The position numbers were made by a program, and so were the translations under genes. Positions 1-64,000 of a stretch of 64,000 nt of DNA are shown one piece after another (within the stretch, counting starts at the first letter, position 1; each line of letters begins with the position of its first letter). Origin of the DNA: Cellulomonas sp. Root485 (GTDB taxonomy: Bacteria; Actinomycetota; Actinomycetes; Actinomycetales; Cellulomonadaceae). The stretch covers positions 1,393,355-1,457,354 of the forward strand of contig NZ_LMFC01000001.1 in NCBI RefSeq assembly GCF_001426705.1, in the 5' to 3' direction. The notes beneath the pieces were generated by a model. The model did not search any database, was not told the DNA's origin, and worked only from the letters and a program-made list of their open reading frames with translations.

Positions 1-46
1 CCCGCCCGCCGCGGGTAAGTCGTCGGTGGTGCGCCGACCCCGCCGG

Positions 47-52
47 TAGCAT
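47..52 (+). promoter_or_regulatory. Candidate -10 box of thrS
   Basis: TAGCAT fits the actinobacterial TAnnnT -10 pattern and lies about 50 nt before the thrS start. I see no convincing -35 hexamer, and the upstream context is cut off by the window edge, so this is only a candidate. Confidence 0.35.
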
Positions 53-99
53 CGAGGGGCTCGCCGCCAGGGCGAGCGGCCACGAAGGAGGCTGTACCG

Positions 100-2112
100 G
101 TGCCCGAGCTCATCACCCTCACCGTCGACGGGATCGCGACCACGGTGGAGCCGGGGACGACGGGTACCGACCTGTACTCTTCCCGGCGCGACGTGGTCGT
201 CGCCCGCGTGGACGGCGAGCTGCGTGACCTGCACCTCCCGCTGCCCGACGGCGCCGTGGTCGAGGCCGTGACCATCGACGAGCCGGACGGCCTCGCGGTG
301 CTGCGGCACTCCGCGGCGCACGTGCTGGCGCAGGCCGTCCAGGAGATCAACCCGAAGGCGCGGCTCGGCATCGGGCCGCCGATCACCGACGGGTTCTACT
401 ACGACTTCGACGTCGACACCCCGTTCACTCCCGAGGACCTCAAGGCGATCGAGAAGGTCATGGGCCGGATCGCCAAGGAGGGCCAGACCTTCCGCCGGTG
501 GGACCTCTCCGAGGACGAGGCCCGTGCCGAGCTGCGCGACGAGCCGTACAAGCTGGAGCTCATCGGCCTCAAGGGTGACCCGCAGGCCGCCGACGGCGCG
601 TCGGTCGAGGTCGGTCTCGGTGGGCTGAGCATCTACCAGAACGTGCGGGGCGCGGGTCGCGAGAGCGAGCAGGTCGTCTGGCAGGACCTCTGCCGCGGCC
701 CGCACATCCCGAGCACCCGCCTGCTGGGCAACGGCTTCCAGCTGACCCGCTCCGCGGCGGCCTACTGGCGCGGGTCCGAGAAGAACCCACAGCTGCAGCG
801 GGTCTACGGCACCGCCTGGCCGACCAAGGACGAGCTGCGCGCGTACCTCGAGCGCATCGCCGAGGCGGAGCGTCGAGACCACCGCCGGCTCGGCACCGAG
901 CTGGACCTGTTCTCCTTCCCGGACGAGATCGGCTCCGGCCTGGCCGTGTTCCACCCGAAGGGCGGCGTCGTCCGCATGGAGATGGAGCACTACAGCCGGC
1001 TGCGGCACATCCAGGGTGGGTACGACTTCGTGAACACCCCGCACATCACCAAGAGCAAGCTCTACGAGATCTCGGGACACCTCGACTGGTACGCGGAGGG
1101 CATGTACCCCCCGATGACCCTCGACGAGGAGCGCGACGCCGACGGGCACGTCCGCAAGGCGGGGCAGCAGTACTACCTCAAGCCGATGAACTGCCCGATG
1201 CACAACCTGATCTTCGCGGCGCGGGGCCGGTCCTACCGTGAGCTGCCGCTGCGGCTGTTCGAGTTCGGCACCGTGTACCGGTACGAGAAGTCGGGCGTCG
1301 TGCACGGCATGACCCGCGCGCGCGGCTTCACCCAGGACGACGCCCACATCTACTGCACCCGCGAGCAGATGGCGGACGAGCTCACCACGACGCTGAAGTT
1401 CGTCCTGGACCTGCTCAAGGACTACGGGCTCGACGACTACTACCTGGAGCTCTCGACCAAGAACCCGGACAAGTTCGTGGGTTCCGACGAGGTCTGGGAC
1501 GAGGCCACGGAGACCCTGCGCGCGGTCGCGGAGGCGTCCGGGCTGGACCTGGTGCCGGACCCGGGCGGTGCGGCGTTCTACGGGCCGAAGATCTCCGTGC
1601 AGGTCAAGGACGCGCTCGGGCGCACCTGGCAGATGTCGACCATCCAGCTCGACTTCAACCTGCCGGAGCGGTTCGAGCTCGAGTACACCGCGTCCGACGG
1701 CAGCCGCCAGCGGCCCGTGATGATCCACCGTGCGCTCTTCGGTTCTGTCGAGCGGTTCTTCGCGGTGCTGACCGAGCACTACGGCGGCGCGTTCCCGGCC
1801 TGGCTCGCGCCGGTCCAGGTGCTGGCCGTGCCCGTTGCCGAGCCGTTCGAGGGCCACCTCGACGACGTCGTGAGCCAGCTGCGGGCGCAGGGGATCCGGG
1901 CCGAGGTGGACCGTACCGACGACCGGTTCGGCAAGAAGATCCGCAACGCCAGCACGCAGAAGATCCCGTTCGTGCTCATCGCCGGCGGCGAGGACGCCGA
2001 CGCCGGGGCAGTCTCGTTCCGGTACCGCGACGGACGCCAGGACAACGGCGTCCCCGTGGCGGAGGCGATCGAGCGGATCGTCTCGGCGGTGCGCGACCGC
2101 GTGCAGGTCTGA
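100..2112 (+). CDS. thrS: Threonine--tRNA ligase
   Basis: Cytoplasmic class II aminoacyl-tRNA synthetase that charges tRNA-Thr. The 670-aa product has the full bacterial architecture: an N-terminal TGS domain (about 1-62), the second additional (editing) domain with H70-x3-H74, a class II catalytic core with a zinc-ligand segment MNCPMHN (about 362-368) and motif 2 around [12 protein letters not shown], and a C-terminal anticodon-binding domain from about residue 565. Start is GTG at 100, eight bases after AAGGAGG at 85-91. Its TGA overlaps the ATG of the HIT gene by one base, so it probably heads the phosphatidylinositol operon. Order thrS-HIT-pgsA matches mycobacteria. Confidence 0.97.
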
Positions 2113-2666
2113 TGGTCACCGAGTCCGCCGACCACTTCGCAGGCGTGCCGGACGGCTTCGAGCGGCTCTGGACCCCCCACCGGATGGCGTACCTGGGTGG
2201 GCAGGACAAGCCGGTCGACGCCGCGGCCGGCGACGGCTGCCCGTTCTGCCGCATCCCGACGCTGAGCGACGAGGACGGTCTGGTCGTCGCGCGAGGCTCC
2301 GTGGCCTACGTCGTGCTGAACCTCTACCCCTACAACTCGGGGCACCTCCTGGTGTGCCCGTACCGGCACGTCGCCGACTACACGGACCTGACCGAGCCGG
2401 AGGTCGCCGAGGTGGCGTCGCTGACGCGGACAGCGATGCGGGTGGTGCGCGACGTCTCAGCGCCGCAGGGGTTCAACCTCGGCATGAACCAGGGCGAGGT
2501 CGCGGGTGCGGGCATCGCCGCGCACCTGCACCAGCACGTGGTGCCCCGGTGGGGCGGCGACTCGAACTTCCTGCCGATCGTGGCCCGTAGCCGCGCGCTG
2601 CCGGAGCTTCTCGGCGACACGCGGGCACGGCTGGCGGCCGCCTGGCCGACCGCATCGAAAGGATGA
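2112..2666 (+). CDS. HIT-family hydrolase/phosphorylase (Ap4A phosphorylase-like)
   Basis: A 184-aa histidine-triad protein that probably acts on dinucleoside polyphosphates or nucleotidyl conjugates in the cytoplasm. The triad HLHQHV places H138, H140 and H142 in the active site; a CPFC pair (C43, C46) could bind zinc. It overlaps thrS by one base and precedes pgsA by 7 bases. The M. tuberculosis protein at the same position (Rv2613c) is known as a diadenosine tetraphosphate phosphorylase; assigning that activity here is inference from synteny and the triad. Ap4A is a by-product of aminoacyl-tRNA synthetases, which makes the link to thrS sensible. Confidence 0.88.
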   Translation: MVTESADHFAGVPDGFERLWTPHRMAYLGGQDKPVDAAAGDGCPFCRIPTLSDEDGLVVARGSVAYVVLNLYPYNSGHLLVCPYRHVADYTDLTEPEVAEVASLTRTAMRVVRDVSAPQGFNLGMNQGEVAGAGIAAHLHQHVVPRWGGDSNFLPIVARSRALPELLGDTRARLAAAWPTASKG

Positions 2667-2673
2667 TCGGCAC

Positions 2674-3285
2674 GTGCTGAACGGACTGCGCGGTGCGATG
2701 ACGCGCTTCTTCACCCCCATCGCCAGGACGTTGCTGCGCCTGGGCATCTCCCCGGACGCCGTGACGATCGGCGGGACGCTGGTCGTGGTCGTCACCGCGC
2801 TCTGGGCGTTCCCCACCGGCAACCTGCTGCTCGGCACGCTGGTCATCGCCGTCTTCGTGCTCACCGACTCCCTCGACGGCGTGATGGCCCGGCAGGCCGG
2901 GCGCTCCGGGCCGTGGGGTGCGTTCCTCGACTCGACGCTCGACCGGTTCGGCGACGGCGCCATCTTCGCGGGGCTCGTGCTCTGGTTCACCGCGGGCGGC
3001 GACGACCGGCTCGCCGCCGTCCTCGCGCTCGCCTGCCTCGTGCTCGGCTCGATCGTGCCCTACGCACGAGCTCGCGCCGAAGGGCTGGGCATGACCGCGT
3101 CGGGAGGCATCGCCGAGCGGGCGGACCGCCTCGCGCTCGTGCTCGTGGCCACGTTCGCGGTGGGCGTCGGCGCGCCGACGCTCGTGCTCACCGTCGTGCT
3201 CGCGCTGCTCGCGCTCGCGTCGGCCGTGACGATCGTGCAGCGGATGAGCAAGGTGTACCGCCAGGCGGCGCAGGTGACGGGATGA
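2674..3285 (+). CDS. pgsA: CDP-alcohol phosphatidyltransferase, phosphatidylinositol (phosphate) synthase
   Basis: Integral membrane enzyme that transfers a phosphatidyl group from CDP-diacylglycerol to an inositol(-phosphate) acceptor, the first step towards phosphatidylinositol mannosides. The family signature D-x2-DG-x2-AR-x8-G-x3-D-x3-D is complete, starting at about residue 65 (DSLDGVMAR...). Several hydrophobic helices follow and the length, 203 aa, is normal. GTG at 2674 is chosen because AAAGGA lies at 2658-2663 and homologues start with a similar short N-terminus. The stop overlaps the next ATG (ATGA). The two genes that follow are a PIM acyltransferase and a PI mannosyltransferase, so the acceptor is most likely inositol rather than glycerol phosphate. 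Confidence 0.92.
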   Translation: MLNGLRGAMTRFFTPIARTLLRLGISPDAVTIGGTLVVVVTALWAFPTGNLLLGTLVIAVFVLTDSLDGVMARQAGRSGPWGAFLDSTLDRFGDGAIFAGLVLWFTAGGDDRLAAVLALACLVLGSIVPYARARAEGLGMTASGGIAERADRLALVLVATFAVGVGAPTLVLTVVLALLALASAVTIVQRMSKVYRQAAQVTG

Positions 3286-4244
3286 AGGTCGACGTCGCCC
3301 GCGCCTACGCGTTCGCGTGGAAGGTTGCCGGCAAGCTGCCCGGACCCGTGCTCCGGACGCTGTGCGATGCCGCGGCGGACCTCGCGTGGGCGCGTCGCAC
3401 GGGCGGGGTGCGGCAGCTCGAGAAGAACCTGTCGCGCGTCCGGCCCGAGCTCGACGCCCGCGAGCTGCGGCGGCTCGGTCGCCTGGGCATGCGCTCGTAC
3501 ATGCGGTACTTCGGCGAGGCGTTCGCCCTGGCGACCATGACCCAGGAGCGCGTCGACGCGCGGGTCCGCGTGGTCGGTATCGAGAACGTGCGGGAGCACA
3601 CGGACAACGACCGGGCCATCGTCCTCGCGGTCGGGCACACGGGGAACTGGGACCTCGCGGGTGCGTGGTGCTCGCGGGAGATCGCCCCCGTCACGACGGT
3701 CGCGGAGCGACTCAAGCCGGAGGAGCTGTTCCAGGAGTTCGTCACGTTCCGGGCGAGCATCGGCATCACGATCCTGGCGCTGACCGGTGGTGGTGACGTC
3801 TTCCGCGGGCTCGTGCGGGCCGCCCGCGACGGCGCGAGGATCCTGCCGCTGCTCGCCGACCGCGACCTCACGTCCAAGGGGCTCGAGGTCGACCTGTTCG
3901 GGCACCGGGCACGGGTGGCGGCCGGGCCGGCGGCGCTGGCGATCACGACGGGCGCCCCGCTGGTGACCACCGTCATCTACTACGAGCGGCTCCGGGGCGC
4001 CCAGCGCCGGGCGGCGGGCTCGCCGTGGGGCATCGTCATCCAGTTCAACAAGGCCATCGAGATGCCGGTCGACGTGCCGCGTGCCGACCGGGTGCGCGCG
4101 ATGACCCAGGCGTGGGTCGACGAGTTCGCGGCCGGGGTCCGGCAGCGGCCGCAGGACTGGCACATGCTGCAGAAGGTCTTCGTCGAGGACCTGGACCCGG
4201 AGCGCTACGCCGCCACGCTCGCCGCCCAGGGGAGCGTCGGATGA
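3282..4244 (+). CDS. Phosphatidylinositol mannoside acyltransferase (PatA-like)
   Basis: A 320-aa LpxL/HtrB-superfamily acyltransferase predicted to acylate a mannose of phosphatidylinositol mannoside at the inner face of the membrane. The catalytic H-x4-D motif is visible as H119-TGNW-D124. The start ATG overlaps the pgsA stop, and its own stop overlaps the next ATG, so pgsA, this gene and pimA are translationally coupled. The same order occurs in M. tuberculosis (Rv2612c-Rv2611c-Rv2610c), which is the main reason for the specific name; the superfamily assignment rests on the sequence itself. Confidence 0.88.
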   Translation: MKVDVARAYAFAWKVAGKLPGPVLRTLCDAAADLAWARRTGGVRQLEKNLSRVRPELDARELRRLGRLGMRSYMRYFGEAFALATMTQERVDARVRVVGIENVREHTDNDRAIVLAVGHTGNWDLAGAWCSREIAPVTTVAERLKPEELFQEFVTFRASIGITILALTGGGDVFRGLVRAARDGARILPLLADRDLTSKGLEVDLFGHRARVAAGPAALAITTGAPLVTTVIYYERLRGAQRRAAGSPWGIVIQFNKAIEMPVDVPRADRVRAMTQAWVDEFAAGVRQRPQDWHMLQKVFVEDLDPERYAATLAAQGSVG

Positions 4245-5467
4245 GTCCGCGCCGCGCGGAGCGCACGCTCCGGGTCGGCATCGTGTGCCCCTACTCCTAC
4301 GACGTGCCCGGCGGTGTCCAGTTCCACGTGCGTGACCTGGCGGAGGCGCTGATCGCGCGCGGGCACACCGTGTCCGTCCTGGCGCCCGCCGACGACGACA
4401 CCCCGATCCCGGACTACATGACCGCGGCCGGGCGCGCGATCCCCGTGCGCTACAACGGCGCGGTGGCCCGCATGACGTTCGGACCCGTGACCGCGGCGCG
4501 CGTGCGCAAGTGGCTCGCCGCGGGGGAGTTCGACGTGCTGCACCTGCACGAGCCCGTCACCCCGAGCCTCGGCATGCTGGCGCTGTGGATCGCCGACGGC
4601 CCGATCGTGGCGACGTTCCACACGGCGCTCATCCGGTCCCGCCCCCTGCAGATGGCCTATCCGCTCGTGCGGCAGTCGCTGGAGAAGATCTCCGCGCGGA
4701 TCGCCGTCTCGGAGGACGCCCGCCGCACCCTGGTGGAGCACATGGGTGGCGACGCCGTCGTGATCCCCAACGGTGTCTACGTGGACGCGTTCACCGCGGC
4801 CACCTCCGACCCGCGCTGGACGGGGACGCCCGAGCGCCCGACCATCGCGTTCCTCGGGCGGCTCGACGAGGCGCGCAAGGGGCTGCCGGTCCTGCTCGAG
4901 GCGGTGCCGCGCGTGCTCGCCGAGATCCCCGGCGCCAGGTTCCTCGTCGCCGGACGTGGCGAGACCGGGCCGGACGAGGTCCGCGAGCTGCTCGGCGACG
5001 AGGCGGCGGACGCCGTCGAGTTCCTCGGCGGGATCTCCGACGAGGACAAGGCGAACCTGCTGGCGTCGGTCGACGTGTACTGCGGGCCGCAGACCGGCGG
5101 CGAGAGCTTCGGCATCGTGCTCGTCGAGGCGATGAGTGCCGGTGCGACGGTCGTGGCCAGCGACCTCGGCGCGTTCTCCCGCGTGCTGGACGACGGCGCC
5201 GCCGGGGTCCTGTTCCGGACCGGCGACAGCGCCGACCTGGCCTCGACGCTGGTCCGCGTCCTGCGCGACCCGGACCTGCGGGCGCGCGTCTCGGAGCACG
5301 CGCTCGAGGTCGTGCGGCAGTACGACTGGGCGACCGTGACCGACCAGGTGCTCGCCGTCTACGAGATGGTCGTCGCGGGCCGGGACACCCCGGTCGGCGA
5401 GGACCCGTCGTCGGTACGCGGAGCGCGGCTGCTCGAGCTGCGCCGGGGACGGGGTGAGTCCCGATGA
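4241..5467 (+). CDS. pimA: Phosphatidyl-myo-inositol mannosyltransferase (GT4)
   Basis: A 408-aa GT-B fold glycosyltransferase that adds the first mannose from GDP-mannose to phosphatidylinositol on the cytoplasmic membrane face. The N-terminus IVCPYSYDVPGGVQFHV is the glycine-rich acceptor loop of PimA-type enzymes. The C-terminal nucleotide-sugar site has the GT4 E-x7-E element within GGESFGIVLVEAMSAGA (about residues 286-302). ATG at 4241 overlaps the previous stop, and the stop overlaps the next ATG. Operon position between a PatA-like acyltransferase and a conserved membrane protein agrees with mycobacterial synteny. Confidence 0.92.
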   Translation: MSPRRAERTLRVGIVCPYSYDVPGGVQFHVRDLAEALIARGHTVSVLAPADDDTPIPDYMTAAGRAIPVRYNGAVARMTFGPVTAARVRKWLAAGEFDVLHLHEPVTPSLGMLALWIADGPIVATFHTALIRSRPLQMAYPLVRQSLEKISARIAVSEDARRTLVEHMGGDAVVIPNGVYVDAFTAATSDPRWTGTPERPTIAFLGRLDEARKGLPVLLEAVPRVLAEIPGARFLVAGRGETGPDEVRELLGDEAADAVEFLGGISDEDKANLLASVDVYCGPQTGGESFGIVLVEAMSAGATVVASDLGAFSRVLDDGAAGVLFRTGDSADLASTLVRVLRDPDLRARVSEHALEVVRQYDWATVTDQVLAVYEMVVAGRDTPVGEDPSSVRGARLLELRRGRGESR

Positions 5468-6120
5468 GATGGTCGGAGATCACCGTCTACGTGACGATCG
5501 TGCTGGCGCTGGCGCTCTGGTGGCTCTGGGTCGCCGCGTCGCGGCTCGACCGGTTGCACCGCAAGGTCGGCACCTCGCGCGCGGTCCTCGACGCCCAGCT
5601 CGTGCGCCGCGCCACCGTGGCCGCCGAGCTGGCGACCTCCGGCCTCCTGGACCCGGTGAGCTCGGTTCTCGTCGGCGAGGCGGCCTGGGCCGCGCTGTCG
5701 ACGGGGGCGAGCGAGCTGCCCGCCGACCTGCTCGCGCTCGTCGGCCCGGACGACCTCCCCGTCGGCGGGGCGGCCCTGCTCCAGGTCGACCGTGGGGGCA
5801 TCGAGAGCGAGCTGTCGGCGACCCTGCGCGAGGCGCTGGACGATGCCGACGAGGTCGCCGCCCTGCGCGCGGACCCGGCGGGCGACGAGCTCGTGGAGCT
5901 GCTCGCGTCGTCCTGGTACCGCGTGCAGCTGGCGCGCCGTTTCCACAACGAGGCGGTCGCCCAGACGTCACGCGCGCGACGTGGCCGGCTGGTGCGCCTG
6001 CTGCGGCTCGCCGGGCACGCCCCGGAGCCGCGCAGCCTCGAGCTGGACGACGCGTGGCCCGAGAACCTCGGGCGCCCCGGCACCCGGCGAGGCCCCGTGG
6101 AGAGCGTCCCGCCCGGCTGA
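5464..6120 (+). CDS. LemA-like single-pass membrane protein, function unknown
   Basis: A 218-aa protein with one N-terminal transmembrane helix (about residues 5-27) followed by a helical, charged cytoplasmic domain. Segments such as RLDRLHRKVGTSRAVLDAQ and WYRVQLARRFHNEAV resemble the antiparallel helices of LemA proteins, which is a weak match by eye. It ends the ATGA-coupled lipid operon. Orthologue-like proteins commonly follow pimA in actinobacteria, so a role tied to PIM or envelope synthesis is possible, but nothing in the sequence shows a catalytic site. Confidence 0.7.
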   Translation: MRWSEITVYVTIVLALALWWLWVAASRLDRLHRKVGTSRAVLDAQLVRRATVAAELATSGLLDPVSSVLVGEAAWAALSTGASELPADLLALVGPDDLPVGGAALLQVDRGGIESELSATLREALDDADEVAALRADPAGDELVELLASSWYRVQLARRFHNEAVAQTSRARRGRLVRLLRLAGHAPEPRSLELDDAWPENLGRPGTRRGPVESVPPG

Positions 6121-6150
6121 GACGGGTCCGGGACGCCGGGTGCGACGGAC

Positions 6151-6156
6151 TACGAT
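6151..6156 (+). promoter_or_regulatory. Candidate -10 box of pdxS
   Basis: TACGAT in the 96-nt gap between the lipid operon and pdxS fits the actinobacterial -10 consensus. No good -35 is visible. It would give a leader of about 55 nt. Confidence 0.35.
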
Positions 6157-6216
6157 TGACCGATCCGGCCGTCGAGGCGGCCGTCCCACACCGCACGAGG
6201 ATCTGCGAGGCTCGAC

Positions 6217-7140
6217 GTGACCAGCGAGAACAGCCAGCCCACCACCGCGACGCACGCCGGCGTCATCGGCACCGCCCGCGTGAAGCGGGGGATGGCCGAG
6301 ATGCTCAAGGGCGGCGTCATCATGGACGTCGTCAACGCCGAGCAGGCGAAGATCGCCGAGGACGCCGGAGCGGTCGCCGTGATGGCCCTCGAGCGGGTCC
6401 CCGCGGACATCCGCGCGCAGGGTGGCGTGGCGCGCATGAGCGACCCCGACCTGATCGACGGCATCATCGAGGCCGTCTCCATCCCCGTCATGGCGAAGGC
6501 CCGCATCGGCCACTTCGTCGAGGCCCAGGTGCTCCAGTCGCTCGGTGTCGACTACGTCGACGAGTCCGAGGTGCTGACGCCGGCCGACTACGCGCACCAC
6601 ATCGACAAGTGGGCCTTCACGGTCCCCTTCGTCTGCGGTGCCACCAACCTGGGCGAGGCCCTGCGCCGCATCACCGAGGGCGCGGCAATGATCCGCTCCA
6701 AGGGCGAGGCCGGCACGGGTGACGTCTCCAACGCGACGACGCACATGCGCACCCTGCGCGACCAGATCCGCCGCCTGACGTCGCTGCCCGAGGACGAGCT
6801 GTTCGTCGCCGCCAAGGAGCTGCAGGCGCCGTACGACCTGGTCAAGGAGGTCGCGCTGGCGGGCAAGCTCCCCGTCGTCCTGTTCACCGCGGGCGGGATC
6901 GCGACCCCGTCCGACGCCGCGATGATGATGCAGCTCGGCGCCGAGGGCGTGTTCGTCGGCTCCGGCATCTTCAAGTCCGGCAACCCGGCCGAGCGTGCCG
7001 CCGCGATCGTCAAGGCGACCACGTTCTACGACGACCCGGACGTCATCGCCAAGGTCTCCCGCGGTCTGGGCGAGGCGATGGTCGGCATCAACGTCGAGGA
7101 CGTCCCGGAGCCCCACCGTCTCGCTGAGCGCGGCTGGTGA
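6217..7140 (+). CDS. pdxS: Pyridoxal 5'-phosphate synthase, lyase subunit PdxS
   Basis: Synthase subunit of the DXP-independent PLP pathway. It condenses ribose 5-phosphate, glyceraldehyde 3-phosphate and ammonia supplied by PdxT. The 307-aa beta/alpha barrel is highly conserved. Visible elements are the N-terminal [13 protein letters not shown], the Schiff-base lysine in [10 protein letters not shown] (about residue 92), the second lysine near [16 protein letters not shown], and the phosphate-binding [12 protein letters not shown]. Start is GTG at 6217 with only a short GAGG at 6207-6210. The partner pdxT is about 1.9 kb downstream rather than adjacent, separated by a Nudix gene and kynU. 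Confidence 0.97.
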
Positions 7141-7766
7141 CGCAGCACCCCACCACGCCGGAGGCCGCGGACGAGTCGTCCGCGGCCTCTGCCGTCCCTC
7201 CACGGTCCAGCGCCCACGGCGGCGGACCGGTGCACGGTCTGGGCCCGGAGTGGAGGAGGGGAACCGACGGCCTGCTCTTCCGGGAGGCGGCGCGCGTGAT
7301 CCTGCTCGACGAGGACGACCGTGTGCTGCTCATCCGCGGGCACGACGTGGACCAGCCCGACCGCAGCTGGTGGTTCACGGTCGGCGGCGGGATCGACGAC
7401 GGCGAGGACGCGATGTCGGCGGCCGTGCGCGAGGTCCGCGAGGAGACCGGGATCGCCCTCGTCGCCGCTGACCTGGTGGGCCCGGTGTTCACGCGGTCGG
7501 CGATCTTCGACTTCTTCGCGGAGCACTGCCGGCAGGACGAGACCCTCTACCTCGCGCGGGTACCCGCAGCCTCGTTCGGCGCGCTCGACCGCGGCGGCTG
7601 GACCGAGCTCGAGCACGACGTCATCGACGAGCTGCGCTGGTGGTCGCTGGACGACCTCGACCGCGTGGACATCGAGGTGTTCCCCGACCGCCTCGTCGAC
7701 CTCGTCCGCGGCCTGCTGCCGGAGTGGGACGGCGAGACGCGGCACCTCGGCCTGGCGCGCGAGTAG
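7137..7766 (+). CDS. Nudix hydrolase
   Basis: A 209-aa protein with a canonical Nudix box G-x5-E-x7-REVREETGI at about residues 83-104, so it hydrolyses a nucleoside diphosphate linked to another moiety; the substrate cannot be told. The GTG at 7137 overlaps the pdxS stop, but the first 30 residues are low complexity and are encoded across a perfect 13-bp hairpin (7161-7189) that looks like the pdxS terminator. GTG at 7230 is therefore a credible alternative start and would give a 178-aa protein. It converges on kynU with a one-base gap. Confidence 0.88.
7161..7189 (+). terminator. Perfect hairpin just after pdxS
   Basis: GAGGCCGCGGACG pairs perfectly with CGTCCGCGGCCTC over 13 bp around an AGT loop, 20 nt after the pdxS stop. 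No T-run follows, as is common in high-GC actinobacteria. It lies inside the annotated 5' end of the Nudix gene and argues for a later Nudix start. Confidence 0.5.
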
Positions 7767-7767
7767 G

Positions 7768-9000
7768 TCAGGTGACGGCGTTCCGCCGCGCCCAGGCCGG
7801 GTCGCGGTGCTCGCCGGCGTCCAGGACGTCCCGCAGCGCCCGCACGGCCGTGACCAGGTCCGCGTGGGTCAGGTAGGGCGCGGCGACACCGAGGCGGACC
7901 ACGTCGGGCGAGCGGAAGTCCCCGACGACCCCGCGCGCGACGAGCGCCTGCACGATCCCGTAGGCGTCCGGGTGCCGTAGCGCGACCTGCGAACCGCGGA
8001 GCCTGTCGGACTCGGGTGAGGCGAACACGGCGTCGGGCAGGACGTCCGCGATCGCGTCCCGCAGGAACCGCGTCAGGCTCAGCGAGCGCGCGCGGACGTC
8101 GTGGATGTCGATCCCGTCGAACGCCTGCAGCGCCGCCTCGAGGGCGAGCAGGGACAGCATCGGGGGCGTCCCGATGCGCGCACGCGAGATGCCCGGAGCG
8201 CCGGCGTACTCGTCGGCCATCGCGAACGGCTGCGCGTGCCCGTGCCAGCCGGGCACGACGTTGACGAACGCGTCCTGGTGCCGTGCGGCGACGTACCCGT
8301 ACGCAGGCGCGCCGGGACCGCCGTTGAGGTACTTGTAGCCGCACCCGACGGCGAGGTCGACGTGGTGCTCGTCGAGCCCGACGGGCACGGCGCCCGCCGA
8401 GTGGCACAGGTCCCAGAGGACCACGGCGCCGGCGTCGTGGGCGGCCGCCGTGATGCCGGGCAGGTCGAGCAACTCGCCGGTGCGGTAGTCGACGTGGGAC
8501 AGGACGACCACCGCGACGTCGGGGCCGAGCCGGCCGACGATCTCGGCAGGACGTGTGTGCTCGACGTGCCACCCGACCTGGTCCGCGACCCCGGCGACGA
8601 CGTACCGGTCCGTGGGGAACGACCCGGGTTCGGTGAGCACCACGGACCGCCCGGGGCGCAGGGCCGCCGCGGCGTGCAGCGACTGGTGCAGACGCACGCT
8701 CGTCGAGTCGCCGACCACCACCTGACCGGGCGCCGCGCCGATCAGCCGGCCGATCGCGTCGCCCACGCGCACCGGCGCGTCCCACCACCCGTGCGTGTTC
8801 CACGACGCGATCAGGTCCCGCCCCCACTGCTGCTCGACCGCTTCCCGGACCGCTGCCGGCACGGCCCGGGGGAGCGCACCGAGGGAGTTGCCGTCGAGGT
8901 AGACGACCCCGGGCGGCAGCAGGAACCGCTCCCGCAGGTCGGTCGCGGCGTGCGCGGCGTCGAGGTCGGCCGCGCGGGCGTCGAGGTGGTCGAAGGTCAC
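7768..9000 (-). CDS. kynU: Kynureninase
   Basis: A 410-aa PLP-dependent fold-type I enzyme that cleaves kynurenine to anthranilate and alanine. The N-terminal [13 protein letters not shown] is typical of kynureninases. The PLP lysine lies in [14 protein letters not shown] (about residue 224), and the preceding [12 protein letters not shown] carries the cofactor-binding aspartate. No kynA or kynB neighbour is present, so the rest of the pathway must be elsewhere or the enzyme works alone. It is divergent from pdxT with a 48-nt gap, and its GTG start lacks a Shine-Dalgarno but sits 8 nt after a -10 box. Placement between pdxS and pdxT ties a PLP user to PLP synthesis, possibly by chance. Confidence 0.93.
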
Positions 9001-9008
9001 AACGCGGG

Positions 9009-9014
9009 AGCGTA
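9009..9014 (-). promoter_or_regulatory. -10 box for leaderless kynU transcript
   Basis: On the minus strand TACGCT ends 8 nt before the kynU GTG at 9000, and no ribosome-binding site is present. This spacing is that of actinobacterial leaderless mRNAs, where transcription begins at the start codon. Confidence 0.45.
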
Positions 9015-9034
9015 CGGCGTGACCGGCGCACGCC

Positions 9035-9040
9035 TAGACT
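9035..9040 (+). promoter_or_regulatory. -10 box for leaderless pdxT transcript
   Basis: TAGACT is followed by 8 nt and then GTG at 9049, without a Shine-Dalgarno sequence. Its opposite number for kynU is at 9009-9014, so two divergent promoters share a 48-nt gap. Confidence 0.5.
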
Positions 9041-9048
9041 CGCCCGTC

Positions 9049-9648
9049 GTGACCGTGACCGTCGGAGTCCTCGCCCTGCAGGGTGACGTGCGCGAGCACG
9101 TGCACGCCCTCGAGTCCGTGGGAGCGCACGCCGTGCCGGTCCGGCGGCAGCGCGAGCTCGACGCGGTCGACGCCCTCGTGATCCCCGGCGGGGAGTCGAC
9201 GACCATCGACAAGCTGCTGCGCGCATTCGAGCTGTTCGGGCCGCTCCAGGAGCGGCTGCGCGCCGGCATGCCGGCGTACGGGTCGTGCGCGGGCATGATC
9301 CTCCTCGCCGACCGGGTGCTCGGCGGGATCGAGGGCCAGCAGACGCTGGGCGGGGTCGACGTCACGGTGCGTCGCAACGCGTTCGGACGGCAGGTCGAGT
9401 CGTTCGAGACCGACCTCGACGTCGCGGGAATCGACGGGTCTGTGCACGCGGTGTTCATCCGCGCGCCGTGGGTCGAGGAGGTCGGTCCGGCCGCGACCGT
9501 GCTGGCCCGGGTGGAGTCGGGTCCCGCCGCCGGTAGGATCGTGGCGGTGCGCCAGGGGCCGTTGCTCGTGACCTCCTTCCACCCGGAGGTCACCGGAGAC
9601 ACCCGGGTGCACCAATTGTTCGTAGAGATCGTCCGCGACACCCTGTGA
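9049..9648 (+). CDS. pdxT: Pyridoxal 5'-phosphate synthase, glutaminase subunit PdxT
   Basis: A 199-aa class I-type glutamine amidotransferase that feeds ammonia to PdxS. The N-terminal [13 protein letters not shown], the oxyanion region [11 protein letters not shown], the nucleophile C80 in YGSCAGMI, and the catalytic HPE triad near the C-terminus (SFHPEVTGD) are all intact. GTG at 9049 is preferred: a -10 box TAGACT lies 8 nt upstream and no Shine-Dalgarno is visible, so it is probably leaderless. GTG at 9055 is the only close alternative. yebC follows after 57 nt, as in mycobacteria. Confidence 0.95.
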
Positions 9649-9705
9649 GGACCGGCGTCGGAGCCGGCCGCAGGTGCGCGCGGGAGACGAAGGGGTAGCG
9701 AAGCG

Positions 9706-10461
9706 ATGTCGGGTCACTCCAAGTGGGCCACCACCAAGCACAAGAAGGCCGTGGTCGACGCGAAGCGGAGCAAGCTCTTCGCCAAGCTCATCAAGAACAT
9801 CGAGGTCGCGGCCCGCACGGGCGGCGGTGACCTCGCGGGCAACCCGACGCTCTTCGACGCGGTCCAGAAGGCCAAGAAGAACTCGGTCCCCATCGACAAC
9901 ATCAACCGCGCGGTCAAGCGCGGGTCCGGCCAGGAGGCCGGTGGCGCCGACTACTCGACGATCATGTACGAGGGCTACGGCCACGGCGGTATCGCGGTGC
10001 TGGTCGAGTGCCTGACGGACAACCGGAACCGTGCGGCGTCCGACGTCCGCGTCGCGTTCACGCGCAACGGCGGCCAGATGGCCGACCCGGGCTCGGTCTC
10101 CTACCTGTTCTCCCGCAAGGGCGTCGTCATCGTGCCCAAGGAGGGCACCGACGAGGACGCTGTCATGGAGGCCGTCCTGGACGCCGGCGGCGAAGAGGTC
10201 AACGACATCGGCGAGGCGTTCGAGGTCCTCTCCGAGGCGACCGACCTCGTCCCCGTGCGGACCGCGCTGCAGGCGGCCGGCATCGAGTACGACTCTGCGG
10301 ACGTCGTGTTCTGGCCTGCCATGCAGATCGAGGTTGACGCCGAGGGCGCGCGCAAGATCCTGCGCCTCATCGACGCCCTCGAGGACTCCGACGACGTGCA
10401 GAACGTGTACGCGAACTTCGACGCGTCCGACGAGGTCATGGCGGAGCTCGAGGAGGACTGA
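9706..10461 (+). CDS. yebC: YebC/PmpR-family protein
   Basis: A 251-aa member of the YebC/TACO1 family, long listed as a transcriptional regulator and more recently linked to relief of ribosome stalling. The N-terminal [20 protein letters not shown] is almost invariant in the family, and length and three-domain layout are normal. GAAGGGG upstream of ATG 9706 serves as ribosome-binding site. The last codons and stop (GAG GAG GAC TGA) lie within the first copy of a 90-bp tandem repeat at 10452-10631, so the repeat has formed at or captured the gene end. ruvC follows, as in many bacteria. Confidence 0.95.
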
Positions 10462-10631
10462 GCCGGAGCGCAGCGGAGGTCGAGGGGCGCGGAGCGTCAC
10501 TCGGCCGTAGCGGAGCGCAGGCTCAGTCCGACCACGAACACGGAGGACTGAACCGGAGCGCAGCGGAGGTCGAGGGGCGCGGAGCGTCACTCGGCCGTAG
10601 CGGAGCGCAGGCTCAGTCCGACCACGAACAC
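10452..10631. repeat. Two 90-bp tandem repeats with internal 10-bp inverted ends
   Basis: Copies at 10452-10541 and 10542-10631 differ at one clear position (G at 10462, A at 10552). A third, partial copy starts at 10632. Each unit contains an inverted pair, GGACTGAGCC (10455-10464) and GGCTCAGTCC (10520-10529), enclosing about 55 bp, so each copy could fold as an RNA or DNA stem. GGAGCG-like words recur inside. The first copy includes the yebC stop codon. This has the look of a small REP/MITE-like intergenic element that was tandemly duplicated; no protein is encoded. Confidence 0.9.
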
Positions 10632-10653
10632 GGACGACTGAGCCTTCTCGAAG

Positions 10654-10680
10654 GGCCCCGACCGCGCGCCGGTCGGGGCC
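10654..10680 (+). terminator. Intrinsic terminator after yebC
   Basis: GGCCCCGACC and GGTCGGGGCC form a perfect 10-bp stem with a 7-nt loop, followed directly by TTTCGTCGTC. It ends the yebC transcript after the tandem repeats. Confidence 0.8.
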
Positions 10681-10710
10681 TTTCGTCGTCGCGGCTGCGA
10701 CCATGACGGC

Positions 10711-11277
10711 GTGCGCGTCCTCGGAGTCGACCCCGGCCTGACCAGGTGCGGTCTCGGCGTCGTCGACGGCCTGCCGTCGCGGCGGCTGTCCATGGTCGCG
10801 GTCGGCGTCGCCACGTCCGACGCGCTGTGGGACGTCGACCAGCGCCTGCTGTCGATCGAGCGGCAGATCGAGGAGTGGCTCGAGGAGCACGCCCCCGACG
10901 CCGTGGCGGTCGAGCGGGTGTTCGCGCAGCAGAACCTGCGCACCGTGATGGGGACCGCGCAGGTCGCCGGCATCGCGATGGTGGCCGCCGCCCGTCGTCG
11001 GATCCCCGTCGCGCTGCACACGCCCAGCGAGGTCAAGGCGGCGGTCACCGGGAACGGGCGGGCGGACAAGGCCCAGGTCCAGACGATGGTCCAGCGCCTG
11101 CTGCGGCTCGACGAGCTCCCGCGGCCCGCCGACGCCGCCGACGCGCTCGCCCTCGCCGTGTGCCACCTCTGGCGGCCCGCCGGTGCGCTCGGCGCCCCGC
11201 AGCGCGCGCCCGGTTCCCTGACGGCAGCGCAGCGTGCGTGGGCCACCGCCGAGCAGGCGGCCCGGCGCCGCGGCTGA
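10711..11277 (+). CDS. ruvC: Crossover junction endodeoxyribonuclease RuvC
   Basis: A 188-aa Holliday-junction resolvase that cuts junctions moved by RuvAB. Catalytic acidic residues are visible in [12 protein letters not shown] (D7), [10 protein letters not shown] (about residue 70) and [14 protein letters not shown] (about 140-153). Start is GTG at 10711; no clear Shine-Dalgarno is present, and GACCAT 7 nt upstream could be a -10 for a leaderless message. It follows the yebC terminator and precedes ruvA by 79 nt, a gap that holds an SOS-like box. Confidence 0.94.
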
Positions 11278-11287
11278 CCGCGTGTCT

Positions 11288-11303
11288 TCGTACACCTGTT
11301 CGG
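11288..11303. promoter_or_regulatory. LexA (SOS)-like box before ruvAB
   Basis: TCGTACACCTGTTCGG has a perfect right half GTTCG, and its left half CGTAC differs by one base from the actinobacterial consensus TCGAAC-n4-GTTCGA. It lies in the 79-nt ruvC-ruvA gap, where a LexA site for ruvAB would be expected. One half is imperfect, so confidence is moderate. Confidence 0.4.
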
Positions 11304-11356
11304 CTGGTGTGCCAGAGTGTGCGCAGCAGATTTCTCGACCGTAGGGAGGGTGACCG

Positions 11357-11968
11357 GTGATCGCGTCGGTCCACGGCACGGTGCAGACGGTGCGGCTCGA
11401 CGCCGCCGTGGTGGAGGTCGGGGGAGTGGGCCTGCTCGTGCACGCGACGCCGGCCACCCTGGCGGGGCTGCGGGTTGGTTCGTCAGCGCAGCTGGCCACG
11501 TCGCTCGTGGTCCGCGAGGACGCGCTGACGCTCTTCGGGTTCGCGGACGCCGACGAGCGCGAGATCTTCGAGACCGTCCAGACGGTCAGCGGGGTCGGTC
11601 CGCGGCTGGCCCTCGCGATGCTCGCGGTCCACACGCCGGACGGCCTGCGCCGCGCGGTGCTCGACGAGGACTTCAAGGCCCTGCAGCGCGTCCCGGGCAT
11701 CGGCCTCAAGGGTGCGCAGCGCATCGTGCTCGAGCTGAAGGACCGGATCGGTGCGCCCGCCAGCGTGACCACACCCGCGGCGGCGGTCTTCGGCGGGGAC
11801 CGGCGCGACCAGGTCATCGAGGCGCTCGTCGGGCTCGGCTGGAACGCGCGCGCGGCCGGTGACGCCGTGACGACGGTCCTCGAGGGCACCGAGGGGCCTG
11901 TGGCCGCCGACGAGGTCGCCGGGGTGTTGCGCGCGGCCCTGCGGACGCTGGGTGGCGGGCGTGGCTGA
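11357..11968 (+). CDS. ruvA: Holliday junction DNA helicase subunit RuvA
   Basis: A 203-aa junction-binding protein that recruits the RuvB motor. It has the N-terminal OB fold ([10 protein letters not shown] onwards), two helix-hairpin-helix motifs in the middle ([13 protein letters not shown] and [13 protein letters not shown], about residues 76-123), and a C-terminal RuvB-binding helix bundle. GTG at 11357 has GGGAGGG just upstream. It overlaps ruvB by a few bases, so the two are translated together. An SOS-like box sits about 55 nt upstream. Confidence 0.95.
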
Positions 11969-13019
11969 GGACCGCGAGGAGCTGGTGACCGAGCGCTTCG
12001 CGGCCGAGTCGCTGGTCCAGTCGGGAGCCGACGAGCTGGAGCGTGCGGCGGAGGCGGCGTTGCGCCCGCGCAGGCTGGAGGAGTTCGTCGGGCAGCGTGT
12101 GGTGCGCGACCAGCTCTCGCTGGTGCTCGACGCCGCCCGCGGCCGGGGCAAGGCGCCGGACCATGTGCTGCTCTCGGGCCCGCCCGGGCTCGGCAAGACG
12201 ACGCTCGCGATGATCATCGCGGCCGAGATGGGTGCCCCTCTGCGGGTCACCAGCGGCCCCGCCATCCAGCATGCGGGCGATCTCGCGGCCGTCCTGTCCT
12301 CCCTCGAGGAGGGCGAGGTCCTCTTCCTCGACGAGATCCACCGCCTGGCGCGCCCGGCTGAAGAGCTCCTCTACATGGCGATGGAGGACTTCCGCGTCGA
12401 CGTGATCGTGGGCAGGGGAGCGGGTGCGAGCGCGATCCCGCTGACGCTGCCGCCGTTCACCGTCGTCGGGGCGACCACGCGCGCCGGCCTGCTCCCGGCA
12501 CCGCTACGGGATCGCTTCGGCTTCACCGCGCACCTCGACTTCTACTCCGCCGAGGAGCTCGAGCGGGTCCTCGTGCGGTCGGCCGGGCTGCTGGGTGTCC
12601 CGCTGGAGCACGAGGCCGCGGCCGAGCTCGCGTCGCGGTCGCGGGGCACGCCGCGCATCGCGAACCGCCTGCTCAGACGCGTGCGGGACTGGGCCGAGGT
12701 GCGTGGCGACGGCACCCTCAGCCTCGTCGCGGCACGGTCCGCCCTCGAGGTCTACGAGGTCGACCAGCTCGGCCTGGACCGTCTCGACCGAGCGGTCCTC
12801 ACCGCGCTGTGCACGCGGTTCGGCGGGGGACCGGTGGGCCTGACGACGCTGGCCGTAGCGGTCGGCGAGGAGCCTGAGACCGTCGAGACGGTCGCCGAAC
12901 CGTTCCTCGTGCGCGAGGGTCTGATCGGGCGGACGCCGCGCGGGCGCATCGCGCTCCCGGCCGCCTGGGCGCACCTCGGGCTCGACGTTCCCCACGGATC
13001 GGGCACACTGTTCGGCTGA
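11961..13019 (+). CDS. ruvB: Holliday junction branch migration DNA helicase RuvB
   Basis: A 352-aa AAA+ ATPase that drives branch migration with RuvA. Walker [10 protein letters not shown] (about residue 71) and Walker [10 protein letters not shown] (about 120) are intact. Sensor regions [19 protein letters not shown] and the C-terminal winged helix ([11 protein letters not shown]...) follow. GTG at 11961 is chosen; GTG at 11952, also in frame, is possible and both overlap the ruvA end. A hairpin terminator follows. Confidence 0.96.
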
Positions 13020-13028
13020 GCCGCCCAC

Positions 13029-13057
13029 CGCACGGAACCAAGACCGGGGTCCGTGCG
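13029..13057 (+). terminator. Hairpin terminator after ruvB
   Basis: CGCACGGA pairs with TCCGTGCG over 8 bp, with two further G-C pairs inside after a mismatch, starting 10 nt after the ruvB stop. TTGG follows. It separates ruvCAB from the yajC promoter. Confidence 0.6.
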
Positions 13058-13086
13058 TTGGAGCGGCGAGCCGCCGGGCCTAGACT
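13058..13086 (+). promoter_or_regulatory. Promoter of yajC-secD-secF
   Basis: TTGGAG (13058-13063), a 17-nt spacer, then TAGACT (13081-13086) make a good housekeeping-type promoter right after the ruvB terminator. The leader to the yajC GTG is about 30 nt. Confidence 0.6.
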
Positions 13087-13122
13087 GCGGCGGACACACC
13101 ACCCGATCGGAGCCGTACCGCT

Positions 13123-13560
13123 GTGGAACTCTTCCTCATCCTGGCCATCGCCCTGGGCGCTCTCTGGCTCATGTCGAGCCGTACCCGCAAGCAGCAGCGC
13201 GTGGCTCAGGAGTTCCGGAACAACCTCGTCCCCGGTGACGAGGTCATGACAGCGTCGGGTCTGCTGGGTACCGTCGTGGCCGTCGAGGACGACGTCATCA
13301 CGCTCGAGTCGAGCCCTGGCGCCCACACGCGCTGGATCCGCGCCGCGATCGCCAAGAAGATCGACCCGCCGGTCGAGGAGATCGACGACGTCGAGGACGA
13401 CGCCGACCTCGAGGACGAGCTCGACGACCTCGATCCCCAGGACGCAGCGGTGACCGATGCCGACCGCATCAGCCGCGCGAACGACGACGTGATCGACGTC
13501 CCGGACGACCTGTCCTCGCTCCCGCCCGCCCGCAAGGACGGGGAGCCGGACACCAAGTAG
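13123..13560 (+). CDS. yajC: Preprotein translocase accessory subunit YajC
   Basis: A 145-aa single-pass membrane protein that associates with SecDF. The N-terminal helix (about residues 1-18, ELFLILAIALGALWLM) is followed by the conserved cytoplasmic YajC domain with NLVPGDEVMTASGLLGTV (about 34-51). The C-terminal third is an acidic, probably disordered tail rich in D and E, longer than in E. coli but usual for actinobacteria. GTG at 13123 has GGAG about 10 nt upstream. The gap to secD (85 nt) contains an 8-bp hairpin at 13569-13592. Confidence 0.93.
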   Translation: MELFLILAIALGALWLMSSRTRKQQRVAQEFRNNLVPGDEVMTASGLLGTVVAVEDDVITLESSPGAHTRWIRAAIAKKIDPPVEEIDDVEDDADLEDELDDLDPQDAAVTDADRISRANDDVIDVPDDLSSLPPARKDGEPDTK

Positions 13561-13645
13561 ACCGTTTCGGTCCGGGTGACGACGCCCGGACCTCGACCCC
13601 ACCTGTCGCCTGCGCGACCGGTGCGCGCACGAGAGAAGAACTCCG

Positions 13646-15544
13646 TTGGCTCCTCCTACACGCCGTCAGAGGCCTGTCCGCACGCTCGTCGTGCTCGGCC
13701 TCATCATCTTCGCGCTGCTCGGTGCCATCGCGGCCGGGACCAAGTGGTCCACCGCCTCCTGGACGCCGAACCTCGCACTCGACCTCGAGGGCGGCACGCA
13801 GATCATCCTGACGCCGGTCGCGGACAACGGTGAGGACATCTCCTCCGAGACGATCGCGCAGGCGATCGATGTCATCCGCCAGCGGGTCGACTCCTCGGGC
13901 GTCGCCGAGGCAGAGATCACGAGCCAGAGCGGCGGCAAGATCGTCGTGGCGCTCCCCGGCAACCCCAGCGAGGAGACCATCGCGCTGGTCGAGACCTCGG
14001 CGCAGATGGCGTTCCGGCCGGTGCTGGCCATCGGGAACCCGACGCCGACGGACACGACGCCGACGCCGGAGCCCACCGATTCGGCTGCGGCGACGGACCC
14101 GGCGGCGCCCGCCCCGACCCCTACGCCCACCGCTGGCGCGGAGGAGCCGTCGGACGAGCCCACCAAGGCCGCCCCCGACAACCCGAGCGACACTGCCTAC
14201 TACATCACTCCCGCGGTCCAGGCAGAGTTCGACGCCCTGGACTGCACGGACCCGACCAACCTCACCGGTGGCGTCAACGGGGACCCGGACAAGGCCTTCG
14301 TCACGTGCGGCCAGGACGGCAGCGCGAAGTACATCCTTGGTCCGGTCGAGATCGAGGGCGCGCGGATCTCCAGCGCCACCTCGGGCCTGAACCAGCTGCC
14401 CAGCGGCGGTCAGGGCAACAAGTGGGTCGTCAACATCGCGTTCGACAACCAGGGCACCACCGAGTTCACCGACGTGACCACGCGACTGCAGGGTCTGTCC
14501 GCGTCACCGCCGCTGAACCAGTTCGCGATGGTGCTCGACGGCCTCGTGATCTCGGCCCCGAGCCTGGACTCCGGCGTGATCATCGCGGACGGCAAGGCGG
14601 AGATCTCGGGCACGTTCACGCGTGAGTCCGCGGCCAGCCTGGCCAACCAGCTGAACTTCGGCTCGCTCCCGCTCACGTTCAAGCCGGAGAGCAAGGAGCA
14701 GATCTCGGCGACCCTCGGGTCCGAGCAGCTGCAGATGGGCCTGCTCGCGGGCCTGATCGGTCTCGGCCTGGTCGTGGTCTACTCCCTCCTGCAGTACCGC
14801 GCGCTGGGTCTGGTCACGGTCGCGTCGCTGATGGTTGCCGGGCTCCTGACGTACAGCATCATCACGTTGCTGTCGTGGACGCAGGGCTACCGGCTCTCGC
14901 TACCCGGTGTCGCCGGTCTGATCGTGGCCATCGGTATCACCGCCGACTCGTTCATCGTGTACTTCGAGCGCATCCGTGACGAGCTGCGGGAGGGTCGGAC
15001 GCTGGTCGCGGCCGTCGACCGTGGCTGGGAGCGGGCGCGCCGGACCATCCTGGCGTCCGACGCGGTCAACTTCCTGGCCGCCGTCGTGCTCTACGTGCTC
15101 GCCGTCGGCAGCGTCCGCGGCTTCGCGTTCACGCTCGGTCTGACCACCCTGATCGACGTGCTCGTGGTCTTCATGTTCACGCACCCGGTCATGCAGCTGG
15201 TCGCGCGGACGAAGTTCTTCGGCCAGGGTCACCGCCTCTCCGGCCTGGACCCGCGCCGGCTCGGTGCACCCTCGTCGACCCGGTACGTGGGCCGTGGCCG
15301 CGTCGTGCACGGCTCCGAGACCTCGGAGGGTCGCGCCGTCGAGGATGCACCCGTCGACGCCGAGGCGACGCCACGCGTCCCGGTCGCCGTCGGCGGCGGG
15401 ACCGGCGGTCTGACGATCGCCGAGCGCCGCGCCGCGGCACGTGCAGCCGAGCAGAAGGCCGCGTCGACCACCGACGCACCGGTCGACGCACCCGCCCAGG
15501 AGTCCGAGCCCGAGTCCGGGCGCACCGAGGGGAACGAGCACTGA
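13646..15544 (+). CDS. secD: Protein translocase subunit SecD
   Basis: A 632-aa RND-family membrane protein that uses the proton gradient to finish Sec export. It has one N-terminal helix, a large extracytoplasmic P1 region, then five helices in the C-terminal SecD_SecF domain (about 355-530; YFERIRDELREG is typical). The P1 region contains a Pro/Thr/Ala/Glu-rich insert (about residues 132-178) and a C-terminal cytoplasmic tail rich in Ala and Glu. The start is TTG at 13646 after GAGAGAAG; no ATG or GTG lies at a suitable position. TGA overlaps the secF ATG by one base. Confidence 0.96.
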   Translation: MAPPTRRQRPVRTLVVLGLIIFALLGAIAAGTKWSTASWTPNLALDLEGGTQIILTPVADNGEDISSETIAQAIDVIRQRVDSSGVAEAEITSQSGGKIVVALPGNPSEETIALVETSAQMAFRPVLAIGNPTPTDTTPTPEPTDSAAATDPAAPAPTPTPTAGAEEPSDEPTKAAPDNPSDTAYYITPAVQAEFDALDCTDPTNLTGGVNGDPDKAFVTCGQDGSAKYILGPVEIEGARISSATSGLNQLPSGGQGNKWVVNIAFDNQGTTEFTDVTTRLQGLSASPPLNQFAMVLDGLVISAPSLDSGVIIADGKAEISGTFTRESAASLANQLNFGSLPLTFKPESKEQISATLGSEQLQMGLLAGLIGLGLVVVYSLLQYRALGLVTVASLMVAGLLTYSIITLLSWTQGYRLSLPGVAGLIVAIGITADSFIVYFERIRDELREGRTLVAAVDRGWERARRTILASDAVNFLAAVVLYVLAVGSVRGFAFTLGLTTLIDVLVVFMFTHPVMQLVARTKFFGQGHRLSGLDPRRLGAPSSTRYVGRGRVVHGSETSEGRAVEDAPVDAEATPRVPVAVGGGTGGLTIAERRAAARAAEQKAASTTDAPVDAPAQESEPESGRTEGNEH

Positions 15545-16635
15545 TGGCCTCCGGATTCGCCCAGTGGGGCAACGACCTCTACACCGGCCGTCGGTCGTAC
15601 GACATCGTCGGTCGACGCAAGATCTGGTTCACCATCTCGACGGTGCTCGTGGTGCTCTCCGCGATCTTCCTGATCAAGCCTGGGCTCAACCCCGGCATCG
15701 AGTTCCGCGGCGGTTCGGAGTTCGTCGTGTCCGGGGTCTCCGACACCGGCCAGCAGCTCGCGATCGACACGGTCACCCAGATCTCGCCCGACGAGCAGCC
15801 GAAGGTCACGACCGTCGGCGGCGACTCGCTGCGCATCCAGACCTCCACGCTCACCGAGGACGAGGTGACCGAGGTCAAGAACGCGCTGGCCGAGGCGTAC
15901 GACGTGCCGGTGGAGAACGTCACCAGCTCGTTCATCGGGCCGTCGTGGGGCAAGGACCTCTCGCAGAAGGCCATCACCGGGATCCTGGTCTTCCTGCTCT
16001 TCGTCACGATCGTGATGACGATCTACTTCCGTAACTGGCGGATGGCCGCGGCGGCCCTGATCGCGCTGTTCCACGACCTGATCATCACGGTCGGCGTGTA
16101 CGCCGCCATTGGGTGGGAGGTCACTCCGGCGACGGTGATCGGCTTCCTGACGATCCTCGGGTACTCCATCTACGACACCGTCGTCGTCTTCGACAAGGTG
16201 CGGGAGAACACCGCGGACACGCTGCTCCAGTCGCGGTACACGTACGGGGAGAAGGCGAACCTCGCTGTCAACCAGACGCTGGTGCGCTCGATCAACACCT
16301 CGGTGGTCGCACTGCTCCCGGTCGGCGCGATCCTCTTCGTCGGCGCCTTCCTCCTCGGTGCCGGCACGCTGCGGGACATCGCGCTCGCGCTGTTCGTCGG
16401 CATGCTGATCGGCACCTTCTCGTCCGTCTTCCTGGCGACGCCGTTCGAGGTGGCGCTGCGGGAGCGGGAGCCCGCGATCCGCGAGCACACCAAGAAGGTC
16501 CTGGACGCCCGCGCCGCGCGTGCGGCGAGCGGCGAGGACGTGTCGGTCTCGGCCGAGGACCTGCGCGTGCCGGTCGGTGCGCTCAAGCCGGGCGCCCACC
16601 AGGGCAACGCCGCGCAGCCGAAGCGCAAGCGGTGA
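15544..16635 (+). CDS. secF: Protein translocase subunit SecF
   Basis: A 363-aa partner of SecD. The N-terminal helix is followed by a periplasm-equivalent domain (FRGGSEFVVSGV), then five transmembrane helices with conserved DLIITVGVYA and YDTVVVFDKVREN (about residues 206-218). The C-terminal tail is basic. Its start overlaps the secD stop by one base and its stop overlaps the apt start by four, so export and purine salvage genes are co-translated here, as in mycobacteria, where secF and apt are also close. Confidence 0.96.
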   Translation: MASGFAQWGNDLYTGRRSYDIVGRRKIWFTISTVLVVLSAIFLIKPGLNPGIEFRGGSEFVVSGVSDTGQQLAIDTVTQISPDEQPKVTTVGGDSLRIQTSTLTEDEVTEVKNALAEAYDVPVENVTSSFIGPSWGKDLSQKAITGILVFLLFVTIVMTIYFRNWRMAAAALIALFHDLIITVGVYAAIGWEVTPATVIGFLTILGYSIYDTVVVFDKVRENTADTLLQSRYTYGEKANLAVNQTLVRSINTSVVALLPVGAILFVGAFLLGAGTLRDIALALFVGMLIGTFSSVFLATPFEVALREREPAIREHTKKVLDARAARAASGEDVSVSAEDLRVPVGALKPGAHQGNAAQPKRKR

Positions 16636-17210
16636 CAGGTCCGGACAGCGCGGCGGGGGTGCCCACGGGTGCCCCCGCGGCGCGTGCGGAGCTGCTGCAG
16701 CGCATCGATCAGCTGGTCCGGCTGGTGCCGGACTACCCCCAGCCGGGGATCCTGTTCCGCGACATCATGCCGCTGCTGGCGGACGCCGCCGCGTTCGCGG
16801 ACGTCATCGCCGAGATCGCCGGCCGGGTCGACGGTCCGGTGGACCTCGTCGCGGGCATGGAGGCGCGCGGGTTCCTGCTCGCCGCTCCCGTGGCGGTCGC
16901 GCTCGGTGCGGGGGTGCTGCCGGTGCGCAAGGCCGGCAAGCTGCCCGGGCCCACCGAGGCGCAGTCCTACGAGCTCGAGTACGGCACGGCGACCATCGAG
17001 ATCCACCCTGCGACGGTTCCTGCCGGGTCCCGGGTGCTCGTGATCGACGACGTGCTGGCGACCGGTGGCACGGCTGCCGCCACGGTCGCGCTGCTCGAAC
17101 GGTGCGGGGCCGAGGTCATCGGACTCTCGTTCCTCGTGGAGCTCGAGGCGCTGGGTGGGCGTGATCTTCTGCCGGACCACGCGATCGACGTCCTGCTCGC
17201 GGTGCCCTGA
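16632..17210 (+). CDS. apt: Adenine phosphoribosyltransferase
   Basis: A 192-aa cytoplasmic type I phosphoribosyltransferase converting adenine and PRPP to AMP. The PRPP motif VLVIDDVLATGGTAAA lies at about residues 136-151. The N-terminal hood has the usual VPDYPQPGILFRDIMPLL, and the EARGF flexible-loop segment (about 77-81) is typical of Apt. Start is GTG at 16632 within GTGA overlapping secF. The first 15-20 residues are Ala/Gly-rich and could be a slightly long N-terminus. The rel gene lies 80 nt downstream; apt-rel linkage is widespread. Confidence 0.94.
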   Translation: MTGPDSAAGVPTGAPAARAELLQRIDQLVRLVPDYPQPGILFRDIMPLLADAAAFADVIAEIAGRVDGPVDLVAGMEARGFLLAAPVAVALGAGVLPVRKAGKLPGPTEAQSYELEYGTATIEIHPATVPAGSRVLVIDDVLATGGTAAATVALLERCGAEVIGLSFLVELEALGGRDLLPDHAIDVLLAVP

Positions 17211-17257
17211 CCAGCCTCCTCGTCGTGCTCGTGACCGTGTCGACCCGTACTCGGTCG

Positions 17258-17263
17258 TAGACT
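17258..17263 (+). promoter_or_regulatory. Candidate -10 box of rel
   Basis: TAGACT lies 27 nt before the rel start, in the 80-nt apt-rel gap. No good -35 is seen at 16-18 nt. It would give rel its own short-leader transcript. Confidence 0.4.
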
Positions 17264-17290
17264 GTCGCCTCGACCGTGGGAGGGGGTGTG

Positions 17291-19615
17291 ATGAGCGAAG
17301 ACGTCCGCACGCCCGAGACCGGTCTCCCCCCGGCGCAGAACGACTCGCCCTCCAGCCGCATGCGCTCGCGCCTGGGCCGGTTCGGCGCCCGGAGCGGTGC
17401 TGCGTTCCCGGCGATCGAGCCCGTCCTGCAGGCTGCGCGCACCAACCACCCGAAGGCCGACCTCGCGGTCGTCGAGCAGGCGTACGTGGTGGCCGAGAAG
17501 GCGCACCGCGGTCAGCTGCGCAAGAGCGGCGACCCGTACATCACGCACCCCGTCGCCGTCGCGACGATCCTGGCCGAGCTGGGGATGACGCCGTCGACGC
17601 TCGCCGCCGCGCTCCTGCACGACACCGTCGAGGACACGGACTACTCGCTCGACCAGCTGCGTCGCGAGTTCGGTCCGGAGATCGCGATGCTGGTCGACGG
17701 CGTGACCAAGCTGGACAAGGTCACGTACGGAGACGCGGCGCAGGCCGAGACCGTCCGCAAGATGGTCGTCGCGATGTCCCGGGACATCCGGGTGCTCGTC
17801 ATCAAGCTGGCCGACCGACTGCACAACGCCCGGACCTGGAAGTTCGTCGCCGCGGCCTCCGCGGAGAAGAAGGCGCGCGAGACGCTCGAGATCTACGCCC
17901 CGCTGGCCCACCGGCTCGGCATGAACACGATCAAGTGGGAGCTGGAGGACCTGTCGTTCGCGACCCTCTACCCCAAGGTCTACGACGAGATCGTGCACCT
18001 GGTGGCCGAGCGTGCGCCGGCTCGTGAGGAGTATCTGGCCACGGTTCGGGAGCAGGTCGGCGCCGACCTGGGCAAGGCCAAGATCCGGGCGACGGTGACC
18101 GGCCGACCGAAGCACTACTACTCGATCTACCAGAAGATGATCGTGCGCGGCCGCGACTTCGCCGACATCTACGACCTGGTCGGCGTCCGGGTCCTGGTCG
18201 ACTCGGTGCGGGACTGCTACGCGGCACTCGGTGCGCTGCACGCGCGCTGGAACCCCGTGCCGGGGCGGTTCAAGGACTACATCGCGATGCCCAAGTTCAA
18301 CCTGTACCAGTCGCTGCACACCACGGTGATCGGGCCTGGCGGCAAGCCGGTCGAGATCCAGATCCGCACGCACGACATGCACCGCCGGGCCGAGTACGGG
18401 GTGGCGGCGCACTGGAAGTACAAGGAGAGCGCGAAGAACGCGGGCACGACGGACAAGGACTCCGCCGGCAACGACATGCAGTGGCTGCGTCAGCTGGTCG
18501 ACTGGCAGAAGGAGACCGCGGACCCGAGCGAGTTCCTCGACTCGCTGCGGTTTGAGATCGCCGGCTCCGAGGTCTACGTGTTCACGCCGAAGGGCGACGT
18601 GATCGGTCTGCCGTCCGGCTCGACCCCCGTCGACTTCGCGTACGCGGTCCACACCGAGGTGGGTCACCGCACGATGGGTGCGCGCGTCAACGGCCGCCTG
18701 GTACCGCTGGACTCGTCGCTCGAGAACGGCGACGTGGTCGACGTGTTCACGTCGAAGTCCGAGACGGCGGGTCCGTCGCGCGACTGGCTGGGCTTCGTCA
18801 AGAGCCCGCGGGCGCGCAACAAGATCCGTCAGTGGTTCTCCAAGGAGCGCCGCGAAGAGGCGATCGAGCACGGCAAGGACGCCATCGCCAAGGCGATGCG
18901 CAAGCAGAACCTCCCCATCCAGCGCCTTCTGTCGCACGAGTCCCTCGTCGCCCTGGCCAACGAGATGCGCTACGCCGACGTCTCCGCGCTGTACGCGGCG
19001 ATCGGCGAGGGCCAGGTGTCCGCCGGCACGGTCGTGCAGCGCCTCGTGCAGTCGATGGGCGGGGAGCCGGCGGCCGAGGAGGACCTCGCCGAGGTCGCCC
19101 GCCCCGGCCAGACGCAGCGTCGGGTCCGCACCGGTGACCCCGGCGTCGTGGTCAAGGGTGTCGACGACATCTGGGTGAAGCTGGCCAAGTGCTGCACCCC
19201 GGTCCCGGGCGACGACATCGTGGGCTTCGTGACGCGCGGCGCCGGCGTGAGCGTGCACCGCAGCGACTGCATCAACGTGACGAGCCTGCGCTCGGAGCCC
19301 GAGCGCATGGTCGACGTCGCCTGGAGCCACAACAGCACGTCGCTGTTCCTCGTGCAGATCCAGGTCGAGGCGCTCGACCGCAGCCGGCTGCTCTCGGACG
19401 TCACCCGGGTGCTGTCCGACTCGCACGTGAACATCCTCTCGGCGTCGGTCTCCACGTCGCGTGACCGGGTCGCCCTGTCGCGGTTCGTGTTCGAGATGGC
19501 GGAGCCGTCCCACCTCGCGTCCGTGCTCGCCGCGGTACGCAAGGTCGAGGGTGTGTTCGACGTCTACCGCATCACCGGGGCGAAGGCGGCCGAGGAGCCG
19601 GCGATCCGCGCCTGA
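17291..19615 (+). CDS. rel: Bifunctional (p)ppGpp synthetase/hydrolase Rel
   Basis: A 774-aa RelA/SpoT homologue controlling the stringent response. The N-terminal HD hydrolase keeps its key residues ([28 protein letters not shown]), so hydrolysis should work. The synthetase domain has [22 protein letters not shown] and [12 protein letters not shown]. Next come TGS ([12 protein letters not shown]...), the helical and zinc-finger-like region with KCCTPVPGD, and a C-terminal ACT domain. ATG at 17291 is chosen because GGAGG lies at 17279-17283; the in-frame GTG at 17276 has no ribosome-binding site. Confidence 0.96.
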
Positions 19616-19619
19616 CGGG

Positions 19620-20180
19620 TCACAAGTCCCCGAGCGTGGCGTACGCCTGGCGGACACCCCGGTGCCCCCGGAGACCGGCCAGGTGGTCCAGTGCTCGGGT
19701 GGGCTCGAAGCCGACGTCCTGCAACGCCCGCAGCGTCGGGACGGCCTCCTCCGGAGGCAGCATCCGTGCGATGTCGACTCCTGTGCGCTGGACCGACGTC
19801 GCCCGGTGGGTCCCGACTCGCACGACGTCCGACGGTGGCAGCGTCGCCTCCGCCGCGACGCGCGCAGGGTGCGGGTCGGTCCGTCGCCCGCCGGTCCTGA
19901 CCAGCACCTCGACCCGCACGGGTGGGTACCGGCCTGTGTGCACCCACGCTGCGGTCCGGCGCCCGAGGACCCCCCGGGCGGGCACCAGCGCGGCGAGCGC
20001 ACCCGCCCGCAGCTCCGGGGTGTCGGGAAGGTCCGCTGCGATGGCGACGTCACCCCAGACGACCCGGACGACCCCGTCGCGCAGCAGCCCGAACCACGCG
20101 GCGGCGCCGACGTCGTCCCGGCTCACCGTGCGGGGGAGGACCGGGAGGGTCGTGCGGAACTCGTCGAGACGGGTGCTCAC
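19620..20180 (-). CDS. AbiEi-like antitoxin-type protein, orphan
   Basis: A 186-aa protein resembling the actinobacterial branch of type IV AbiEi antitoxins. A helical start (LDEFRTTLPVLPRTVSRDD) leads to a region reading GVLGRRTAAWVHTGRYPP, where homologues have 'S-x-x-S/T-A-A-x-L-H-G'. Then come a VRVGTHRATSVQRTGVDIARML segment that looks like the 'v-T-s-p-x-R-T-l-v-D-l-a-R' motif of the family. No AbiEii nucleotidyltransferase toxin is nearby. The GTG start has no Shine-Dalgarno; CATGCT lies 6 nt upstream, so a leaderless message is likely. It converges on rel with a 4-nt gap. Confidence 0.6.
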   Translation of the reverse strand: MSTRLDEFRTTLPVLPRTVSRDDVGAAAWFGLLRDGVVRVVWGDVAIAADLPDTPELRAGALAALVPARGVLGRRTAAWVHTGRYPPVRVEVLVRTGGRRTDPHPARVAAEATLPPSDVVRVGTHRATSVQRTGVDIARMLPPEEAVPTLRALQDVGFEPTRALDHLAGLRGHRGVRQAYATLGDL

Positions 20181-20236
20181 CGCTGCAGCATGACGGTCGG
20201 ACGGGTGCCCCGGGGGCGCCCGTCGGGATCTGTGGA

Positions 20237-20275
20237 CGGACGAGGCCCCCGCCCGGAGGGCGAGGGCCTCGTCCG
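20237..20275 (-). terminator. Long hairpin terminator of the DUF349 gene
   Basis: CGGACGAGGCCC pairs with GGGCCTCGTCCG over 12 bp, continuing after a mismatch with five more pairs around a GGA loop. It begins 15 nt after the DUF349 stop in the minus-strand direction. No T-run follows. Confidence 0.65.
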
Positions 20276-20289
20276 CTGGACGACGGCTG

Positions 20290-22308
20290 TCAGCCGCGGG
20301 CGTCCTGAGCGGCGCGCTGGACCTGCTCGAGCCACGCACGGCGGGCGTCGAGCGCGGCCTGCGCGTCGGCGATCTTGCGGGCGTCGCCCGCGGCCTTGGC
20401 GCGGTCGAGGTCGGCCTCGAGCCCGGCGATCGCCTGCTCGAGCTGCGCGGCAGCCCCCTCGGCCCGTGCTCGGGTCTCGGGGTTGGTGCGCTTCCACTGA
20501 GCCTGGTCGGTGTCGCGGACAGCGGTCTCGACGGCGCGCAGCCTGCCCTCGATGCGCTGGACATCGGCGCGCGGGACCTTGCCGGCGGCCTCCCAGCGGT
20601 CCTGGATCCGGTGCAGCGCCGACTTCGCCGCGGCCAGGTCGGTCACGGGCAGCAGCGCCTCCGCCTCGACGAGCAGCGCCTCCTTGACCTCGAGGTTCGC
20701 GCGGAACTCCTCGTCGGTCGCGGCCGACTGGGCATCACGAGCCGCGAAGAACGCGTCCTGCGCCGCACGGAAGCGGGCCCACAGCGCGTCGTCGTCGGCC
20801 CGGCTGGCACGCCCGGCGGCCTTCCACTGCGCCATGAGGTCGCGGAACACCCCTGCGGTCGCGCCCCAGTCGGTGCTCGACTGCAGCCGCTCGGCCTCGG
20901 TCACCAGGTTCTCCTTGACCTGCTTGGCCGACGCGTTGCGCGACTCCAGCTCGGCGAAGAAGTGGCGACGCTCGCGGTCGAACGTCGTGCGCGCGTGGCT
21001 GAACCGCTTCCAGAGCGACTCCTCCGTCGGCCGGTCGAGGCGCGGGCCGGAGCGCTGCGCCTCCTTCCACTGGTCCAGCAGGAGGCGCAGCTGCTCGCCC
21101 GCGGGACGCCACTGGATGCGTGACGGGTCCGTCGAGGCGATCTTCTCGGCCTGCTCGACGATCTCGGTCCGGGCCAGGACCGCGGCCTCGCGCGCAGCGG
21201 CGCGCTCGGCCTCGGCGACGGCCCGGCGCTCTGCGGCGGTCGTGCGCAGCGCCTCGAGACGTGCACGGAGCCCGTCGAGGTCGCCGACGGCGGCCGGCTC
21301 GGCGACCTCGTCGGTGAGCCGGGCCAGGGTCTGGTCGATCTCCTTGACCGACAGGTCCGTCGCGGCGAGGCGTGCCTCGAACAGCGTGACCTTCGCCTGC
21401 AGGTCGAGGAAGCGGCGCACGTACAGGCCGAGCGCCTCCTCGGTCGTCGCGCCCGGGTACTGACCGACGACGCGCTCGCCCGCGGCCTCGCGGACGGAGA
21501 CGTTGCCCTCGTCGTCGACGCTGCCGAACGTCGCCGCGTGTGCAGCCTCTGCGGCGTCCTGCGGGGGTGCGACCGGTGCAGCCGGAGCGGCGGCGTCGAT
21601 CGTCGTCGGCGCGGGGTGCGCCGGCGGGTGCGGGACCGGCCGCGGACGCGGGACGGGCCGGGCCGTCGCCGGCGTCGGCACCGGCGCGGGGGTCGGCTCG
21701 GCCTCGGTGGCAGCCTCCGCTTCCGCCGTCGCCGCCTCGGGCTCGCCGGCAGCCTCGGTCGGCGCCGCCTCGGGCTCGCCGGCAGCCTCGGTCGGCGCCG
21801 CCTCGGGCTCGCCGGCAGCCTCGGTCGGCGCCGCCCCGGGCTCGGTGGCAACCTCCGTCGCCGTCGCCTCGGGCTCGGTCGCAACGTCCGTCGCCGTCGC
21901 CTCGGGCTCGGTGGCGGCGTCCGTCACCTCGGGCTCGGTGGCGACGTCCGTCGCTGCCGCCTCGGGCTCGCTGGTCGCCTCGTCGGCTGCCTGCTCGGGC
22001 TCAGCGCTCTCGTCGACCGCGGCACCGTCGCTCGCAGTCCCCGCGTCGCTCTCGTCGGTCGCGACGTCGACCGTCTCGGCCTCCTCGGACGGAGCATCGA
22101 CGGGTGCGTCGTCGGCGGGCTCGGCGGCCGGCACGGCCTCGGCCTCCGGGCTCTCCTCGGGTGTGTCGACCGGGGGAGCGTCCTCCGTGACCGTCCCGGC
22201 AGCCGCTGCGTCGACCTCGTCGGGCACGGTGGGTGCCTCGAGCTGCTCGGCGTCTGCTGCCGGCACGGAGTCGTCGGGCACGGGTCCGGACGTCGGGGTC
22301 TGCGTCAC
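20290..22308 (-). CDS. DUF349 repeat protein
   Basis: A 672-aa protein of unknown function. Roughly the first 275 residues are disordered and rich in E, A, P, T and V, including three exact copies of an 11-residue unit (GEPEAAPTEAA) from a 33-bp DNA repeat. The C-terminal 400 residues consist of several DUF349 helical repeats (Q/W-K-x2-G-x3-R-x3-D-x-L-W-x-R-F-type units, for example QWKAAGRASRADDDALWARF), predicted coiled-coil. The GTG start overlaps the cyclophilin stop by four bases (GTGA) and GAGGGAG precedes it, so the two are coupled. DUF349 proteins often lie near rel in actinobacteria; their role is unclear. Confidence 0.85.
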   Translation of the reverse strand: MTQTPTSGPVPDDSVPAADAEQLEAPTVPDEVDAAAAGTVTEDAPPVDTPEESPEAEAVPAAEPADDAPVDAPSEEAETVDVATDESDAGTASDGAAVDESAEPEQAADEATSEPEAAATDVATEPEVTDAATEPEATATDVATEPEATATEVATEPGAAPTEAAGEPEAAPTEAAGEPEAAPTEAAGEPEAATAEAEAATEAEPTPAPVPTPATARPVPRPRPVPHPPAHPAPTTIDAAAPAAPVAPPQDAAEAAHAATFGSVDDEGNVSVREAAGERVVGQYPGATTEEALGLYVRRFLDLQAKVTLFEARLAATDLSVKEIDQTLARLTDEVAEPAAVGDLDGLRARLEALRTTAAERRAVAEAERAAAREAAVLARTEIVEQAEKIASTDPSRIQWRPAGEQLRLLLDQWKEAQRSGPRLDRPTEESLWKRFSHARTTFDRERRHFFAELESRNASAKQVKENLVTEAERLQSSTDWGATAGVFRDLMAQWKAAGRASRADDDALWARFRAAQDAFFAARDAQSAATDEEFRANLEVKEALLVEAEALLPVTDLAAAKSALHRIQDRWEAAGKVPRADVQRIEGRLRAVETAVRDTDQAQWKRTNPETRARAEGAAAQLEQAIAGLEADLDRAKAAGDARKIADAQAALDARRAWLEQVQRAAQDARG
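21731..21829. repeat. Three perfect 33-bp tandem repeats inside the DUF349 gene
   Basis: Identical 33-bp units start at 21731, 21764 and 21797 and encode an 11-residue E/A/P/T-rich block in frame. Degenerate copies continue on both sides. Copy number is likely to vary between strains by slippage without breaking the frame. Confidence 0.92.
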
Positions 22309-23072
22309 TGGATGTTCACTCCCTCGATGATGACGTCGGACACCGGGACCTCGGTCCCTTCGACGGTGCCCGCGTCGGCGATGGCCTGCAGCACGTCCAG
22401 ACCGGACGTGATGTGGCCGAACACGGTGTAGCCACCCGCAGTGTCTGCGGGAATAGTCGAGTCCTCGTACACCAGGAAGAACTGGCTGCCCATCGAGCTG
22501 CCGTCGTTCCCGGTCCGTGCCATGGCGATCGTCCCGGCCGGGTACACGTTGTCGGCCGGCGCGTTCTCGATCGGGCCCCACGTGTAGCCGGGGCCGCCGG
22601 TGCCGCCCGTGGTCGGGTCCGCGGTGCCGAGGGCCGTCGGGTCGCCGCACTGGAGGACGTAGATGCCCTCCTGCGTCAGCCGGTGGCACTTCGTGGTGTC
22701 GAAGTAGCCGTCTCCGGCGAGCGTGACGAAGTTGGCGACGGCCTGCGGGGCGGCAGCACCGTCGAGCTCGATGCCGAGGTCGCCCTGCGTCAGCGCGATG
22801 TCACCGGTCCACGTGCGGCCCTGCGCGAGCGACGGGTCCGGGACCTCGGCTGCGTTGGCGGGAGCCGTCGGGGACGACGTGGGTGTCGCGGCGGGCTCGT
22901 CGTCGTTGGTGAGAGCGATCGCGGCGACGACACCCGTGGCGAGCACGAGGGCGGCCACGAGGCTGCCCGCGATGACGCGGTTGCGATGGCGGCGGGCGCG
23001 CGCCTTGGCCTGGCGCTCCTGCCACTTCTCGTACCGGCGGCGCTCGTACTCACGCTCGGTCTTCGTGGACAC
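22305..23072 (-). CDS. Membrane-anchored cyclophilin-type peptidyl-prolyl isomerase
   Basis: A 255-aa PPIase predicted to act outside the cytoplasmic membrane. A basic N-terminus (about 1-32) is followed by one transmembrane helix (VIAGSLVAALVLATGVVAAIAL), a short P/T-rich linker, and a cyclophilin domain. Conserved elements include CHRLTQEG (catalytic-arginine region), GTGGPGYTWGPIENAP, GTIAMARTG and GSQFFLVYED. GTG at 23072 has GAGGAG about 9 nt upstream. It is coupled to the DUF349 gene. M. tuberculosis has ppiB at the same place next to rel and hisS. Extracytoplasmic protein folding is the likely job. Confidence 0.92.
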   Translation of the reverse strand: MSTKTEREYERRRYEKWQERQAKARARRHRNRVIAGSLVAALVLATGVVAAIALTNDDEPAATPTSSPTAPANAAEVPDPSLAQGRTWTGDIALTQGDLGIELDGAAAPQAVANFVTLAGDGYFDTTKCHRLTQEGIYVLQCGDPTALGTADPTTGGTGGPGYTWGPIENAPADNVYPAGTIAMARTGNDGSSMGSQFFLVYEDSTIPADTAGGYTVFGHITSGLDVLQAIADAGTVEGTEVPVSDVIIEGVNIQ

Positions 23073-23146
23073 GCACTCGCTCCTCGCGTCGTCGTTCGGT
23101 GCGACCGGTCGTCCGCCAGCCGCACTGCATGTAGGGGACCCGGGAC

Positions 23147-23152
23147 AGTCTA
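23147..23152 (-). promoter_or_regulatory. Candidate -10 box of the cyclophilin gene
   Basis: TAGACT on the minus strand lies about 75 nt before the cyclophilin start, in the divergent 162-nt gap with the metallo-hydrolase gene. No clear -35. Confidence 0.35.
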
Positions 23153-23221
23153 GGCAAGCCTTGGCGACGGGCCACCAGCGGCACCGCCGTGCGACATCAC
23201 AGTCCGGACACGCCGGGGCGC

Positions 23222-23227
23222 TACCGT
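23222..23227 (+). promoter_or_regulatory. -10 box for leaderless metallo-hydrolase transcript
   Basis: TACCGT is followed by 7 nt and then ATG at 23235; there is no Shine-Dalgarno. Confidence 0.45.
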
Positions 23228-23234
23228 GCGTCCC

Positions 23235-23951
23235 ATGCAGGTGGTCACGGTGGTGTCCGCGGTCTTCGGGGCCCGGTGCTCGGTCCTCGTCGACGACGAC
23301 GGGTCGTGCGTCGTCGTCGACGCCGGGGCGGGTGTCATGGACGACGTCCTGGCGCTCGTCGCCGAGCGGGACCTGCGCCCGGCGGCGGTGCTGGCCACGC
23401 ACGGTCATGTCGACCACACCTGGGACGCCGGTCGGCTGTCCGCCGCGCTCGACGTGCCCGTCGTCCTGCACGCGGCCGACGTGTACCGGCTCGCGGACCC
23501 GTTCGGCACGCTCGGCCTGCTCGGCTCGGCGGCCGGTCCGACGCACGACCCGTCGGGACCGCTCGCCCAGGCGCTGGTCGCGACGGGCGTCGACCCCGCC
23601 TCCTACACGGCACCGCAGCGCGTCGAGCCGTTCGGAGCCGTCGACGACGTCCGCTCGGCCGACACGCTGCTCGAGCTCGGGAGCCTGCGCATCGTCGCCC
23701 GGCACGCGCCCGGGCACACGGAGGGGTCGACGCTGTACCTGCTCGGGGCGCTGGCCTTCACGGGAGACGTGCTGTTCGCAGGTTCCGTCGGGCGGACGGA
23801 CCTGCCCGGCGGTCACGACGCGACGATGCAGCGGACCCTCCGCGAGGTCGTCGCGACCCTGCCGCCCGAGACCGTCGTCGTCCCCGGCCACGGCCCGACG
23901 ACCGACATCGCGACCGAGCTCGTCCACAACCCGTACCTCGCGCGTCTCTGA
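23235..23951 (+). CDS. Metallo-beta-lactamase fold hydrolase (glyoxalase II-like)
   Basis: A 238-aa cytoplasmic hydrolase with the dinuclear metal site of the family: ATHGHVDHTWDAG (HxHxDH, about residues 55-60), the third ligand in HAPGHTEGST (about 160), TGDVLFAG with the bridging aspartate, and the final VVPGHGPTT. Substrate is unknown; thioester hydrolysis as in glyoxalase II is the usual guess, and the syntenic M. tuberculosis gene (Rv2581c) is annotated that way. ATG at 23235 is favoured over GTG at 23226 because a -10 box lies 7 nt before it. hisS follows after 31 nt. Confidence 0.9.
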   Translation: MQVVTVVSAVFGARCSVLVDDDGSCVVVDAGAGVMDDVLALVAERDLRPAAVLATHGHVDHTWDAGRLSAALDVPVVLHAADVYRLADPFGTLGLLGSAAGPTHDPSGPLAQALVATGVDPASYTAPQRVEPFGAVDDVRSADTLLELGSLRIVARHAPGHTEGSTLYLLGALAFTGDVLFAGSVGRTDLPGGHDATMQRTLREVVATLPPETVVVPGHGPTTDIATELVHNPYLARL

Positions 23952-23982
23952 GACCCCGGCCGGTCTGGAAAGATCGGGCCCC

Positions 23983-25359
23983 ATGGCGCGACCGACCCCC
24001 CTGTCCGGATTCCCCGAGTGGCTGCCCGATGGCCGCATCATCGAGCAGCACGTCCTCGACGTCCTGCGCCGCACATTCGAGCTGCACGGGTTCGTGGGGA
24101 TCGAGACGAGGGCCGTGGAGCCGCTGGACCAGCTCCTGCGCAAGGGCGAGACCTCCAAGGAGGTCTACGTGCTGCGGCGCCTGCAGGAGGATCCCGACGA
24201 GGCAGCCACCCGTGGACACCGCGAGGCCGAGCGCGGCCTCGGTCTGCACTTCGACCTCACCGTGCCGTTCGCGCGCTACGTGCTCGAGAACGCCGGGCAC
24301 CTCGCGTTCCCGTTCCGGCGCTACCAGATCCAGAAGGTGTGGCGCGGCGAACGACCCCAGGACGGGCGGTTCCGCGAGTTCGTGCAGGCGGACATCGACG
24401 TCGTCGGGGCCGGCACGCTGCCGTACCACTACGAGGTCGAGCTCCCGCTGGTCATGGCCGAGGCGCTCGGTGCGCTGCGCGACATCGGCGTCCCTCCGGT
24501 GCGCATCCTGGTGAACAACAGGAAGGTCGCCGAGGGCTTCTACCGCGGGCTCGGGCTGACCGACGTCGACGCCGTGCTGCGGAGCATCGACAAGCTGGAC
24601 AAGATCGGCGCGGACGCGGTCGCCGAGCTCCTCGTGGCCGAGTCGGGCGCCTCCGACGACCAGGCCCGTGCGTGCCTCGCGCTCGCCGCGATCAGCGGGT
24701 CCGACGAGACCGTCATCGACCGTGTCCGGACGCTCGCAGCCGAGCAGGAAGCAGCGCACGAGCTCCTCGACGAGGGGCTCGAGGAGCTGGGAGCGCTCAT
24801 CCGGGCGGCGGCGGTGCGGGCGCCCGGCGTCGTCGTCGCCGACCTCAAGATCGCGCGGGGGCTCGACTACTACACGGGGTCCGTCTACGAGACGGTCCTC
24901 GTCGGGCACGAGCAGCTCGGGTCGATCTGCTCCGGCGGTCGCTACGACACGCTGGCCTCGGACGGCGCCAACACGTACCCCGGGGTCGGCCTGTCCATCG
25001 GCGTCTCCCGGCTGGTGTCCCGCCTCATCAGCAACGGCCTGGTCACGACCACCCGGTCGGTGCCCAGCGCCGTGCTCGTCGCGGTCAGCAACGAGGACGA
25101 CCGGGGCCGCTCCGACGCGGTCGCCGCCGCGCTGCGGGCGCGGGGGATCCCGGTCGAGGTCGCGCCGTCCGCGGCGAGGTTCGGCAAGCAGATCCGGCAC
25201 GCCGACCGCCGGGGGATCCCGTTCGTGTGGTTCGTGGGCGAGGACGAGCAGGCGGGCGACCAGGTCAAGGACATCCGCTCGGGCGAGCAGGTCGAGGCGG
25301 ACGCGGTGACATGGACCCCGGACGCGTCGGACCTCTGGCCGCGCGTCGTGCCTGCTTGA
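23983..25359 (+). CDS. hisS: Histidine--tRNA ligase
   Basis: A 458-aa class II synthetase charging tRNA-His. Visible elements are motif 2 (YQIQKVWRGERPQDGRFREFVQADIDVVG is the region, about residues 108-136), the HisA motif ARGLDYYTGSVYE (about 289-301), motif 3 in GVGLSIGVSRL, and a C-terminal anticodon-binding domain (SAVLVAVSNEDD onwards). The start ATG at 23983 lies after GGAAAGATC, where AAAGAT could also serve as a weak -10 box. Length is slightly above the E. coli enzyme because of an insertion near residues 68-82. Confidence 0.95.
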   Translation: MARPTPLSGFPEWLPDGRIIEQHVLDVLRRTFELHGFVGIETRAVEPLDQLLRKGETSKEVYVLRRLQEDPDEAATRGHREAERGLGLHFDLTVPFARYVLENAGHLAFPFRRYQIQKVWRGERPQDGRFREFVQADIDVVGAGTLPYHYEVELPLVMAEALGALRDIGVPPVRILVNNRKVAEGFYRGLGLTDVDAVLRSIDKLDKIGADAVAELLVAESGASDDQARACLALAAISGSDETVIDRVRTLAAEQEAAHELLDEGLEELGALIRAAAVRAPGVVVADLKIARGLDYYTGSVYETVLVGHEQLGSICSGGRYDTLASDGANTYPGVGLSIGVSRLVSRLISNGLVTTTRSVPSAVLVAVSNEDDRGRSDAVAAALRARGIPVEVAPSAARFGKQIRHADRRGIPFVWFVGEDEQAGDQVKDIRSGEQVEADAVTWTPDASDLWPRVVPA

Positions 25360-25382
25360 CACGTATTCGAACACATGTTCGC
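25356..25382 (+). promoter_or_regulatory. SOS-controlled promoter: -35 TTGACA with LexA box
   Basis: A perfect -35 hexamer TTGACA (25356-25361) is followed by TCGAACACATGTTCGC (25367-25382), which matches the actinobacterial LexA box TCGAAC-n4-GTTCGA at all but the last base. The box fills the spacer and -10 region, so LexA binding would block the promoter. The radical-SAM start ATG is at 25391. Confidence 0.85.
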
Positions 25383-25390
25383 ATGGGGAC

Positions 25391-26464
25391 ATGCGATGGG
25401 ACGCGCAGAAGCTGGGGACCGACGACGCGACGGCGCTGCCGGGTCTGACGCTCGCCGGTCTCCAGCGGAGCGTGCGCACCCCGGAGTTCGCCGGCGTCAC
25501 CTTCCACGAGGTCACCTGCAAGAGCGCGCTGAACAAGGTGCCCGAAGCGTCGCGCATGCCGTTCCGCTGGACGGTGAACCCGACGCGGGGCTGTCTCCAC
25601 GCTTGTGGTTACTGCTTCGCCCGGCCGACGCACGAGTACCTGGACATGGACGCTGGTCGGGACTTCGAGACGCAGATCGTCGTCAAGACGAACGTCGTCG
25701 ACGTGCTGCGGGCCGAGCTCGCCCGGCCGACGTGGGCGCGTGAGCACGTCGCGCTCGGCACCAACACCGACCCGTACCAACGGGTCGAGGGCCGGTACCG
25801 GTTCATGCCCGGGATCATCGAGGCGCTCGCGCACAGCGGCACGCCGCTGTCCATCCTGACCAAGGGGACGCTGCTGCGTCGTGACCTCCCGCTCCTCGGC
25901 GAGATCGCCCGCGCGGTTCCGGTCGGGATCGGCGTGTCCCTGGCGATCCGGGACGAGACGCTGCAGCAGGCCGTGGAGCCGGGCACCCCGACGCCGCGGG
26001 CACGCCTCGACCTCGTTCGCGCGGTCCGGGAGGCCGGGCTGCCGTGCGGGGTGATGGTCGCTCCGGTCCTGCCCTGGCTGACCGACGACCGTGCGCACCT
26101 CGACTCCCTGCTGCGCGACCTCGCCGACGCCGGCGCGACCGGGGTGACGGTGCTGCCTCTGCACCTGCGCGGACCGGTGAAGCCGTTGTTCCTCACCTGG
26201 CTGCGCGAGCACGCGCCGGCGCTCGTGCCTCGTTACGAGGAGCTGTACGGGCGGGGCGCCTACGCGCCGCGCGAGTACGTCCGCTGGCTCGACGAGCGCG
26301 TCCGACCCCTCCTCGTGCGGCACGGCTTCGCCGACCGGGCGGGGCACCGCGCGGGGCGGTACGAGACCCCCGGCGAGGGCACCTACCCGGCCGGGAGCCT
26401 GGCCCCCGCGGGGTTGACGGTGCTCGAGCCGCCGGTCGCGGCGGCACAGCCGGTCCTCTTCTGA
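25391..26464 (+). CDS. SOS-regulated radical SAM protein (Rv2578c/SplB-like)
   Basis: A 357-aa radical-SAM protein of the group annotated as Rv2578c family, related to spore photoproduct lyase. The iron-sulfur motif is C68-x3-C72-x2-C75 in RGCLHACGYCFARPTHEYLD. Downstream FHEVTCKSALNKVP (about 42-55) and ALGTNTDPYQRVEGRY are conserved in the group. The product ends in QPVLF, which fits the Qxx(L/M)F pattern of sliding-clamp binding peptides. ATG at 25391 lies 9 bases after a near-perfect LexA box. A DNA repair role is inferred from regulation and fold; the substrate is not known. Confidence 0.85.
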   Translation: MRWDAQKLGTDDATALPGLTLAGLQRSVRTPEFAGVTFHEVTCKSALNKVPEASRMPFRWTVNPTRGCLHACGYCFARPTHEYLDMDAGRDFETQIVVKTNVVDVLRAELARPTWAREHVALGTNTDPYQRVEGRYRFMPGIIEALAHSGTPLSILTKGTLLRRDLPLLGEIARAVPVGIGVSLAIRDETLQQAVEPGTPTPRARLDLVRAVREAGLPCGVMVAPVLPWLTDDRAHLDSLLRDLADAGATGVTVLPLHLRGPVKPLFLTWLREHAPALVPRYEELYGRGAYAPREYVRWLDERVRPLLVRHGFADRAGHRAGRYETPGEGTYPAGSLAPAGLTVLEPPVAAAQPVLF

Positions 26465-26568
26465 GGTTCCTCTCGGAGTGCTGGACGCGCGGCGGCGTGG
26501 TGTCGTTGCCCCTGAACAGCGATCCGTCCCGCCATCGGCGGGCACGCCCGGCGCGAGGGACACGACGA

Positions 26569-27225
26569 ATGACGAGCCCGACCGGCACCGCACCCCAGCG
26601 ACTGGCCTTCGACGGTCACATCGCCGGGTTCGGCACCACCGAAGGCACACGCATCGTCGTGGGGCGGTGGCGCACGTCCCCGCTCGGCTCCTTCTCCGAC
26701 GTGATGGTCGAGCGTGCCGACGGGCTGCGCGTCCTGCTGGCTCCCCGCGACGACGTCGCGGACCTCCTGGCCGGGACCTACGTCTTCGACGCGGTGCACG
26801 TGGTGCCGGTCGGGCTGCGGGCGGACGAGGGTCGACGTCGCTGGCGTCTGCGCGCCGGCCCGCTGACCGCGGACCTGTCCATCGGCTCGCGCACGCGCCT
26901 GGGCCGGCTGCTGGTGGCGGTGCCGCGCCAGCACGCGGTCGCGACGCTCGTCGCCACCGCCGCCGATCCGTTCGCGCGTCTGCTCCTCGACGGTGTCCGT
27001 ACACGCGGCACGGCAGGGCAGGGCAGGCGGGAGTGGTACGTCGCCGGTGACCAGCACGCGATCACCGCCGTCCGGGCACTGTGGGGGTCGGCCGACCTCG
27101 GCGCCGTCGCACCGGTGGTGCCCGCTGTGCGGTTCGGCTTCTCGTCGGTACCGGCGGCACCGATGGTCACGCGCGTGCGGACGATCATCGAAATGTCGGC
27201 GGGGCGCACGCAGCCCGGGCACTAA
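26569..27225 (+). CDS. Conserved hypothetical protein
   Basis: A 218-aa protein I cannot assign to a family. It has no signal peptide, no clear transmembrane helix and no catalytic motif. The sequence alternates short beta-like stretches ([51 protein letters not shown]) and looks like a compact beta-rich soluble protein, perhaps of the acetoacetate-decarboxylase-like type, but this is a guess. ATG at 26569 has GAGGGA 8 nt upstream. The 104-nt gap before it shows no promoter I can defend. aspS starts 53 nt downstream. Confidence 0.7.
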
Positions 27226-27228
27226 GAT
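27223..27228 (+). promoter_or_regulatory. Candidate -10 box of aspS
   Basis: TAAGAT overlaps the end of the upstream hypothetical gene and lies 50 nt before the aspS GTG. No clear -35. Confidence 0.4.
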
Positions 27229-27278
27229 CGTGCGGGCGTCCGCTGGGCGCTCCCACCCCCGACCCCGAAGGACCTTCC

Positions 27279-29048
27279 GTGCTCCGCACCCACACGGCCG
27301 GCTCGCTGCGAGCCGAGCACATCGGTACCACCGTCACCCTCACGGGCTGGGTGGACCGGCGTCGCGATCACGGTGGGGTCGCGTTCGTGGACCTGCGGGA
27401 CGCCTCGGGCATCGCCCAGGTCGTCGTGCGGGACGAGGCCGTCGCGCACGGGCTGCGGGCCGAGTACGTGCTGCAGGTGACGGGCGAGGTCGGTCGTCGG
27501 CCAGCGGGCAACGAGAACCCCAACCTTGCCACGGGCGAGGTCGAGCTCGTCGCCGCCCAGGTCGTCGTGCTCAACGAGTCCGAGCCGCTGCCGTTCCAGG
27601 TCTCGTCGTCCCTCGACGAGACCGTCGGCGAGGAGGCGCGCCTCAAGTACCGGTACCTGGACCTGCGCCGGCCCGCGCCGGCCCGTGCGATGCGCCTGCG
27701 CGCCAAGGCCAACCAGGCTGCACGACGGGTGCTCGACGCGCAGGACTTCGTCGAGGTCGAGACCCCGACCCTGACGCGCTCGACGCCCGAGGGGGCCCGT
27801 GACTTCCTCGTGCCCGCGCGCCTGGCGCCCGGGTCCTGGTACGCGCTCCCGCAGTCGCCGCAGCTGTTCAAGCAGCTGCTCATGGTCGGCGGGCTCGAGC
27901 GGTACTACCAGATCGCCCGCTGCTACCGGGACGAGGACTTCCGCGCCGACCGTCAGCCGGAGTTCACGCAGCTGGACGTCGAGATGAGCTTCGTCGAGCA
28001 GGACGACGTGATCGCGCTCGGCGAGCAGATCCTCGTCGCGCTCTGGGACCTCATCGGGGTGACGGTCCCGACGCCGATCCCGCGCATCACGTTCGCGGAG
28101 TCCATGGCGCGCTACGGCAACGACAAGCCCGACCTGCGGTTCGGGCTCGAGCTGGTCGAGCTGACGTCGTACTTCTCGGAGACGCCCTTCCGCGTGTTCC
28201 AGGCCCCCTACGTCGGCGCTGTCGTGCAGCCCGGCGGCGGCTCCACGCCTCGGCGCGGGTTCGACGCGTGGCAGGAGTGGGCCAAGCAGCGCGGCGCCAA
28301 GGGCCTCGCGTACGTCACGGTCGGTGAGGACGGCGAGCTCGGCGGACCGGTCGCCAAGAACCTCTCGGAGGCCGAGCGCGCGGGCCTCGTGGCCGCCGTC
28401 GGCGCGAGCCCCGGCGACGCCGTGTTCTTCGCGGCCGGTCCGGTCAACGACGCGCGTGCCCTGCTGGGTGCGGCCCGGCTCGAGATCGGTCGGCGCGGTG
28501 GCCTGATCGACGAGAACGAGTGGAAGTTCGTGTGGGTGGTCGACGCCCCGCTGTTCAAGCCCACGGGCGAGGACGACGACGTGGCCGTCGGCGGCGGAGC
28601 CTGGACCGCGGTGCACCACGCGTTCACGTCCCCGACGCCGGAGTGGATCGACACGTTCGAGCAGGACCCGGGCGCTGCGCTGGCCTACGCGTACGACATC
28701 GTCTGCAACGGCAACGAGATCGGCGGCGGCTCCATCCGTATCCACCGCAAAGACGTCCAGGAGCGCGTGTTCGACGTCATGGGCATCGGCCCGGACGAGG
28801 CGCAGGAGAAGTTCGGCTTCCTGCTCAACGCGTTCCAGTTCGGCGCGCCGCCGCACGGTGGGATCGCGTTCGGCTGGGACCGGATCCTGGCGCTGCTGAC
28901 GGGTTCGGAGTCGATCCGCGACGTCATCGCGTTCCCCAAGTCGGGCGGCGGGTTCGACCCGCTCACGGCGGCGCCGGCCCCGATCACGCCGGAGCAGCGT
29001 CGCGAGGCCGGCGTGGACGCCAAGCCGAAGGTCGCACCCGAGGCCTGA
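27279..29048 (+). CDS. aspS: Aspartate--tRNA(Asp/Asn) ligase, probably non-discriminating
   Basis: A 589-aa bacterial-type class II synthetase: N-terminal OB-fold anticodon-binding domain (1-105), catalytic core with motif 1, motif 2 ([20 protein letters not shown], about 212-231), a GAD insertion (about 285-420) and motif 3 ([12 protein letters not shown] near 535). H31 in RRRDHGG is the residue found in non-discriminating AspRS, which also charge tRNA-Asn for later amidation by GatCAB; discriminating enzymes such as E. coli have leucine there. GTG at 27279 follows GAAGGA. The stop overlaps the GNAT gene ATG by one base. Confidence 0.95.
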
Positions 29049-29806
29049 TGGCGGACGTGCTCGAGGTCCTGCCGCCGCGGTGGCGGCAGGACCGGATGCT
29101 GCTCGGTGACCGGCACCGCTGGACCGACGTCGACGTGCTCGGCGACGACGAGGCGGTCCTGCTGGTGGTCGGCGGACCGGATCGTCCGAGCCTGCTGGGG
29201 CGCGGCGATCCGGAGCACGTCGACCGGCTCGTCGGGGAGGCCGACCTCGGTCCGGCCCGGTGGATGAGCGTCCCGCGGGGCTCGCGCCCGCACGCCGCCA
29301 CGCTCGCCGGTCTCGGCCTGGTCCCCTTCTCCACCTGGGACTGGCTCTCGACGGACGTGATGCCGCCGACGGTGCCGGGGGAGGACGCGGTGCGCGCGCT
29401 CGACCTCGACCGGGACGCGGACGCCATCCGTGCCTGCCTGCACGAGGCCAACCCGGACACGTCCGCGGACCCGGCCGCTCCCGGCGAGCTGGCGTGGTGG
29501 GGCGTGCACGTGGACGGCGTGCTCGGCGGGGTCGTCGGGGTGTCCGAGCGTGGCGGTGCGGGGGATGCGCCGTCCTGGCACGTGCACGGTCTCGGTGTCC
29601 TCCCGCGTCTGCGGGGCAGCGGTGCGGGGACGGCCCTGACGGCTGCAGCGGTGCGCGCAGGGCTGCGTTACGGGGCGTCGTGGGTCTCGCTCGGCATGTA
29701 CGCGCAGAACGACGGCGCCCGTCGGATCTACCGGCGGCTCGGGTTCCGCACCGACGCCGAGCTCACCTCGTTCTCCCCGACCGGGACCCGGCGCCCGCCT
29801 GCCTGA
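29048..29806 (+). CDS. GNAT-family N-acetyltransferase
   Basis: A 252-aa protein with a C-terminal acetyl-CoA binding GNAT domain. Motif A is visible as VHGLGVLPRLRGSGAGTALT (about 179-198), followed by the end motif NDGARRIYRRLGFRTDAEL (about 221-239). The N-terminal half (1-110) lacks a CoA motif and may be a degenerate GNAT copy or substrate domain. It overlaps the aspS stop by one base, so it is co-translated, but the substrate is unknown. It converges on a minus-strand gene with a 9-nt gap. Confidence 0.85.
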   Translation: MADVLEVLPPRWRQDRMLLGDRHRWTDVDVLGDDEAVLLVVGGPDRPSLLGRGDPEHVDRLVGEADLGPARWMSVPRGSRPHAATLAGLGLVPFSTWDWLSTDVMPPTVPGEDAVRALDLDRDADAIRACLHEANPDTSADPAAPGELAWWGVHVDGVLGGVVGVSERGGAGDAPSWHVHGLGVLPRLRGSGAGTALTAAAVRAGLRYGASWVSLGMYAQNDGARRIYRRLGFRTDAELTSFSPTGTRRPPA

Positions 29807-29815
29807 CCGAGTGCG

Positions 29816-30172
29816 TCACCAGCGGGTGGGCGGCTCGACGTCGCCGCTCAGCGACAGGTGGTGCGCCTCGGCGGCATCTCGGGCGAGCGCTTCCTGGAGC
29901 GAGCCTGTCCCGGCCTCGACCGGCAGGACCACGGGGCGCAGGTGGCCGACGCGGCGCCAGAGCCGCCCCAGCACGAGCCACGCCAGCAGGAGCACGACGC
30001 ACAGCGCGAGGAACGGCAGCACCGCGAGTGGCGACGCGCCGCCGGACGACGCGAGGAGCGTGAGGAGCCGCACCTGGCCCACGGCGACCAGAGCGAAGCC
30101 GGCGGTGGCGGCGCGGGCGATCCACCGGGCCCGCAGGAACGGGACCCGGTCGACAGCGGTGGAGCGGGACAC
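29816..30172 (-). CDS. Small two-helix membrane protein, function unknown
   Basis: A 118-aa protein with two hydrophobic segments (about residues 18-40 and 47-68) and a polar C-terminal tail. GTG at 30172 lies 9 nt after the stop of the MMPL transporter gene, so both are probably one transcript. I recognise no family. A role as an accessory factor of the transporter is possible from context only. Confidence 0.6.
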   Translation of the reverse strand: MSRSTAVDRVPFLRARWIARAATAGFALVAVGQVRLLTLLASSGGASPLAVLPFLALCVVLLLAWLVLGRLWRRVGHLRPVVLPVEAGTGSLQEALARDAAEAHHLSLSGDVEPPTRW

Positions 30173-30181
30173 CGGGCCTCC

Positions 30182-32425
30182 TCAGTGGGTGATCGAGATG
30201 CGCTGGTAGGCACGCCGCAGGAACGGCGGGGCCCACCAGTTGGCTCGTCCGAGGAGCGTCATCGTGGCCGGGACCAGGAGCATGCGGACGAGGGTGGCGT
30301 CGATGAGGACGGCGACGGCCAGGGAGAAGCCGACCTCCTTGATCACGAGCAGCTCGCCGGCCACGAACCCGGCGAACACGACGATGACGATCAGTGCCGC
30401 CGACGTGATGATCCGGCCGGACCGCTGCAGGCCGAACCGCACGGCACGATCGTTGGGGACGCCCTGGTCGACGAGCTCCTTGATCCGGGACAGCAGGAAC
30501 ACCTCGTAGTCCATCGCCAGCCCGAACCCGAAGGCGATCACGAGCGCGATGACGTACGTCTCGATGCCGCCGGTCGGCGTGAAGTTCAGCACGCCGGACA
30601 GGTGGCCGTCCTGGAACACCCAGACCAGGACGCCCAGCGACGCCGCCAGCGAGATCACGTTGGTCAGCAGCGCCTTGACGGGCACCACGACCGACCCGGT
30701 CATGAGGAACAGCAGGACGAGACAGGCGACGGCGACGATCCCGATCGCCCACGGAGCCCGCTCGACCACCGCAGCGTTGAAGTCGATCTGGGAGGCCGCC
30801 TGACCGGTCACCCAGGTGGGGAACGGGGCGTCCAAGGCGCGGATCTGGTGGACGACGTCCCGCGCCACGGCGTCGCCGGGGTCGTCGGTGTCGGGTCGCA
30901 CGCCGATCACCACGTAGGAGTCGACCGGGGTCGGCGGGTCGACGGACGCGACGCCGTCGAGGTCCTCGAGCGTCGTGGCCCAGGCTGCCGCCTCCTCCAG
31001 AGAGGTCTGCGCGACGACCGTGATCGCGGGTGTGGACGCCGCGGGGTAGTCGCGGGCGAGCGTGTCCACGAACTCGCGCTGGGCGCTGCCTGCGGGCAGC
31101 AGCTCGGTGGTGGAGTTGCGCAGCTCGAGGTGGGCCAGCGGGAGCGCGAGGATGCCGAGCACCGCGAGGCACGCGAGCAGCACGGTCCACGGACGGCGCT
31201 GCACCCGGGCGGCGAGGCGGGAGAAGGTCCCCTCCTCGGTCTGCACGTCGGCGGTCCGCGCGAGGATGCCACGGAGGCCGGGGATGCGCGCGAGGATGCT
31301 CGGCCGGATCATGCGGCGCCCGGCGAGCACCAGGAGGGCGGGGACGAGGGTCAGCGCTGTCGCGACCGCCACCACGATGACGGCGACGCCCGCCGCGCCG
31401 AAGGCCCGCAGGATCGGCGGCTGGAAGACGAGCAGCCCGGCGATCGAGATGGCGACGATGAGCGCCGAGAAGGTCACCGTGCGGCCCGCGGTCGCCATGG
31501 TGCGCTCGATCGCGGTGAGGACGGCGCCGTCGCCGCGTCGTCGCCGGCTGCCGGCTCCGCCGTCGTCGTCGACCAGGTGGTGCAGCTCCTCACGGAACCG
31601 CGACACCATCAGCAGGCCCCAGTCGATCGAGAGCCCGAGGCCGAGCACGGTCACGATGTTGACGACGGACGAGTCGAGATCGAGCACGTAGGAGAAGCCC
31701 AGGAGCGCCGCGAGGCCTCCGGCGATCGAGGCGACTGCGCCGACCATGGGCATCCCGGCCGCGAGGAAGCCGCCGAAGACGAGGATCATGATGAGCAGCG
31801 CGACCGGGAGGGCGAAGCTCTCGCCGGTGCGGAGGTCGGTCTCCACCTGGTCCGTGATCGCCTCGACGATGAGCGTCGTCCCGCCGACGATGCCGGTCAC
31901 CCCGGGAGCGGCGTCGTCGAGGTCCGCCGGGATCTCGAGCAGGCGCGCCTCCACGTCGTCGAGCGCCACCTCCTGCTCCTCCGGCGCCAGGTCGGGTGCG
32001 AGCTCGACCACGACGAGGAAGCCGTTGCCGTCCTGTGCGACGAGGGGTGCGGCGGCCGGGTTGGCGGCGCCGTCCGGCAGCGCGAGGGGATCGATCACCG
32101 AGACGACGCCGTCGATGGCGACGAGATCCTCGCGCGCGGGCGCCATTGCGGTGGCCACCTCGGGGGAGGCAGGGTCGACGCCGTCGAGGACGAGGGTGAG
32201 CGACGGACCGCTGTCGTCGGCCTCGTCGAGGATGCGGAAGCCTTCGGAGCTCTCCGACCCGGGAACGCCGGGAGCACCCGTGCTGAGACGGTCGAACAGG
32301 TTCTCCCCGTGCACGCCGAGGACGGCCAGCCCGTACCCGAGCACGGCGAAGACCAGCCACGCCACGACGGTGAGGCGGGGATGATGGGCGACTGCGCGAC
32401 CTACTCGGGCGAACACGCGGGTCAT
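30182..32425 (-). CDS. MMPL-family RND transporter
   Basis: A 747-aa inner-membrane transporter of the MmpL/hydrophobe-exporter type. It has the duplicated layout: an N-terminal helix ([17 protein letters not shown]), a large extracellular loop (about 40-200), a five- to six-helix bundle with [20 protein letters not shown] (the MMPL signature, about 275-294), and a second half repeating this with [19 protein letters not shown] near 625. Likely exports a lipid or hydrophobic compound driven by proton flow; substrate is unknown. ATG at 32425 has no clear Shine-Dalgarno; an in-frame GTG lies at 32455. It is divergent from rarA. Confidence 0.9.
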
Positions 32426-32529
32426 CGTCGCAGGTGGAACGGGCGTCTCGCACACGTTGTCACCCGGTGGGGCGTCAGGATCGCCTCGTCGGGCGGCGCC
32501 GGACGGCGTCGGACGTCGGTGCGTCTGCG

Positions 32530-32535
32530 TACCCT
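32530..32535 (+). promoter_or_regulatory. -10 box for leaderless rarA transcript
   Basis: TACCCT is followed by 6 nt and then ATG at 32542, with no Shine-Dalgarno. Confidence 0.45.
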
Positions 32536-32541
32536 GCCCGC

Positions 32542-33912
32542 ATGGACCTGTTCGATGCGGTGACGTCGACGGCCTCCGGGCTGCCCGCCGTCGGGGCCGG
32601 CGCACCGCTCGCCGTCCGGATGCGGCCGCGCGACCTGGGCGAGGTCGCCGGCCAGGAGCACCTGCTCGTCGGCGGTTCGCCGCTGCGCCGTCTGGTCGAG
32701 CCCGCGAACGAGGCGGCACGCCGGGCGGCGCCTACCTCCGTCGTGCTCTGGGGGCCGCCAGGGACGGGCAAGACCACCCTCGCGTACCTGATCGCCGCGA
32801 CGTCGGGTCGTCGGTTCGTCGAGCTGTCGGCGGTGACCGCGGGTGTCAAGGACGTGCGGGCCGTGATCGAGGACGCGCGCCGCCGGCTGGCCACGGACGG
32901 CACCGAGACCGTCCTGTTCATCGACGAGGTGCACCGGTTCACCAAGGCCCAGCAGGACGCCCTGCTACCCAGCGTCGAGAATCGCTGGGTCACGCTCGTC
33001 GCCGCCACGACGGAGAACCCGTCGTTCTCGGTGAACTCTCCGCTGCTGTCCCGGTCGCTCCTGCTCACGCTCCAGCCGCTCGACACGGACGACGTCCGCC
33101 GCCTGGTCCGTCGCGCGGTGGAGGACGAGCGCGGGCTGGACGGCTCGATCGCGCTGACCGACGACGCGGAGGAGCACCTGCTGCGGCTGGCCGGCGGTGA
33201 CGCGCGCAAGGCGCTGACCATCCTGGAGGCGGCCGCGGGCTCTGCTCTCTCGGAGGATGGCGCGGTCCCGCCGGTCCCGGTCGACCTCGCGACGATGGAG
33301 CGGGCCATCGACGTCGCCGCCGTCCGCTACGACCGCGACGGCGACCAGCACTACGACGTCATCAGCGCGTTCATCAAGTCCGTACGCGGTTCCGACGTCG
33401 ACGCGTCGCTGCACTACCTCGCGCGGATGATCGCGGCGGGGGAGGACCCGCGGTTCATCGCCCGCCGGATCGTGATCTCGGCGGCGGAGGACGTCGGCAT
33501 GGCGGACCCGAGTGCGCTGCAGACCGCGGTCGCGGCCGCACAGGCGGTGGCGCTGATCGGTATGCCGGAGGCGCGGATCATCCTCGCCGAGGCCGTGGTG
33601 CACCTGGCCACCGCCCCGAAGTCGAACGCGGCCTACCTCGGCATCGACCGCGCGCTGGCCGACGTGCGCGCGGGCCGCATCGGCTCCGTCCCGGCGCACC
33701 TGCGGGACGCGCACTACGCGGGCGCCAAGGTGCTGGGACACGGGACGGCGTACGTGTACGCGCACGACCAGCCACACGCGGTCGCCGCTCAGCAGTACCT
33801 GCCGGACGAGCTCGCGGGGACGCGCTACTACGAACCGAGCGACCGCGGGTTCGAGCGCCAGGTCACCGAGCGGCTCGACCGCATCCGCGCGATCCTCGAC
33901 GACCAGGCCTGA
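32542..33912 (+). CDS. rarA: Replication-associated recombination protein A (MgsA/WRNIP1 family AAA+ ATPase)
   Basis: A 456-aa clamp-loader-like AAA+ ATPase acting at stalled replication forks. Walker [10 protein letters not shown] (about residue 73), Walker B FIDEVHRF (about 127), sensor 1 [18 protein letters not shown] and the C-terminal tetramerisation domain ([30 protein letters not shown]) are intact. ATG at 32542 is chosen because TACCCT lies 6 nt upstream, implying a leaderless mRNA. It is divergent from the MMPL gene. Position near alaS matches M. tuberculosis (Rv2559c). Confidence 0.94.
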
Positions 33913-33937
33913 TTCTCCGATCCAGGGCCCCGCAGGG

Positions 33938-33943
33938 TAGAGT
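33938..33943 (+). promoter_or_regulatory. -10 box of rpsD
   Basis: TAGAGT lies 26 nt after the rarA stop. Transcription would begin near 33950, leaving a leader of about 160 nt before the rpsD start. No strong -35 at the ideal distance (TTCTCC is 19 nt upstream). Confidence 0.45.
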
Positions 33944-33949
33944 GTCGAG

Positions 33950-34109
33950 GTCGTCCAGTGGACGGGCATGCGTGCGTGCCCCCGCTCGGACGGCCACCTG
34001 GGGCCTTAGCCAGCGTCGAGAACAGACGCGACGCATCCACGGTCGGCCCCACGCCCGTCGGAACTCTCCGTCATCGGGTGTGACGTCTACAACGACAGGA
34101 AGTAACTCT
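33950..34109 (+). other. Long 5' leader of rpsD
   Basis: About 160 nt separate the predicted start site from the rpsD GTG, far more than for most genes here. No ORF or family motif was recognised. Ribosomal protein S4 often represses its own mRNA through a leader structure, so this is a candidate autoregulatory leader, by inference only. Confidence 0.35.
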
Positions 34110-34736
34110 GTGAGCAGCGTGACCCGCTCGCGTCGCCAGGTGCGCCTTTCCCGCGCCCTCGGCCTCGCGCTGACGCCCAAGGCCGTCAAGCACTTCGAGA
34201 AGCGGCCGTACCCCCCCGGCGAGCACGGCCGTGCGCGTCGCCGCACCGAGTCGGACTACGCGGTCCGTCTCCGTGAGAAGCAGCGTCTGCGCGCGCAGTA
34301 CGCGCTGCGCGAGAAGCAGATGGCTCGTGCGTACGAGGACGCCCGCAAGGCCCCGGGCCTGACCGGTGAGGCGCTCGTCGAGAACCTCGAGACCCGCCTG
34401 GACGCCCTCGTCCTGCGCTCCGGCTTCGCCCGCACCATCCTGCAGGCCCGCCAGGTCGTCGTGCACCGTCACATGCTGGTCGACGGCAAGATCGTGGACC
34501 GCCCGTCGTTCCGCGTGAAGCCGGGCCAGACGCTCCAGGTCAAGCCGAAGAGCCAGGCCACCGTGCCGTTCCAGGTCGCCGCCGCCGGTGCGCACCGCGA
34601 CGTCCTGCCGAACGTCCCGGGCTACCTGGACGTGCAGCTCGAGAAGCTCAGCTCCGTCCTGGTGCGAGCTCCGAAGCGCGCGGAGATCCCCGTGACGTGC
34701 GAGGTCCAGCTGGTCGTCGAGTACTACGCCCGCTGA
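34110..34736 (+). CDS. rpsD: 30S ribosomal protein S4
   Basis: A 208-aa primary 16S rRNA-binding protein. The S4 RNA-binding domain is seen in LETRLDALVLRSGFARTILQARQVVVHRHMLVDGK (about 91-125; key part LVLRSGFARTILQARQ). The N-terminus has no cysteines, so it is the zinc-free form. GTG at 34110 follows AGGA at 34097-34100. It stands alone between rarA and alaS, outside the ribosomal alpha operon, as in Streptomyces. A strong terminator follows. Confidence 0.96.
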   Translation: MSSVTRSRRQVRLSRALGLALTPKAVKHFEKRPYPPGEHGRARRRTESDYAVRLREKQRLRAQYALREKQMARAYEDARKAPGLTGEALVENLETRLDALVLRSGFARTILQARQVVVHRHMLVDGKIVDRPSFRVKPGQTLQVKPKSQATVPFQVAAAGAHRDVLPNVPGYLDVQLEKLSSVLVRAPKRAEIPVTCEVQLVVEYYAR

Positions 34737-34752
34737 TCTGACGTCTCACCGG

Positions 34753-34784
34753 ACGCCCCGCCGCGCACCTGCGCAGCGGGGCGT
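34753..34784 (+). terminator. Strong terminator after rpsD
   Basis: ACGCCCCGC pairs with GCGGGGCGT (9 bp), continuing after one mismatch with four more G-C pairs around an ACCT loop. TTCGTG follows. It starts 17 nt after the rpsD stop. Confidence 0.8.
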
Positions 34785-34847
34785 TCGTGCGTGCAGGGCG
34801 GGTAGGGTTTCGGCGGGGTCGAGGACCCCAGGACCAGGAGGCTGGAC

Positions 34848-35216
34848 ATGTCGGTGGGTGACGTCGCGGGGCTGATCGCCGCGATCGCGTTCGTGCTGCT
34901 CGTAGGCTTCTTGGCGGTGCCGCTCATCAAGCTCGGGCGCGTGCTCGACGAGACCCGGACCTCGGTCAAGGAGATCACCGACCACACGGTGCCGGTGCTC
35001 GACGAGACCGCGACGCTCGTCGCGTCGTCGAACACGCAGCTGGAGAACATCGACACCGTCACCACGGCCGCGGCCCAGGTCTCGGAGAACGTCTCGGCGC
35101 TCACGTCCCTGTTCGCCGCCACGGTCGGCGGTCCGATGATCAAGGCGGCCGCCTTCTCGTACGGCGTGCGCACCGCGCTGTCGGGACTCGCGGCGAGCGC
35201 GCGCCGGAGCCGATGA
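34848..35216 (+). CDS. DUF948 family protein
   Basis: A 122-aa protein with one N-terminal transmembrane helix (about 5-27) followed by a heptad-like amphipathic region rich in T, E, V and N ([20 protein letters not shown], about 33-52), as in DUF948 proteins. AGGAGG at 34836-34841 supports ATG 34848, and TAGGGT at 34803-34808 could be a -10. It overlaps the next gene by four bases. The DUF948/DUF6167 pair upstream of alaS is common in actinobacteria; no function is known. Confidence 0.82.
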
Positions 35217-35575
35217 TGGCGCGCCGGCTCACGTGGCTCGCGATCGGGGTGGTCCTCACGGTCGTCGTGGTCCGCAAGGGCCGCTCGGTCGTGGACTCCT
35301 ACCTCCCCGCGGGGACGACGGACGCGATCGACGGCGCCCAGCGGGTGTCGCGCGCCGTCGCGTCGTTCCGGACGGACTTCCTCGCGGCGATGGCCGAGCG
35401 CGAGCAGGAGCTACGGCACGACCTCGTCGGGGACGTCGACGTCGACGCGTTGCGCGCCGAGCGTCCGGAGCGGGTCGCGAACGTGCGACGCGCCTGGTCC
35501 TCACGACGCGGCGAGGACTGGGCCGGCGCTCCCACCGAGGATCCCGACGACGACGACGGCTACACCTTCTTCTAG
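35213..35575 (+). CDS. DUF6167-like small membrane protein
   Basis: A 120-aa protein with one N-terminal hydrophobic helix ([15 protein letters not shown], about 6-20), then a charged helical region and an acidic end ([11 protein letters not shown]). ATG at 35213 overlaps the DUF948 stop (ATGA); ATG at 35216 is equally possible. Its place between DUF948 and alaS is the basis for the family name. Function unknown. Confidence 0.75.
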
Positions 35576-35628
35576 GCAGCACCCGTACCGGCACCACCCG
35601 ATCACCACAGATGGACGACGAGGACACG

Positions 35629-38307
35629 ATGCGTACCGCCGAGATCCGCCAGCGCTGGCTCGACTACTTCGAGGGCAACGGCCACGCCGTCGTGCCCTCG
35701 GCCTCGCTGATCTCGCCGGACCCGACGACCCTGTTCGTCATCGCCGGCATGGTGCCGTTCATCCCGTACATGCTCGGCGAGCAGACCCCGCCGTGGCCCC
35801 GCGCGACCAGCGTGCAGAAGTGCGTGCGCACCCTCGACATCGAGGAGGTCGGCAAGACCACCCGGCACGGGACGTTCTTCCAGATGAACGGCAACTTCTC
35901 GTTCGGGGACTACTTCAAGGAAGGTGCGATCACCTACGCCTGGGAGCTGGTCACCGGCTCGCGAGAGACCGGAGGGTTCGGCTTCGACCCGGACACCATC
36001 TGGGTGACCGTCTTCCACGACGACGACGAGGCGGCCGACCTCTGGAAGCAGATCGCGGGTCTGCCCGACGAGCGCATCCAGCGGCGCGGCTGGAAGGACA
36101 ACTTCTGGTCCACCGGCGCGCGCGGCCCGTCGGGTCCGTGCTCGGAGATCTACGTCGACCGCGGCCCGGAGTACGGCGCGGAGGGCGGCCCGGTCGTCGA
36201 CGAGGACCGCTACCTCGAGATCTGGAACCTCGTCTTCATGCAGTACGAGCGGGGCGACGGCGGCGGCAAGGAGAACTTCCCGATCCTCGGGGACCTCAAG
36301 CAGAAGAACATCGACACCGGCATGGGCCTGGAGCGGGTCGCGTACCTGCTGCAGGGTGTCGACAACCTGTACGAGATCGACGAGGTGTTCCCGGTCATCG
36401 GTGGCGCCCAGGAGCTCTCGGGCAAGCGCTACGGCGCGTCCCACGACGACGATGTGCGGATGCGTGTGGTCGCGGACCACGTGCGCAGCTCGCTCATGCT
36501 CATGGGCGACGGCGTGACGCCCTCGAACGAAGGCCGCGGCTACGTGCTCCGGCGCCTGCTTCGTCGCTCGATCCGCGCGATGCGGCTGCTCGGGGTCGAG
36601 GACGTCGCACTCCCGACGCTCCTGCCCCTGAGCAAGGACGCGATGAGCCCGTCGTACCCGGAGCTGGCGCAGAACTTCGAGCGCATCAGCCAGGTCGCGT
36701 ACGCGGAGGAGGAGACGTTCCGGCGCACGCTCGCGGCGGGAACGACGATCCTCGACACGGCGGTGCAGGCGATCAAGCAGCAGGCGAAGTCCGTGCTCTC
36801 GGGCTCACACGCGTTCCAGCTGCACGACACCTTCGGCTTCCCGATCGACCTCACCCTCGAGATGGCGGCCGAGCAGGGTGTGGCCGTCGACGAGACCGCG
36901 TTCCGCACGCTCATGAAGGAGCAGCGGGACCGGGCGCGCGCGGACGCGCTGGCCAAGCGCGCCGGCCGTGCGGACACGTCCGCCTATCAGGAGCTGCACA
37001 GCACGCTGAGCAGCGAGAGCGCCAAGCCGGTCCAGTTCATCGGCTACACCGACGCGACGGCCCGCTCCCGCGTGCTCGGCCTGCTCGTGGACGGCGTGCC
37101 TGCTCCGGCGGCGACCGCGCCGGCCGACGTGGAGGTCGTGCTCGACGTGACGCCGTTCTACGCGGAGGCCGGCGGACAGCTGGCGGACACCGGCGTGATC
37201 GTGCTCGACGGCGGTGCACGCATCGAGGTCGACGACGTGCAGGCGCCGGTCAAGGGCCTGTCGGTGCACCACGGCCGGCTCGTCGACGGCACGGTCACCT
37301 TCGGCGAGTCCGGCACGGCGACGATCGACATCGACCGCCGCCGGGCGATCGCGCGCGCCCACACGGCGACGCACCTGGTGCACAAGGCGCTGCACGAGTC
37401 GGTGGGGGAGTCCGCCACCCAGGCGGGTTCGCTCAACGCCCCGAGCCGGCTGCGCTTCGACTTCCGCTCGCCGTCGGCGACCCCGTCCGAGGTTGTCGCG
37501 GAGATCGAGGCCCGGGTGAACGAGAGGCTCCAGGAGAACCTCGAGGTCACCGACTCCGTCATGCAGATCGACGAGGCTCGCGGCAAGGGCGCGATGGCCC
37601 TGTTCGGTGAGAAGTACGGCAACGAGGTCCGCGTGGTCGACATCGGGGACGGCTGGTCGCTGGAGCTGTGCGCGGGCACCCACGTCAAGCGGTCCGGCGA
37701 GCTCGGGCTCGTCACCCTGCTGTCCGAGTCGGCGATCGGCTCGGGCGTGCGACGCGTCGACGCGCTCGTCGGCGCGGGGGCGTACGGGTACCAGGCGAAG
37801 GAGCGCGCCCTCGTCGGCCAGCTCTCGGGCCTGCTCGGGGCTCGTCCCGACGAGCTGTCCGAGCGGGTGTCCGGCCTGCTCACCAAGCTCAAGGAGTCGG
37901 AGAAGGAGCTCGCCACGCTGCGGCAGGCGACGCTCCTGGCGCAGGCGGGCACGCTCGCGGCCGGCGCGGCGACGGTGGGGGAGACCCGTGTCGTCACGCA
38001 CGACGCGGGCGAGGTCGGCGGCGACGAGCTGCGTGCGCTCGTGCTCGACGTCCGGTCGCGGCTCGGCGAGGCATCACCGGCGGTCGTCGCGATCGGCGGC
38101 GTCAGCAAGGGCCGGCCCGTCGTCGTCGTGGCGACCAATGCCGCGGCCCGCGAGCGGGGAGTGCGCGCAGGTGCGCTCGTGCGGATCGCGTCCGGCCTCC
38201 TCGGCGGCGGCGGCGGCGGCAAGGACGACCTGGCGCAGGGCGGGGGCACGGAGCCCGGCCGGCTGGCCGAGGCACTCGCGGCGGTCGCCACGGCGGTGGG
38301 TGGCTGA
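35629..38307 (+). CDS. alaS: Alanine--tRNA ligase
   Basis: An 892-aa class II synthetase charging tRNA-Ala. It has the catalytic domain ([14 protein letters not shown] start; motif 2 near [17 protein letters not shown]), the tRNA-recognition helices, the editing domain with metal ligands in [11 protein letters not shown] (about 580-590) and [11 protein letters not shown] (about 682-692), and a C-Ala domain ending in a glycine-rich [12 protein letters not shown] at 35629 matches the usual start of the family and follows GAGGA; ATG at 35611 is in frame six codons earlier. ruvX begins next to its stop. Confidence 0.96.
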
Positions 38308-38308
38308 G

Positions 38309-38872
38309 GTGAGCGGGACGCCCGATCAGGCCGACGTCGTCATCCGCGGCGCACGGATCGCCGTGGACGTCGGGACGGTCCGCGTCGGGCTCGCCAGCAG
38401 CGATCCGGACGGCCTGATCGCCACGCCCGTGGCCACCCTCGCGCGTGCGACCAGCAAGAAGGGGCACCTGCCCACAGACATCGCACAGGTGGTGCGCGAG
38501 GTGCAGGAACGCCGTGTGGGTGTTGTGTACGTCGGGCTGCCGGTCCACATGTCGGGGGCCGAAGGTTCCGCATCGGACGCCGCGCGCGCGTACGCTGTCC
38601 AACTGGCGCAGGCCGTCGCACCGGTTCCGGTGCGTCTGGTCGACGAGCGGATGAGCACGGTGTCCGCCCATCACGCGCTGCAGGCGTCCGGCCGATCCGG
38701 GCGCCGCCACCGGCAGGTCGTCGACCAGGCGGCCGCGGTGGTGATCTTGCAGTCCGCGCTGGACGCGGAGCGTGCCTCAGGGCGACGACCCGGTGAGCGG
38801 GTCGAGCCAGCACAGCATGCTCCAGTGGCGCGCGGGGGGGCTGCGGGCGACGCACGGACGACGGTGGAGTGA
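38309..38872 (+). CDS. ruvX: Putative pre-16S rRNA nuclease / Holliday junction resolvase-like YqgF
   Basis: A 187-aa RNase H-fold protein of the YqgF family, which finishes 16S rRNA 5' ends in E. coli. Conserved elements are IAVDVGTVRVGLA (catalytic aspartate, about residue 20), YVGLPVHMSGAEG (about 73-85) and RLVDERMSTVSA (about 110-121), with DQAAAVVILQ near the end. The C-terminal 30 residues are low complexity. GTG at 38309 lies just past the alaS stop; an in-frame GTG at 38300 overlapping alaS is also possible. Order alaS-ruvX-mltG-aroE matches mycobacteria. Confidence 0.92.
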   Translation: MSGTPDQADVVIRGARIAVDVGTVRVGLASSDPDGLIATPVATLARATSKKGHLPTDIAQVVREVQERRVGVVYVGLPVHMSGAEGSASDAARAYAVQLAQAVAPVPVRLVDERMSTVSAHHALQASGRSGRRHRQVVDQAAAVVILQSALDAERASGRRPGERVEPAQHAPVARGGAAGDARTTVE

Positions 38873-38930
38873 CGCGCACGTGACCAAGAGCCAGACCGAG
38901 TGGTGGGCCCCTGTAGAGCGGAGTGACGAG

Positions 38931-40079
38931 GTGAGCGACCTGTTCGGTGGCGATACTCGTGTCGCCCCTGCCGAGAACAAGACCTCCCGCTCCCGCGGCC
39001 GGGCCAAGCAGCAGCGCGAGCGCAAGCGCCGTCGGCGCCGCTCGATCTGGGTGCTCATCGTCGCGATCCTCATGGTGGCGGGTGCCGCCTACGTCGTCGT
39101 CGAGCTGATGGGCGGCCTGTTCCAGGGCGGCGGTTCGGCGGACTCCGGCGTCGAGGACTACAGCGGTGTCGGCCACGGCGCTGTCGAGGTGGTCATCAAG
39201 CCCGGCGACACCGGCGCCGACATGGCACAGACCTTGGTCGACGCGGGCGTCGTCGCCACCACGAAGGCCTTCAACGACGCGTTCGCCGCCAACCCCCAGG
39301 CCGCCTCGATCCAGCCGGGCACGTACAACATGCTGCTCGAGATGCCGGCCTCCGACGCCGTGATCGCCCTGCTCAACCCGTCGAGCCGCGTGTCCTTCAA
39401 CGTCACGATCCCCGAGGGCCTCACCAAGGGTCAGATCGCCACGAAGATCAGCGAGAAGATGGCGATCCCCGTCGAGGAGGTCAACGCCGCGATCGCCGAC
39501 CCCGCCGCGATCGGGCTGCCGGCCGAGGCGAACGGCGACGCGGAGGGCTGGCTGTTCCCGGCCACGTACGACATCGAGCCCGACGCCACGGCCGCCAGCG
39601 TGCTGACGCAGATGACCGCTCAGACGGTCGCGGTGCTGACGCAGAAGGGCGTCCCGCAGGACCAGTGGGCGACCGTGCTGAACAAGGCGTCGATGGTCGA
39701 GCGCGAGGCACGCCTGCCCGAGGACCGGCCCAAGGTGGCACGCGCCATCGAGAACCGGCTCGCCAAGGAGATGCCGCTGTCGGTGGACTCGTCGGTGGCG
39801 TACGGCCTCGGGAAGCCCGGCACCGGGCTGAGCACCGCGGACACGCAGGACGCCAACAACCCGTACAACACGTACAAGCACCTGGGCCTGCCCCCGACGC
39901 CGATCGCGTCGCCGGGCGTCGCCTCGATCGACGCCGTGCTGGCGCCCGCCGAGGGGGACTGGCTCTTCTGGGTGACCGTCAACCTCGACACCGGCGAGAC
40001 GCTGTTCGCGACGACGTACGACGACCACCTGGCGAACGTGGCGCAGCTGCGGGCGTGGCAGGAGGAGAACAGCAAGTGA
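38931..40079 (+). CDS. mltG: Endolytic murein transglycosylase MltG
   Basis: A 382-aa membrane-anchored lytic transglycosylase that cleaves nascent peptidoglycan strands. A basic N-terminus is followed by one transmembrane helix (SIWVLIVAILMVAGAAYVVV, about 38-57), a LysM-like region, and the YceG domain with the catalytic glutamate in KASMVEREARLPEDRP. GTG at 38931 is chosen with CGGAG 7 nt upstream and a typical VSDLFGG start. GTG at 38880 also has a good GGTGGAG site and would add 17 residues. Its stop overlaps the aroE start. Confidence 0.93.
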   Translation: MSDLFGGDTRVAPAENKTSRSRGRAKQQRERKRRRRRSIWVLIVAILMVAGAAYVVVELMGGLFQGGGSADSGVEDYSGVGHGAVEVVIKPGDTGADMAQTLVDAGVVATTKAFNDAFAANPQAASIQPGTYNMLLEMPASDAVIALLNPSSRVSFNVTIPEGLTKGQIATKISEKMAIPVEEVNAAIADPAAIGLPAEANGDAEGWLFPATYDIEPDATAASVLTQMTAQTVAVLTQKGVPQDQWATVLNKASMVEREARLPEDRPKVARAIENRLAKEMPLSVDSSVAYGLGKPGTGLSTADTQDANNPYNTYKHLGLPPTPIASPGVASIDAVLAPAEGDWLFWVTVNLDTGETLFATTYDDHLANVAQLRAWQEENSK

Positions 40080-40897
40080 CGGCTGCCGCCCACCGACGGG
40101 CGGCGGTGCTGGGGCACCCGGTGGCACACTCGCTGTCGCCGGCGCTGCACCGCGCCGCCTACGCGGCGCTCGGGCTCTCCGACTGGCGGTACGACGCCGT
40201 CGACGTCACGGAGGACGGTCTCCCGGCGTTCATCGCCGGTCTTGACGCGACCTGGGCCGGCCTCAGCCTGACCATGCCGCTCAAGCAGACGGTCCTCCCG
40301 CTGCTGGACCACGTCGAGCCGCTGGCCGAGGTCGTGGGCGCGGTCAACACCGTCCTGTTCCAGGGTCGGACGCTGGTCGGCGCCAACACGGACGTGCACG
40401 GGATCGTGGCCGCGCTCGGGCTCGACCGCCCGATCGCGAGCGCTGCCGTGCTCGGCGCGGGCGCGACCGCGTCGTCGACCCTGGCGGCTCTCGCCCAGCT
40501 GGGGTGCACGTCGCCCGTCGTGTACGTCCGCGCCGTCGCCCGCGCAGGTGGTCTGATGCGCGCCGCGCACCGGATGGGTGTCACCCCGGTGTACCGGACG
40601 CTGGAGCACGCGGCCGTCGAGATCGGGCGCGCCGACGTCGTCGTCTCGACCCTCCCGCCGCACGCGGCCGACTCGCTGGCGGCCGAGCTCACGCAGGCGA
40701 CGGGGACGCTGCTGGACGTCGCGTACGACCCCCGCCCGACCGCACTGTCCGTCGCCTGGGCGGGCGCCGGGGGAGCGGTCGTGGGCGGCGAGCAGATGCT
40801 CCTGCACCAGGCGGCCGAGCAGGTCCGCCTGATGACGGGGCACCCGGCACCTCTCGCCGCGATGGCGGCGGCCCTCGAGGACAAACTGAGCGCCTGA
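40076..40897 (+). CDS. aroE: Shikimate dehydrogenase
   Basis: A 273-aa NADPH-dependent enzyme reducing 3-dehydroshikimate to shikimate. The substrate motif HSLSPALH (about 17-24), catalytic lysine in LTMPLKQ (about 69) and GANTDVHG (about 103-110) are present, followed by a Rossmann domain with GAGATASST. GTG at 40076 overlaps the mltG stop. The rest of the shikimate genes (aroC, aroK, aroB, aroQ) lie 17 kb downstream, beyond the type IV pilus locus. Confidence 0.95.
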   Translation: MTAAAHRRAAVLGHPVAHSLSPALHRAAYAALGLSDWRYDAVDVTEDGLPAFIAGLDATWAGLSLTMPLKQTVLPLLDHVEPLAEVVGAVNTVLFQGRTLVGANTDVHGIVAALGLDRPIASAAVLGAGATASSTLAALAQLGCTSPVVYVRAVARAGGLMRAAHRMGVTPVYRTLEHAAVEIGRADVVVSTLPPHAADSLAAELTQATGTLLDVAYDPRPTALSVAWAGAGGAVVGGEQMLLHQAAEQVRLMTGHPAPLAAMAAALEDKLSA

Positions 40898-40902
40898 GCG
40901 GC

Positions 40903-40930
40903 TCACCCCGGTGGTTCTTCCTGCCGATTG
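40903..40930 (+). promoter_or_regulatory. Sigma-28-type promoter of pilB
   Basis: TCAC (40903-40906), 16 nt, then GCCGATTG (40923-40930). This matches the FliA/WhiG/SigD pattern with a -10 of GCCGAT. It starts 5 nt after the aroE stop; the leader to the pilB GTG is about 50 nt. One of five such sites in the pilus locus. Confidence 0.65.
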
Positions 40931-40987
40931 ATCCGGAGACACCCGTGCGGCCAGCAGTCGGCCGCCGGTTCGACCGGAGGGACACGC

Positions 40988-42664
40988 GTGAAGCAGCTCG
41001 GGGAGATCCTGCTCGACGACGGCCTCGTCACGGAGGCGCAGCTGCTTGCCGCGCTCGACGAGACGCTGGCCCGGGGAACGACGTTGGGGCGCACTCTGGT
41101 CGAGCTCGGGGTGCTCACGGAGTCCCAGCTGGTCAAGGCCCTCGCCAACCAGGTCGGCATGGCGTTCGTCGACCTCGACGACTACCCGGTCGACCGCACC
41201 GCCGTCAGCCTGGTGCCGGGCGCGCTGTGCCGTCGCTACTCGGTCCTGCCGGTCGCGCTCGAGGGCGGGTCGATCGTGCTCGCGACGTCCGACCCCGGCA
41301 ACGTCATGGCCGTCGACGACGTGCGCTCGGTATCAGGCATGTCCGTGATCCCGGTCATCGCCACGCACGACAACCTGCTGCGCGCGATCGACCGCTTCTG
41401 CCGCGCCGACGACGAGATGGAAGATCTGTCGCAGGCGTTCGAGGATGCCGACGCCGAGGTCGAGGCCGACCTCAGCAAGATGGCGGAGATCGGCAACGAG
41501 GACGCCCCGATCGTCCGCTTCGTCAACCTGCTGGTCACCCAGGCGATCACCGACCGGGCCTCGGACATCCACATCGAGCCGTCCGAGAAGGACCTGCGCG
41601 TCCGCTACCGCATCGACGGCGTGCTGCACGAGACCCAGCGCGCCCCCAAGCAGATCACCGGCGGCGTCATCAGTCGCGTGAAGATCATGAGCGACATCGA
41701 CATCGCGGAGCGGCGCAAGCCGCAGGACGGCCGCATGTCCGTGGTGCACAACGGTCGCAAGATCGACCTCCGGGTGGCCACGCTGCCGACCGTGTGGGGC
41801 GAGAAGATCGTCATGCGAATCCTCGACAACTCCACCGCGAGCCTCGACCTGCGGGACCTGTCGTTCCTCGACTCCAACTACGAGGTGTACCGCGAGTCGT
41901 ACACCAAGCCGTACGGGATGATCCTGGTGACCGGTCCGACCGGTTCGGGCAAGTCGACCACGCTCTACGCCACGCTGAACGCGGTATCGAAGCCGGAGAT
42001 CAACGTCATCACGGTCGAGGACCCGGTCGAGTACCGCCTCGCCGGCATCAACCAGGTCCAGGTGAACCCGAAGGCGGGACTGACGTTCGCCGGGGCGCTC
42101 CGGTCGATCCTGCGGTCCGACCCCGATGTCGTCCTCCTGGGTGAGATCCGCGACCACGAGACCGCGCAGATCGCCATCGAGGCGGCCCTGACCGGTCACC
42201 TCGTGCTCTCCACGCTGCACACCAACGACGCCCCGTCGGCGATCACCCGCCTGACGGAGATGGGGATCGAGCCGTTCCTCGTCGGGTCCGCGCTGGACGC
42301 CGTCGTCGCCCAGCGGCTCGCGCGCAAGCTCTGCGAGAAGTGCAAGGAGCCGTACACACCCACGCCGCAGGAACTCCTGGCTGCCCGGTTCCCCTGGGTC
42401 GACGGGGAGCCGCTACCGGAGCTCATGCGCCGCGTCGGCTGTGTGACCTGCTCCAAGACCGGGTACCGCGGACGGCTGGCCCTCCACGAGGTCATGCGGG
42501 TCACCGAGGAGATCGAGCGGCACGCGGTCGCCCACTCGTCGTCCGCCGACATCGCCGCGACCGCCATGAAGCAGGGCATGATCCCGCTCCGCGACGACGG
42601 GTGGCACAAGGTCGCGCTCGGCCAGACCTCCATCGAGGAGATCCTGCGCGTCGTCGTCACGTAG
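40988..42664 (+). CDS. pilB: Type IV pilus assembly ATPase PilB, with MshEN N-terminus
   Basis: A 558-aa GspE-family extension motor for pilus assembly at the cytoplasmic membrane. Two MshEN-type repeats occupy residues 2-55 (QLGEILLDDGLV..., TLGRTLVELGVL...), a fold that binds c-di-GMP in related ATPases. The motor has Walker A GPTGSGKSTT (about 319), acidic boxes, Walker B VVLLGEIRD and the His box STLHTND. A tetracysteine zinc site is seen (CEKC at about 453, CVTC at about 490). GTG at 40988 has GGAGGG 7 nt upstream. A sigma-28-type promoter precedes it. Confidence 0.93.
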   Translation: MKQLGEILLDDGLVTEAQLLAALDETLARGTTLGRTLVELGVLTESQLVKALANQVGMAFVDLDDYPVDRTAVSLVPGALCRRYSVLPVALEGGSIVLATSDPGNVMAVDDVRSVSGMSVIPVIATHDNLLRAIDRFCRADDEMEDLSQAFEDADAEVEADLSKMAEIGNEDAPIVRFVNLLVTQAITDRASDIHIEPSEKDLRVRYRIDGVLHETQRAPKQITGGVISRVKIMSDIDIAERRKPQDGRMSVVHNGRKIDLRVATLPTVWGEKIVMRILDNSTASLDLRDLSFLDSNYEVYRESYTKPYGMILVTGPTGSGKSTTLYATLNAVSKPEINVITVEDPVEYRLAGINQVQVNPKAGLTFAGALRSILRSDPDVVLLGEIRDHETAQIAIEAALTGHLVLSTLHTNDAPSAITRLTEMGIEPFLVGSALDAVVAQRLARKLCEKCKEPYTPTPQELLAARFPWVDGEPLPELMRRVGCVTCSKTGYRGRLALHEVMRVTEEIERHAVAHSSSADIAATAMKQGMIPLRDDGWHKVALGQTSIEEILRVVVT

Positions 42665-42686
42665 GTACTTGGCGCGTGCTCGTGCC

Positions 42687-42714
42687 TCAAGTCGGGCATC
42701 CGCACCGCCGATGA
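42687..42714 (+). promoter_or_regulatory. Sigma-28-type promoter of pilT
   Basis: TCAA (42687-42690), 16 nt, then GCCGATGA (42707-42714), the best of the five pilus-locus sites. It starts 23 nt after the pilB stop. Transcription near 42721 would place the 16-bp hairpin at 42731-42764 in the pilT 5' UTR. Confidence 0.75.
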
Positions 42715-42730
42715 ATTGTCCAGAACGAAG

Positions 42731-42764
42731 GCCTGGTACCGGCACGTCCGTGCCGGTACCAGGC
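42731..42764 (+). other. Perfect 16-bp hairpin in the pilT 5' UTR
   Basis: GCCTGGTACCGGCACG and its exact reverse complement are separated by only TC, giving 16 bp, or 15 bp with a GTCC loop. No T-run follows, so it is unlikely to be a simple terminator. The pilT ribosome-binding site GGAGGGA begins 10 nt after it (42774). Possible roles are mRNA stability, an operator for a dimeric regulator, or a translational control element. Confidence 0.85.
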
Positions 42765-42785
42765 CGACCACGTGGAGGGAATGAC

Positions 42786-44441
42786 GTGAGCGAGAACTAT
42801 CAGGCACCCGCGGGGGAGCCCTCGCGGCCGTTGCCGCCCTACCGACCCGTCGGGCCGCAGGCGGGAGCGCCGGCGATGTTCTCGCCGATCCCCTCGCAGA
42901 GCACGGCGCCGCCGGCCCCGACCGCTCCGCCGGCGTACCAGTCGCAGCCGACACCGCCGCCGTACCAGTCGCAGCCGACACCGCCGCCGTACCAGTCGCA
43001 GCCGACACCGCCGCCATACCAGGCGCAGGCCCCGGCCGTGCCCAGTGCTACATACCAGCCGGGTCCGTCCGCGCCGCCGTCCTACGGGGCGCCCGGGCAG
43101 CCGACCTCTTTCTCCCCGCAAGCACCGGGTACCACCTCCGTGGCCGGTGCGAGGACGTTCATGCCCGCAGCACCCGCGGCTGCCGCGCCTGCTCAGGTCC
43201 CGACGCCGCAGCCGCCGGCTGCGCCCAGCGAGCGTCCCGCCGCTCCGGCCCGCGACCGGGCGCAGCGCCGCGGGATGGGTCAGGAGCAGCAGGAGGGCGA
43301 CCTCCCGATCGACGAGATCCTTACCGAGATGGTGCGTGTCGGCGCCTCCGACGTGCACCTCACCACGGGGACGACGCCGATGGTGCGCATCAACGGCTCG
43401 CTCAAGGCTCTCGACGGTTTCGGGCAGGTGATGCCCGAGGGGCTGCGTCGGACCCTGTACGCGTTCCTGACGCAGAAGCAGCGCGAGAAGTTCGAGGCGA
43501 ACCTCGAGCTCGACCTGTCCTACTCCGTCCGGGGTCTGGCGCGGTTCCGCGTGAACATCTACCAGCAGCGCGAGTCGATCGGCGCCGCGTTCCGCGTGAT
43601 CCCCTACGAGATCAAGCCGCTCGAGGCGCTCGGCGTCCCGGCCGTGGTCGGTACATTCGCCGGCCTCCCCCGAGGCCTCGTCCTGGTGACCGGTCCGACG
43701 GGCTCGGGCAAGTCGACGACGCTGGCCTCGATCGTCGACCTGGCCAACCGCACCCGCGAGGACCACATCATGACGGTCGAGGACCCGATCGAGTTCCTCC
43801 ACCGGCACAAGAAGTGCGTGGTCAACCAGCGCGAGGTCGGGCAGGACACGCACTCGTTCCAGAGCGCCCTCAAGCATGTCCTGCGACAGGACCCCGACAT
43901 CATCCTGGTCGGCGAGATGCGTGACCTCGAGACGATCTCGGTGGCCCTGACCGCCGCCGAGACAGGTCACCTGGTCTTCGCCACGCTGCACACCCAGGAC
44001 GCCGCACAGACGATCGACCGCGTCATCGACGTCTTCCCCGCTCACCAGCAGGCACAGGTCCGCACGCAGCTGGCTGGCGCCATCCAGGGCGTCGTCTGCC
44101 AGACGCTGGCCAAGCGGTCGGACGCCCCGGGCCGCGCCGTGGCCACCGAGGTGCTCGTCGCGACCCCCGCCATCCGCAACCTGATCCGCGAGGGCAAGAC
44201 CCACCAGATCTACTCCGCCATGCAGGCGGGTGCCAAGCAGGGCATGCACACCATGGACCAGCACCTCTCGGAGCTGGTCAAGACCGGCAAGATCAGCTAC
44301 GAGACCGGACTGGAGAAGTGCCACCACGTGGAGGACTTCAACCGACTGACCGGCCGCTTCTCCGGCGGCTCGCAAGGCGCCGCCGGCATGGGTGACCAGG
44401 CAAGCATGGGTGGCGCCGCCTTCGGAAGCCAGGCCCACTGA
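42786..44441 (+). CDS. pilT: Type IV pilus retraction ATPase PilT, with Pro/Gln-rich N-terminal extension
   Basis: A 551-aa retraction motor. Residues 1-165 are a low-complexity P/Q/A-rich extension with three 9-residue repeats (YQSQPTPPP). The motor follows: PAS-like DEILTEMVRVGASDVHLTTG, Walker A GPTGSGKSTT (about 304), Walker B DIILVGEMRD, and the PilT signature AIRNLIREGKTHQ (about 461-473), which separates it from PilB. The C-terminus is Gly/Ala-rich. GTG at 42786 follows GGAGGGA. Its stop overlaps the pilC ATG by one base. Typical PilT is about 350 aa, so the extension is unusual and may dock other proteins. Confidence 0.94.
   Translation: MSENYQAPAGEPSRPLPPYRPVGPQAGAPAMFSPIPSQSTAPPAPTAPPAYQSQPTPPPYQSQPTPPPYQSQPTPPPYQAQAPAVPSATYQPGPSAPPSYGAPGQPTSFSPQAPGTTSVAGARTFMPAAPAAAAPAQVPTPQPPAAPSERPAAPARDRAQRRGMGQEQQEGDLPIDEILTEMVRVGASDVHLTTGTTPMVRINGSLKALDGFGQVMPEGLRRTLYAFLTQKQREKFEANLELDLSYSVRGLARFRVNIYQQRESIGAAFRVIPYEIKPLEALGVPAVVGTFAGLPRGLVLVTGPTGSGKSTTLASIVDLANRTREDHIMTVEDPIEFLHRHKKCVVNQREVGQDTHSFQSALKHVLRQDPDIILVGEMRDLETISVALTAAETGHLVFATLHTQDAAQTIDRVIDVFPAHQQAQVRTQLAGAIQGVVCQTLAKRSDAPGRAVATEVLVATPAIRNLIREGKTHQIYSAMQAGAKQGMHTMDQHLSELVKTGKISYETGLEKCHHVEDFNRLTGRFSGGSQGAAGMGDQASMGGAAFGSQAH
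42937..43017. repeat. Three 27-bp tandem repeats inside pilT
   Basis: Units start at 42937, 42964 and 42991 and encode YQSQPTPPP. The third differs only at its last base. The repeats lie in the disordered N-terminal extension and could change in number without breaking the frame. Confidence 0.92.
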
Positions 44442-45673
44442 TGGCCGGCGGGTCGAAGACGTTCGAGTACGCCGTCCGGGACAAGGGCGGCAAGATCGTC
44501 AAGGGTCGCGTCGAGGCGGTGAACCAGGCAGCCGTTGCCAACCGGCTGCGGGAGATGGGTCTCGCGGCCGTGTCGATCTCCGAGGTCAGCACCGGCGGGA
44601 TGAACGCCGAGATCAGCATCCCGGGCTTCGGCGGCAACAAGATCTCGCTCAAGGACCTGGCAATCATGTCCCGGCAGCTCTCGACCATGATCGACGCCGG
44701 GCTCTCGCTGCTGCGCGCGCTGACGATCCTTGCCGAGCAGACCGAGTCCAAGCCCTTGGCCAAGGTCGTCGCGCAGGTCCGCAACGACGTCGAGGTAGGC
44801 ACGGCGTTCTCGACGGCGCTCGGGAAGCACGCCGACGTCTTCCCGCCGCTCATGATCAACATGGTGAAGGCGGGCGAGGTCGGCGGCTTCCTCGACCAGA
44901 CCCTGATCTCGGTCGCCAACAACTTCGAGGCAGAGGTCAAGCTCCGCAACAAGATCAAGTCGGCGATGACCTACCCGGTCGTGGTCTTCATCATCGCGAT
45001 CCTGGCAACTGCGGGAATGCTGCTCTTCATCGTCCCCGTCTTCGCGGAGATGTTCGCCAACATGGGCGGAAAGCTTCCGTTGCCTACGCAGATCCTCATG
45101 TGGATGTCGCAGGCCCTGAAGATCCTCATTCTTCCGATGATCATCGCCTTTGTCGCCTTCTCGGTCTGGTGGGGAAAGCACAAGAACGACCGCGGAATTC
45201 GTGAGCGAGTGGACCCGTGGAAGCTCAAGGTGCCCGTTTTCGGGCAGTTGTTCCAGAAGATTGCCGTTTCTCGCTTCACGCGCAACTTCGGCACGATGAT
45301 CCATGCTGGCGTTCCGCTGCTGCAGGCGCTCGACATCGTCGGCGAGACGAGCGGAAACCTCGTGATCGAACGGGCCGCCAAGGCCGTCCAGGAGTCCGTG
45401 CGACGCGGAGAGTCACTGGCCGGGCCGTTGTCCCAGCACCCCGTCTTCCCTCCCATGGTGGTGCAGATGATGGCGGTCGGCGAGGACACCGGCGCCTTGG
45501 ACACGATGCTGGCCAAGGTCGCCGACTTCTACGACGACGAGGTCGAGTCCACGACGGAGCAGCTCACCAGCCTCATCGAGCCGCTCATGATCGTCGTCAT
45601 CGGCGCGATCGTCGGTGGCATGGTCATCGCGATGTACATGCCGATCTTCGGGGTCTTCGACCTCATCTCCTGA
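44441..45673 (+). CDS. pilC: Type IV pilus inner-membrane platform protein PilC
   Basis: A 410-aa GspF-family polytopic protein that couples the ATPases to pilin assembly. Two repeated T2SSF domains are present, each beginning near LSTMIDAGLSLLRAL (about 79-93) and FGTMIHAGVPLLQAL (about 283-297), with hydrophobic segments at about 180-210, 225-245 and 380-405. ATG overlaps the pilT stop. The second half uses more A/T-ending codons than its neighbours. A 19-bp terminator hairpin follows 8 nt after the stop. Confidence 0.95.
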   Translation: MAGGSKTFEYAVRDKGGKIVKGRVEAVNQAAVANRLREMGLAAVSISEVSTGGMNAEISIPGFGGNKISLKDLAIMSRQLSTMIDAGLSLLRALTILAEQTESKPLAKVVAQVRNDVEVGTAFSTALGKHADVFPPLMINMVKAGEVGGFLDQTLISVANNFEAEVKLRNKIKSAMTYPVVVFIIAILATAGMLLFIVPVFAEMFANMGGKLPLPTQILMWMSQALKILILPMIIAFVAFSVWWGKHKNDRGIRERVDPWKLKVPVFGQLFQKIAVSRFTRNFGTMIHAGVPLLQALDIVGETSGNLVIERAAKAVQESVRRGESLAGPLSQHPVFPPMVVQMMAVGEDTGALDTMLAKVADFYDDEVESTTEQLTSLIEPLMIVVIGAIVGGMVIAMYMPIFGVFDLIS

Positions 45674-45681
45674 CCTCAGCG

Positions 45682-45723
45682 CGACGCCGGGTGCCTGCTC
45701 GTCCGAGCAGGCACCCGGCGTCG
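45682..45723 (+). terminator. 19-bp perfect terminator hairpin after pilC
   Basis: CGACGCCGGGTGCCTGCTC pairs without a mismatch with its reverse complement around a GTCC loop. It isolates pilT-pilC from pilA. The C(GTCC)G apex is the same as in the pilT leader hairpin. Confidence 0.8.
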
Positions 45724-45811
45724 TCTCGCGTCTCAGGGCAGTGGTTCCAGGCACCGGTCGGTGGGTGCGCTGCTCCGATCGAGCGAATTAACAACTGGAT
45801 CGTCCAGGAGT

Positions 45812-45839
45812 TCAAGTCCCGAGCGATCCGAACCGATTC
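45812..45839 (+). promoter_or_regulatory. Sigma-28-type promoter of pilA
   Basis: TCAA (45812-45815), 16 nt, then ACCGATTC (45832-45839). It lies in the relatively A/T-rich gap after the pilC terminator. The leader to the pilA ATG is about 70 nt and includes a 5-bp hairpin (45858-45872). Confidence 0.65.
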
Positions 45840-45916
45840 TCGATCTGCATGACTGAACCGGCATCACGCCGGACTGACAGTGACCACGATTCCCCCTCAT
45901 GACCAGGGAGCACACA

Positions 45917-46360
45917 ATGATCGCTCGCATTCAGAAGTCGATGAAGGAGAAGGACCAGGGCTTCACCCTGATCGAGCTCCTCGTCGTGATGATCATCATC
46001 GGTATCCTCGCGGCCATCGCGATCCCGGTGTTCCTCAACCAGCGCAAGAAGGCCGTCGACACGTCGGCCAAGGCTGACGTCTCGACCATCGGCAAGGAGG
46101 TCGCCACCTGGTACGTGGACGGCGACTCGGCCACGCAGGTCGCCGTCGGCGGCGGCAACGGCTCGGACTACACCGTGGCGGCGCAGTCGATCGGGAACTC
46201 CAGCCCCAAGCTCGGCGTCCCGACGATCTCCTTCACCGCTGCCGCCGGTGGCGACATGTCGACCACGTGGTGCGTCACGCTCCCGGTCGACGCCGGTGCG
46301 GGCACGCTCACGAACGTCTTCTACTCCGCGGCGAACGGTCTCTCGACGACCGCCTGCTGA
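45917..46360 (+). CDS. pilA: Major type IV pilin PilA
   Basis: A 147-aa prepilin. The leader ends in KDQG, cleaved before FTLIELLVVMIIIGILAAIA (residues 16-35), with the conserved Glu at mature position 5. The globular part is small and has a Cys pair (WC near 115 and the C-terminal AC) that would close a D-region loop. ATG at 45917 is preferred because AGGGAG lies 6 nt upstream; ATG at 45899 is in frame but has no ribosome-binding site. It has its own sigma-28-type promoter and terminator, as expected for the most abundant subunit. Confidence 0.93.
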   Translation: MIARIQKSMKEKDQGFTLIELLVVMIIIGILAAIAIPVFLNQRKKAVDTSAKADVSTIGKEVATWYVDGDSATQVAVGGGNGSDYTVAAQSIGNSSPKLGVPTISFTAAAGGDMSTTWCVTLPVDAGAGTLTNVFYSAANGLSTTAC

Positions 46361-46379
46361 TTCCAGCACACGCCTGAGG

Positions 46380-46411
46380 CGTGGGGCGGGGGCACATGCC
46401 TCCGCCCCACG
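46380..46411 (+). terminator. Terminator after pilA
   Basis: CGTGGGGCGGGGGC pairs with GCCTCCGCCCCACG (14 bp, one G-U) and is followed by TCTTTGGGTTTGG, the most T-rich terminator tail in the window. Partial read-through would express the first minor-pilin trio at a lower level. Confidence 0.8.
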
Positions 46412-46489
46412 TCTTTGGGTTTGGTGCACCTGGTGGCAAGGCCAGCTGGCCCGCCACGCGGTGCCCGCACACGTACGACACCTGCGTTT

Positions 46490-46510
46490 CGCAGTTCCGC
46501 CGGAACTGCG
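46490..46510. promoter_or_regulatory. 9-bp inverted repeat before the first minor-pilin trio
   Basis: CGCAGTTCC and GGAACTGCG form a perfect palindrome around GCC, 14 nt before the ribosome-binding site of the first PilV-like gene. It could be an operator or an mRNA hairpin. No sigma-28-type promoter is found in this gap. Confidence 0.5.
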
Positions 46511-46535
46511 CTCCGGTCGTCGATGGGGAACAGAC

Positions 46536-47603
46536 GTGAGCAAGGGGTTCAGACAGCCCGCGCGGCGGGTCGACAGCGGCATGTCGCTGATCGAGGTCGT
46601 CATCGCGATGGTGGTCCTCGGCGCGATGTCGGTCGCCGTGATCGGCGTCATCATGAACACCCAGTCCCTCGGAGTGGCGAACCGCGCCCGGGTCGCTGCC
46701 TCGAACCTCGCTGCCCGTGACCTTGACATCGTGCGCGAGCAGTTCACCCGGTCACCGGCGTCGCCGATGGCCGTGGCCAACGCCGGTACGCAGGTCAACC
46801 CCAACCCGCTGCCCGGGCAGACCGCCGGACAGCCGATGGTCATGGACGGCAAGGCCTACACGCTGACGCGCACGGTCGCGTGGAACGTCACGGGGTCGGG
46901 TGCCTCCGCGTGCGACGGCGGGTCTCTCGTCCTGTACCCGACGCTCCGGGTCACGATCACCGTGACCTGGGCGGACATGGGCGCTGTGAAGCCGGTCGTC
47001 ACGAACGCCTCCCTCGCCCCGAAGAAGGACGACGGCGTCCAGGGCACCGCGTCGTTCGTCGCCGTGAAGGTGACCGACGCGGCCGGTGCGGCGAGCCCCG
47101 GTCGTGGCGTGCAGGTCTGGTCGGCCTCCGAGACGAAGAACGGAGTGACTGACACGTCCGGGTGCGCGGTCATCCAGGTCAGCCCCGGCGCAGCAGGCGC
47201 GACGTACGACGCCAGGGTCACCGACGCCGGCTACGTCGACCTCAGCGCCACACCGACCCCGACCAAGTCCGTCGGCATGGTCGCGACTGGCCAGCTCGTC
47301 AACAACGTCACCTTCGCCTACGACCGAGCGGGCTCGGTCACGCTCCACCTCGTCGACGAGAGCGGCGCCCCGGTTCCGCCCAGCGCGGTCGTCGGTGGCC
47401 AGATCACGTTGGTCGCCTCGGAGTTCTCGGGGGCCAGCGGGGCCCGTACGGTGCCTGCGACGGCGTCGGACATCACGGTCACGGGGCTGTGGCCGACCCT
47501 CTACGGGGCCCACCCGGGGACGACGCCACCGGCCACCGGCTACACGACCACCCCACTGCCGGCCGGCGGCTCCGTGGACATCGATGTGGTGGTGACCCCG
47601 TGA
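46536..47603 (+). CDS. Minor pilin, PilV-like, with Ig-like/carboxypeptidase-regulatory C-terminus (trio 1)
   Basis: A 355-aa prepilin-like protein. The leader ends in DSG before MSLIEVVIAMVVLGAMSV (about 16-33), with Glu5 kept. A PilV-like region to about residue 150 is followed by two beta-rich units that resemble carboxypeptidase-regulatory/invasin-type domains (FVAVKVTDAAGAASPGRGVQV, about 170-190, and SVTLHLVDESGAPVPPSAVV, about 267-286). Such domains on a pilus tip suggest adhesion. GTG at 46536 follows GGGGAA. Its stop overlaps the next start (GTGA). It probably depends on read-through from pilA. Confidence 0.8.
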   Translation: MSKGFRQPARRVDSGMSLIEVVIAMVVLGAMSVAVIGVIMNTQSLGVANRARVAASNLAARDLDIVREQFTRSPASPMAVANAGTQVNPNPLPGQTAGQPMVMDGKAYTLTRTVAWNVTGSGASACDGGSLVLYPTLRVTITVTWADMGAVKPVVTNASLAPKKDDGVQGTASFVAVKVTDAAGAASPGRGVQVWSASETKNGVTDTSGCAVIQVSPGAAGATYDARVTDAGYVDLSATPTPTKSVGMVATGQLVNNVTFAYDRAGSVTLHLVDESGAPVPPSAVVGGQITLVASEFSGASGARTVPATASDITVTGLWPTLYGAHPGTTPPATGYTTTPLPAGGSVDIDVVVTP

Positions 47604-48352
47604 CGCCGCACCGCGCCGCGGACGATCGCGGTACCTCGATCACGGAGCTCCTGATCAGCATGATGCTCCTCGCGGTGGTCATCGCGACCACCGCGACGAT
47701 GACCATCAGCTTCCAGCGCACGAACAGCCAGAACATCGCCCGGCAGGACCAGATCGACGTGGCTCGATCGGCGACCGAGCGGATCACCAAGACGATCAGG
47801 ACGGCGATCAAGCCGAGCCAGCTGCCCGGGTGTACGGCAACGGCGTGCGATGTCGACGCGTTCATCTCGGCGAGCCAGACGAGCATGCAGTTCTACGCGA
47901 ACCTGCAGAACGCCTCGAACCTCGTCGGTCCCCGACGCGTGACCTACTCGCTGGCGACCACCGGTCCCGACGCCGGAAAGCTTGTCGAGAAGGTCCAGGT
48001 GCCCGACTCGGCAACTCCCGGGGCCGCGGGGTACGTGTACTGCAACGCCGAGCTCGCGGGCGCTTCCGCCGCCTGTAAGGCGCGCCTGACCGTGCGGACG
48101 CTCGCGAAGGGGGTGCTGTCGTCCGGTTCGCAGCCCCTGTTCCGCTACTTCGGGACCACGGGCGCCGAGCTCCCGCTGACGCCAGGCGTGCCCCTGACCG
48201 CAGCCCAGATCGAGGAGGTCCTCTCGGTCGAGATCCTCGTCAAGGTCCAAAGCCCGAGCCCATCACGACCCAAGCCGACCACGTACATCCAACGCGTGCT
48301 CCTTCCCAACACCCAGGCCGTACTTCGCAACGATGTGGGGGCGACGCCATGA
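47600..48352 (+). CDS. Minor pilin, PilW-like (trio 1)
   Basis: A 250-aa prepilin-like protein. The leader ends in DRG before TSITELLISMMLLAVVIATT (about 12-31), with Glu5 present. The remaining 200 residues are polar and contain a few cysteines. The GTG start overlaps the PilV-like stop and its stop overlaps the PilX-like ATG. The name is based on order (V-W-X) and the N-terminal helix; the rest is too divergent for a sure match. Confidence 0.78.
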   Translation: MTPHRAADDRGTSITELLISMMLLAVVIATTATMTISFQRTNSQNIARQDQIDVARSATERITKTIRTAIKPSQLPGCTATACDVDAFISASQTSMQFYANLQNASNLVGPRRVTYSLATTGPDAGKLVEKVQVPDSATPGAAGYVYCNAELAGASAACKARLTVRTLAKGVLSSGSQPLFRYFGTTGAELPLTPGVPLTAAQIEEVLSVEILVKVQSPSPSRPKPTTYIQRVLLPNTQAVLRNDVGATP

Positions 48353-50217
48353 GGCGCCGACAGGTTCTCTTCTCGGCTCTGCGTCCGCACCGGCAGCCTG
48401 ACGACGGTGCGGGGCTCGTGCTCGTGATCGGCTCGATGCTCATCCTCGCGATGCTGGCCGTGACTGCGCTGACCTACTCGATGAGCAGCCAGAAGTTCGC
48501 CCGGTACGACCAGGACTACGCCGCCGCCATGGCTGCGGCGCAGTCCGGCGTCGAGGACTTCATCAGCCGAATCAACCGCGACGACGCGTACGGCTACACC
48601 CCCGACTGCACCAACCCCGCCTGGAAAGGCAGCACCGGAACCAACCACTGCGGCTGGACGGCAACGACCGTGCCCGGGTGGTCGCCGGTCGTCCCGGGGG
48701 AGACCGGCCCGAAGGCGGCCTGGTTCCACTACTCGGTCGACAGCTCCGCGAGCGCCAGCGGTCAGTACAAGGTCGTGTCCACCGGTCGCGTGAACGACGT
48801 GTACCGCACGGTCGACGTGACGGTGGGCAAGGGCGGGTCCACCGACTACGTCTATTACACCGACTTCGAGTCCGCAGACCCTGCCAACGTGCAGGCCTAC
48901 CCGACCAAGCCCGTGAAGACGATCTGCGGCGGCCTCGGCAACAGCCTCGCCAAGTACTGGTGGCAGGGGCGATCGACGACGTCGCCCGCATGCAACGAGA
49001 TCCAGTTCATCGGTGGGGACGTGCTCGACGGGGAGGTCTTCACCAACGACACGATCCTCGCGAACGCGAACGGCAGCGGCGTCAAGCCGATGTTCACCAA
49101 GCAGGTCTGGACCGCGACGCCGTCGTGCGCGACCCCGGGCGCATCGAACTCGAACTGGGAGGACGCCTGCCTGCGTGCCGGAAGTGTCGCGAACTTCAAC
49201 AGCGTGAAGCCGCAGTACCACAAGGCGCTCTACCTGCCCGACTCCTCGGCGGCGTTCGTCGACCACCCGGGATGCCACTACTTCGGCGCGACGAGGATCA
49301 TCTTCAGCAACGACGGCTACATGCGTGTCTGGAACGCGAAGTCCGTGAACAACGACACGCCCCCGGTGGCGGTCCCGTTGCCCGGCGGCACGACGCCTGA
49401 CTGCGGCACGGTTGCACAGCTCAACGCCACGACCGGCTTCAAGACGCTGGTCCCGACCGAGATGGTCGTCTACGTCGCGCCGTCGACGGCCGTGAAGCGC
49501 CAGTGCTACGCGGGTGAGATCGGGGGAGAGTCGGGGTCGGCCCTGCCCTTGGGCACGTTCTCCGCGTCCAAGGCGGCCGGGCCGACCTCTGGCTCGGACA
49601 AGTACAAGGCCGACGCCAACATGCTCGAGGCGACCAAGTACTGCAACGAGGGCAACCTCTACGCCGAAGGCATCGTCAAGGGGCGCGTGACGCTCGCGGC
49701 CGCGCAGTCGATCGTGGTGACCGGTGACCTCGTCCTCGCCGGTGGTGCGAACGGGCCCGACATGCTTGGCCTCGTCGCCACCAACGCCGTCGAGATATTC
49801 CACCCGCGGGTCGGGGATGTGAAGGCGACGTCGTCGACCCCACGGAAGTGGGAGACGGAGACGGAGAACGACGCCGAGGACTCGACCTGGCCGAAGCGCT
49901 ACAAGGACCCGACCACCAACACCTTCGTACCGAGTGACGGGCTTCAGATCACGGGCTCGATCCAGACCTTGCAGCACTCGTTCCTCGTGCAGAAGTACGA
50001 CGTCGGGGGAAGCGCCGGCAACTTGATGGTGTGGGGGTCGATCGCCCAGCGGTGGCGCGGGATCGTCGGCAGGGGCTCGAACGGGTACATCAAGAAGTAC
50101 TCCTACGACCCGCGCCTGGTCTACTCGGCGCCGCCGTACTTCCCCAAGTGGGCAAATTCCAAGTACTCCGTCCGGTACAGCGGCGAGATCACCACGCCCA
50201 CGACGTCGAAGCCGTGA
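48349..50217 (+). CDS. Large PilX-like minor pilus protein (trio 1)
   Basis: A 622-aa protein. The N-terminus DDGAGLVLVIGSMLILAMLAVTAL (about 18-41, hydrophobic without Glu5) is like PilX proteins, whose N-terminal helix is inserted without the usual processing motif. It is followed by about 560 residues with many cysteines and repeats of G/V/N-rich beta strands (IQFIGGDVLDGEVFTNDTIL, GIVKGRVTLAAAQSIVVTGD), suggestive of a beta-helix. Canonical PilX is under 200 aa, so this is a major enlargement. The ATG overlaps the PilW-like stop. Likely exposed on or near the pilus tip. Confidence 0.78.
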   Translation: MRRRQVLFSALRPHRQPDDGAGLVLVIGSMLILAMLAVTALTYSMSSQKFARYDQDYAAAMAAAQSGVEDFISRINRDDAYGYTPDCTNPAWKGSTGTNHCGWTATTVPGWSPVVPGETGPKAAWFHYSVDSSASASGQYKVVSTGRVNDVYRTVDVTVGKGGSTDYVYYTDFESADPANVQAYPTKPVKTICGGLGNSLAKYWWQGRSTTSPACNEIQFIGGDVLDGEVFTNDTILANANGSGVKPMFTKQVWTATPSCATPGASNSNWEDACLRAGSVANFNSVKPQYHKALYLPDSSAAFVDHPGCHYFGATRIIFSNDGYMRVWNAKSVNNDTPPVAVPLPGGTTPDCGTVAQLNATTGFKTLVPTEMVVYVAPSTAVKRQCYAGEIGGESGSALPLGTFSASKAAGPTSGSDKYKADANMLEATKYCNEGNLYAEGIVKGRVTLAAAQSIVVTGDLVLAGGANGPDMLGLVATNAVEIFHPRVGDVKATSSTPRKWETETENDAEDSTWPKRYKDPTTNTFVPSDGLQITGSIQTLQHSFLVQKYDVGGSAGNLMVWGSIAQRWRGIVGRGSNGYIKKYSYDPRLVYSAPPYFPKWANSKYSVRYSGEITTPTTSKP

Positions 50218-50253
50218 CCGGTGCAGCCGTTCGGAGGTCATCGTCCGCCGGGC

Positions 50254-50281
50254 TCAAGTTCGAGCCTGCACGTGCCGTAGC
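50254..50281 (+). promoter_or_regulatory. Sigma-28-type promoter of minor-pilin trio 2
   Basis: TCAA (50254-50257), 16 nt, then GCCGTAGC (50274-50281). The -10 is imperfect after GCCG, but the upstream CTCAAGT and the spacing equal those of the other pilus sites. The leader to the GTG is about 75 nt. Confidence 0.5.
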
Positions 50282-50362
50282 GCCCTTGGAGCTCGGGTTC
50301 GCAGCAACGCTCCCGCACCGTCGGTGTGCGTCGACGAGGGTGCCTGAAAGGGTGGGTCTGCA

Positions 50363-52162
50363 GTGAGAGAACGTCTTCGTGGACGGATCGCAGGAGCAGA
50401 GCGGGATCGTGGCTTCACGCTGATCGAGGTCATCGTGGCGATGTTCGTCACCGTCGCCGTGATGCTGTCCCTGTCGTACTCGGTGATCTCCAGCCTCAAG
50501 ACGATCCAGCAGGCCCGGCAGCGCCAGACGGCCACCGCGCTCGCCACGCAGCAGCTGGAACGAGTGCGCGCGCTCCCGTACGACACGGTGACGCAGCCCA
50601 ACGCGACGATGGGCATCAAGACCGGTCTCCAGTACGTCACCACCGTCAGTGGGGTGCCCCGGTTCACGCCGCCGGCGTCCCTCCTGCCGAGCGTGTCCGA
50701 GCCGATGGTCGTCAACACCATCTCCGGGCAGTGGACCGACGAGCTGGTCAACGGCGTCACCTACCGGGTGCAGACCTACGTCACGAAGGCCACGGCCACG
50801 ACGTCGGGATCGCAGCCGTTCAACATCACCGCCGTCGTGCGGTGGAAGAGCACCGTCGTCCCCGCGGGTCGGGAGACCGCGCTGCGCTCGACGACCTTCT
50901 CTCCCGCGGGCTGTCTGTCCACGGCGACCAGCCCGTTCGCCGCCCCCTGCCAGGCGTACTTCACGGTGCGTGCGGGTGAGGCGTTGAGCGGCGTGACGGT
51001 CACGGACCCCCTCAACTCCTCTCTGCCGATGCTCGGACTGGACGCCTCGAAGCTCCAGCTCGACTTCGCGAGCACGTCGACGAACTTCCTCGTCGAGCAG
51101 ACGGCCAACGGCACGGCGGGTGCCGCGACATCCGGTGCAGCCCGGGTCGATGCGAGCACGACGGAGACCGGTGGAGAGTCCGTCGGTGTCGCCGTCGACT
51201 CCGACCCGTCATCGGTGCCCGCGCAGGCGCTCAGCGGGAACACCCCGGCACACTCCGCGAGCACGCTCACGACCTCCGGCTCTGCCGGCAGCCTGAGCCT
51301 GCGACCGTCGACCGCCGACTCCGGATCGTCGCGCGCCGCGATCTTCGCCGACACGGCGACGTGCGTCGGGGCATCGGGCACTTCGTTGACGACCGGGCCT
51401 GCGTCGATGCTGCGGCCGTGCGCGTCGTCCACGCTCCAGGCCGCAGGGTCGGCGGCGGCGCTCACCTACACGTCGCCCAGCGGGTCCCCTGTGACCATCG
51501 CTTCGTTCGGCACGGGCGGCGCACCGTCGCGCGCGGTGGCGGCGATCCTCGGCTCGAACAACGTCGGAGCCTGTGCGGCCGGCGGCAACGTGGACTGTGG
51601 GCACGCCGCCTCGTCTCGCTCCATCGGGACGACCGGGTTCGCCAGCTCATCGTTCGTGAACGCGCCCGCGGCATTCACACCGGGGAACGGTCTGTGGTCC
51701 GTGAGCGGGCTGCAGGAGTTCGTCCGCGCGGAGGAGGGGTACGGCGCAGGGACGTGGAACTTCACCAGGGCCGGCACCCTGACCGTCTGGAACGGCACCG
51801 GCTACACCACGGTCGACCTCTCCGCCTACCAGACCCCGGCCACGGGGACCGTCACGGCATCGGACACGTTCGACATCCCGCTCACCACGGTCGACTATGC
51901 GGACGTCTCGATCGACTACGAGGGGACGGTGACTGTCCAGCGGCCGAAGGTCGTCCGCATCCCCGCGACGCGGACCGGCCCACTGGCGACGATCTGCAAG
52001 ACCGACGCGTGCGAGACCTCGGTCGACGCGTCGGGATCCGTGACGTCGCAGGTGACGGTGACGATCCGCAGCGGTGCCACGGTGCTCACGTCCTTCGCCG
52101 TGGTCAGCGACCTCGGCGGCGTCACCGCCGACGCGACCTACAAGGCGGCCGCAAATGCGTGA
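50363..52162 (+). CDS. Large minor pilin, PilV-like (trio 2)
   Basis: A 599-aa prepilin-like protein. The leader ends in RDRG before FTLIEVIVAMFVTVAVMLSL (about 17-36), with Glu5 kept. The first 160 residues are PilV-like (ATQQLERVRALPYD). The remaining 400 residues are rich in S, T, A and G, with beta-like stretches, and no family is recognised. GTG at 50363 has AAAGGGTGGG upstream. It overlaps the PilW-like gene by 8 bases. It is the longest of the PilV-like proteins here and probably an exposed, surface-variable subunit. Confidence 0.8.
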   Translation: MRERLRGRIAGAERDRGFTLIEVIVAMFVTVAVMLSLSYSVISSLKTIQQARQRQTATALATQQLERVRALPYDTVTQPNATMGIKTGLQYVTTVSGVPRFTPPASLLPSVSEPMVVNTISGQWTDELVNGVTYRVQTYVTKATATTSGSQPFNITAVVRWKSTVVPAGRETALRSTTFSPAGCLSTATSPFAAPCQAYFTVRAGEALSGVTVTDPLNSSLPMLGLDASKLQLDFASTSTNFLVEQTANGTAGAATSGAARVDASTTETGGESVGVAVDSDPSSVPAQALSGNTPAHSASTLTTSGSAGSLSLRPSTADSGSSRAAIFADTATCVGASGTSLTTGPASMLRPCASSTLQAAGSAAALTYTSPSGSPVTIASFGTGGAPSRAVAAILGSNNVGACAAGGNVDCGHAASSRSIGTTGFASSSFVNAPAAFTPGNGLWSVSGLQEFVRAEEGYGAGTWNFTRAGTLTVWNGTGYTTVDLSAYQTPATGTVTASDTFDIPLTTVDYADVSIDYEGTVTVQRPKVVRIPATRTGPLATICKTDACETSVDASGSVTSQVTVTIRSGATVLTSFAVVSDLGGVTADATYKAAANA

Positions 52163-52823
52163 GCTACGGAGCCGCCTGCGGGACGCCCGCAGGCGTGCGG
52201 GCGACGACTCGGGCATGACCCTCACCGAGCTCCTGGTCTCGATGATCGTCTTCTCGATGTCGATGGCCCTGATCATGGGCGCGGTGACCGTGGTCGTCGG
52301 CATCACCAAGGAGGCGCAGGGCGCGTCCGACGCGGTGTTCGCGACGCGCCAGGCCCTCGCGACGATCGATCGGCAGGTGCGGTCGGGCAACGTCCTGTTC
52401 AGCCCCGCCGACGAGGTCGCCTACATCTCGACCTGTCAGGACCTGGGCACGAACAAGGGCTCCTGCATGCGCATCTTCACCCAGTCCAACGGTGACGAGA
52501 AGTGCGTCCAGTGGCAGATGGCCCCGGACGGAGCAGGGAGCGGCCTGTACAAGCTCCAGATGCGCAGCTGGGAGACGACCTGGCAGACCGGCGGCTCGGT
52601 CACCGGCTGGGGTGTCGTCGCGCGTGGTCTGACGATGTCCGACGCTCCGTTCGAGCTCGACGTCGGCGCGGGGAACATCTACGGCGAGCGACTGCTCAAG
52701 GTGCACCTCGTCGCACGCAACGCGGACACCGGCCGGGACGTCGCGATCGACGCGTCCATCTCGGGCCGCAACACCAGCTACGGCTACACGGGGAGCCAGT
52801 GCACCCCGGTCCCGCCGGTATGA
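52155..52823 (+). CDS. Minor pilin, PilW-like (trio 2)
   Basis: A 222-aa prepilin-like protein. The leader ends in DDSG before MTLTELLVSMIVFSMSMALI (about 21-40), with Glu5 present. The mature part contains four cysteines and a pilin-like helix (ATRQALATIDRQVRSGN). ATG at 52155 overlaps the PilV-like stop and its own stop overlaps the next ATG. Equivalent in place and size to the PilW-like gene of trio 1 although divergent in sequence. Confidence 0.8.
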   Translation: MRELRSRLRDARRRAGDDSGMTLTELLVSMIVFSMSMALIMGAVTVVVGITKEAQGASDAVFATRQALATIDRQVRSGNVLFSPADEVAYISTCQDLGTNKGSCMRIFTQSNGDEKCVQWQMAPDGAGSGLYKLQMRSWETTWQTGGSVTGWGVVARGLTMSDAPFELDVGAGNIYGERLLKVHLVARNADTGRDVAIDASISGRNTSYGYTGSQCTPVPPV

Positions 52824-54403
52824 CCCACACGGAAGGCGTGAAGACGATGATGCGCAGGCTTCTCCCGCGGCGTGACGAGGACGGTGTCGCGCTCGTCGCT
52901 GCGATGGCCGTCGTGATGCTTGTCGCCATGCTCATGGTGGTGACGGTGAAGATCGCGATGTCGGAGTCGACCGCGAGCGGACGTGACCGTCAGCGGTCCT
53001 CCGCCGTGTCCACGGCGGAGTCGAAGGTCGACACCCTCATGGCGCAGATCCAGTCGTCCGCCCCCAGCGCGCTGTCCTCCTTCTGCGGCACGCTGACCGG
53101 CACCGCCGACGTCGCGAGCGACGACTTCGCCACCGCGTCGACGGTCACCTACTACAAGCCGGACGGCGTCACCGAGGTGCCCTGCGCCTCGATCCCGACC
53201 ACGCAGGTGGGCTACGCCAAGATCCGCACGTCGGCGACGTCGGACGCGCTCGACAACACGTCGGCGGCGAAGCGGTCGGTCGAGAGCCTCGTGAGCCTGA
53301 CCCCGGCGTACGGCAACGACCTCGACAAGGCGATCTTCTCGAACTCGAACCTCACGATGTCGAACAAGACCGTGCTGACGAGCGCGTCGGGCACGCCCGA
53401 CGCCGACATCTACACCAACGGTGACTTCTACTGCCGGAACAACCAGGAGTTCCACGGATCGATCTACGCGCAGGGCTCGGTGTTCCTCGAGTCGCAGTGC
53501 ACCGTGTCGGTGGACGTCTGGGCCAAGGGCAAGGTGCAGATCACCAATCCGTCGGCGTCGATCGGCGGGCGCGTGCTGTCGTCGTCGAGCACGGTCAGCC
53601 TGGACAAGGCCGCGGTCGGTCAGCAGGCCCGTGCGGCCGGCGTGGTCACAGGGCAGGTGTGCGGAACGGCGGGCAAGTGCTTCTCCAACGTCGCCGTCGA
53701 CGCCCCGCCCACGGTGGCCTTCCCAGAGTTGATCTGGGACGCGGCCACGCAGGCGCAGTGGGCCGCTCACGGCTACACCAACGTCGTCACCTTCCCCCAG
53801 GGCATGTACACCTGCGGCCTGTACGGCGGCACGACCAAGGTCACCGGCCCCGACGGACACCCGGTCAGCCTCAACGGAAAGGCCGACGGCGTCGGCATGT
53901 GGCTCTACGAGAACTCGTGGAAGCTGAGCGGTCCGACGATCGTCATCAACACCTGCCCGACGAGCAAGATCATCCTGCAGGGTGTCGGGATCCTGATGAA
54001 CGACAACATCGTCCTGCTGTCCCGGGCCGGCATCCAGTTCACCAACAACTCGCAGATCAAGTCGGTGACCGGCACGGCGACCGCCGCCGACCCGAACCTG
54101 CTGTACTTCATCCAGCCCGCCAAGTACTACGGCGCGACCACAACCTGCTCGGGCGAGGGCATCTCGCTCGACAACCAGGTCTCGGTGGACAGCACGGTGA
54201 ACACCCTGCTCTACTCGCCGTGCGCGATCCGCAAGGCGAACCAGTCGACGATCGTTGGCCAGGTCTACTCGGGCTCGACCCTCTCGGTCGACAACCAGCT
54301 CGACATGGCATACGTGCCCCTGCCCGTCTGGGGCGGGATCGCGTCGCAGGCGTCTATCGACTCCTACTCGATCCAGATCCTCTACAAGCGCGAGTCCGCA
54401 TGA
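52820..54403 (+). CDS. Large PilX-like minor pilus protein with beta-helix-like repeats (trio 2)
   Basis: A 527-aa protein with an N-terminal hydrophobic helix DGVALVAAMAVVMLVAMLMV (about 21-40) of PilX type. The body contains bactofilin-like strands (IYTNGDFYCRNNQEFHGSIY, SVFLESQCTVSVDVWAKGKV, SIGGRVLSSSSTVSLDKAAV, about 195-275) and a second set near 480-515, suggesting a beta-helix. ATG at 52820 overlaps the previous stop; ATG at 52847, with GGAAGG 10 nt upstream, is a good alternative. It pairs with the 622-aa protein of trio 1. Confidence 0.78.
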   Translation: MTHTEGVKTMMRRLLPRRDEDGVALVAAMAVVMLVAMLMVVTVKIAMSESTASGRDRQRSSAVSTAESKVDTLMAQIQSSAPSALSSFCGTLTGTADVASDDFATASTVTYYKPDGVTEVPCASIPTTQVGYAKIRTSATSDALDNTSAAKRSVESLVSLTPAYGNDLDKAIFSNSNLTMSNKTVLTSASGTPDADIYTNGDFYCRNNQEFHGSIYAQGSVFLESQCTVSVDVWAKGKVQITNPSASIGGRVLSSSSTVSLDKAAVGQQARAAGVVTGQVCGTAGKCFSNVAVDAPPTVAFPELIWDAATQAQWAAHGYTNVVTFPQGMYTCGLYGGTTKVTGPDGHPVSLNGKADGVGMWLYENSWKLSGPTIVINTCPTSKIILQGVGILMNDNIVLLSRAGIQFTNNSQIKSVTGTATAADPNLLYFIQPAKYYGATTTCSGEGISLDNQVSVDSTVNTLLYSPCAIRKANQSTIVGQVYSGSTLSVDNQLDMAYVPLPVWGGIASQASIDSYSIQILYKRESA

Positions 54404-54431
54404 CGGCCGCCGGAACGGGAGCGATGACGAG

Positions 54432-55241
54432 GTGACCGCAGTGTCCGACGACCTCCTGGCTGTGTTCCTCATCCTCGGGGTCGGTGTTATCGGCTTGCTC
54501 ATCGGGTCGTTCCTGAACGTCGTCGTCTGGCGGGTGCCGCGCGGTGAATCCGTGGTGCACCCGCCGAGCGCGTGCCCCCGGTGCGGGCATTCCATCCGGT
54601 CGCGCGACAACCTGCCGGTGCTGTCGTGGCTGCTGCTGCGCGGCCGGTGCCGCGACTGCGCCGCCCCCATCTCGCCGCGCTACCCGCTCGTCGAGCTGGG
54701 GACGGGTGTCCTGTTCGCGCTGACGGCGTGGTTCGCCGGCCCGACCTGGATCCTGCCCGCGTTGCTCTACCTCGCGGCGATCTCGGTCGCGCTCGCGCTC
54801 ATCGACATCGACACCAAGCGGCTGCCCAACGCGATCGTGCTGCCCGCGTACCCGGTGTCGCTCGCCCTCCTGACCCTCGCCGCCTGGAATCCCGGGGGGA
54901 CGCCCGACTGGTCGGCGCTGCTGCGCGTGGTCATCGGTGGTGCGGCGCTGTACGCCGTCTACTTCGTGGCGGTCGTCGTGTACCCGGCAGGTATGGGCTT
55001 CGGGGACGTGAAGCTCGCTGGCGTGCTCGGCATGTACCTCGGTTGGTACGGCTGGGGTGCGCTCTTCGTGGGCTGGTTCGCCGCCTTCCTGCTGGGCGGG
55101 CTCTTCTCCGTCGCTCTGCTGCTCCTGGGCCGCGCCGGCCGCAAGTCCGGGATCCCTTTCGGTCCGTGGATGCTGCTGGGCGCCGCTGTCGGCATCGTCG
55201 CCGGTCAGCCGTTGTGGGACTGGTACCTCGGCGCTCTGTGA
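54432..55241 (+). CDS. pilD: Prepilin leader peptidase / N-methyltransferase PilD
   Basis: A 269-aa polytopic aspartyl protease that cleaves and methylates prepilins. The cytoplasmic methyltransferase loop has two CxxC pairs (CPRC at about 49-52 and CRDC at about 74-77). The catalytic aspartates lie in LIDIDTKRLPN (about 124) and MGFGDVKL (about 191). Eight hydrophobic segments fit the family. GTG at 54432 is used; GTG at 54441 is possible. It is 28 nt from the PilX-like gene and so part of the trio-2 transcript. Confidence 0.94.
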   Translation: MTAVSDDLLAVFLILGVGVIGLLIGSFLNVVVWRVPRGESVVHPPSACPRCGHSIRSRDNLPVLSWLLLRGRCRDCAAPISPRYPLVELGTGVLFALTAWFAGPTWILPALLYLAAISVALALIDIDTKRLPNAIVLPAYPVSLALLTLAAWNPGGTPDWSALLRVVIGGAALYAVYFVAVVVYPAGMGFGDVKLAGVLGMYLGWYGWGALFVGWFAAFLLGGLFSVALLLLGRAGRKSGIPFGPWMLLGAAVGIVAGQPLWDWYLGAL

Positions 55242-55276
55242 GCCGAGATTGCCCCGAGCGATTGCGGCACAAGGCC

Positions 55277-55304
55277 TCAAGTCGCACCCCGCGCCGCCCG
55301 ATAG
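55277..55304 (+). promoter_or_regulatory. Sigma-28-type promoter of pilMNO
   Basis: TCAA (55277-55280), 16 nt, then CCCGATAG (55297-55304). The upstream part GCCTCAAGTCG is identical to that of the pilT promoter. The leader to the pilM GTG is about 30 nt. Confidence 0.7.
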
Positions 55305-55341
55305 GACGAGTGAACTCAATCGGCCGGTCGGAAGGACTCTC

Positions 55342-56406
55342 GTGGGTACCACACGCGTTATCGGGCTGGACATCGGCTCGTCGTGCGTCCGGGCTGCGGA
55401 GCTCGAGTTCGGGAGCGGCGGCCCGACGGGCAAGACGCCCCCGACGCTCGTGCGCTTCGGCCAGGTCGCCCTGCCGCTCGGTGCGGTCCGGGACGGCGAG
55501 GTCGTGCAGCCGGAGACGGTCTCGAGCGCGCTGCGGCAGCTCTGGGCCCAGGCCAAGTTCGAGTCCAAGGACGTCGTCATCGGCGTCGGCAACCAGCGCG
55601 TCGTCGTGCGTGAGCTCGACCTGCCGTGGATGCCGCTCGCCCAGCTCAAGGCGTCCCTGCCGTTCCAGGTGAGCGAGCTGCTCCCGATGTCGACCGACGA
55701 CGCCCTGCTCGACTACTTCCCGACGTCCGAGTTCGACGGGCCCCAGGGCCGCACGGTCAACGGGATGCTCGTGGCGGCGCAGCGCGACACGGTCAACGCG
55801 AACGTGATCGCGGTCGAGGGAGCGGGGCTCCGGCCTCGCATGGTCGACCTGAACGCGTTCGCTCTCACGCGCGCCCTGGCCCGCGGCGAGCTCGCGCGGT
55901 CGACGGCGGCTTTCGTCGACATCGGCGCGACGATCACGACCGTCGTCATCTCCGCCCAGGGATCTCCCCGCCTCGTGCGGTCGCTCCCCAGTGGCGGCCA
56001 GAACGTCACGGCGGCCGTCGCCAGCGCGCTCGGCATCGCCGGGGCAGAGGCTGAGGCGGTCAAGCGCGAGGTCGGCATCGGTTACGCCGTCGGACCCGAG
56101 CGGGCCGACGCGGCCGAGGCCATCAGCACGGTCGTGCGCGCTCTCGTCGAGTCGGTGCGCAACACCTTCGTCTACTACTCGAGCAACAACCCGGGCGCGG
56201 GGATCGACGTCTGCGTCCTCACCGGCGGCGGGTCGCACCTCCCGGGCCTCGGGCAGTACCTGTCGAGCGCGAGCCGCCTGCCGGTCACCCTCGGTGACCC
56301 GCTCGCCGGCCTGCGTTCCGCGAAGACCGTGCAGCGCGACGCGCTGAACGGGCACGAGTCGTTCATCGCCCTCCCCGTCGGGCTGGCCTACGGAGTTGCC
56401 GCATGA
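55342..56406 (+). CDS. pilM: Type IV pilus assembly protein PilM
   Basis: A 354-aa actin-like ATPase-fold protein of the cytoplasmic alignment ring that binds the PilN tail. The nucleotide-binding elements are VIGLDIGSSCVRAAEL (phosphate 1, about 6-21), AAFVDIGATITTVVI (phosphate 2, about 189-203) and VLTGGGSHLPGLGQYL (adenosine, about 292-307). GTG at 55342 follows GGAAGGA. The ATG of pilN overlaps its stop. A sigma-28-type promoter lies 38 nt upstream. Confidence 0.93.
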   Translation: MGTTRVIGLDIGSSCVRAAELEFGSGGPTGKTPPTLVRFGQVALPLGAVRDGEVVQPETVSSALRQLWAQAKFESKDVVIGVGNQRVVVRELDLPWMPLAQLKASLPFQVSELLPMSTDDALLDYFPTSEFDGPQGRTVNGMLVAAQRDTVNANVIAVEGAGLRPRMVDLNAFALTRALARGELARSTAAFVDIGATITTVVISAQGSPRLVRSLPSGGQNVTAAVASALGIAGAEAEAVKREVGIGYAVGPERADAAEAISTVVRALVESVRNTFVYYSSNNPGAGIDVCVLTGGGSHLPGLGQYLSSASRLPVTLGDPLAGLRSAKTVQRDALNGHESFIALPVGLAYGVAA

Positions 56407-57101
56407 CCACGCTTCTGGAACGACCGAAGGGCCGGTCGAGTGCCGGCACCGCACTGAGCGGGACGCTCCCGCAGGTCAACCTGCTCCCACCCGAGGTCTA
56501 CGCGGCGCGTGGCTTGCGGAGGACGAAGCGGTGGCTGGGCATCAGCTTGATCGTCACCGTCGTCGTGTGCATCGGCGCGTTCGGGCTCGCGCTCGTCTCT
56601 GGTGCGCAGGCAGCCGTGGAGCTCGCCGAGGCCCAGGCCGAGACCACGCGTCTCCAGCAGGAGCAGGCCAAGTACGCGGAGGTGCCGGTGGTGCTCGACG
56701 CGCTCGCCAACGCCACGCGTGCCCGGGAGATCGGCATGTCGACCGACGTGCAGTGGAAGCCCTACGTGGACGCTCTCACGGCCGTCCTGCCCGCCAACGT
56801 CAGCTTCGACACCTTGACGATGTCGATCGCCACGCCGACGACCGGCGCTCCGGCTCCGATCGACCCCCTGCAGAAGCCGAGCGTCGGGCAGATCCAGTTC
56901 ACCGCCCGGACCACGACTGTGCCGGACACCTCCGCATGGATCGACTCGCTGAACTCCGTCCCCGGCTTCAGCGACGCCTGGGCGACGTCCGTGTCGGTCA
57001 CCGAGGACGAGTCCGGCATCTACTACACCGTGGCCGGGACGGTCCAGGTGACGGACGCTGCGTACTCGCACCGGTTCGACGCCACACAGGGAGAGGGCTG
57101 A
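56403..57101 (+). CDS. pilN: Type IV pilus assembly protein PilN
   Basis: A 232-aa bitopic membrane protein. The cytoplasmic N-terminus carries the PilM-binding motif VNLLPPEVY (about 25-33), followed by one transmembrane helix (about 46-68), a short coiled-coil (AVELAEAQAETTRLQQEQAK) and a ferredoxin-like extracytoplasmic domain. It overlaps pilM by four bases and pilO follows after one base. The pair PilN-PilO forms the inner-membrane alignment complex. Confidence 0.92.
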   Translation: MTTLLERPKGRSSAGTALSGTLPQVNLLPPEVYAARGLRRTKRWLGISLIVTVVVCIGAFGLALVSGAQAAVELAEAQAETTRLQQEQAKYAEVPVVLDALANATRAREIGMSTDVQWKPYVDALTAVLPANVSFDTLTMSIATPTTGAPAPIDPLQKPSVGQIQFTARTTTVPDTSAWIDSLNSVPGFSDAWATSVSVTEDESGIYYTVAGTVQVTDAAYSHRFDATQGEG

Positions 57102-57102
57102 C

Positions 57103-57918
57103 ATGGCCGGCGCGAAGAAGAGCACGTGGGTCGGCGGGACTGTCTTCATCGGTCTCGTGATCGCCGCGGCGACGTGGTTCCTGGCGATCTCGCCGACGAT
57201 GTCGGCGGCAGCCGAGTTGCGTGACCAGGCGGCGCAGACCACGGCCCAGAACGACATGCTGGAAGTGCAGGTCGCCAAGCTCAAGGCCGACTTCGAGAAG
57301 CTCCCCGAGTACCAGGCGCAGCTGGCGGCCCTGCAGCAGCAGATCCCCACGAGCGCGATGCTCTCGGACTACCTGCGTCAGATCGACCAGATCGCTACCG
57401 CGCATGCGGTGACGGTCACGACGATCGCGCCGTCCTCTCCGTTGACTGTCGTCGTCGCGGCGCCGGTCGCCGTGGCCGCGACGCCCGAGCCCGAGGCGAC
57501 GGCTTCCCCGGAGGCGACCGAAGGAGCTGACGCCGCCGAGGGTGCGGCGGAGGGGACCGAGGCCGCACCCGCCCCGGCACCCGTCTCCGGGGCGCCCGTG
57601 GGCTTCACGTCGATCCCGTTCGCGATCACGGTCGTCGGCTCATACGACAACACCAACGCGTTCCTGTACGACCTGCAGAACGTCACGCGACTCTTCCTCG
57701 TCAGTGGCTTCACGGGGACGGCGCAGGAAGAGGCGGCTGCAACCGGTGGCAAGCCCGCGACCGTTGTGGGTGACCAGGAGCTCGTCATCAACGGCTTCAC
57801 CTACGTGCTGCCGGACGCGTTCGGGATTCCTGCCCCCGTCGACCCCAACGCCGCTCCGCCGGCGCTCCCGGGTGCGGTTCCGGGCAAGAACCCGCTGGTG
57901 CCGATCACCGGTCGCTGA
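57103..57918 (+). CDS. pilO: Type IV pilus assembly protein PilO
   Basis: A 271-aa bitopic membrane protein. One transmembrane helix (about 13-30) is followed by a coiled-coil ([20 protein letters not shown], about 48-67), an A/P/E/T-rich linker (about 120-165) and a C-terminal ferredoxin-like domain ([20 protein letters not shown], about 173-192). ATG is one base after the pilN stop. It is the last pilus gene; a 16-bp terminator follows. No PilP or PilQ is present, as expected in a monoderm. Confidence 0.9.
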
Positions 57919-57932
57919 CCGACTCGCACCAC

Positions 57933-57968
57933 GGTCCACCCTCCGGGCGTCAGCCCGGAGGGTGGACC
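57933..57968 (+). terminator. 16-bp terminator ending the pilus locus
   Basis: GGTCCACCCTCCGGGC pairs perfectly with its reverse complement around a GTCA loop, 15 nt after the pilO stop. Only 21 nt separate it from aroC, whose promoter I cannot see. Confidence 0.75.
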
Positions 57969-57989
57969 TCGTCATGGGAGGATCCGTCC

Positions 57990-59180
57990 ATGCTGCGTTG
58001 GTTGACGTCCGGTGAGTCCCATGGTCCGGCGCTCGTCGGCATCCTCGAGGGCCTGCCGGCCGACGTCGAGGTGCAGACCTCGGACATCCAGGAGGCGCTG
58101 GCCCGTCGGCGCCTCGGCTACGGCCGGGGTGCGCGCATGAAGTTCGAGCAGGACGAGGTCCGTCTCCTGGGCGGCGTGCGGCACGGGCGCACCCAGGGTG
58201 GCCCGGTCGCGATCGAGATCGGCAACACGGAGTGGCCCAAGTGGGTCGACGTGATGTCGTCGGACCCCGTCCAGGACCCCGACGTGCTGCTGCGGGCGCG
58301 CAACGCCCCCCTCACGCGTCCCCGTCCCGGGCACGCCGACCTCGTGGGCATGCGCAAGTACGCCTTCGACGACGCCCGGCCCGTGCTGGAGCGCGCGAGC
58401 GCCCGCGAGACGGCCACCCGGGTGGCGCTCGGGACGGTCGCGGCTCGGTTCCTGGAGCAGGCGGCCGGGGTCCGGCTCGTCTCGCACGTGGTGAGCATCG
58501 GTCCCGTCGCGAGCCCCGAGGACGCCGGGATCCCGACGCCCGACGACACCGCGGCGCTCGACGCCGACCCGGTGCGCTGCTTCGACGCGGCCACGTCGGC
58601 TGCGATGGTCGCGGAGATCGACCAGTGCCACAAGGACGGCGACACGCTCGGCGGCGTCGTCGAGGTGCTCGCGTACGGGCTGCCCTCCGGGCTCGGGTCG
58701 TACGTCCACTCGGACCGTCGGCTGGACGGGCTGCTCGCGGCCGCCCTCATGGGCATCCAGGCCATCAAGGGTGTCGAGGTGGGCGACGGCTTCCGGACCG
58801 CCGCCCGGCGCGGGTCGCAGGCGCACGACGAGATCGAGCGGGACGGCTCCGGCCGGATCGTGCGACGGACCAACCGCGCGGGCGGGCTCGAGGGCGGGAT
58901 GACCAACGGCGAGATCCTGCGCGTGCGCGCGGCGATGAAGCCGATCTCCACCGTGCCCCGGGCGCTCGACACCGTCGACACCGCGACCGGCGAGGCCACC
59001 AAGGCGCAGCACCAGCGGTCGGACGTCTGCGCCGTGCCCCCCGCCGCGGTCGTGGCGGAGGCGATGGTCGCGCTGGTGCTGGCCGACGCGCTGCTCGCCA
59101 AGACCGGCGGGGACTCGGTGGGCGAGGTCCGTCGCAACCTGCAGGCGTACGTCGCGTCGATCCCGGACCTGCTCGCGTGA
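57990..59180 (+). CDS. aroC: Chorismate synthase
   Basis: A 396-aa FMN-dependent enzyme making chorismate from EPSP, the last shikimate step. Signature segments are [20 protein letters not shown] (7-26), [34 protein letters not shown] (about 294-309) and [19 protein letters not shown] (about 342-360). ATG at 57990 follows GGGAGGA. It heads the overlapping aroC-aroK-aroB set. The pilus terminator lies immediately upstream. Confidence 0.96.
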
Positions 59181-59734
59181 GCGCGACGCCCGGCCCGAAC
59201 ATCGTCCTGGTCGGCCCTCCCGGCTCCGGCAAGTCGACCGTGGCGCTCGCGCTGGGGGAGCGCTGGCAGCTGGCGGTGCGGGACACCGACGCCGACATCG
59301 AGGCCACCGCCGGCAAGGCGATCACCGAGATCTTCGTCGAGGACGGTGAGCCCGTGTTCCGGGCGCTGGAGCGCGACGCGGTCCGGGTCGCCCTGGAGGA
59401 GCACGACGGCGTGCTCGCGCTGGGTGGGGGAGCGGTCCTCGACGAGTCCACGCAGGAGCTTCTCGCGGCCTACACCTCGGACGGCGGCACGATCGTGTTC
59501 CTCGACGTGTCCCTCGCGCACGCCGCCCCGCGCGTCGGGTTCAACCAGGCGCGGCCGCTGCTGCTCGGCAACCCGCGCGCGCAGTGGCAGGCGCTGATGG
59601 AGGCCCGTCGGCCCGTGTACGAGCGCCTGGCCACCGTGCGGGTGCTCACCGACGGACACCGGCCGGCCGACGTGGCCGAGCTGATCGAGCAGGAGCTCGC
59701 GGTCCTGCGCCGCGGCGAAGGGAACCCGTCATGA
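59177..59734 (+). CDS. aroK: Shikimate kinase
   Basis: A 185-aa P-loop kinase phosphorylating shikimate. Walker A is GPPGSGKST (about 13-21), the shikimate-binding [11 protein letters not shown] (about 36-46) and [11 protein letters not shown] (about 81-91) follow, and the lid arginines lie in [12 protein letters not shown] at 59177 overlaps aroC and its stop overlaps the aroB ATG, so the three are co-translated. Confidence 0.95.
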
Positions 59735-60855
59735 CCGACACCCGCACCGTCCGCGTCCACGGGGACCAGCCGTACGACGTCGTCATCGGCAGGAACCTGC
59801 TCGCCGCTCTGCCCGACCTGCTCGGTCCCGACGTGCGGCGCGTGCTCGTCGTGCACCCCTCCGCACTGGCGACGACAGCCGACGCCGTCCGCGAGGACCT
59901 GCGTGCGCACGGGTACGAGGCGTTCATCGCCGAGGTCCCGGACGCGGAGGAGGCCAAGACCGCCCAGGTCGCCGCGTTCCTGTGGCAGGTCCTCGGCCAG
60001 GCGGACTTCACACGCACCGACGCCGTCGTCGCCGTCGGCGGTGGTGCGACGACCGACCTCGGCGGGTTCGTCGCCGCGACCTGGCTCCGCGGGATCCGCG
60101 TGGTGCAGGTGCCGACGACGCTGCTGGCGATGGTCGACGCGGCCGTCGGCGGCAAGACCGGGATCAACACGGCCGAGGGCAAGAACCTGGTCGGCGCCTT
60201 CCACCCTCCGGCGGGGGTGCTCTGCGACCTCGCGGCGCTGGAGTCGATGTCGAAGCACGACTTCGTCGCGGGTCTCGCCGAGGTGGTCAAGTGCGGGTTC
60301 ATCGCCGACCCGCGGATCCTCGAGCTGGTCGAGGCGAACACCGCGGTGCTGACCGACCCCGTCGCGGCGGCGTCGTCGCCCGTGCTGCTGGAGCTCGTCG
60401 AGCGGGCGGTCGCCGTGAAGGCACGGGTCGTGGGGGAGGACCTGCGCGAGGGCGGGCTGCGCGAGATCCTCAACTACGGGCACACGTTCGCCCACGCGAT
60501 CGAGCACGTCGAACGGTTCCAGTGGCGGCACGGTGCAGCCGTGTCCGTCGGCATGGTCTACGTCGCGGAGCTCGCGCGCCTGGCCGGGCGGCTGTCCGAC
60601 GAGGTCGTCGACCGCCACCGCTCGATCCTCACGTCGTTGGGCCTTCCGGTCACGTACCGCGGCGACCGCTGGGACCGCCTCCTGGCGGCCATGCGCCGGG
60701 ACAAGAAGACGCGCGGTGACCTCCTGCGCTTCGTCGTGCTGGAGGACATCGGCAAGCCCGTCCGGCTCGAAGGTCCCGACCCGACGCTGCTCGCCGCGGC
60801 CTACGCGGAGCTCGCCGAGGGAGCTCCGGCCCCGTCGCGTGCGATCTCCCTCTGA
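59731..60855 (+). CDS. aroB: 3-dehydroquinate synthase
   Basis: A 374-aa NAD- and zinc-dependent enzyme making 3-dehydroquinate from DAHP, step two of the shikimate pathway. Visible are [20 protein letters not shown] (NAD site, about 103-122), [19 protein letters not shown] (about 128-146), the metal ligands in EVVKCGFI (Glu) and [13 protein letters not shown] (His, about 248-260). ATG overlaps the aroK stop. aroQ follows after 30 nt with its own promoter. Confidence 0.96.
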
Positions 60856-60872
60856 CCAGCACAGCCGTCACC

Positions 60873-60878
60873 TAGGCT
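60873..60878 (+). promoter_or_regulatory. -10 box for leaderless aroQ transcript
   Basis: TAGGCT is followed by 7 nt and then ATG at 60886, with no Shine-Dalgarno. Confidence 0.45.
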
Positions 60879-60885
60879 TCCCGAC

Positions 60886-61326
60886 ATGACGCGCGTGCTG
60901 GTGCTCAACGGTCCCAACCTGGGTCGGCTGGGGGTGCGCGAGCCCGAGGTGTACGGCTCGGCCACGCACGCCGACCTGGTCGCCGCGGTCGACGGCTGGG
61001 CGGCCGAGCTGGGTCTCGACGTCGAGGTCCGCCAGACGGACGACGAGTCCGTCCTGGTCGGGTGGCTGCACGAGGCGGTGGACTCCCGCGCCCACGTCGC
61101 CCTGAACCCGGCCGCGTTCACGCACTACTCCTACGCGCTGCGCGACGCCGCGGCACAGGTGACGCACGCAGGGCTCGTCCTGGTCGAGGTGCACCTGTCC
61201 AACCCGTACGCGCGGGAGTCGTTCCGGCACGTGTCGGTCATCGGGCCGATCGCCACCGGCACGATCGCCGGTTTCGGTGTCCACGGATACCGACTCGCGC
61301 TGGAGGCGGTCGCCGCTCGCGCATGA
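60886..61326 (+). CDS. aroQ: Type II 3-dehydroquinate dehydratase
   Basis: A 146-aa dodecameric enzyme for the third shikimate step. Type II hallmarks are [21 protein letters not shown] (active-site tyrosine loop, about 4-24), [15 protein letters not shown] (about 72-86) and [15 protein letters not shown] (about 102-116). No Shine-Dalgarno precedes ATG 60886; TAGGCT lies 7 nt upstream. efp lies 123 nt downstream. Confidence 0.95.
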
Positions 61327-61348
61327 CGGCGGCGATCTCGTCGCACGG

Positions 61349-61354
61349 TACGAT
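61349..61354 (+). promoter_or_regulatory. Candidate -10 box of efp
   Basis: TACGAT lies 23 nt after the aroQ stop; the leader to efp would be about 90 nt. No good -35. Confidence 0.4.
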
Positions 61355-61449
61355 GGTCGGCGGTCTGCGGCCGTGGAGACTGCGGACGCCCCCCGAGGGC
61401 GCGACTCCAGCGGACCGCACAAGAACTCACTCGACAGGAAGCGACGATC

Positions 61450-62013
61450 GTGGCGACCACCAACGACCTCAAGAACGGCACCGTGCTGAAGATCGACGGC
61501 CAGCTGTGGACCGTCATCGAGTTCCAGCACGTCAAGCCCGGCAAGGGTGGCGCGTTCGTCCGCACCAAGCTGAAGAACGTCCTGTCCGGCAAGGTCGTCG
61601 ACCGGACGTTCAACGCCGGCCTGAAGGTCGAGACGGCGAACGTCGACAAGCGCGACATGCAGTACCTGTACAAGGACGGCACGGACTTCGTGTTCATGGA
61701 CACGGACAACTACGACCAGATCCACATCTCGGAGGTCACGGTCGGCGACGTCGCCAACTTCCTCCTGGAGAACCAGAGCGCGATGGTCGCGACGAACGAG
61801 GGCGTGCCGCTCTACGTCGAGCTGCCGCCGTCGGTGATCCTCGAGGTCACCTACACCGAGCCGGGCCTGCAGGGCGACCGCTCGTCCGCCGGCACCAAGC
61901 CCGCGACGCTGGAGACCGGCTACGAGATCCAGGTCCCGCTGTTCCTCGAGTCCAACACGAAGGTCAAGGTGGACACCCGGGACGGGAGCTACCTCGGCCG
62001 TGTGAACGACTGA
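61450..62013 (+). CDS. efp: Translation elongation factor P
   Basis: A 187-aa three-domain factor that relieves ribosome stalling at polyproline. The tip loop of domain I reads [16 protein letters not shown] (lysine at about residue 32). The C-terminal signature [20 protein letters not shown] (about 157-176) is intact. GTG at 61450 follows AGGAAG. nusB begins one base after the stop. The window also contains long proline tracts (PilT, PilV-like proteins) whose translation would benefit. Confidence 0.97.
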
Positions 62014-62014
62014 G

Positions 62015-62431
62015 GTGGGCGCTCGTTCCAAGGCCCGCAAGCGGGCCCTCGACGTCCTCTTCGAGGCGGACCAGCGGGGGATCGACCCGGTGGGTCTGCT
62101 CGCGGACCGGATCGCGGAGCCGGGCACCGAGGCGTCGTTGCCGCAGTACTCCGTCGACCTGGTCGAAGGGGTGATCGCCGAGCAGGACCGCATCGACGAG
62201 CTGCTCGCGACGCACGCCCACGGCTGGACCATCGACCGCATGCCCGCCGTCGACCGCGCCCTGCTGCGCCTCGGTACGTGGGAGATCCTCTTCAACGACG
62301 ACGTGCCCGACGCCGTCGCGGTGGACGAGGCCGTCGAGCTCGCGCGGTCGTTGTCCACGGACGAGTCCCCGCAGTTCGTCAACGGGCTGCTCGGACGCAT
62401 CGTCGACCTGAAGCCGACCCTGCTCGCCTGA
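62015..62431 (+). CDS. nusB: Transcription antitermination protein NusB
   Basis: A 138-aa all-helical RNA-binding protein of the rRNA antitermination complex. The N-terminus GARSKARKRALDVLFEADQRG and the C-terminal AVDEAVELARSLSTDESPQFVNGLLG (core FVNGLLG) are typical. GTG at 62015 is one base after the efp stop. efp-nusB order is common in actinobacteria. A hairpin terminator follows. Confidence 0.96.
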   Translation: MGARSKARKRALDVLFEADQRGIDPVGLLADRIAEPGTEASLPQYSVDLVEGVIAEQDRIDELLATHAHGWTIDRMPAVDRALLRLGTWEILFNDDVPDAVAVDEAVELARSLSTDESPQFVNGLLGRIVDLKPTLLA

Positions 62432-62439
62432 CGTCCCGA

Positions 62440-62476
62440 CGACGCCCGCGCACTGCCATCCGGTGCGCGGGTGTCG
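62440..62476 (+). terminator. Terminator after nusB
   Basis: CGACGCCCGCGCAC pairs with GTGCGCGGGTGTCG (one G-U) and is followed by TTGCGT. It lies 9 nt after the nusB stop and ends the efp-nusB transcript. Confidence 0.7.
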
Positions 62477-62595
62477 TTGCGTCCGGGCACGGGCGGATGG
62501 TCCTTTTCGCGCCTCCAGCGGCCGTCCGGGTGATGGTCCGTGCAAGGGCAGGAGCGAAGATGCAGGTCGGCGACGCGGTGCGGATGAAACGCCGG

Positions 62596-62611
62596 TTGCA
62601 AGTTGCTGCAA
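62596..62611. promoter_or_regulatory. LacI-type operator candidate
   Basis: TTGCAAGTTGCTGCAA is an inverted repeat TTGCA-N6-TGCAA, with a further TTGCG just downstream. TTGCA repeats are typical of MalR/LacI-family sites before actinobacterial sugar transporters. It lies directly upstream of the -35 hexamer of the solute-binding protein gene. Confidence 0.5.
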
Positions 62612-62615
62612 GACG

Positions 62616-62645
62616 TTGCGTTCAGGTCTGGCGCACCCCTAGCGT
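62616..62645 (+). promoter_or_regulatory. Promoter of the solute-binding protein gene
   Basis: TTGCGT (62616-62621), 18 nt, then TAGCGT (62640-62645). The leader to the ATG is about 48 nt. The rest of the 268-nt gap holds the nusB terminator and no ORF I can support. Confidence 0.5.
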
Positions 62646-62699
62646 CAGCCGCGACGGTCCGAGGACGGGTCGTCGCCCGCCGACCTCCCGGAGCGCCCG

Positions 62700-63935
62700 A
62701 TGCACCGTCGCATCCGTCCCCTCGCCCTCGTCGCCCTGCTCCTGCCCCTCGCCGCCTGCACCGCGGCCGCGCCGGAGGCCGCCCTCGAGCCGACCCCGGA
62801 GATCACCGTCTGGGCGGATGAGTCACGGACCGCGGCACTGGAGCTGCTGGGAGAGCAGTACACGGCCGAGACCGGGGTCGCGGTCCACGTCGTCGGCCGG
62901 GACAACGAGACGATCCGGGACGAGTACACCCAGGCCGTCGACCGCCGTACGGGACCGGACGTCCTCATCGGTGCCCACGACTGGCTGGGGCAGCTCGTCG
63001 CCGCGGGCACGGTCCTGGCGGTCGACCTCCCGGATCCGGCGGCGTTCGTGCCGGTGGCGGTCGAGGCCATGGCGTACGACCACGTCACGTACGGCGTCCC
63101 GCTGTCGACCGAGAACGTGGCCCTCGTGCGCAACGACGCCCTCGCCTCCAGCACGCCGCCCGACTTCGACGGCCTGATCGCCCAGGGCGAGGACCTGGTC
63201 CGCCGTGGCGTCGCCCAGTACCCCGTCCTGCTGCAGCAGACCGAGGCGTCGAGCGACCCGTACCACCTGTACCCGCTGCAGACCTCGTTCGGTGCGCCGG
63301 TGTTCGCGACCAACGAGGACGGCTCCTACTCGGACCAGCTGGCCCTCGGGGGCGACGCCGGGCACGCGTACGCGGACTATCTCGCGGCGTTGGGGGACAA
63401 GGGCGTGCTCAGCCCGGCGGTCACCGCAGACGTCGCCAAGGCGGCGTTCCTGGCGGGTCAGTCGCCGTACATCGTCACCGGCCCGTGGAACACGGGGGAG
63501 TTCGTGGACGCGGGTCTGCAGATCAGCGTGCTCCCGGTGCCACCCGCCGGCCCGCTGCCGTCGCAGCCGTTCGTGGGAGTCCAGGGGGCCTTCGTCAACA
63601 GTGGGAGCCTGCACGCGGTCGACGCCACCGACTTCGTGACCCGGTTCCTCACGACCGCCGAGGCGCAGGTCACCCTCTACCAGGAGAGCGGTCGCGCACC
63701 GGCGCTGCGAGCGGCCGTCGAGCAGATCACCGACGACGCCGTCGTCCGGGGCTTCTCGGCCGCCGGGGCGGACGGCGCGCCGATGCCGTCCCTGCCGGAG
63801 ATGTCCGTCGTCTGGACGTTCTGGGGCGGCTCGGAACACCTCGTCATCTCCCGCGCCGGCGAACCGCACCAGCTCTGGGATGACATGGTGTCGACCATCT
63901 CGACGGCCATCACCCCGGAGGCTCTCGAGCAGTAG
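62700..63935 (+). CDS. Sugar ABC transporter substrate-binding lipoprotein
   Basis: A 411-aa extracellular solute-binding protein of the MalE-like family 1. The signal peptide ends in a lipobox LAAC with C20 as the lipidated residue. The mature part begins ITVWADESRTAALELL and contains VPLSTENVALVRNDAL and YIVTGPWNTGEF, typical of maltose/maltodextrin binders. ATG at 62700 follows GGAG. A LacI-type operator upstream supports sugar control. Permease genes would be expected downstream, beyond the window; a hairpin follows the stop. Confidence 0.9.
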   Translation: MHRRIRPLALVALLLPLAACTAAAPEAALEPTPEITVWADESRTAALELLGEQYTAETGVAVHVVGRDNETIRDEYTQAVDRRTGPDVLIGAHDWLGQLVAAGTVLAVDLPDPAAFVPVAVEAMAYDHVTYGVPLSTENVALVRNDALASSTPPDFDGLIAQGEDLVRRGVAQYPVLLQQTEASSDPYHLYPLQTSFGAPVFATNEDGSYSDQLALGGDAGHAYADYLAALGDKGVLSPAVTADVAKAAFLAGQSPYIVTGPWNTGEFVDAGLQISVLPVPPAGPLPSQPFVGVQGAFVNSGSLHAVDATDFVTRFLTTAEAQVTLYQESGRAPALRAAVEQITDDAVVRGFSAAGADGAPMPSLPEMSVVWTFWGGSEHLVISRAGEPHQLWDDMVSTISTAITPEALEQ

Positions 63936-63955
63936 CCCGCAGACTCGCCTCTCCG

Positions 63956-63987
63956 AACGCCAGCCGCGATCCGTCGCCGCTGGCGTT
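63956..63987 (+). terminator. Hairpin after the solute-binding protein gene
   Basis: AACGCCAGC pairs with GCTGGCGTT (9 bp), continuing inside after a mismatch with three more pairs. An outer pair GCAGAC (63940-63945) and GTCTGC (63993-63998) can also form. In binding-protein operons such hairpins often reduce expression of the permease genes that follow. Confidence 0.6.
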
Positions 63988-64000
63988 TCGGCGTCTGCAC

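Follow-up and report, generated by a model that had tools for sequence, protein, structure and literature searches.

The type IV pilus (T4P) locus of Cellulomonas sp. Root485 lies in the 64 kb stretch of DNA analysed here (the window), part of a 4.65 Mb genome that is 99.99% complete. The genes are arranged in the order pilB, pilT, pilC, pilA, a first and a second trio of minor pilins, pilD, pilM and two more genes, and the locus is flanked by the genes for shikimate dehydrogenase and chorismate synthase (Table 1). Its closest counterparts are the pilus loci of Cellulomonas. The name pilC presumably applies to the frame following pilT, being taken from its position, and the first of the two genes at the pilN/pilO place gave no Pfam match. 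PilT carries a long N-terminal extension rich in proline and glutamine, with a short tandem repeat (window positions 42786–43260). The MshEN domain of PilB is also N-terminal (residues 57–142). Domains of this type are able to bind c-di-GMP, which could provide a direct input to the pilus motor.

Table 1. Genes of the T4P locus and predicted WhiG-type promoters in the window, with the score of each promoter element.
Feature	Position	Strand	Basis and remarks
Predicted WhiG-type promoter of pilB, TCAC / GCCGATTG	40903..40930	+	11.3 bits; predicted start about 40938
pilB, extension ATPase with MshEN domain	40988..42664	+	PF00437 and PF05157
Predicted WhiG-type promoter of pilT-pilC, TCAAGT / GCCGATGA	42687..42714	+	31.5 bits; predicted start about 42722; same place in relatives
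pilT, retraction-type ATPase	42786..44441	+	PF00437; start codon chosen by eye
pilC	44441..45673	+	open frame; pilC-like relatives at same place
Predicted WhiG-type promoter of pilA, TCAAGT / ACCGATTC	45812..45839	+	15.7 bits; predicted start about 45847
pilA, major pilin	45917..46360	+	PF07963 (N_methyl)
Minor-pilin trio 1	46581..50217	+	three called genes; name taken from the earlier note
Predicted WhiG-type promoter (weaker) of minor-pilin trio 2, TCAAGT / GCCGTAGC	50254..50281	+	9.6 bits; predicted start about 50289
Minor-pilin trio 2	50363..54403	+	three called genes; N_methyl in the first
pilD, prepilin peptidase	54432..55241	+	PF06750 and PF01478
Predicted WhiG-type promoter of pilM and its downstream genes, TCAAGT / CCCGATAG	55277..55304	+	28.0 bits; predicted start about 55312; same place in relatives
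pilM	55342..56406	+	PF11104
Two genes at the pilN/pilO place	56403..57918	+	called genes; names by position

An earlier note on this DNA had described five promoter-like elements in the gaps of the locus, and all five are present, each lying between called genes on the plus strand. Their spacing is identical as described, 16 bases separating TCA[A/C] from NCCG[A/T][A/T] at each site, and TCAAGT is common to four of them. The site before trio 2 has GCCGTA as its -10 and the lowest score of the five.

Counting matches is by itself a weak argument for these sites. The pattern TCAM-N17-CCGWT matches the window 5 times against 1.34 expected, a number reached in 1 of 100 shuffles, and it omits the site at 50254 while picking up position 38671, which scores below 8 bits with the matrix described next. 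This scoring matrix, trained on the pilT and pilM gaps of relatives, finds 13 places above an 8-bit cut in the window, compared with a mean of 8.1 in mononucleotide shuffles (here and in the unused-gap test below, shuffling preserved base composition only). The five intergenic places among the 13 are exactly the five sites, the other eight lying within called genes, in agreement with the earlier observation that the neighbouring housekeeping genes have no such site. Across the genome the pattern TCAAGT-N15-CCGW is not enriched (13 matches versus 15 for the reversed pattern), with 4 of the 13 falling inside the 14 kb of the pilus locus. The stricter TCAAG-N16-CCGAT occurs 11 times versus once for its reversed control, and in eight relatives it is found 4 to 12 times each versus 0 or 1.

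Related pilus loci were compared to determine whether the elements are kept, a check that the earlier note had proposed. From 76 loci 69 were used, L077 and L093–L098 having been dropped as labelled other phyla; gap positions come from tblastn, which may have put a few of those in fragment loci at the wrong place. Of 65 related loci, 64 retain the consensus CTCAAG-N16-CCGAT, with variants allowed, in their pilus-locus gaps. At least one match to T[ACT][ACG]AG-N16-CCGAT is present in 46/47 loci of Cellulomonadaceae type, in all 15 of Demequina and in all three of Rarobacter, KH10 and Timonella, and the pattern is absent from the pilus gaps of the Okibacterium/Mycetocola loci (0/4). As these four siteless loci all belong to one group, they may represent a single event. 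In Demequina and Timonella the forms of the element include TAAAGT / GCCGATAA. The spacing is equally constrained. In the 261 gaps of the 69 loci, counted without four gaps of fragment loci, TCAA-N17-CCGA[AT] occurs 99 times, the same blocks with N16 occur 7 times, each other spacing from 8 to 25 is represented at most 3 times, and the opposite strand contains no match to the N17 form.

A matrix with no training on the pilB, pilA and trio 2 gaps was then applied to these at a 1% threshold, which was passed by 48/64 pilB gaps, 43/64 pilA gaps and 6/17 upstream regions of trio 2 homologues; these six passes are from the six loci where the second trio is preceded by a first one. By group, the pilB gap passes in 40/43 Cellulomonadaceae-type loci, 7/14 of Demequina, 1/3 of Rarobacter/KH10/Timonella and 0/4 of Okibacterium/Mycetocola; the corresponding values for pilA are 38/44, 1/13, 3/3 and 1/4. 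The last of these is the pilA gap of L081, which lies above the threshold at 6.7 bits in a genome where no WhiG was found.

The genome encodes a sigma-28-class factor, as had been anticipated; it is of the WhiG kind and distinct from the sigmas that flagellate relatives encode near flhA. A single protein exceeds the FliA/WhiG cut-off (TIGR02479; 266.1 bits against 189.6), and the next match, at 113.6 bits, falls under it. The gene is located between dprA (PF02481) and rpsB (PF00318), with an M23 peptidase gene (PF01551) as a further neighbour; the order dprA-whiG-rpsB is also that of Streptomyces. Its product is 99% identical to that of Cellulomonas sp. Leaf334 (the genome of L024), and the best solved relative is Streptomyces WhiG (PDB 6pfj, 6pfv; 304.9 bits). 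Sporulation is not known in Cellulomonas. In a midpoint-rooted tree, from which L126 (one stop) and L193 (a fragment) were left out, 48 WhiG rows group together with support of 99/96, including the Root485 sigma and with S. venezuelae WhiG inside the clade. The 12 second sigmas, near flhA in flagellate relatives, form a separate group (100/100). The FliA of PDB 9wsm falls with the WhiG rows, although its branch is long, so that the second sigma is called flagellar here because of its nearness to flhA. One relative (G006) has two sigmas over the cut-off (L124, L195), both in the WhiG clade.

Sigma factors and FlhA were searched for in genomes representing 50 of the 69 loci, chosen by the authors. 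WhiG exceeds the cut-off in 46, and a fragment at the end of a contig in G012 makes 47; no WhiG was found in G043, G044 and G045, one Okibacterium and two Mycetocola genomes that account for three of the four loci of that group. The pilus-gap element is present in 47/47 of the genomes with WhiG (in one of them a WhiG fragment) versus 0/3 of those without. A second sigma, scoring 154 to 184 bits, is encoded in 28 of the 50 genomes; a strong FlhA match is likewise present in 28, and 27 genomes have both. The remaining cases are G022, with a second sigma and no FlhA match, and G043, with FlhA and a best sigma of only 113 bits; a second sigma is lacking in G002, whose two FlhA matches are weak (61.5 and 30.6 bits). 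Where a flagellate genome has both genes on one retrieved contig, the second sigma lies 21 to 29 kb from flhA (nine genomes, G043 excepted).

The earlier note had further proposed that the pili belong to a motility-sigma regulon and are switched on together with flagella. The two flagellar families that were searched, flagellin (PF00669) and FlhA (PF00771), are both without a match in the Root485 genome, and a switch shared by pili and flagella does not fit this result; joint control was accordingly rejected for this organism. Likeness to sigma-28-class promoters, conservation and a sigma of that class are the parts of the proposal that held, and a regulon that also turns on flagella is the part that did not. 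The grouping of the sigma with Streptomyces WhiG and the promoter-like sites of the relatives' flagellar clusters also speak against joint activation. In 368 kb around the second sigma and flhA of 11 genomes (G022 and G043 included), CT[ACT]A-N16-GCCGAT[AG] has 21 matches, not every one of which need be a promoter, while N17 has none and no other spacing between 10 and 21 has more than 2. Written in the same way, the element of the pilus gaps reads CTCA-N17-NCCGAT, most often with AG following CTCA, and the spacer of the flagellar clusters is thus shorter by one base. The pilus-type element is found in this flagellar DNA once when any following base is allowed and is absent when A or G is required. 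The split is not absolute, since the shorter spacing is carried by the 7 T4P-gap sites counted above and a TCAAG-type site at that spacing is present in one flagellar cluster. Genome-wide, CTCA-N16-GCCGATRG occurs 6, 5, 6, 8, 5, 4, 6, 5, 8 and 3 times in ten genomes with an FlhA match versus 4, 1, 2, 1, 4 and 2 times in six without (Mann–Whitney p 0.0037).

Sites of the strict form are also found outside the pilus locus. Three of the 11 in the Root485 genome belong to the locus, and one each precedes an unlinked second pilT (PF00437), a LuxR/GerE-type regulator and a VanY-type peptidase. Three more precede genes of unclear function, and two lie in coding sequence (one according to the gene caller, one by reading of the open frame). 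The site before the second pilT is present in 9/9 genomes and that before the LuxR-type regulator in 8/9. Together with 75 from the eight relatives there are 86 strict sites; 77 were examined for their context, nine being unfetched or identical repeats, and 7 of the 77 are within genes according to the gene caller. An ATG or GTG stands at +35 from the first T in 25 of the 77, compared with 0 to 8 at any other offset between 30 and 40; the second pilT and LuxR-type regulator families supply 15 of the 25, and one of the 25 is a frame of 18 residues. The second pilT begins with GTG at precisely +35 in 9/9 genomes, and the regulator shows the same distance in 6/8. A start codon at this fixed position would fit a leaderless transcript. 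Three relatives have a WhiG-type site in front of a camelysin-like protein (L255 353–1033, matching PF12389, and the similar sequences L258 and L199), perhaps a surface or matrix protein.

The genome has four GGDEF matches, one in a protein that also contains EAL. No site above 9 bits was found before any of the four genes, and a c-di-GMP feedback acting through their promoters was rejected on this ground. One GGDEF gene lies just past the end of the window, with its start about 8 kb beyond the pilus genes (L266 215–2428, minus strand) and no WhiG-type site in front; Rubrobacter likewise has a gene for a c-di-GMP enzyme close to its pilus cluster (PMC8325347). Two further intergenic matrix matches (L267 4454, plus strand, 18.7 bits, and 6465, minus strand, 15.9 bits) are near, not before, the GGDEF-EAL gene. 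Given the four GGDEF genes and the MshEN domain of PilB, c-di-GMP is a plausible input to the WhiG switch.

Taken as a pattern of sequence, the five sites are very probably promoters for a WhiG-type sigma of the sigma-28 class, and the T4P locus a WhiG regulon read in several units. The best reading is a WhiG pilus regulon, not one joining pilus and flagellum. Chance resemblance in GC-rich gaps might be suspected from the loose pattern, which reaches only about four times its expectation in the window. It was already unlikely for pilT, pilA and pilM, and was rejected as hardly credible on the matrix scan of the window, the presence of the elements in related loci, the passes on unused gaps and the spacing count. 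Two conserved blocks at a fixed distance could equally be a protein-binding site, so that the element might consist of two half-sites for another transcription factor. This is improbable, however, as neither block is a repeat of the other, the element has a single orientation, start codons stand at the fixed +35, and the TAAAGT / GCCGATAA forms are near the flagellar consensus given in PMC8325347.

It is a little harder still to credit that a flagellar motility sigma reads the sites and turns on pili and flagella together. The element does resemble the sigma-28 consensus, PMC8325347 states that WhiG-like flagellar sigmas direct both gene sets in Actinoplanes, and cross-talk between the two sigmas may occur in flagellate relatives. 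Nevertheless, WhiG is kept in 20 of the 22 relatives without a strong FlhA match, and both the lack of flagellin and FlhA matches in Root485 and the shorter flagellar spacer count against it.

Under the preferred WhiG reading, RNA polymerase carrying WhiG would bind at the five sites and start transcription about 35 bases from the first T. The predicted transcription units are pilB; pilT-pilC; pilA with trio 1; trio 2; and pilM with the genes after it, and the polymerase would most likely transcribe these together with the second pilT. The LuxR-type regulator may pass the signal on. WhiG would be held inactive by an anti-sigma factor and released when a signal changes, possibly c-di-GMP, the signal in Rubrobacter and Streptomyces. 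The second sigma near flhA in flagellate relatives would read flagellar sites of the form CTCA-N16-GCCGAT, separated by one spacer base from the WhiG sites.

Control of type IV pili by WhiG has been reported before. In Rubrobacter, WhiG with RsiG has this role, start sites are mapped, and five promoters precede c-di-GMP enzymes (PMC8325347). Rubrobacter and Root485 are both unicellular actinobacteria with WhiG-type promoters in several units of the pilus cluster; they differ in the -35 (TAAA versus CTCAAG) and in the promoters before c-di-GMP enzymes, which Root485 lacks before its GGDEF genes, and unlike Rubrobacter many relatives of Root485 have a second sigma near flhA. Actinoplanes missouriensis is likewise an actinomycete whose pilus genes are under sigma-28-class control, but PMC8325347 and PMC13293333 give it flagella and three FliA-family sigmas, whereas Root485 has one such sigma and no flagellin or FlhA match. 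For WhiG of Streptomyces, which shares the clade of the Root485 protein, the role described in PMC8325347 is sporulation. Among the matches listed in a literature search, with subscription literature mostly outside its scope, no title or abstract opening reports WhiG control of pili in Cellulomonas or its kin, and the passages of a Micrococcus paper (PMC8467076) that were available contain nothing on a pilus sigma. The reach of WhiG-pilus control into the Cellulomonadaceae, Demequina and their kin, and the split of two sigmas by one base of spacing, look new.

These results carry the link between WhiG and pili from Rubrobacter to the Cellulomonadaceae, Demequina and kin, and this extension raises the possibility that pili, not spores, were what WhiG controlled first. 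Somewhat short of an even case can be made that pilus control is an old and widespread task of WhiG in Actinobacteria, with sporulation coming later, and that organisms owning both WhiG and a flagellar sigma separate the two programmes mainly by one base pair of spacer and the AG after the -35. The pilus locus, the second pilT, the LuxR-type regulator and the VanY-type peptidase together constitute a regulon that can be tested, and the flagellate relatives provide a naturally occurring pair of related sigmas with promoters that seem to lie one spacer base apart.
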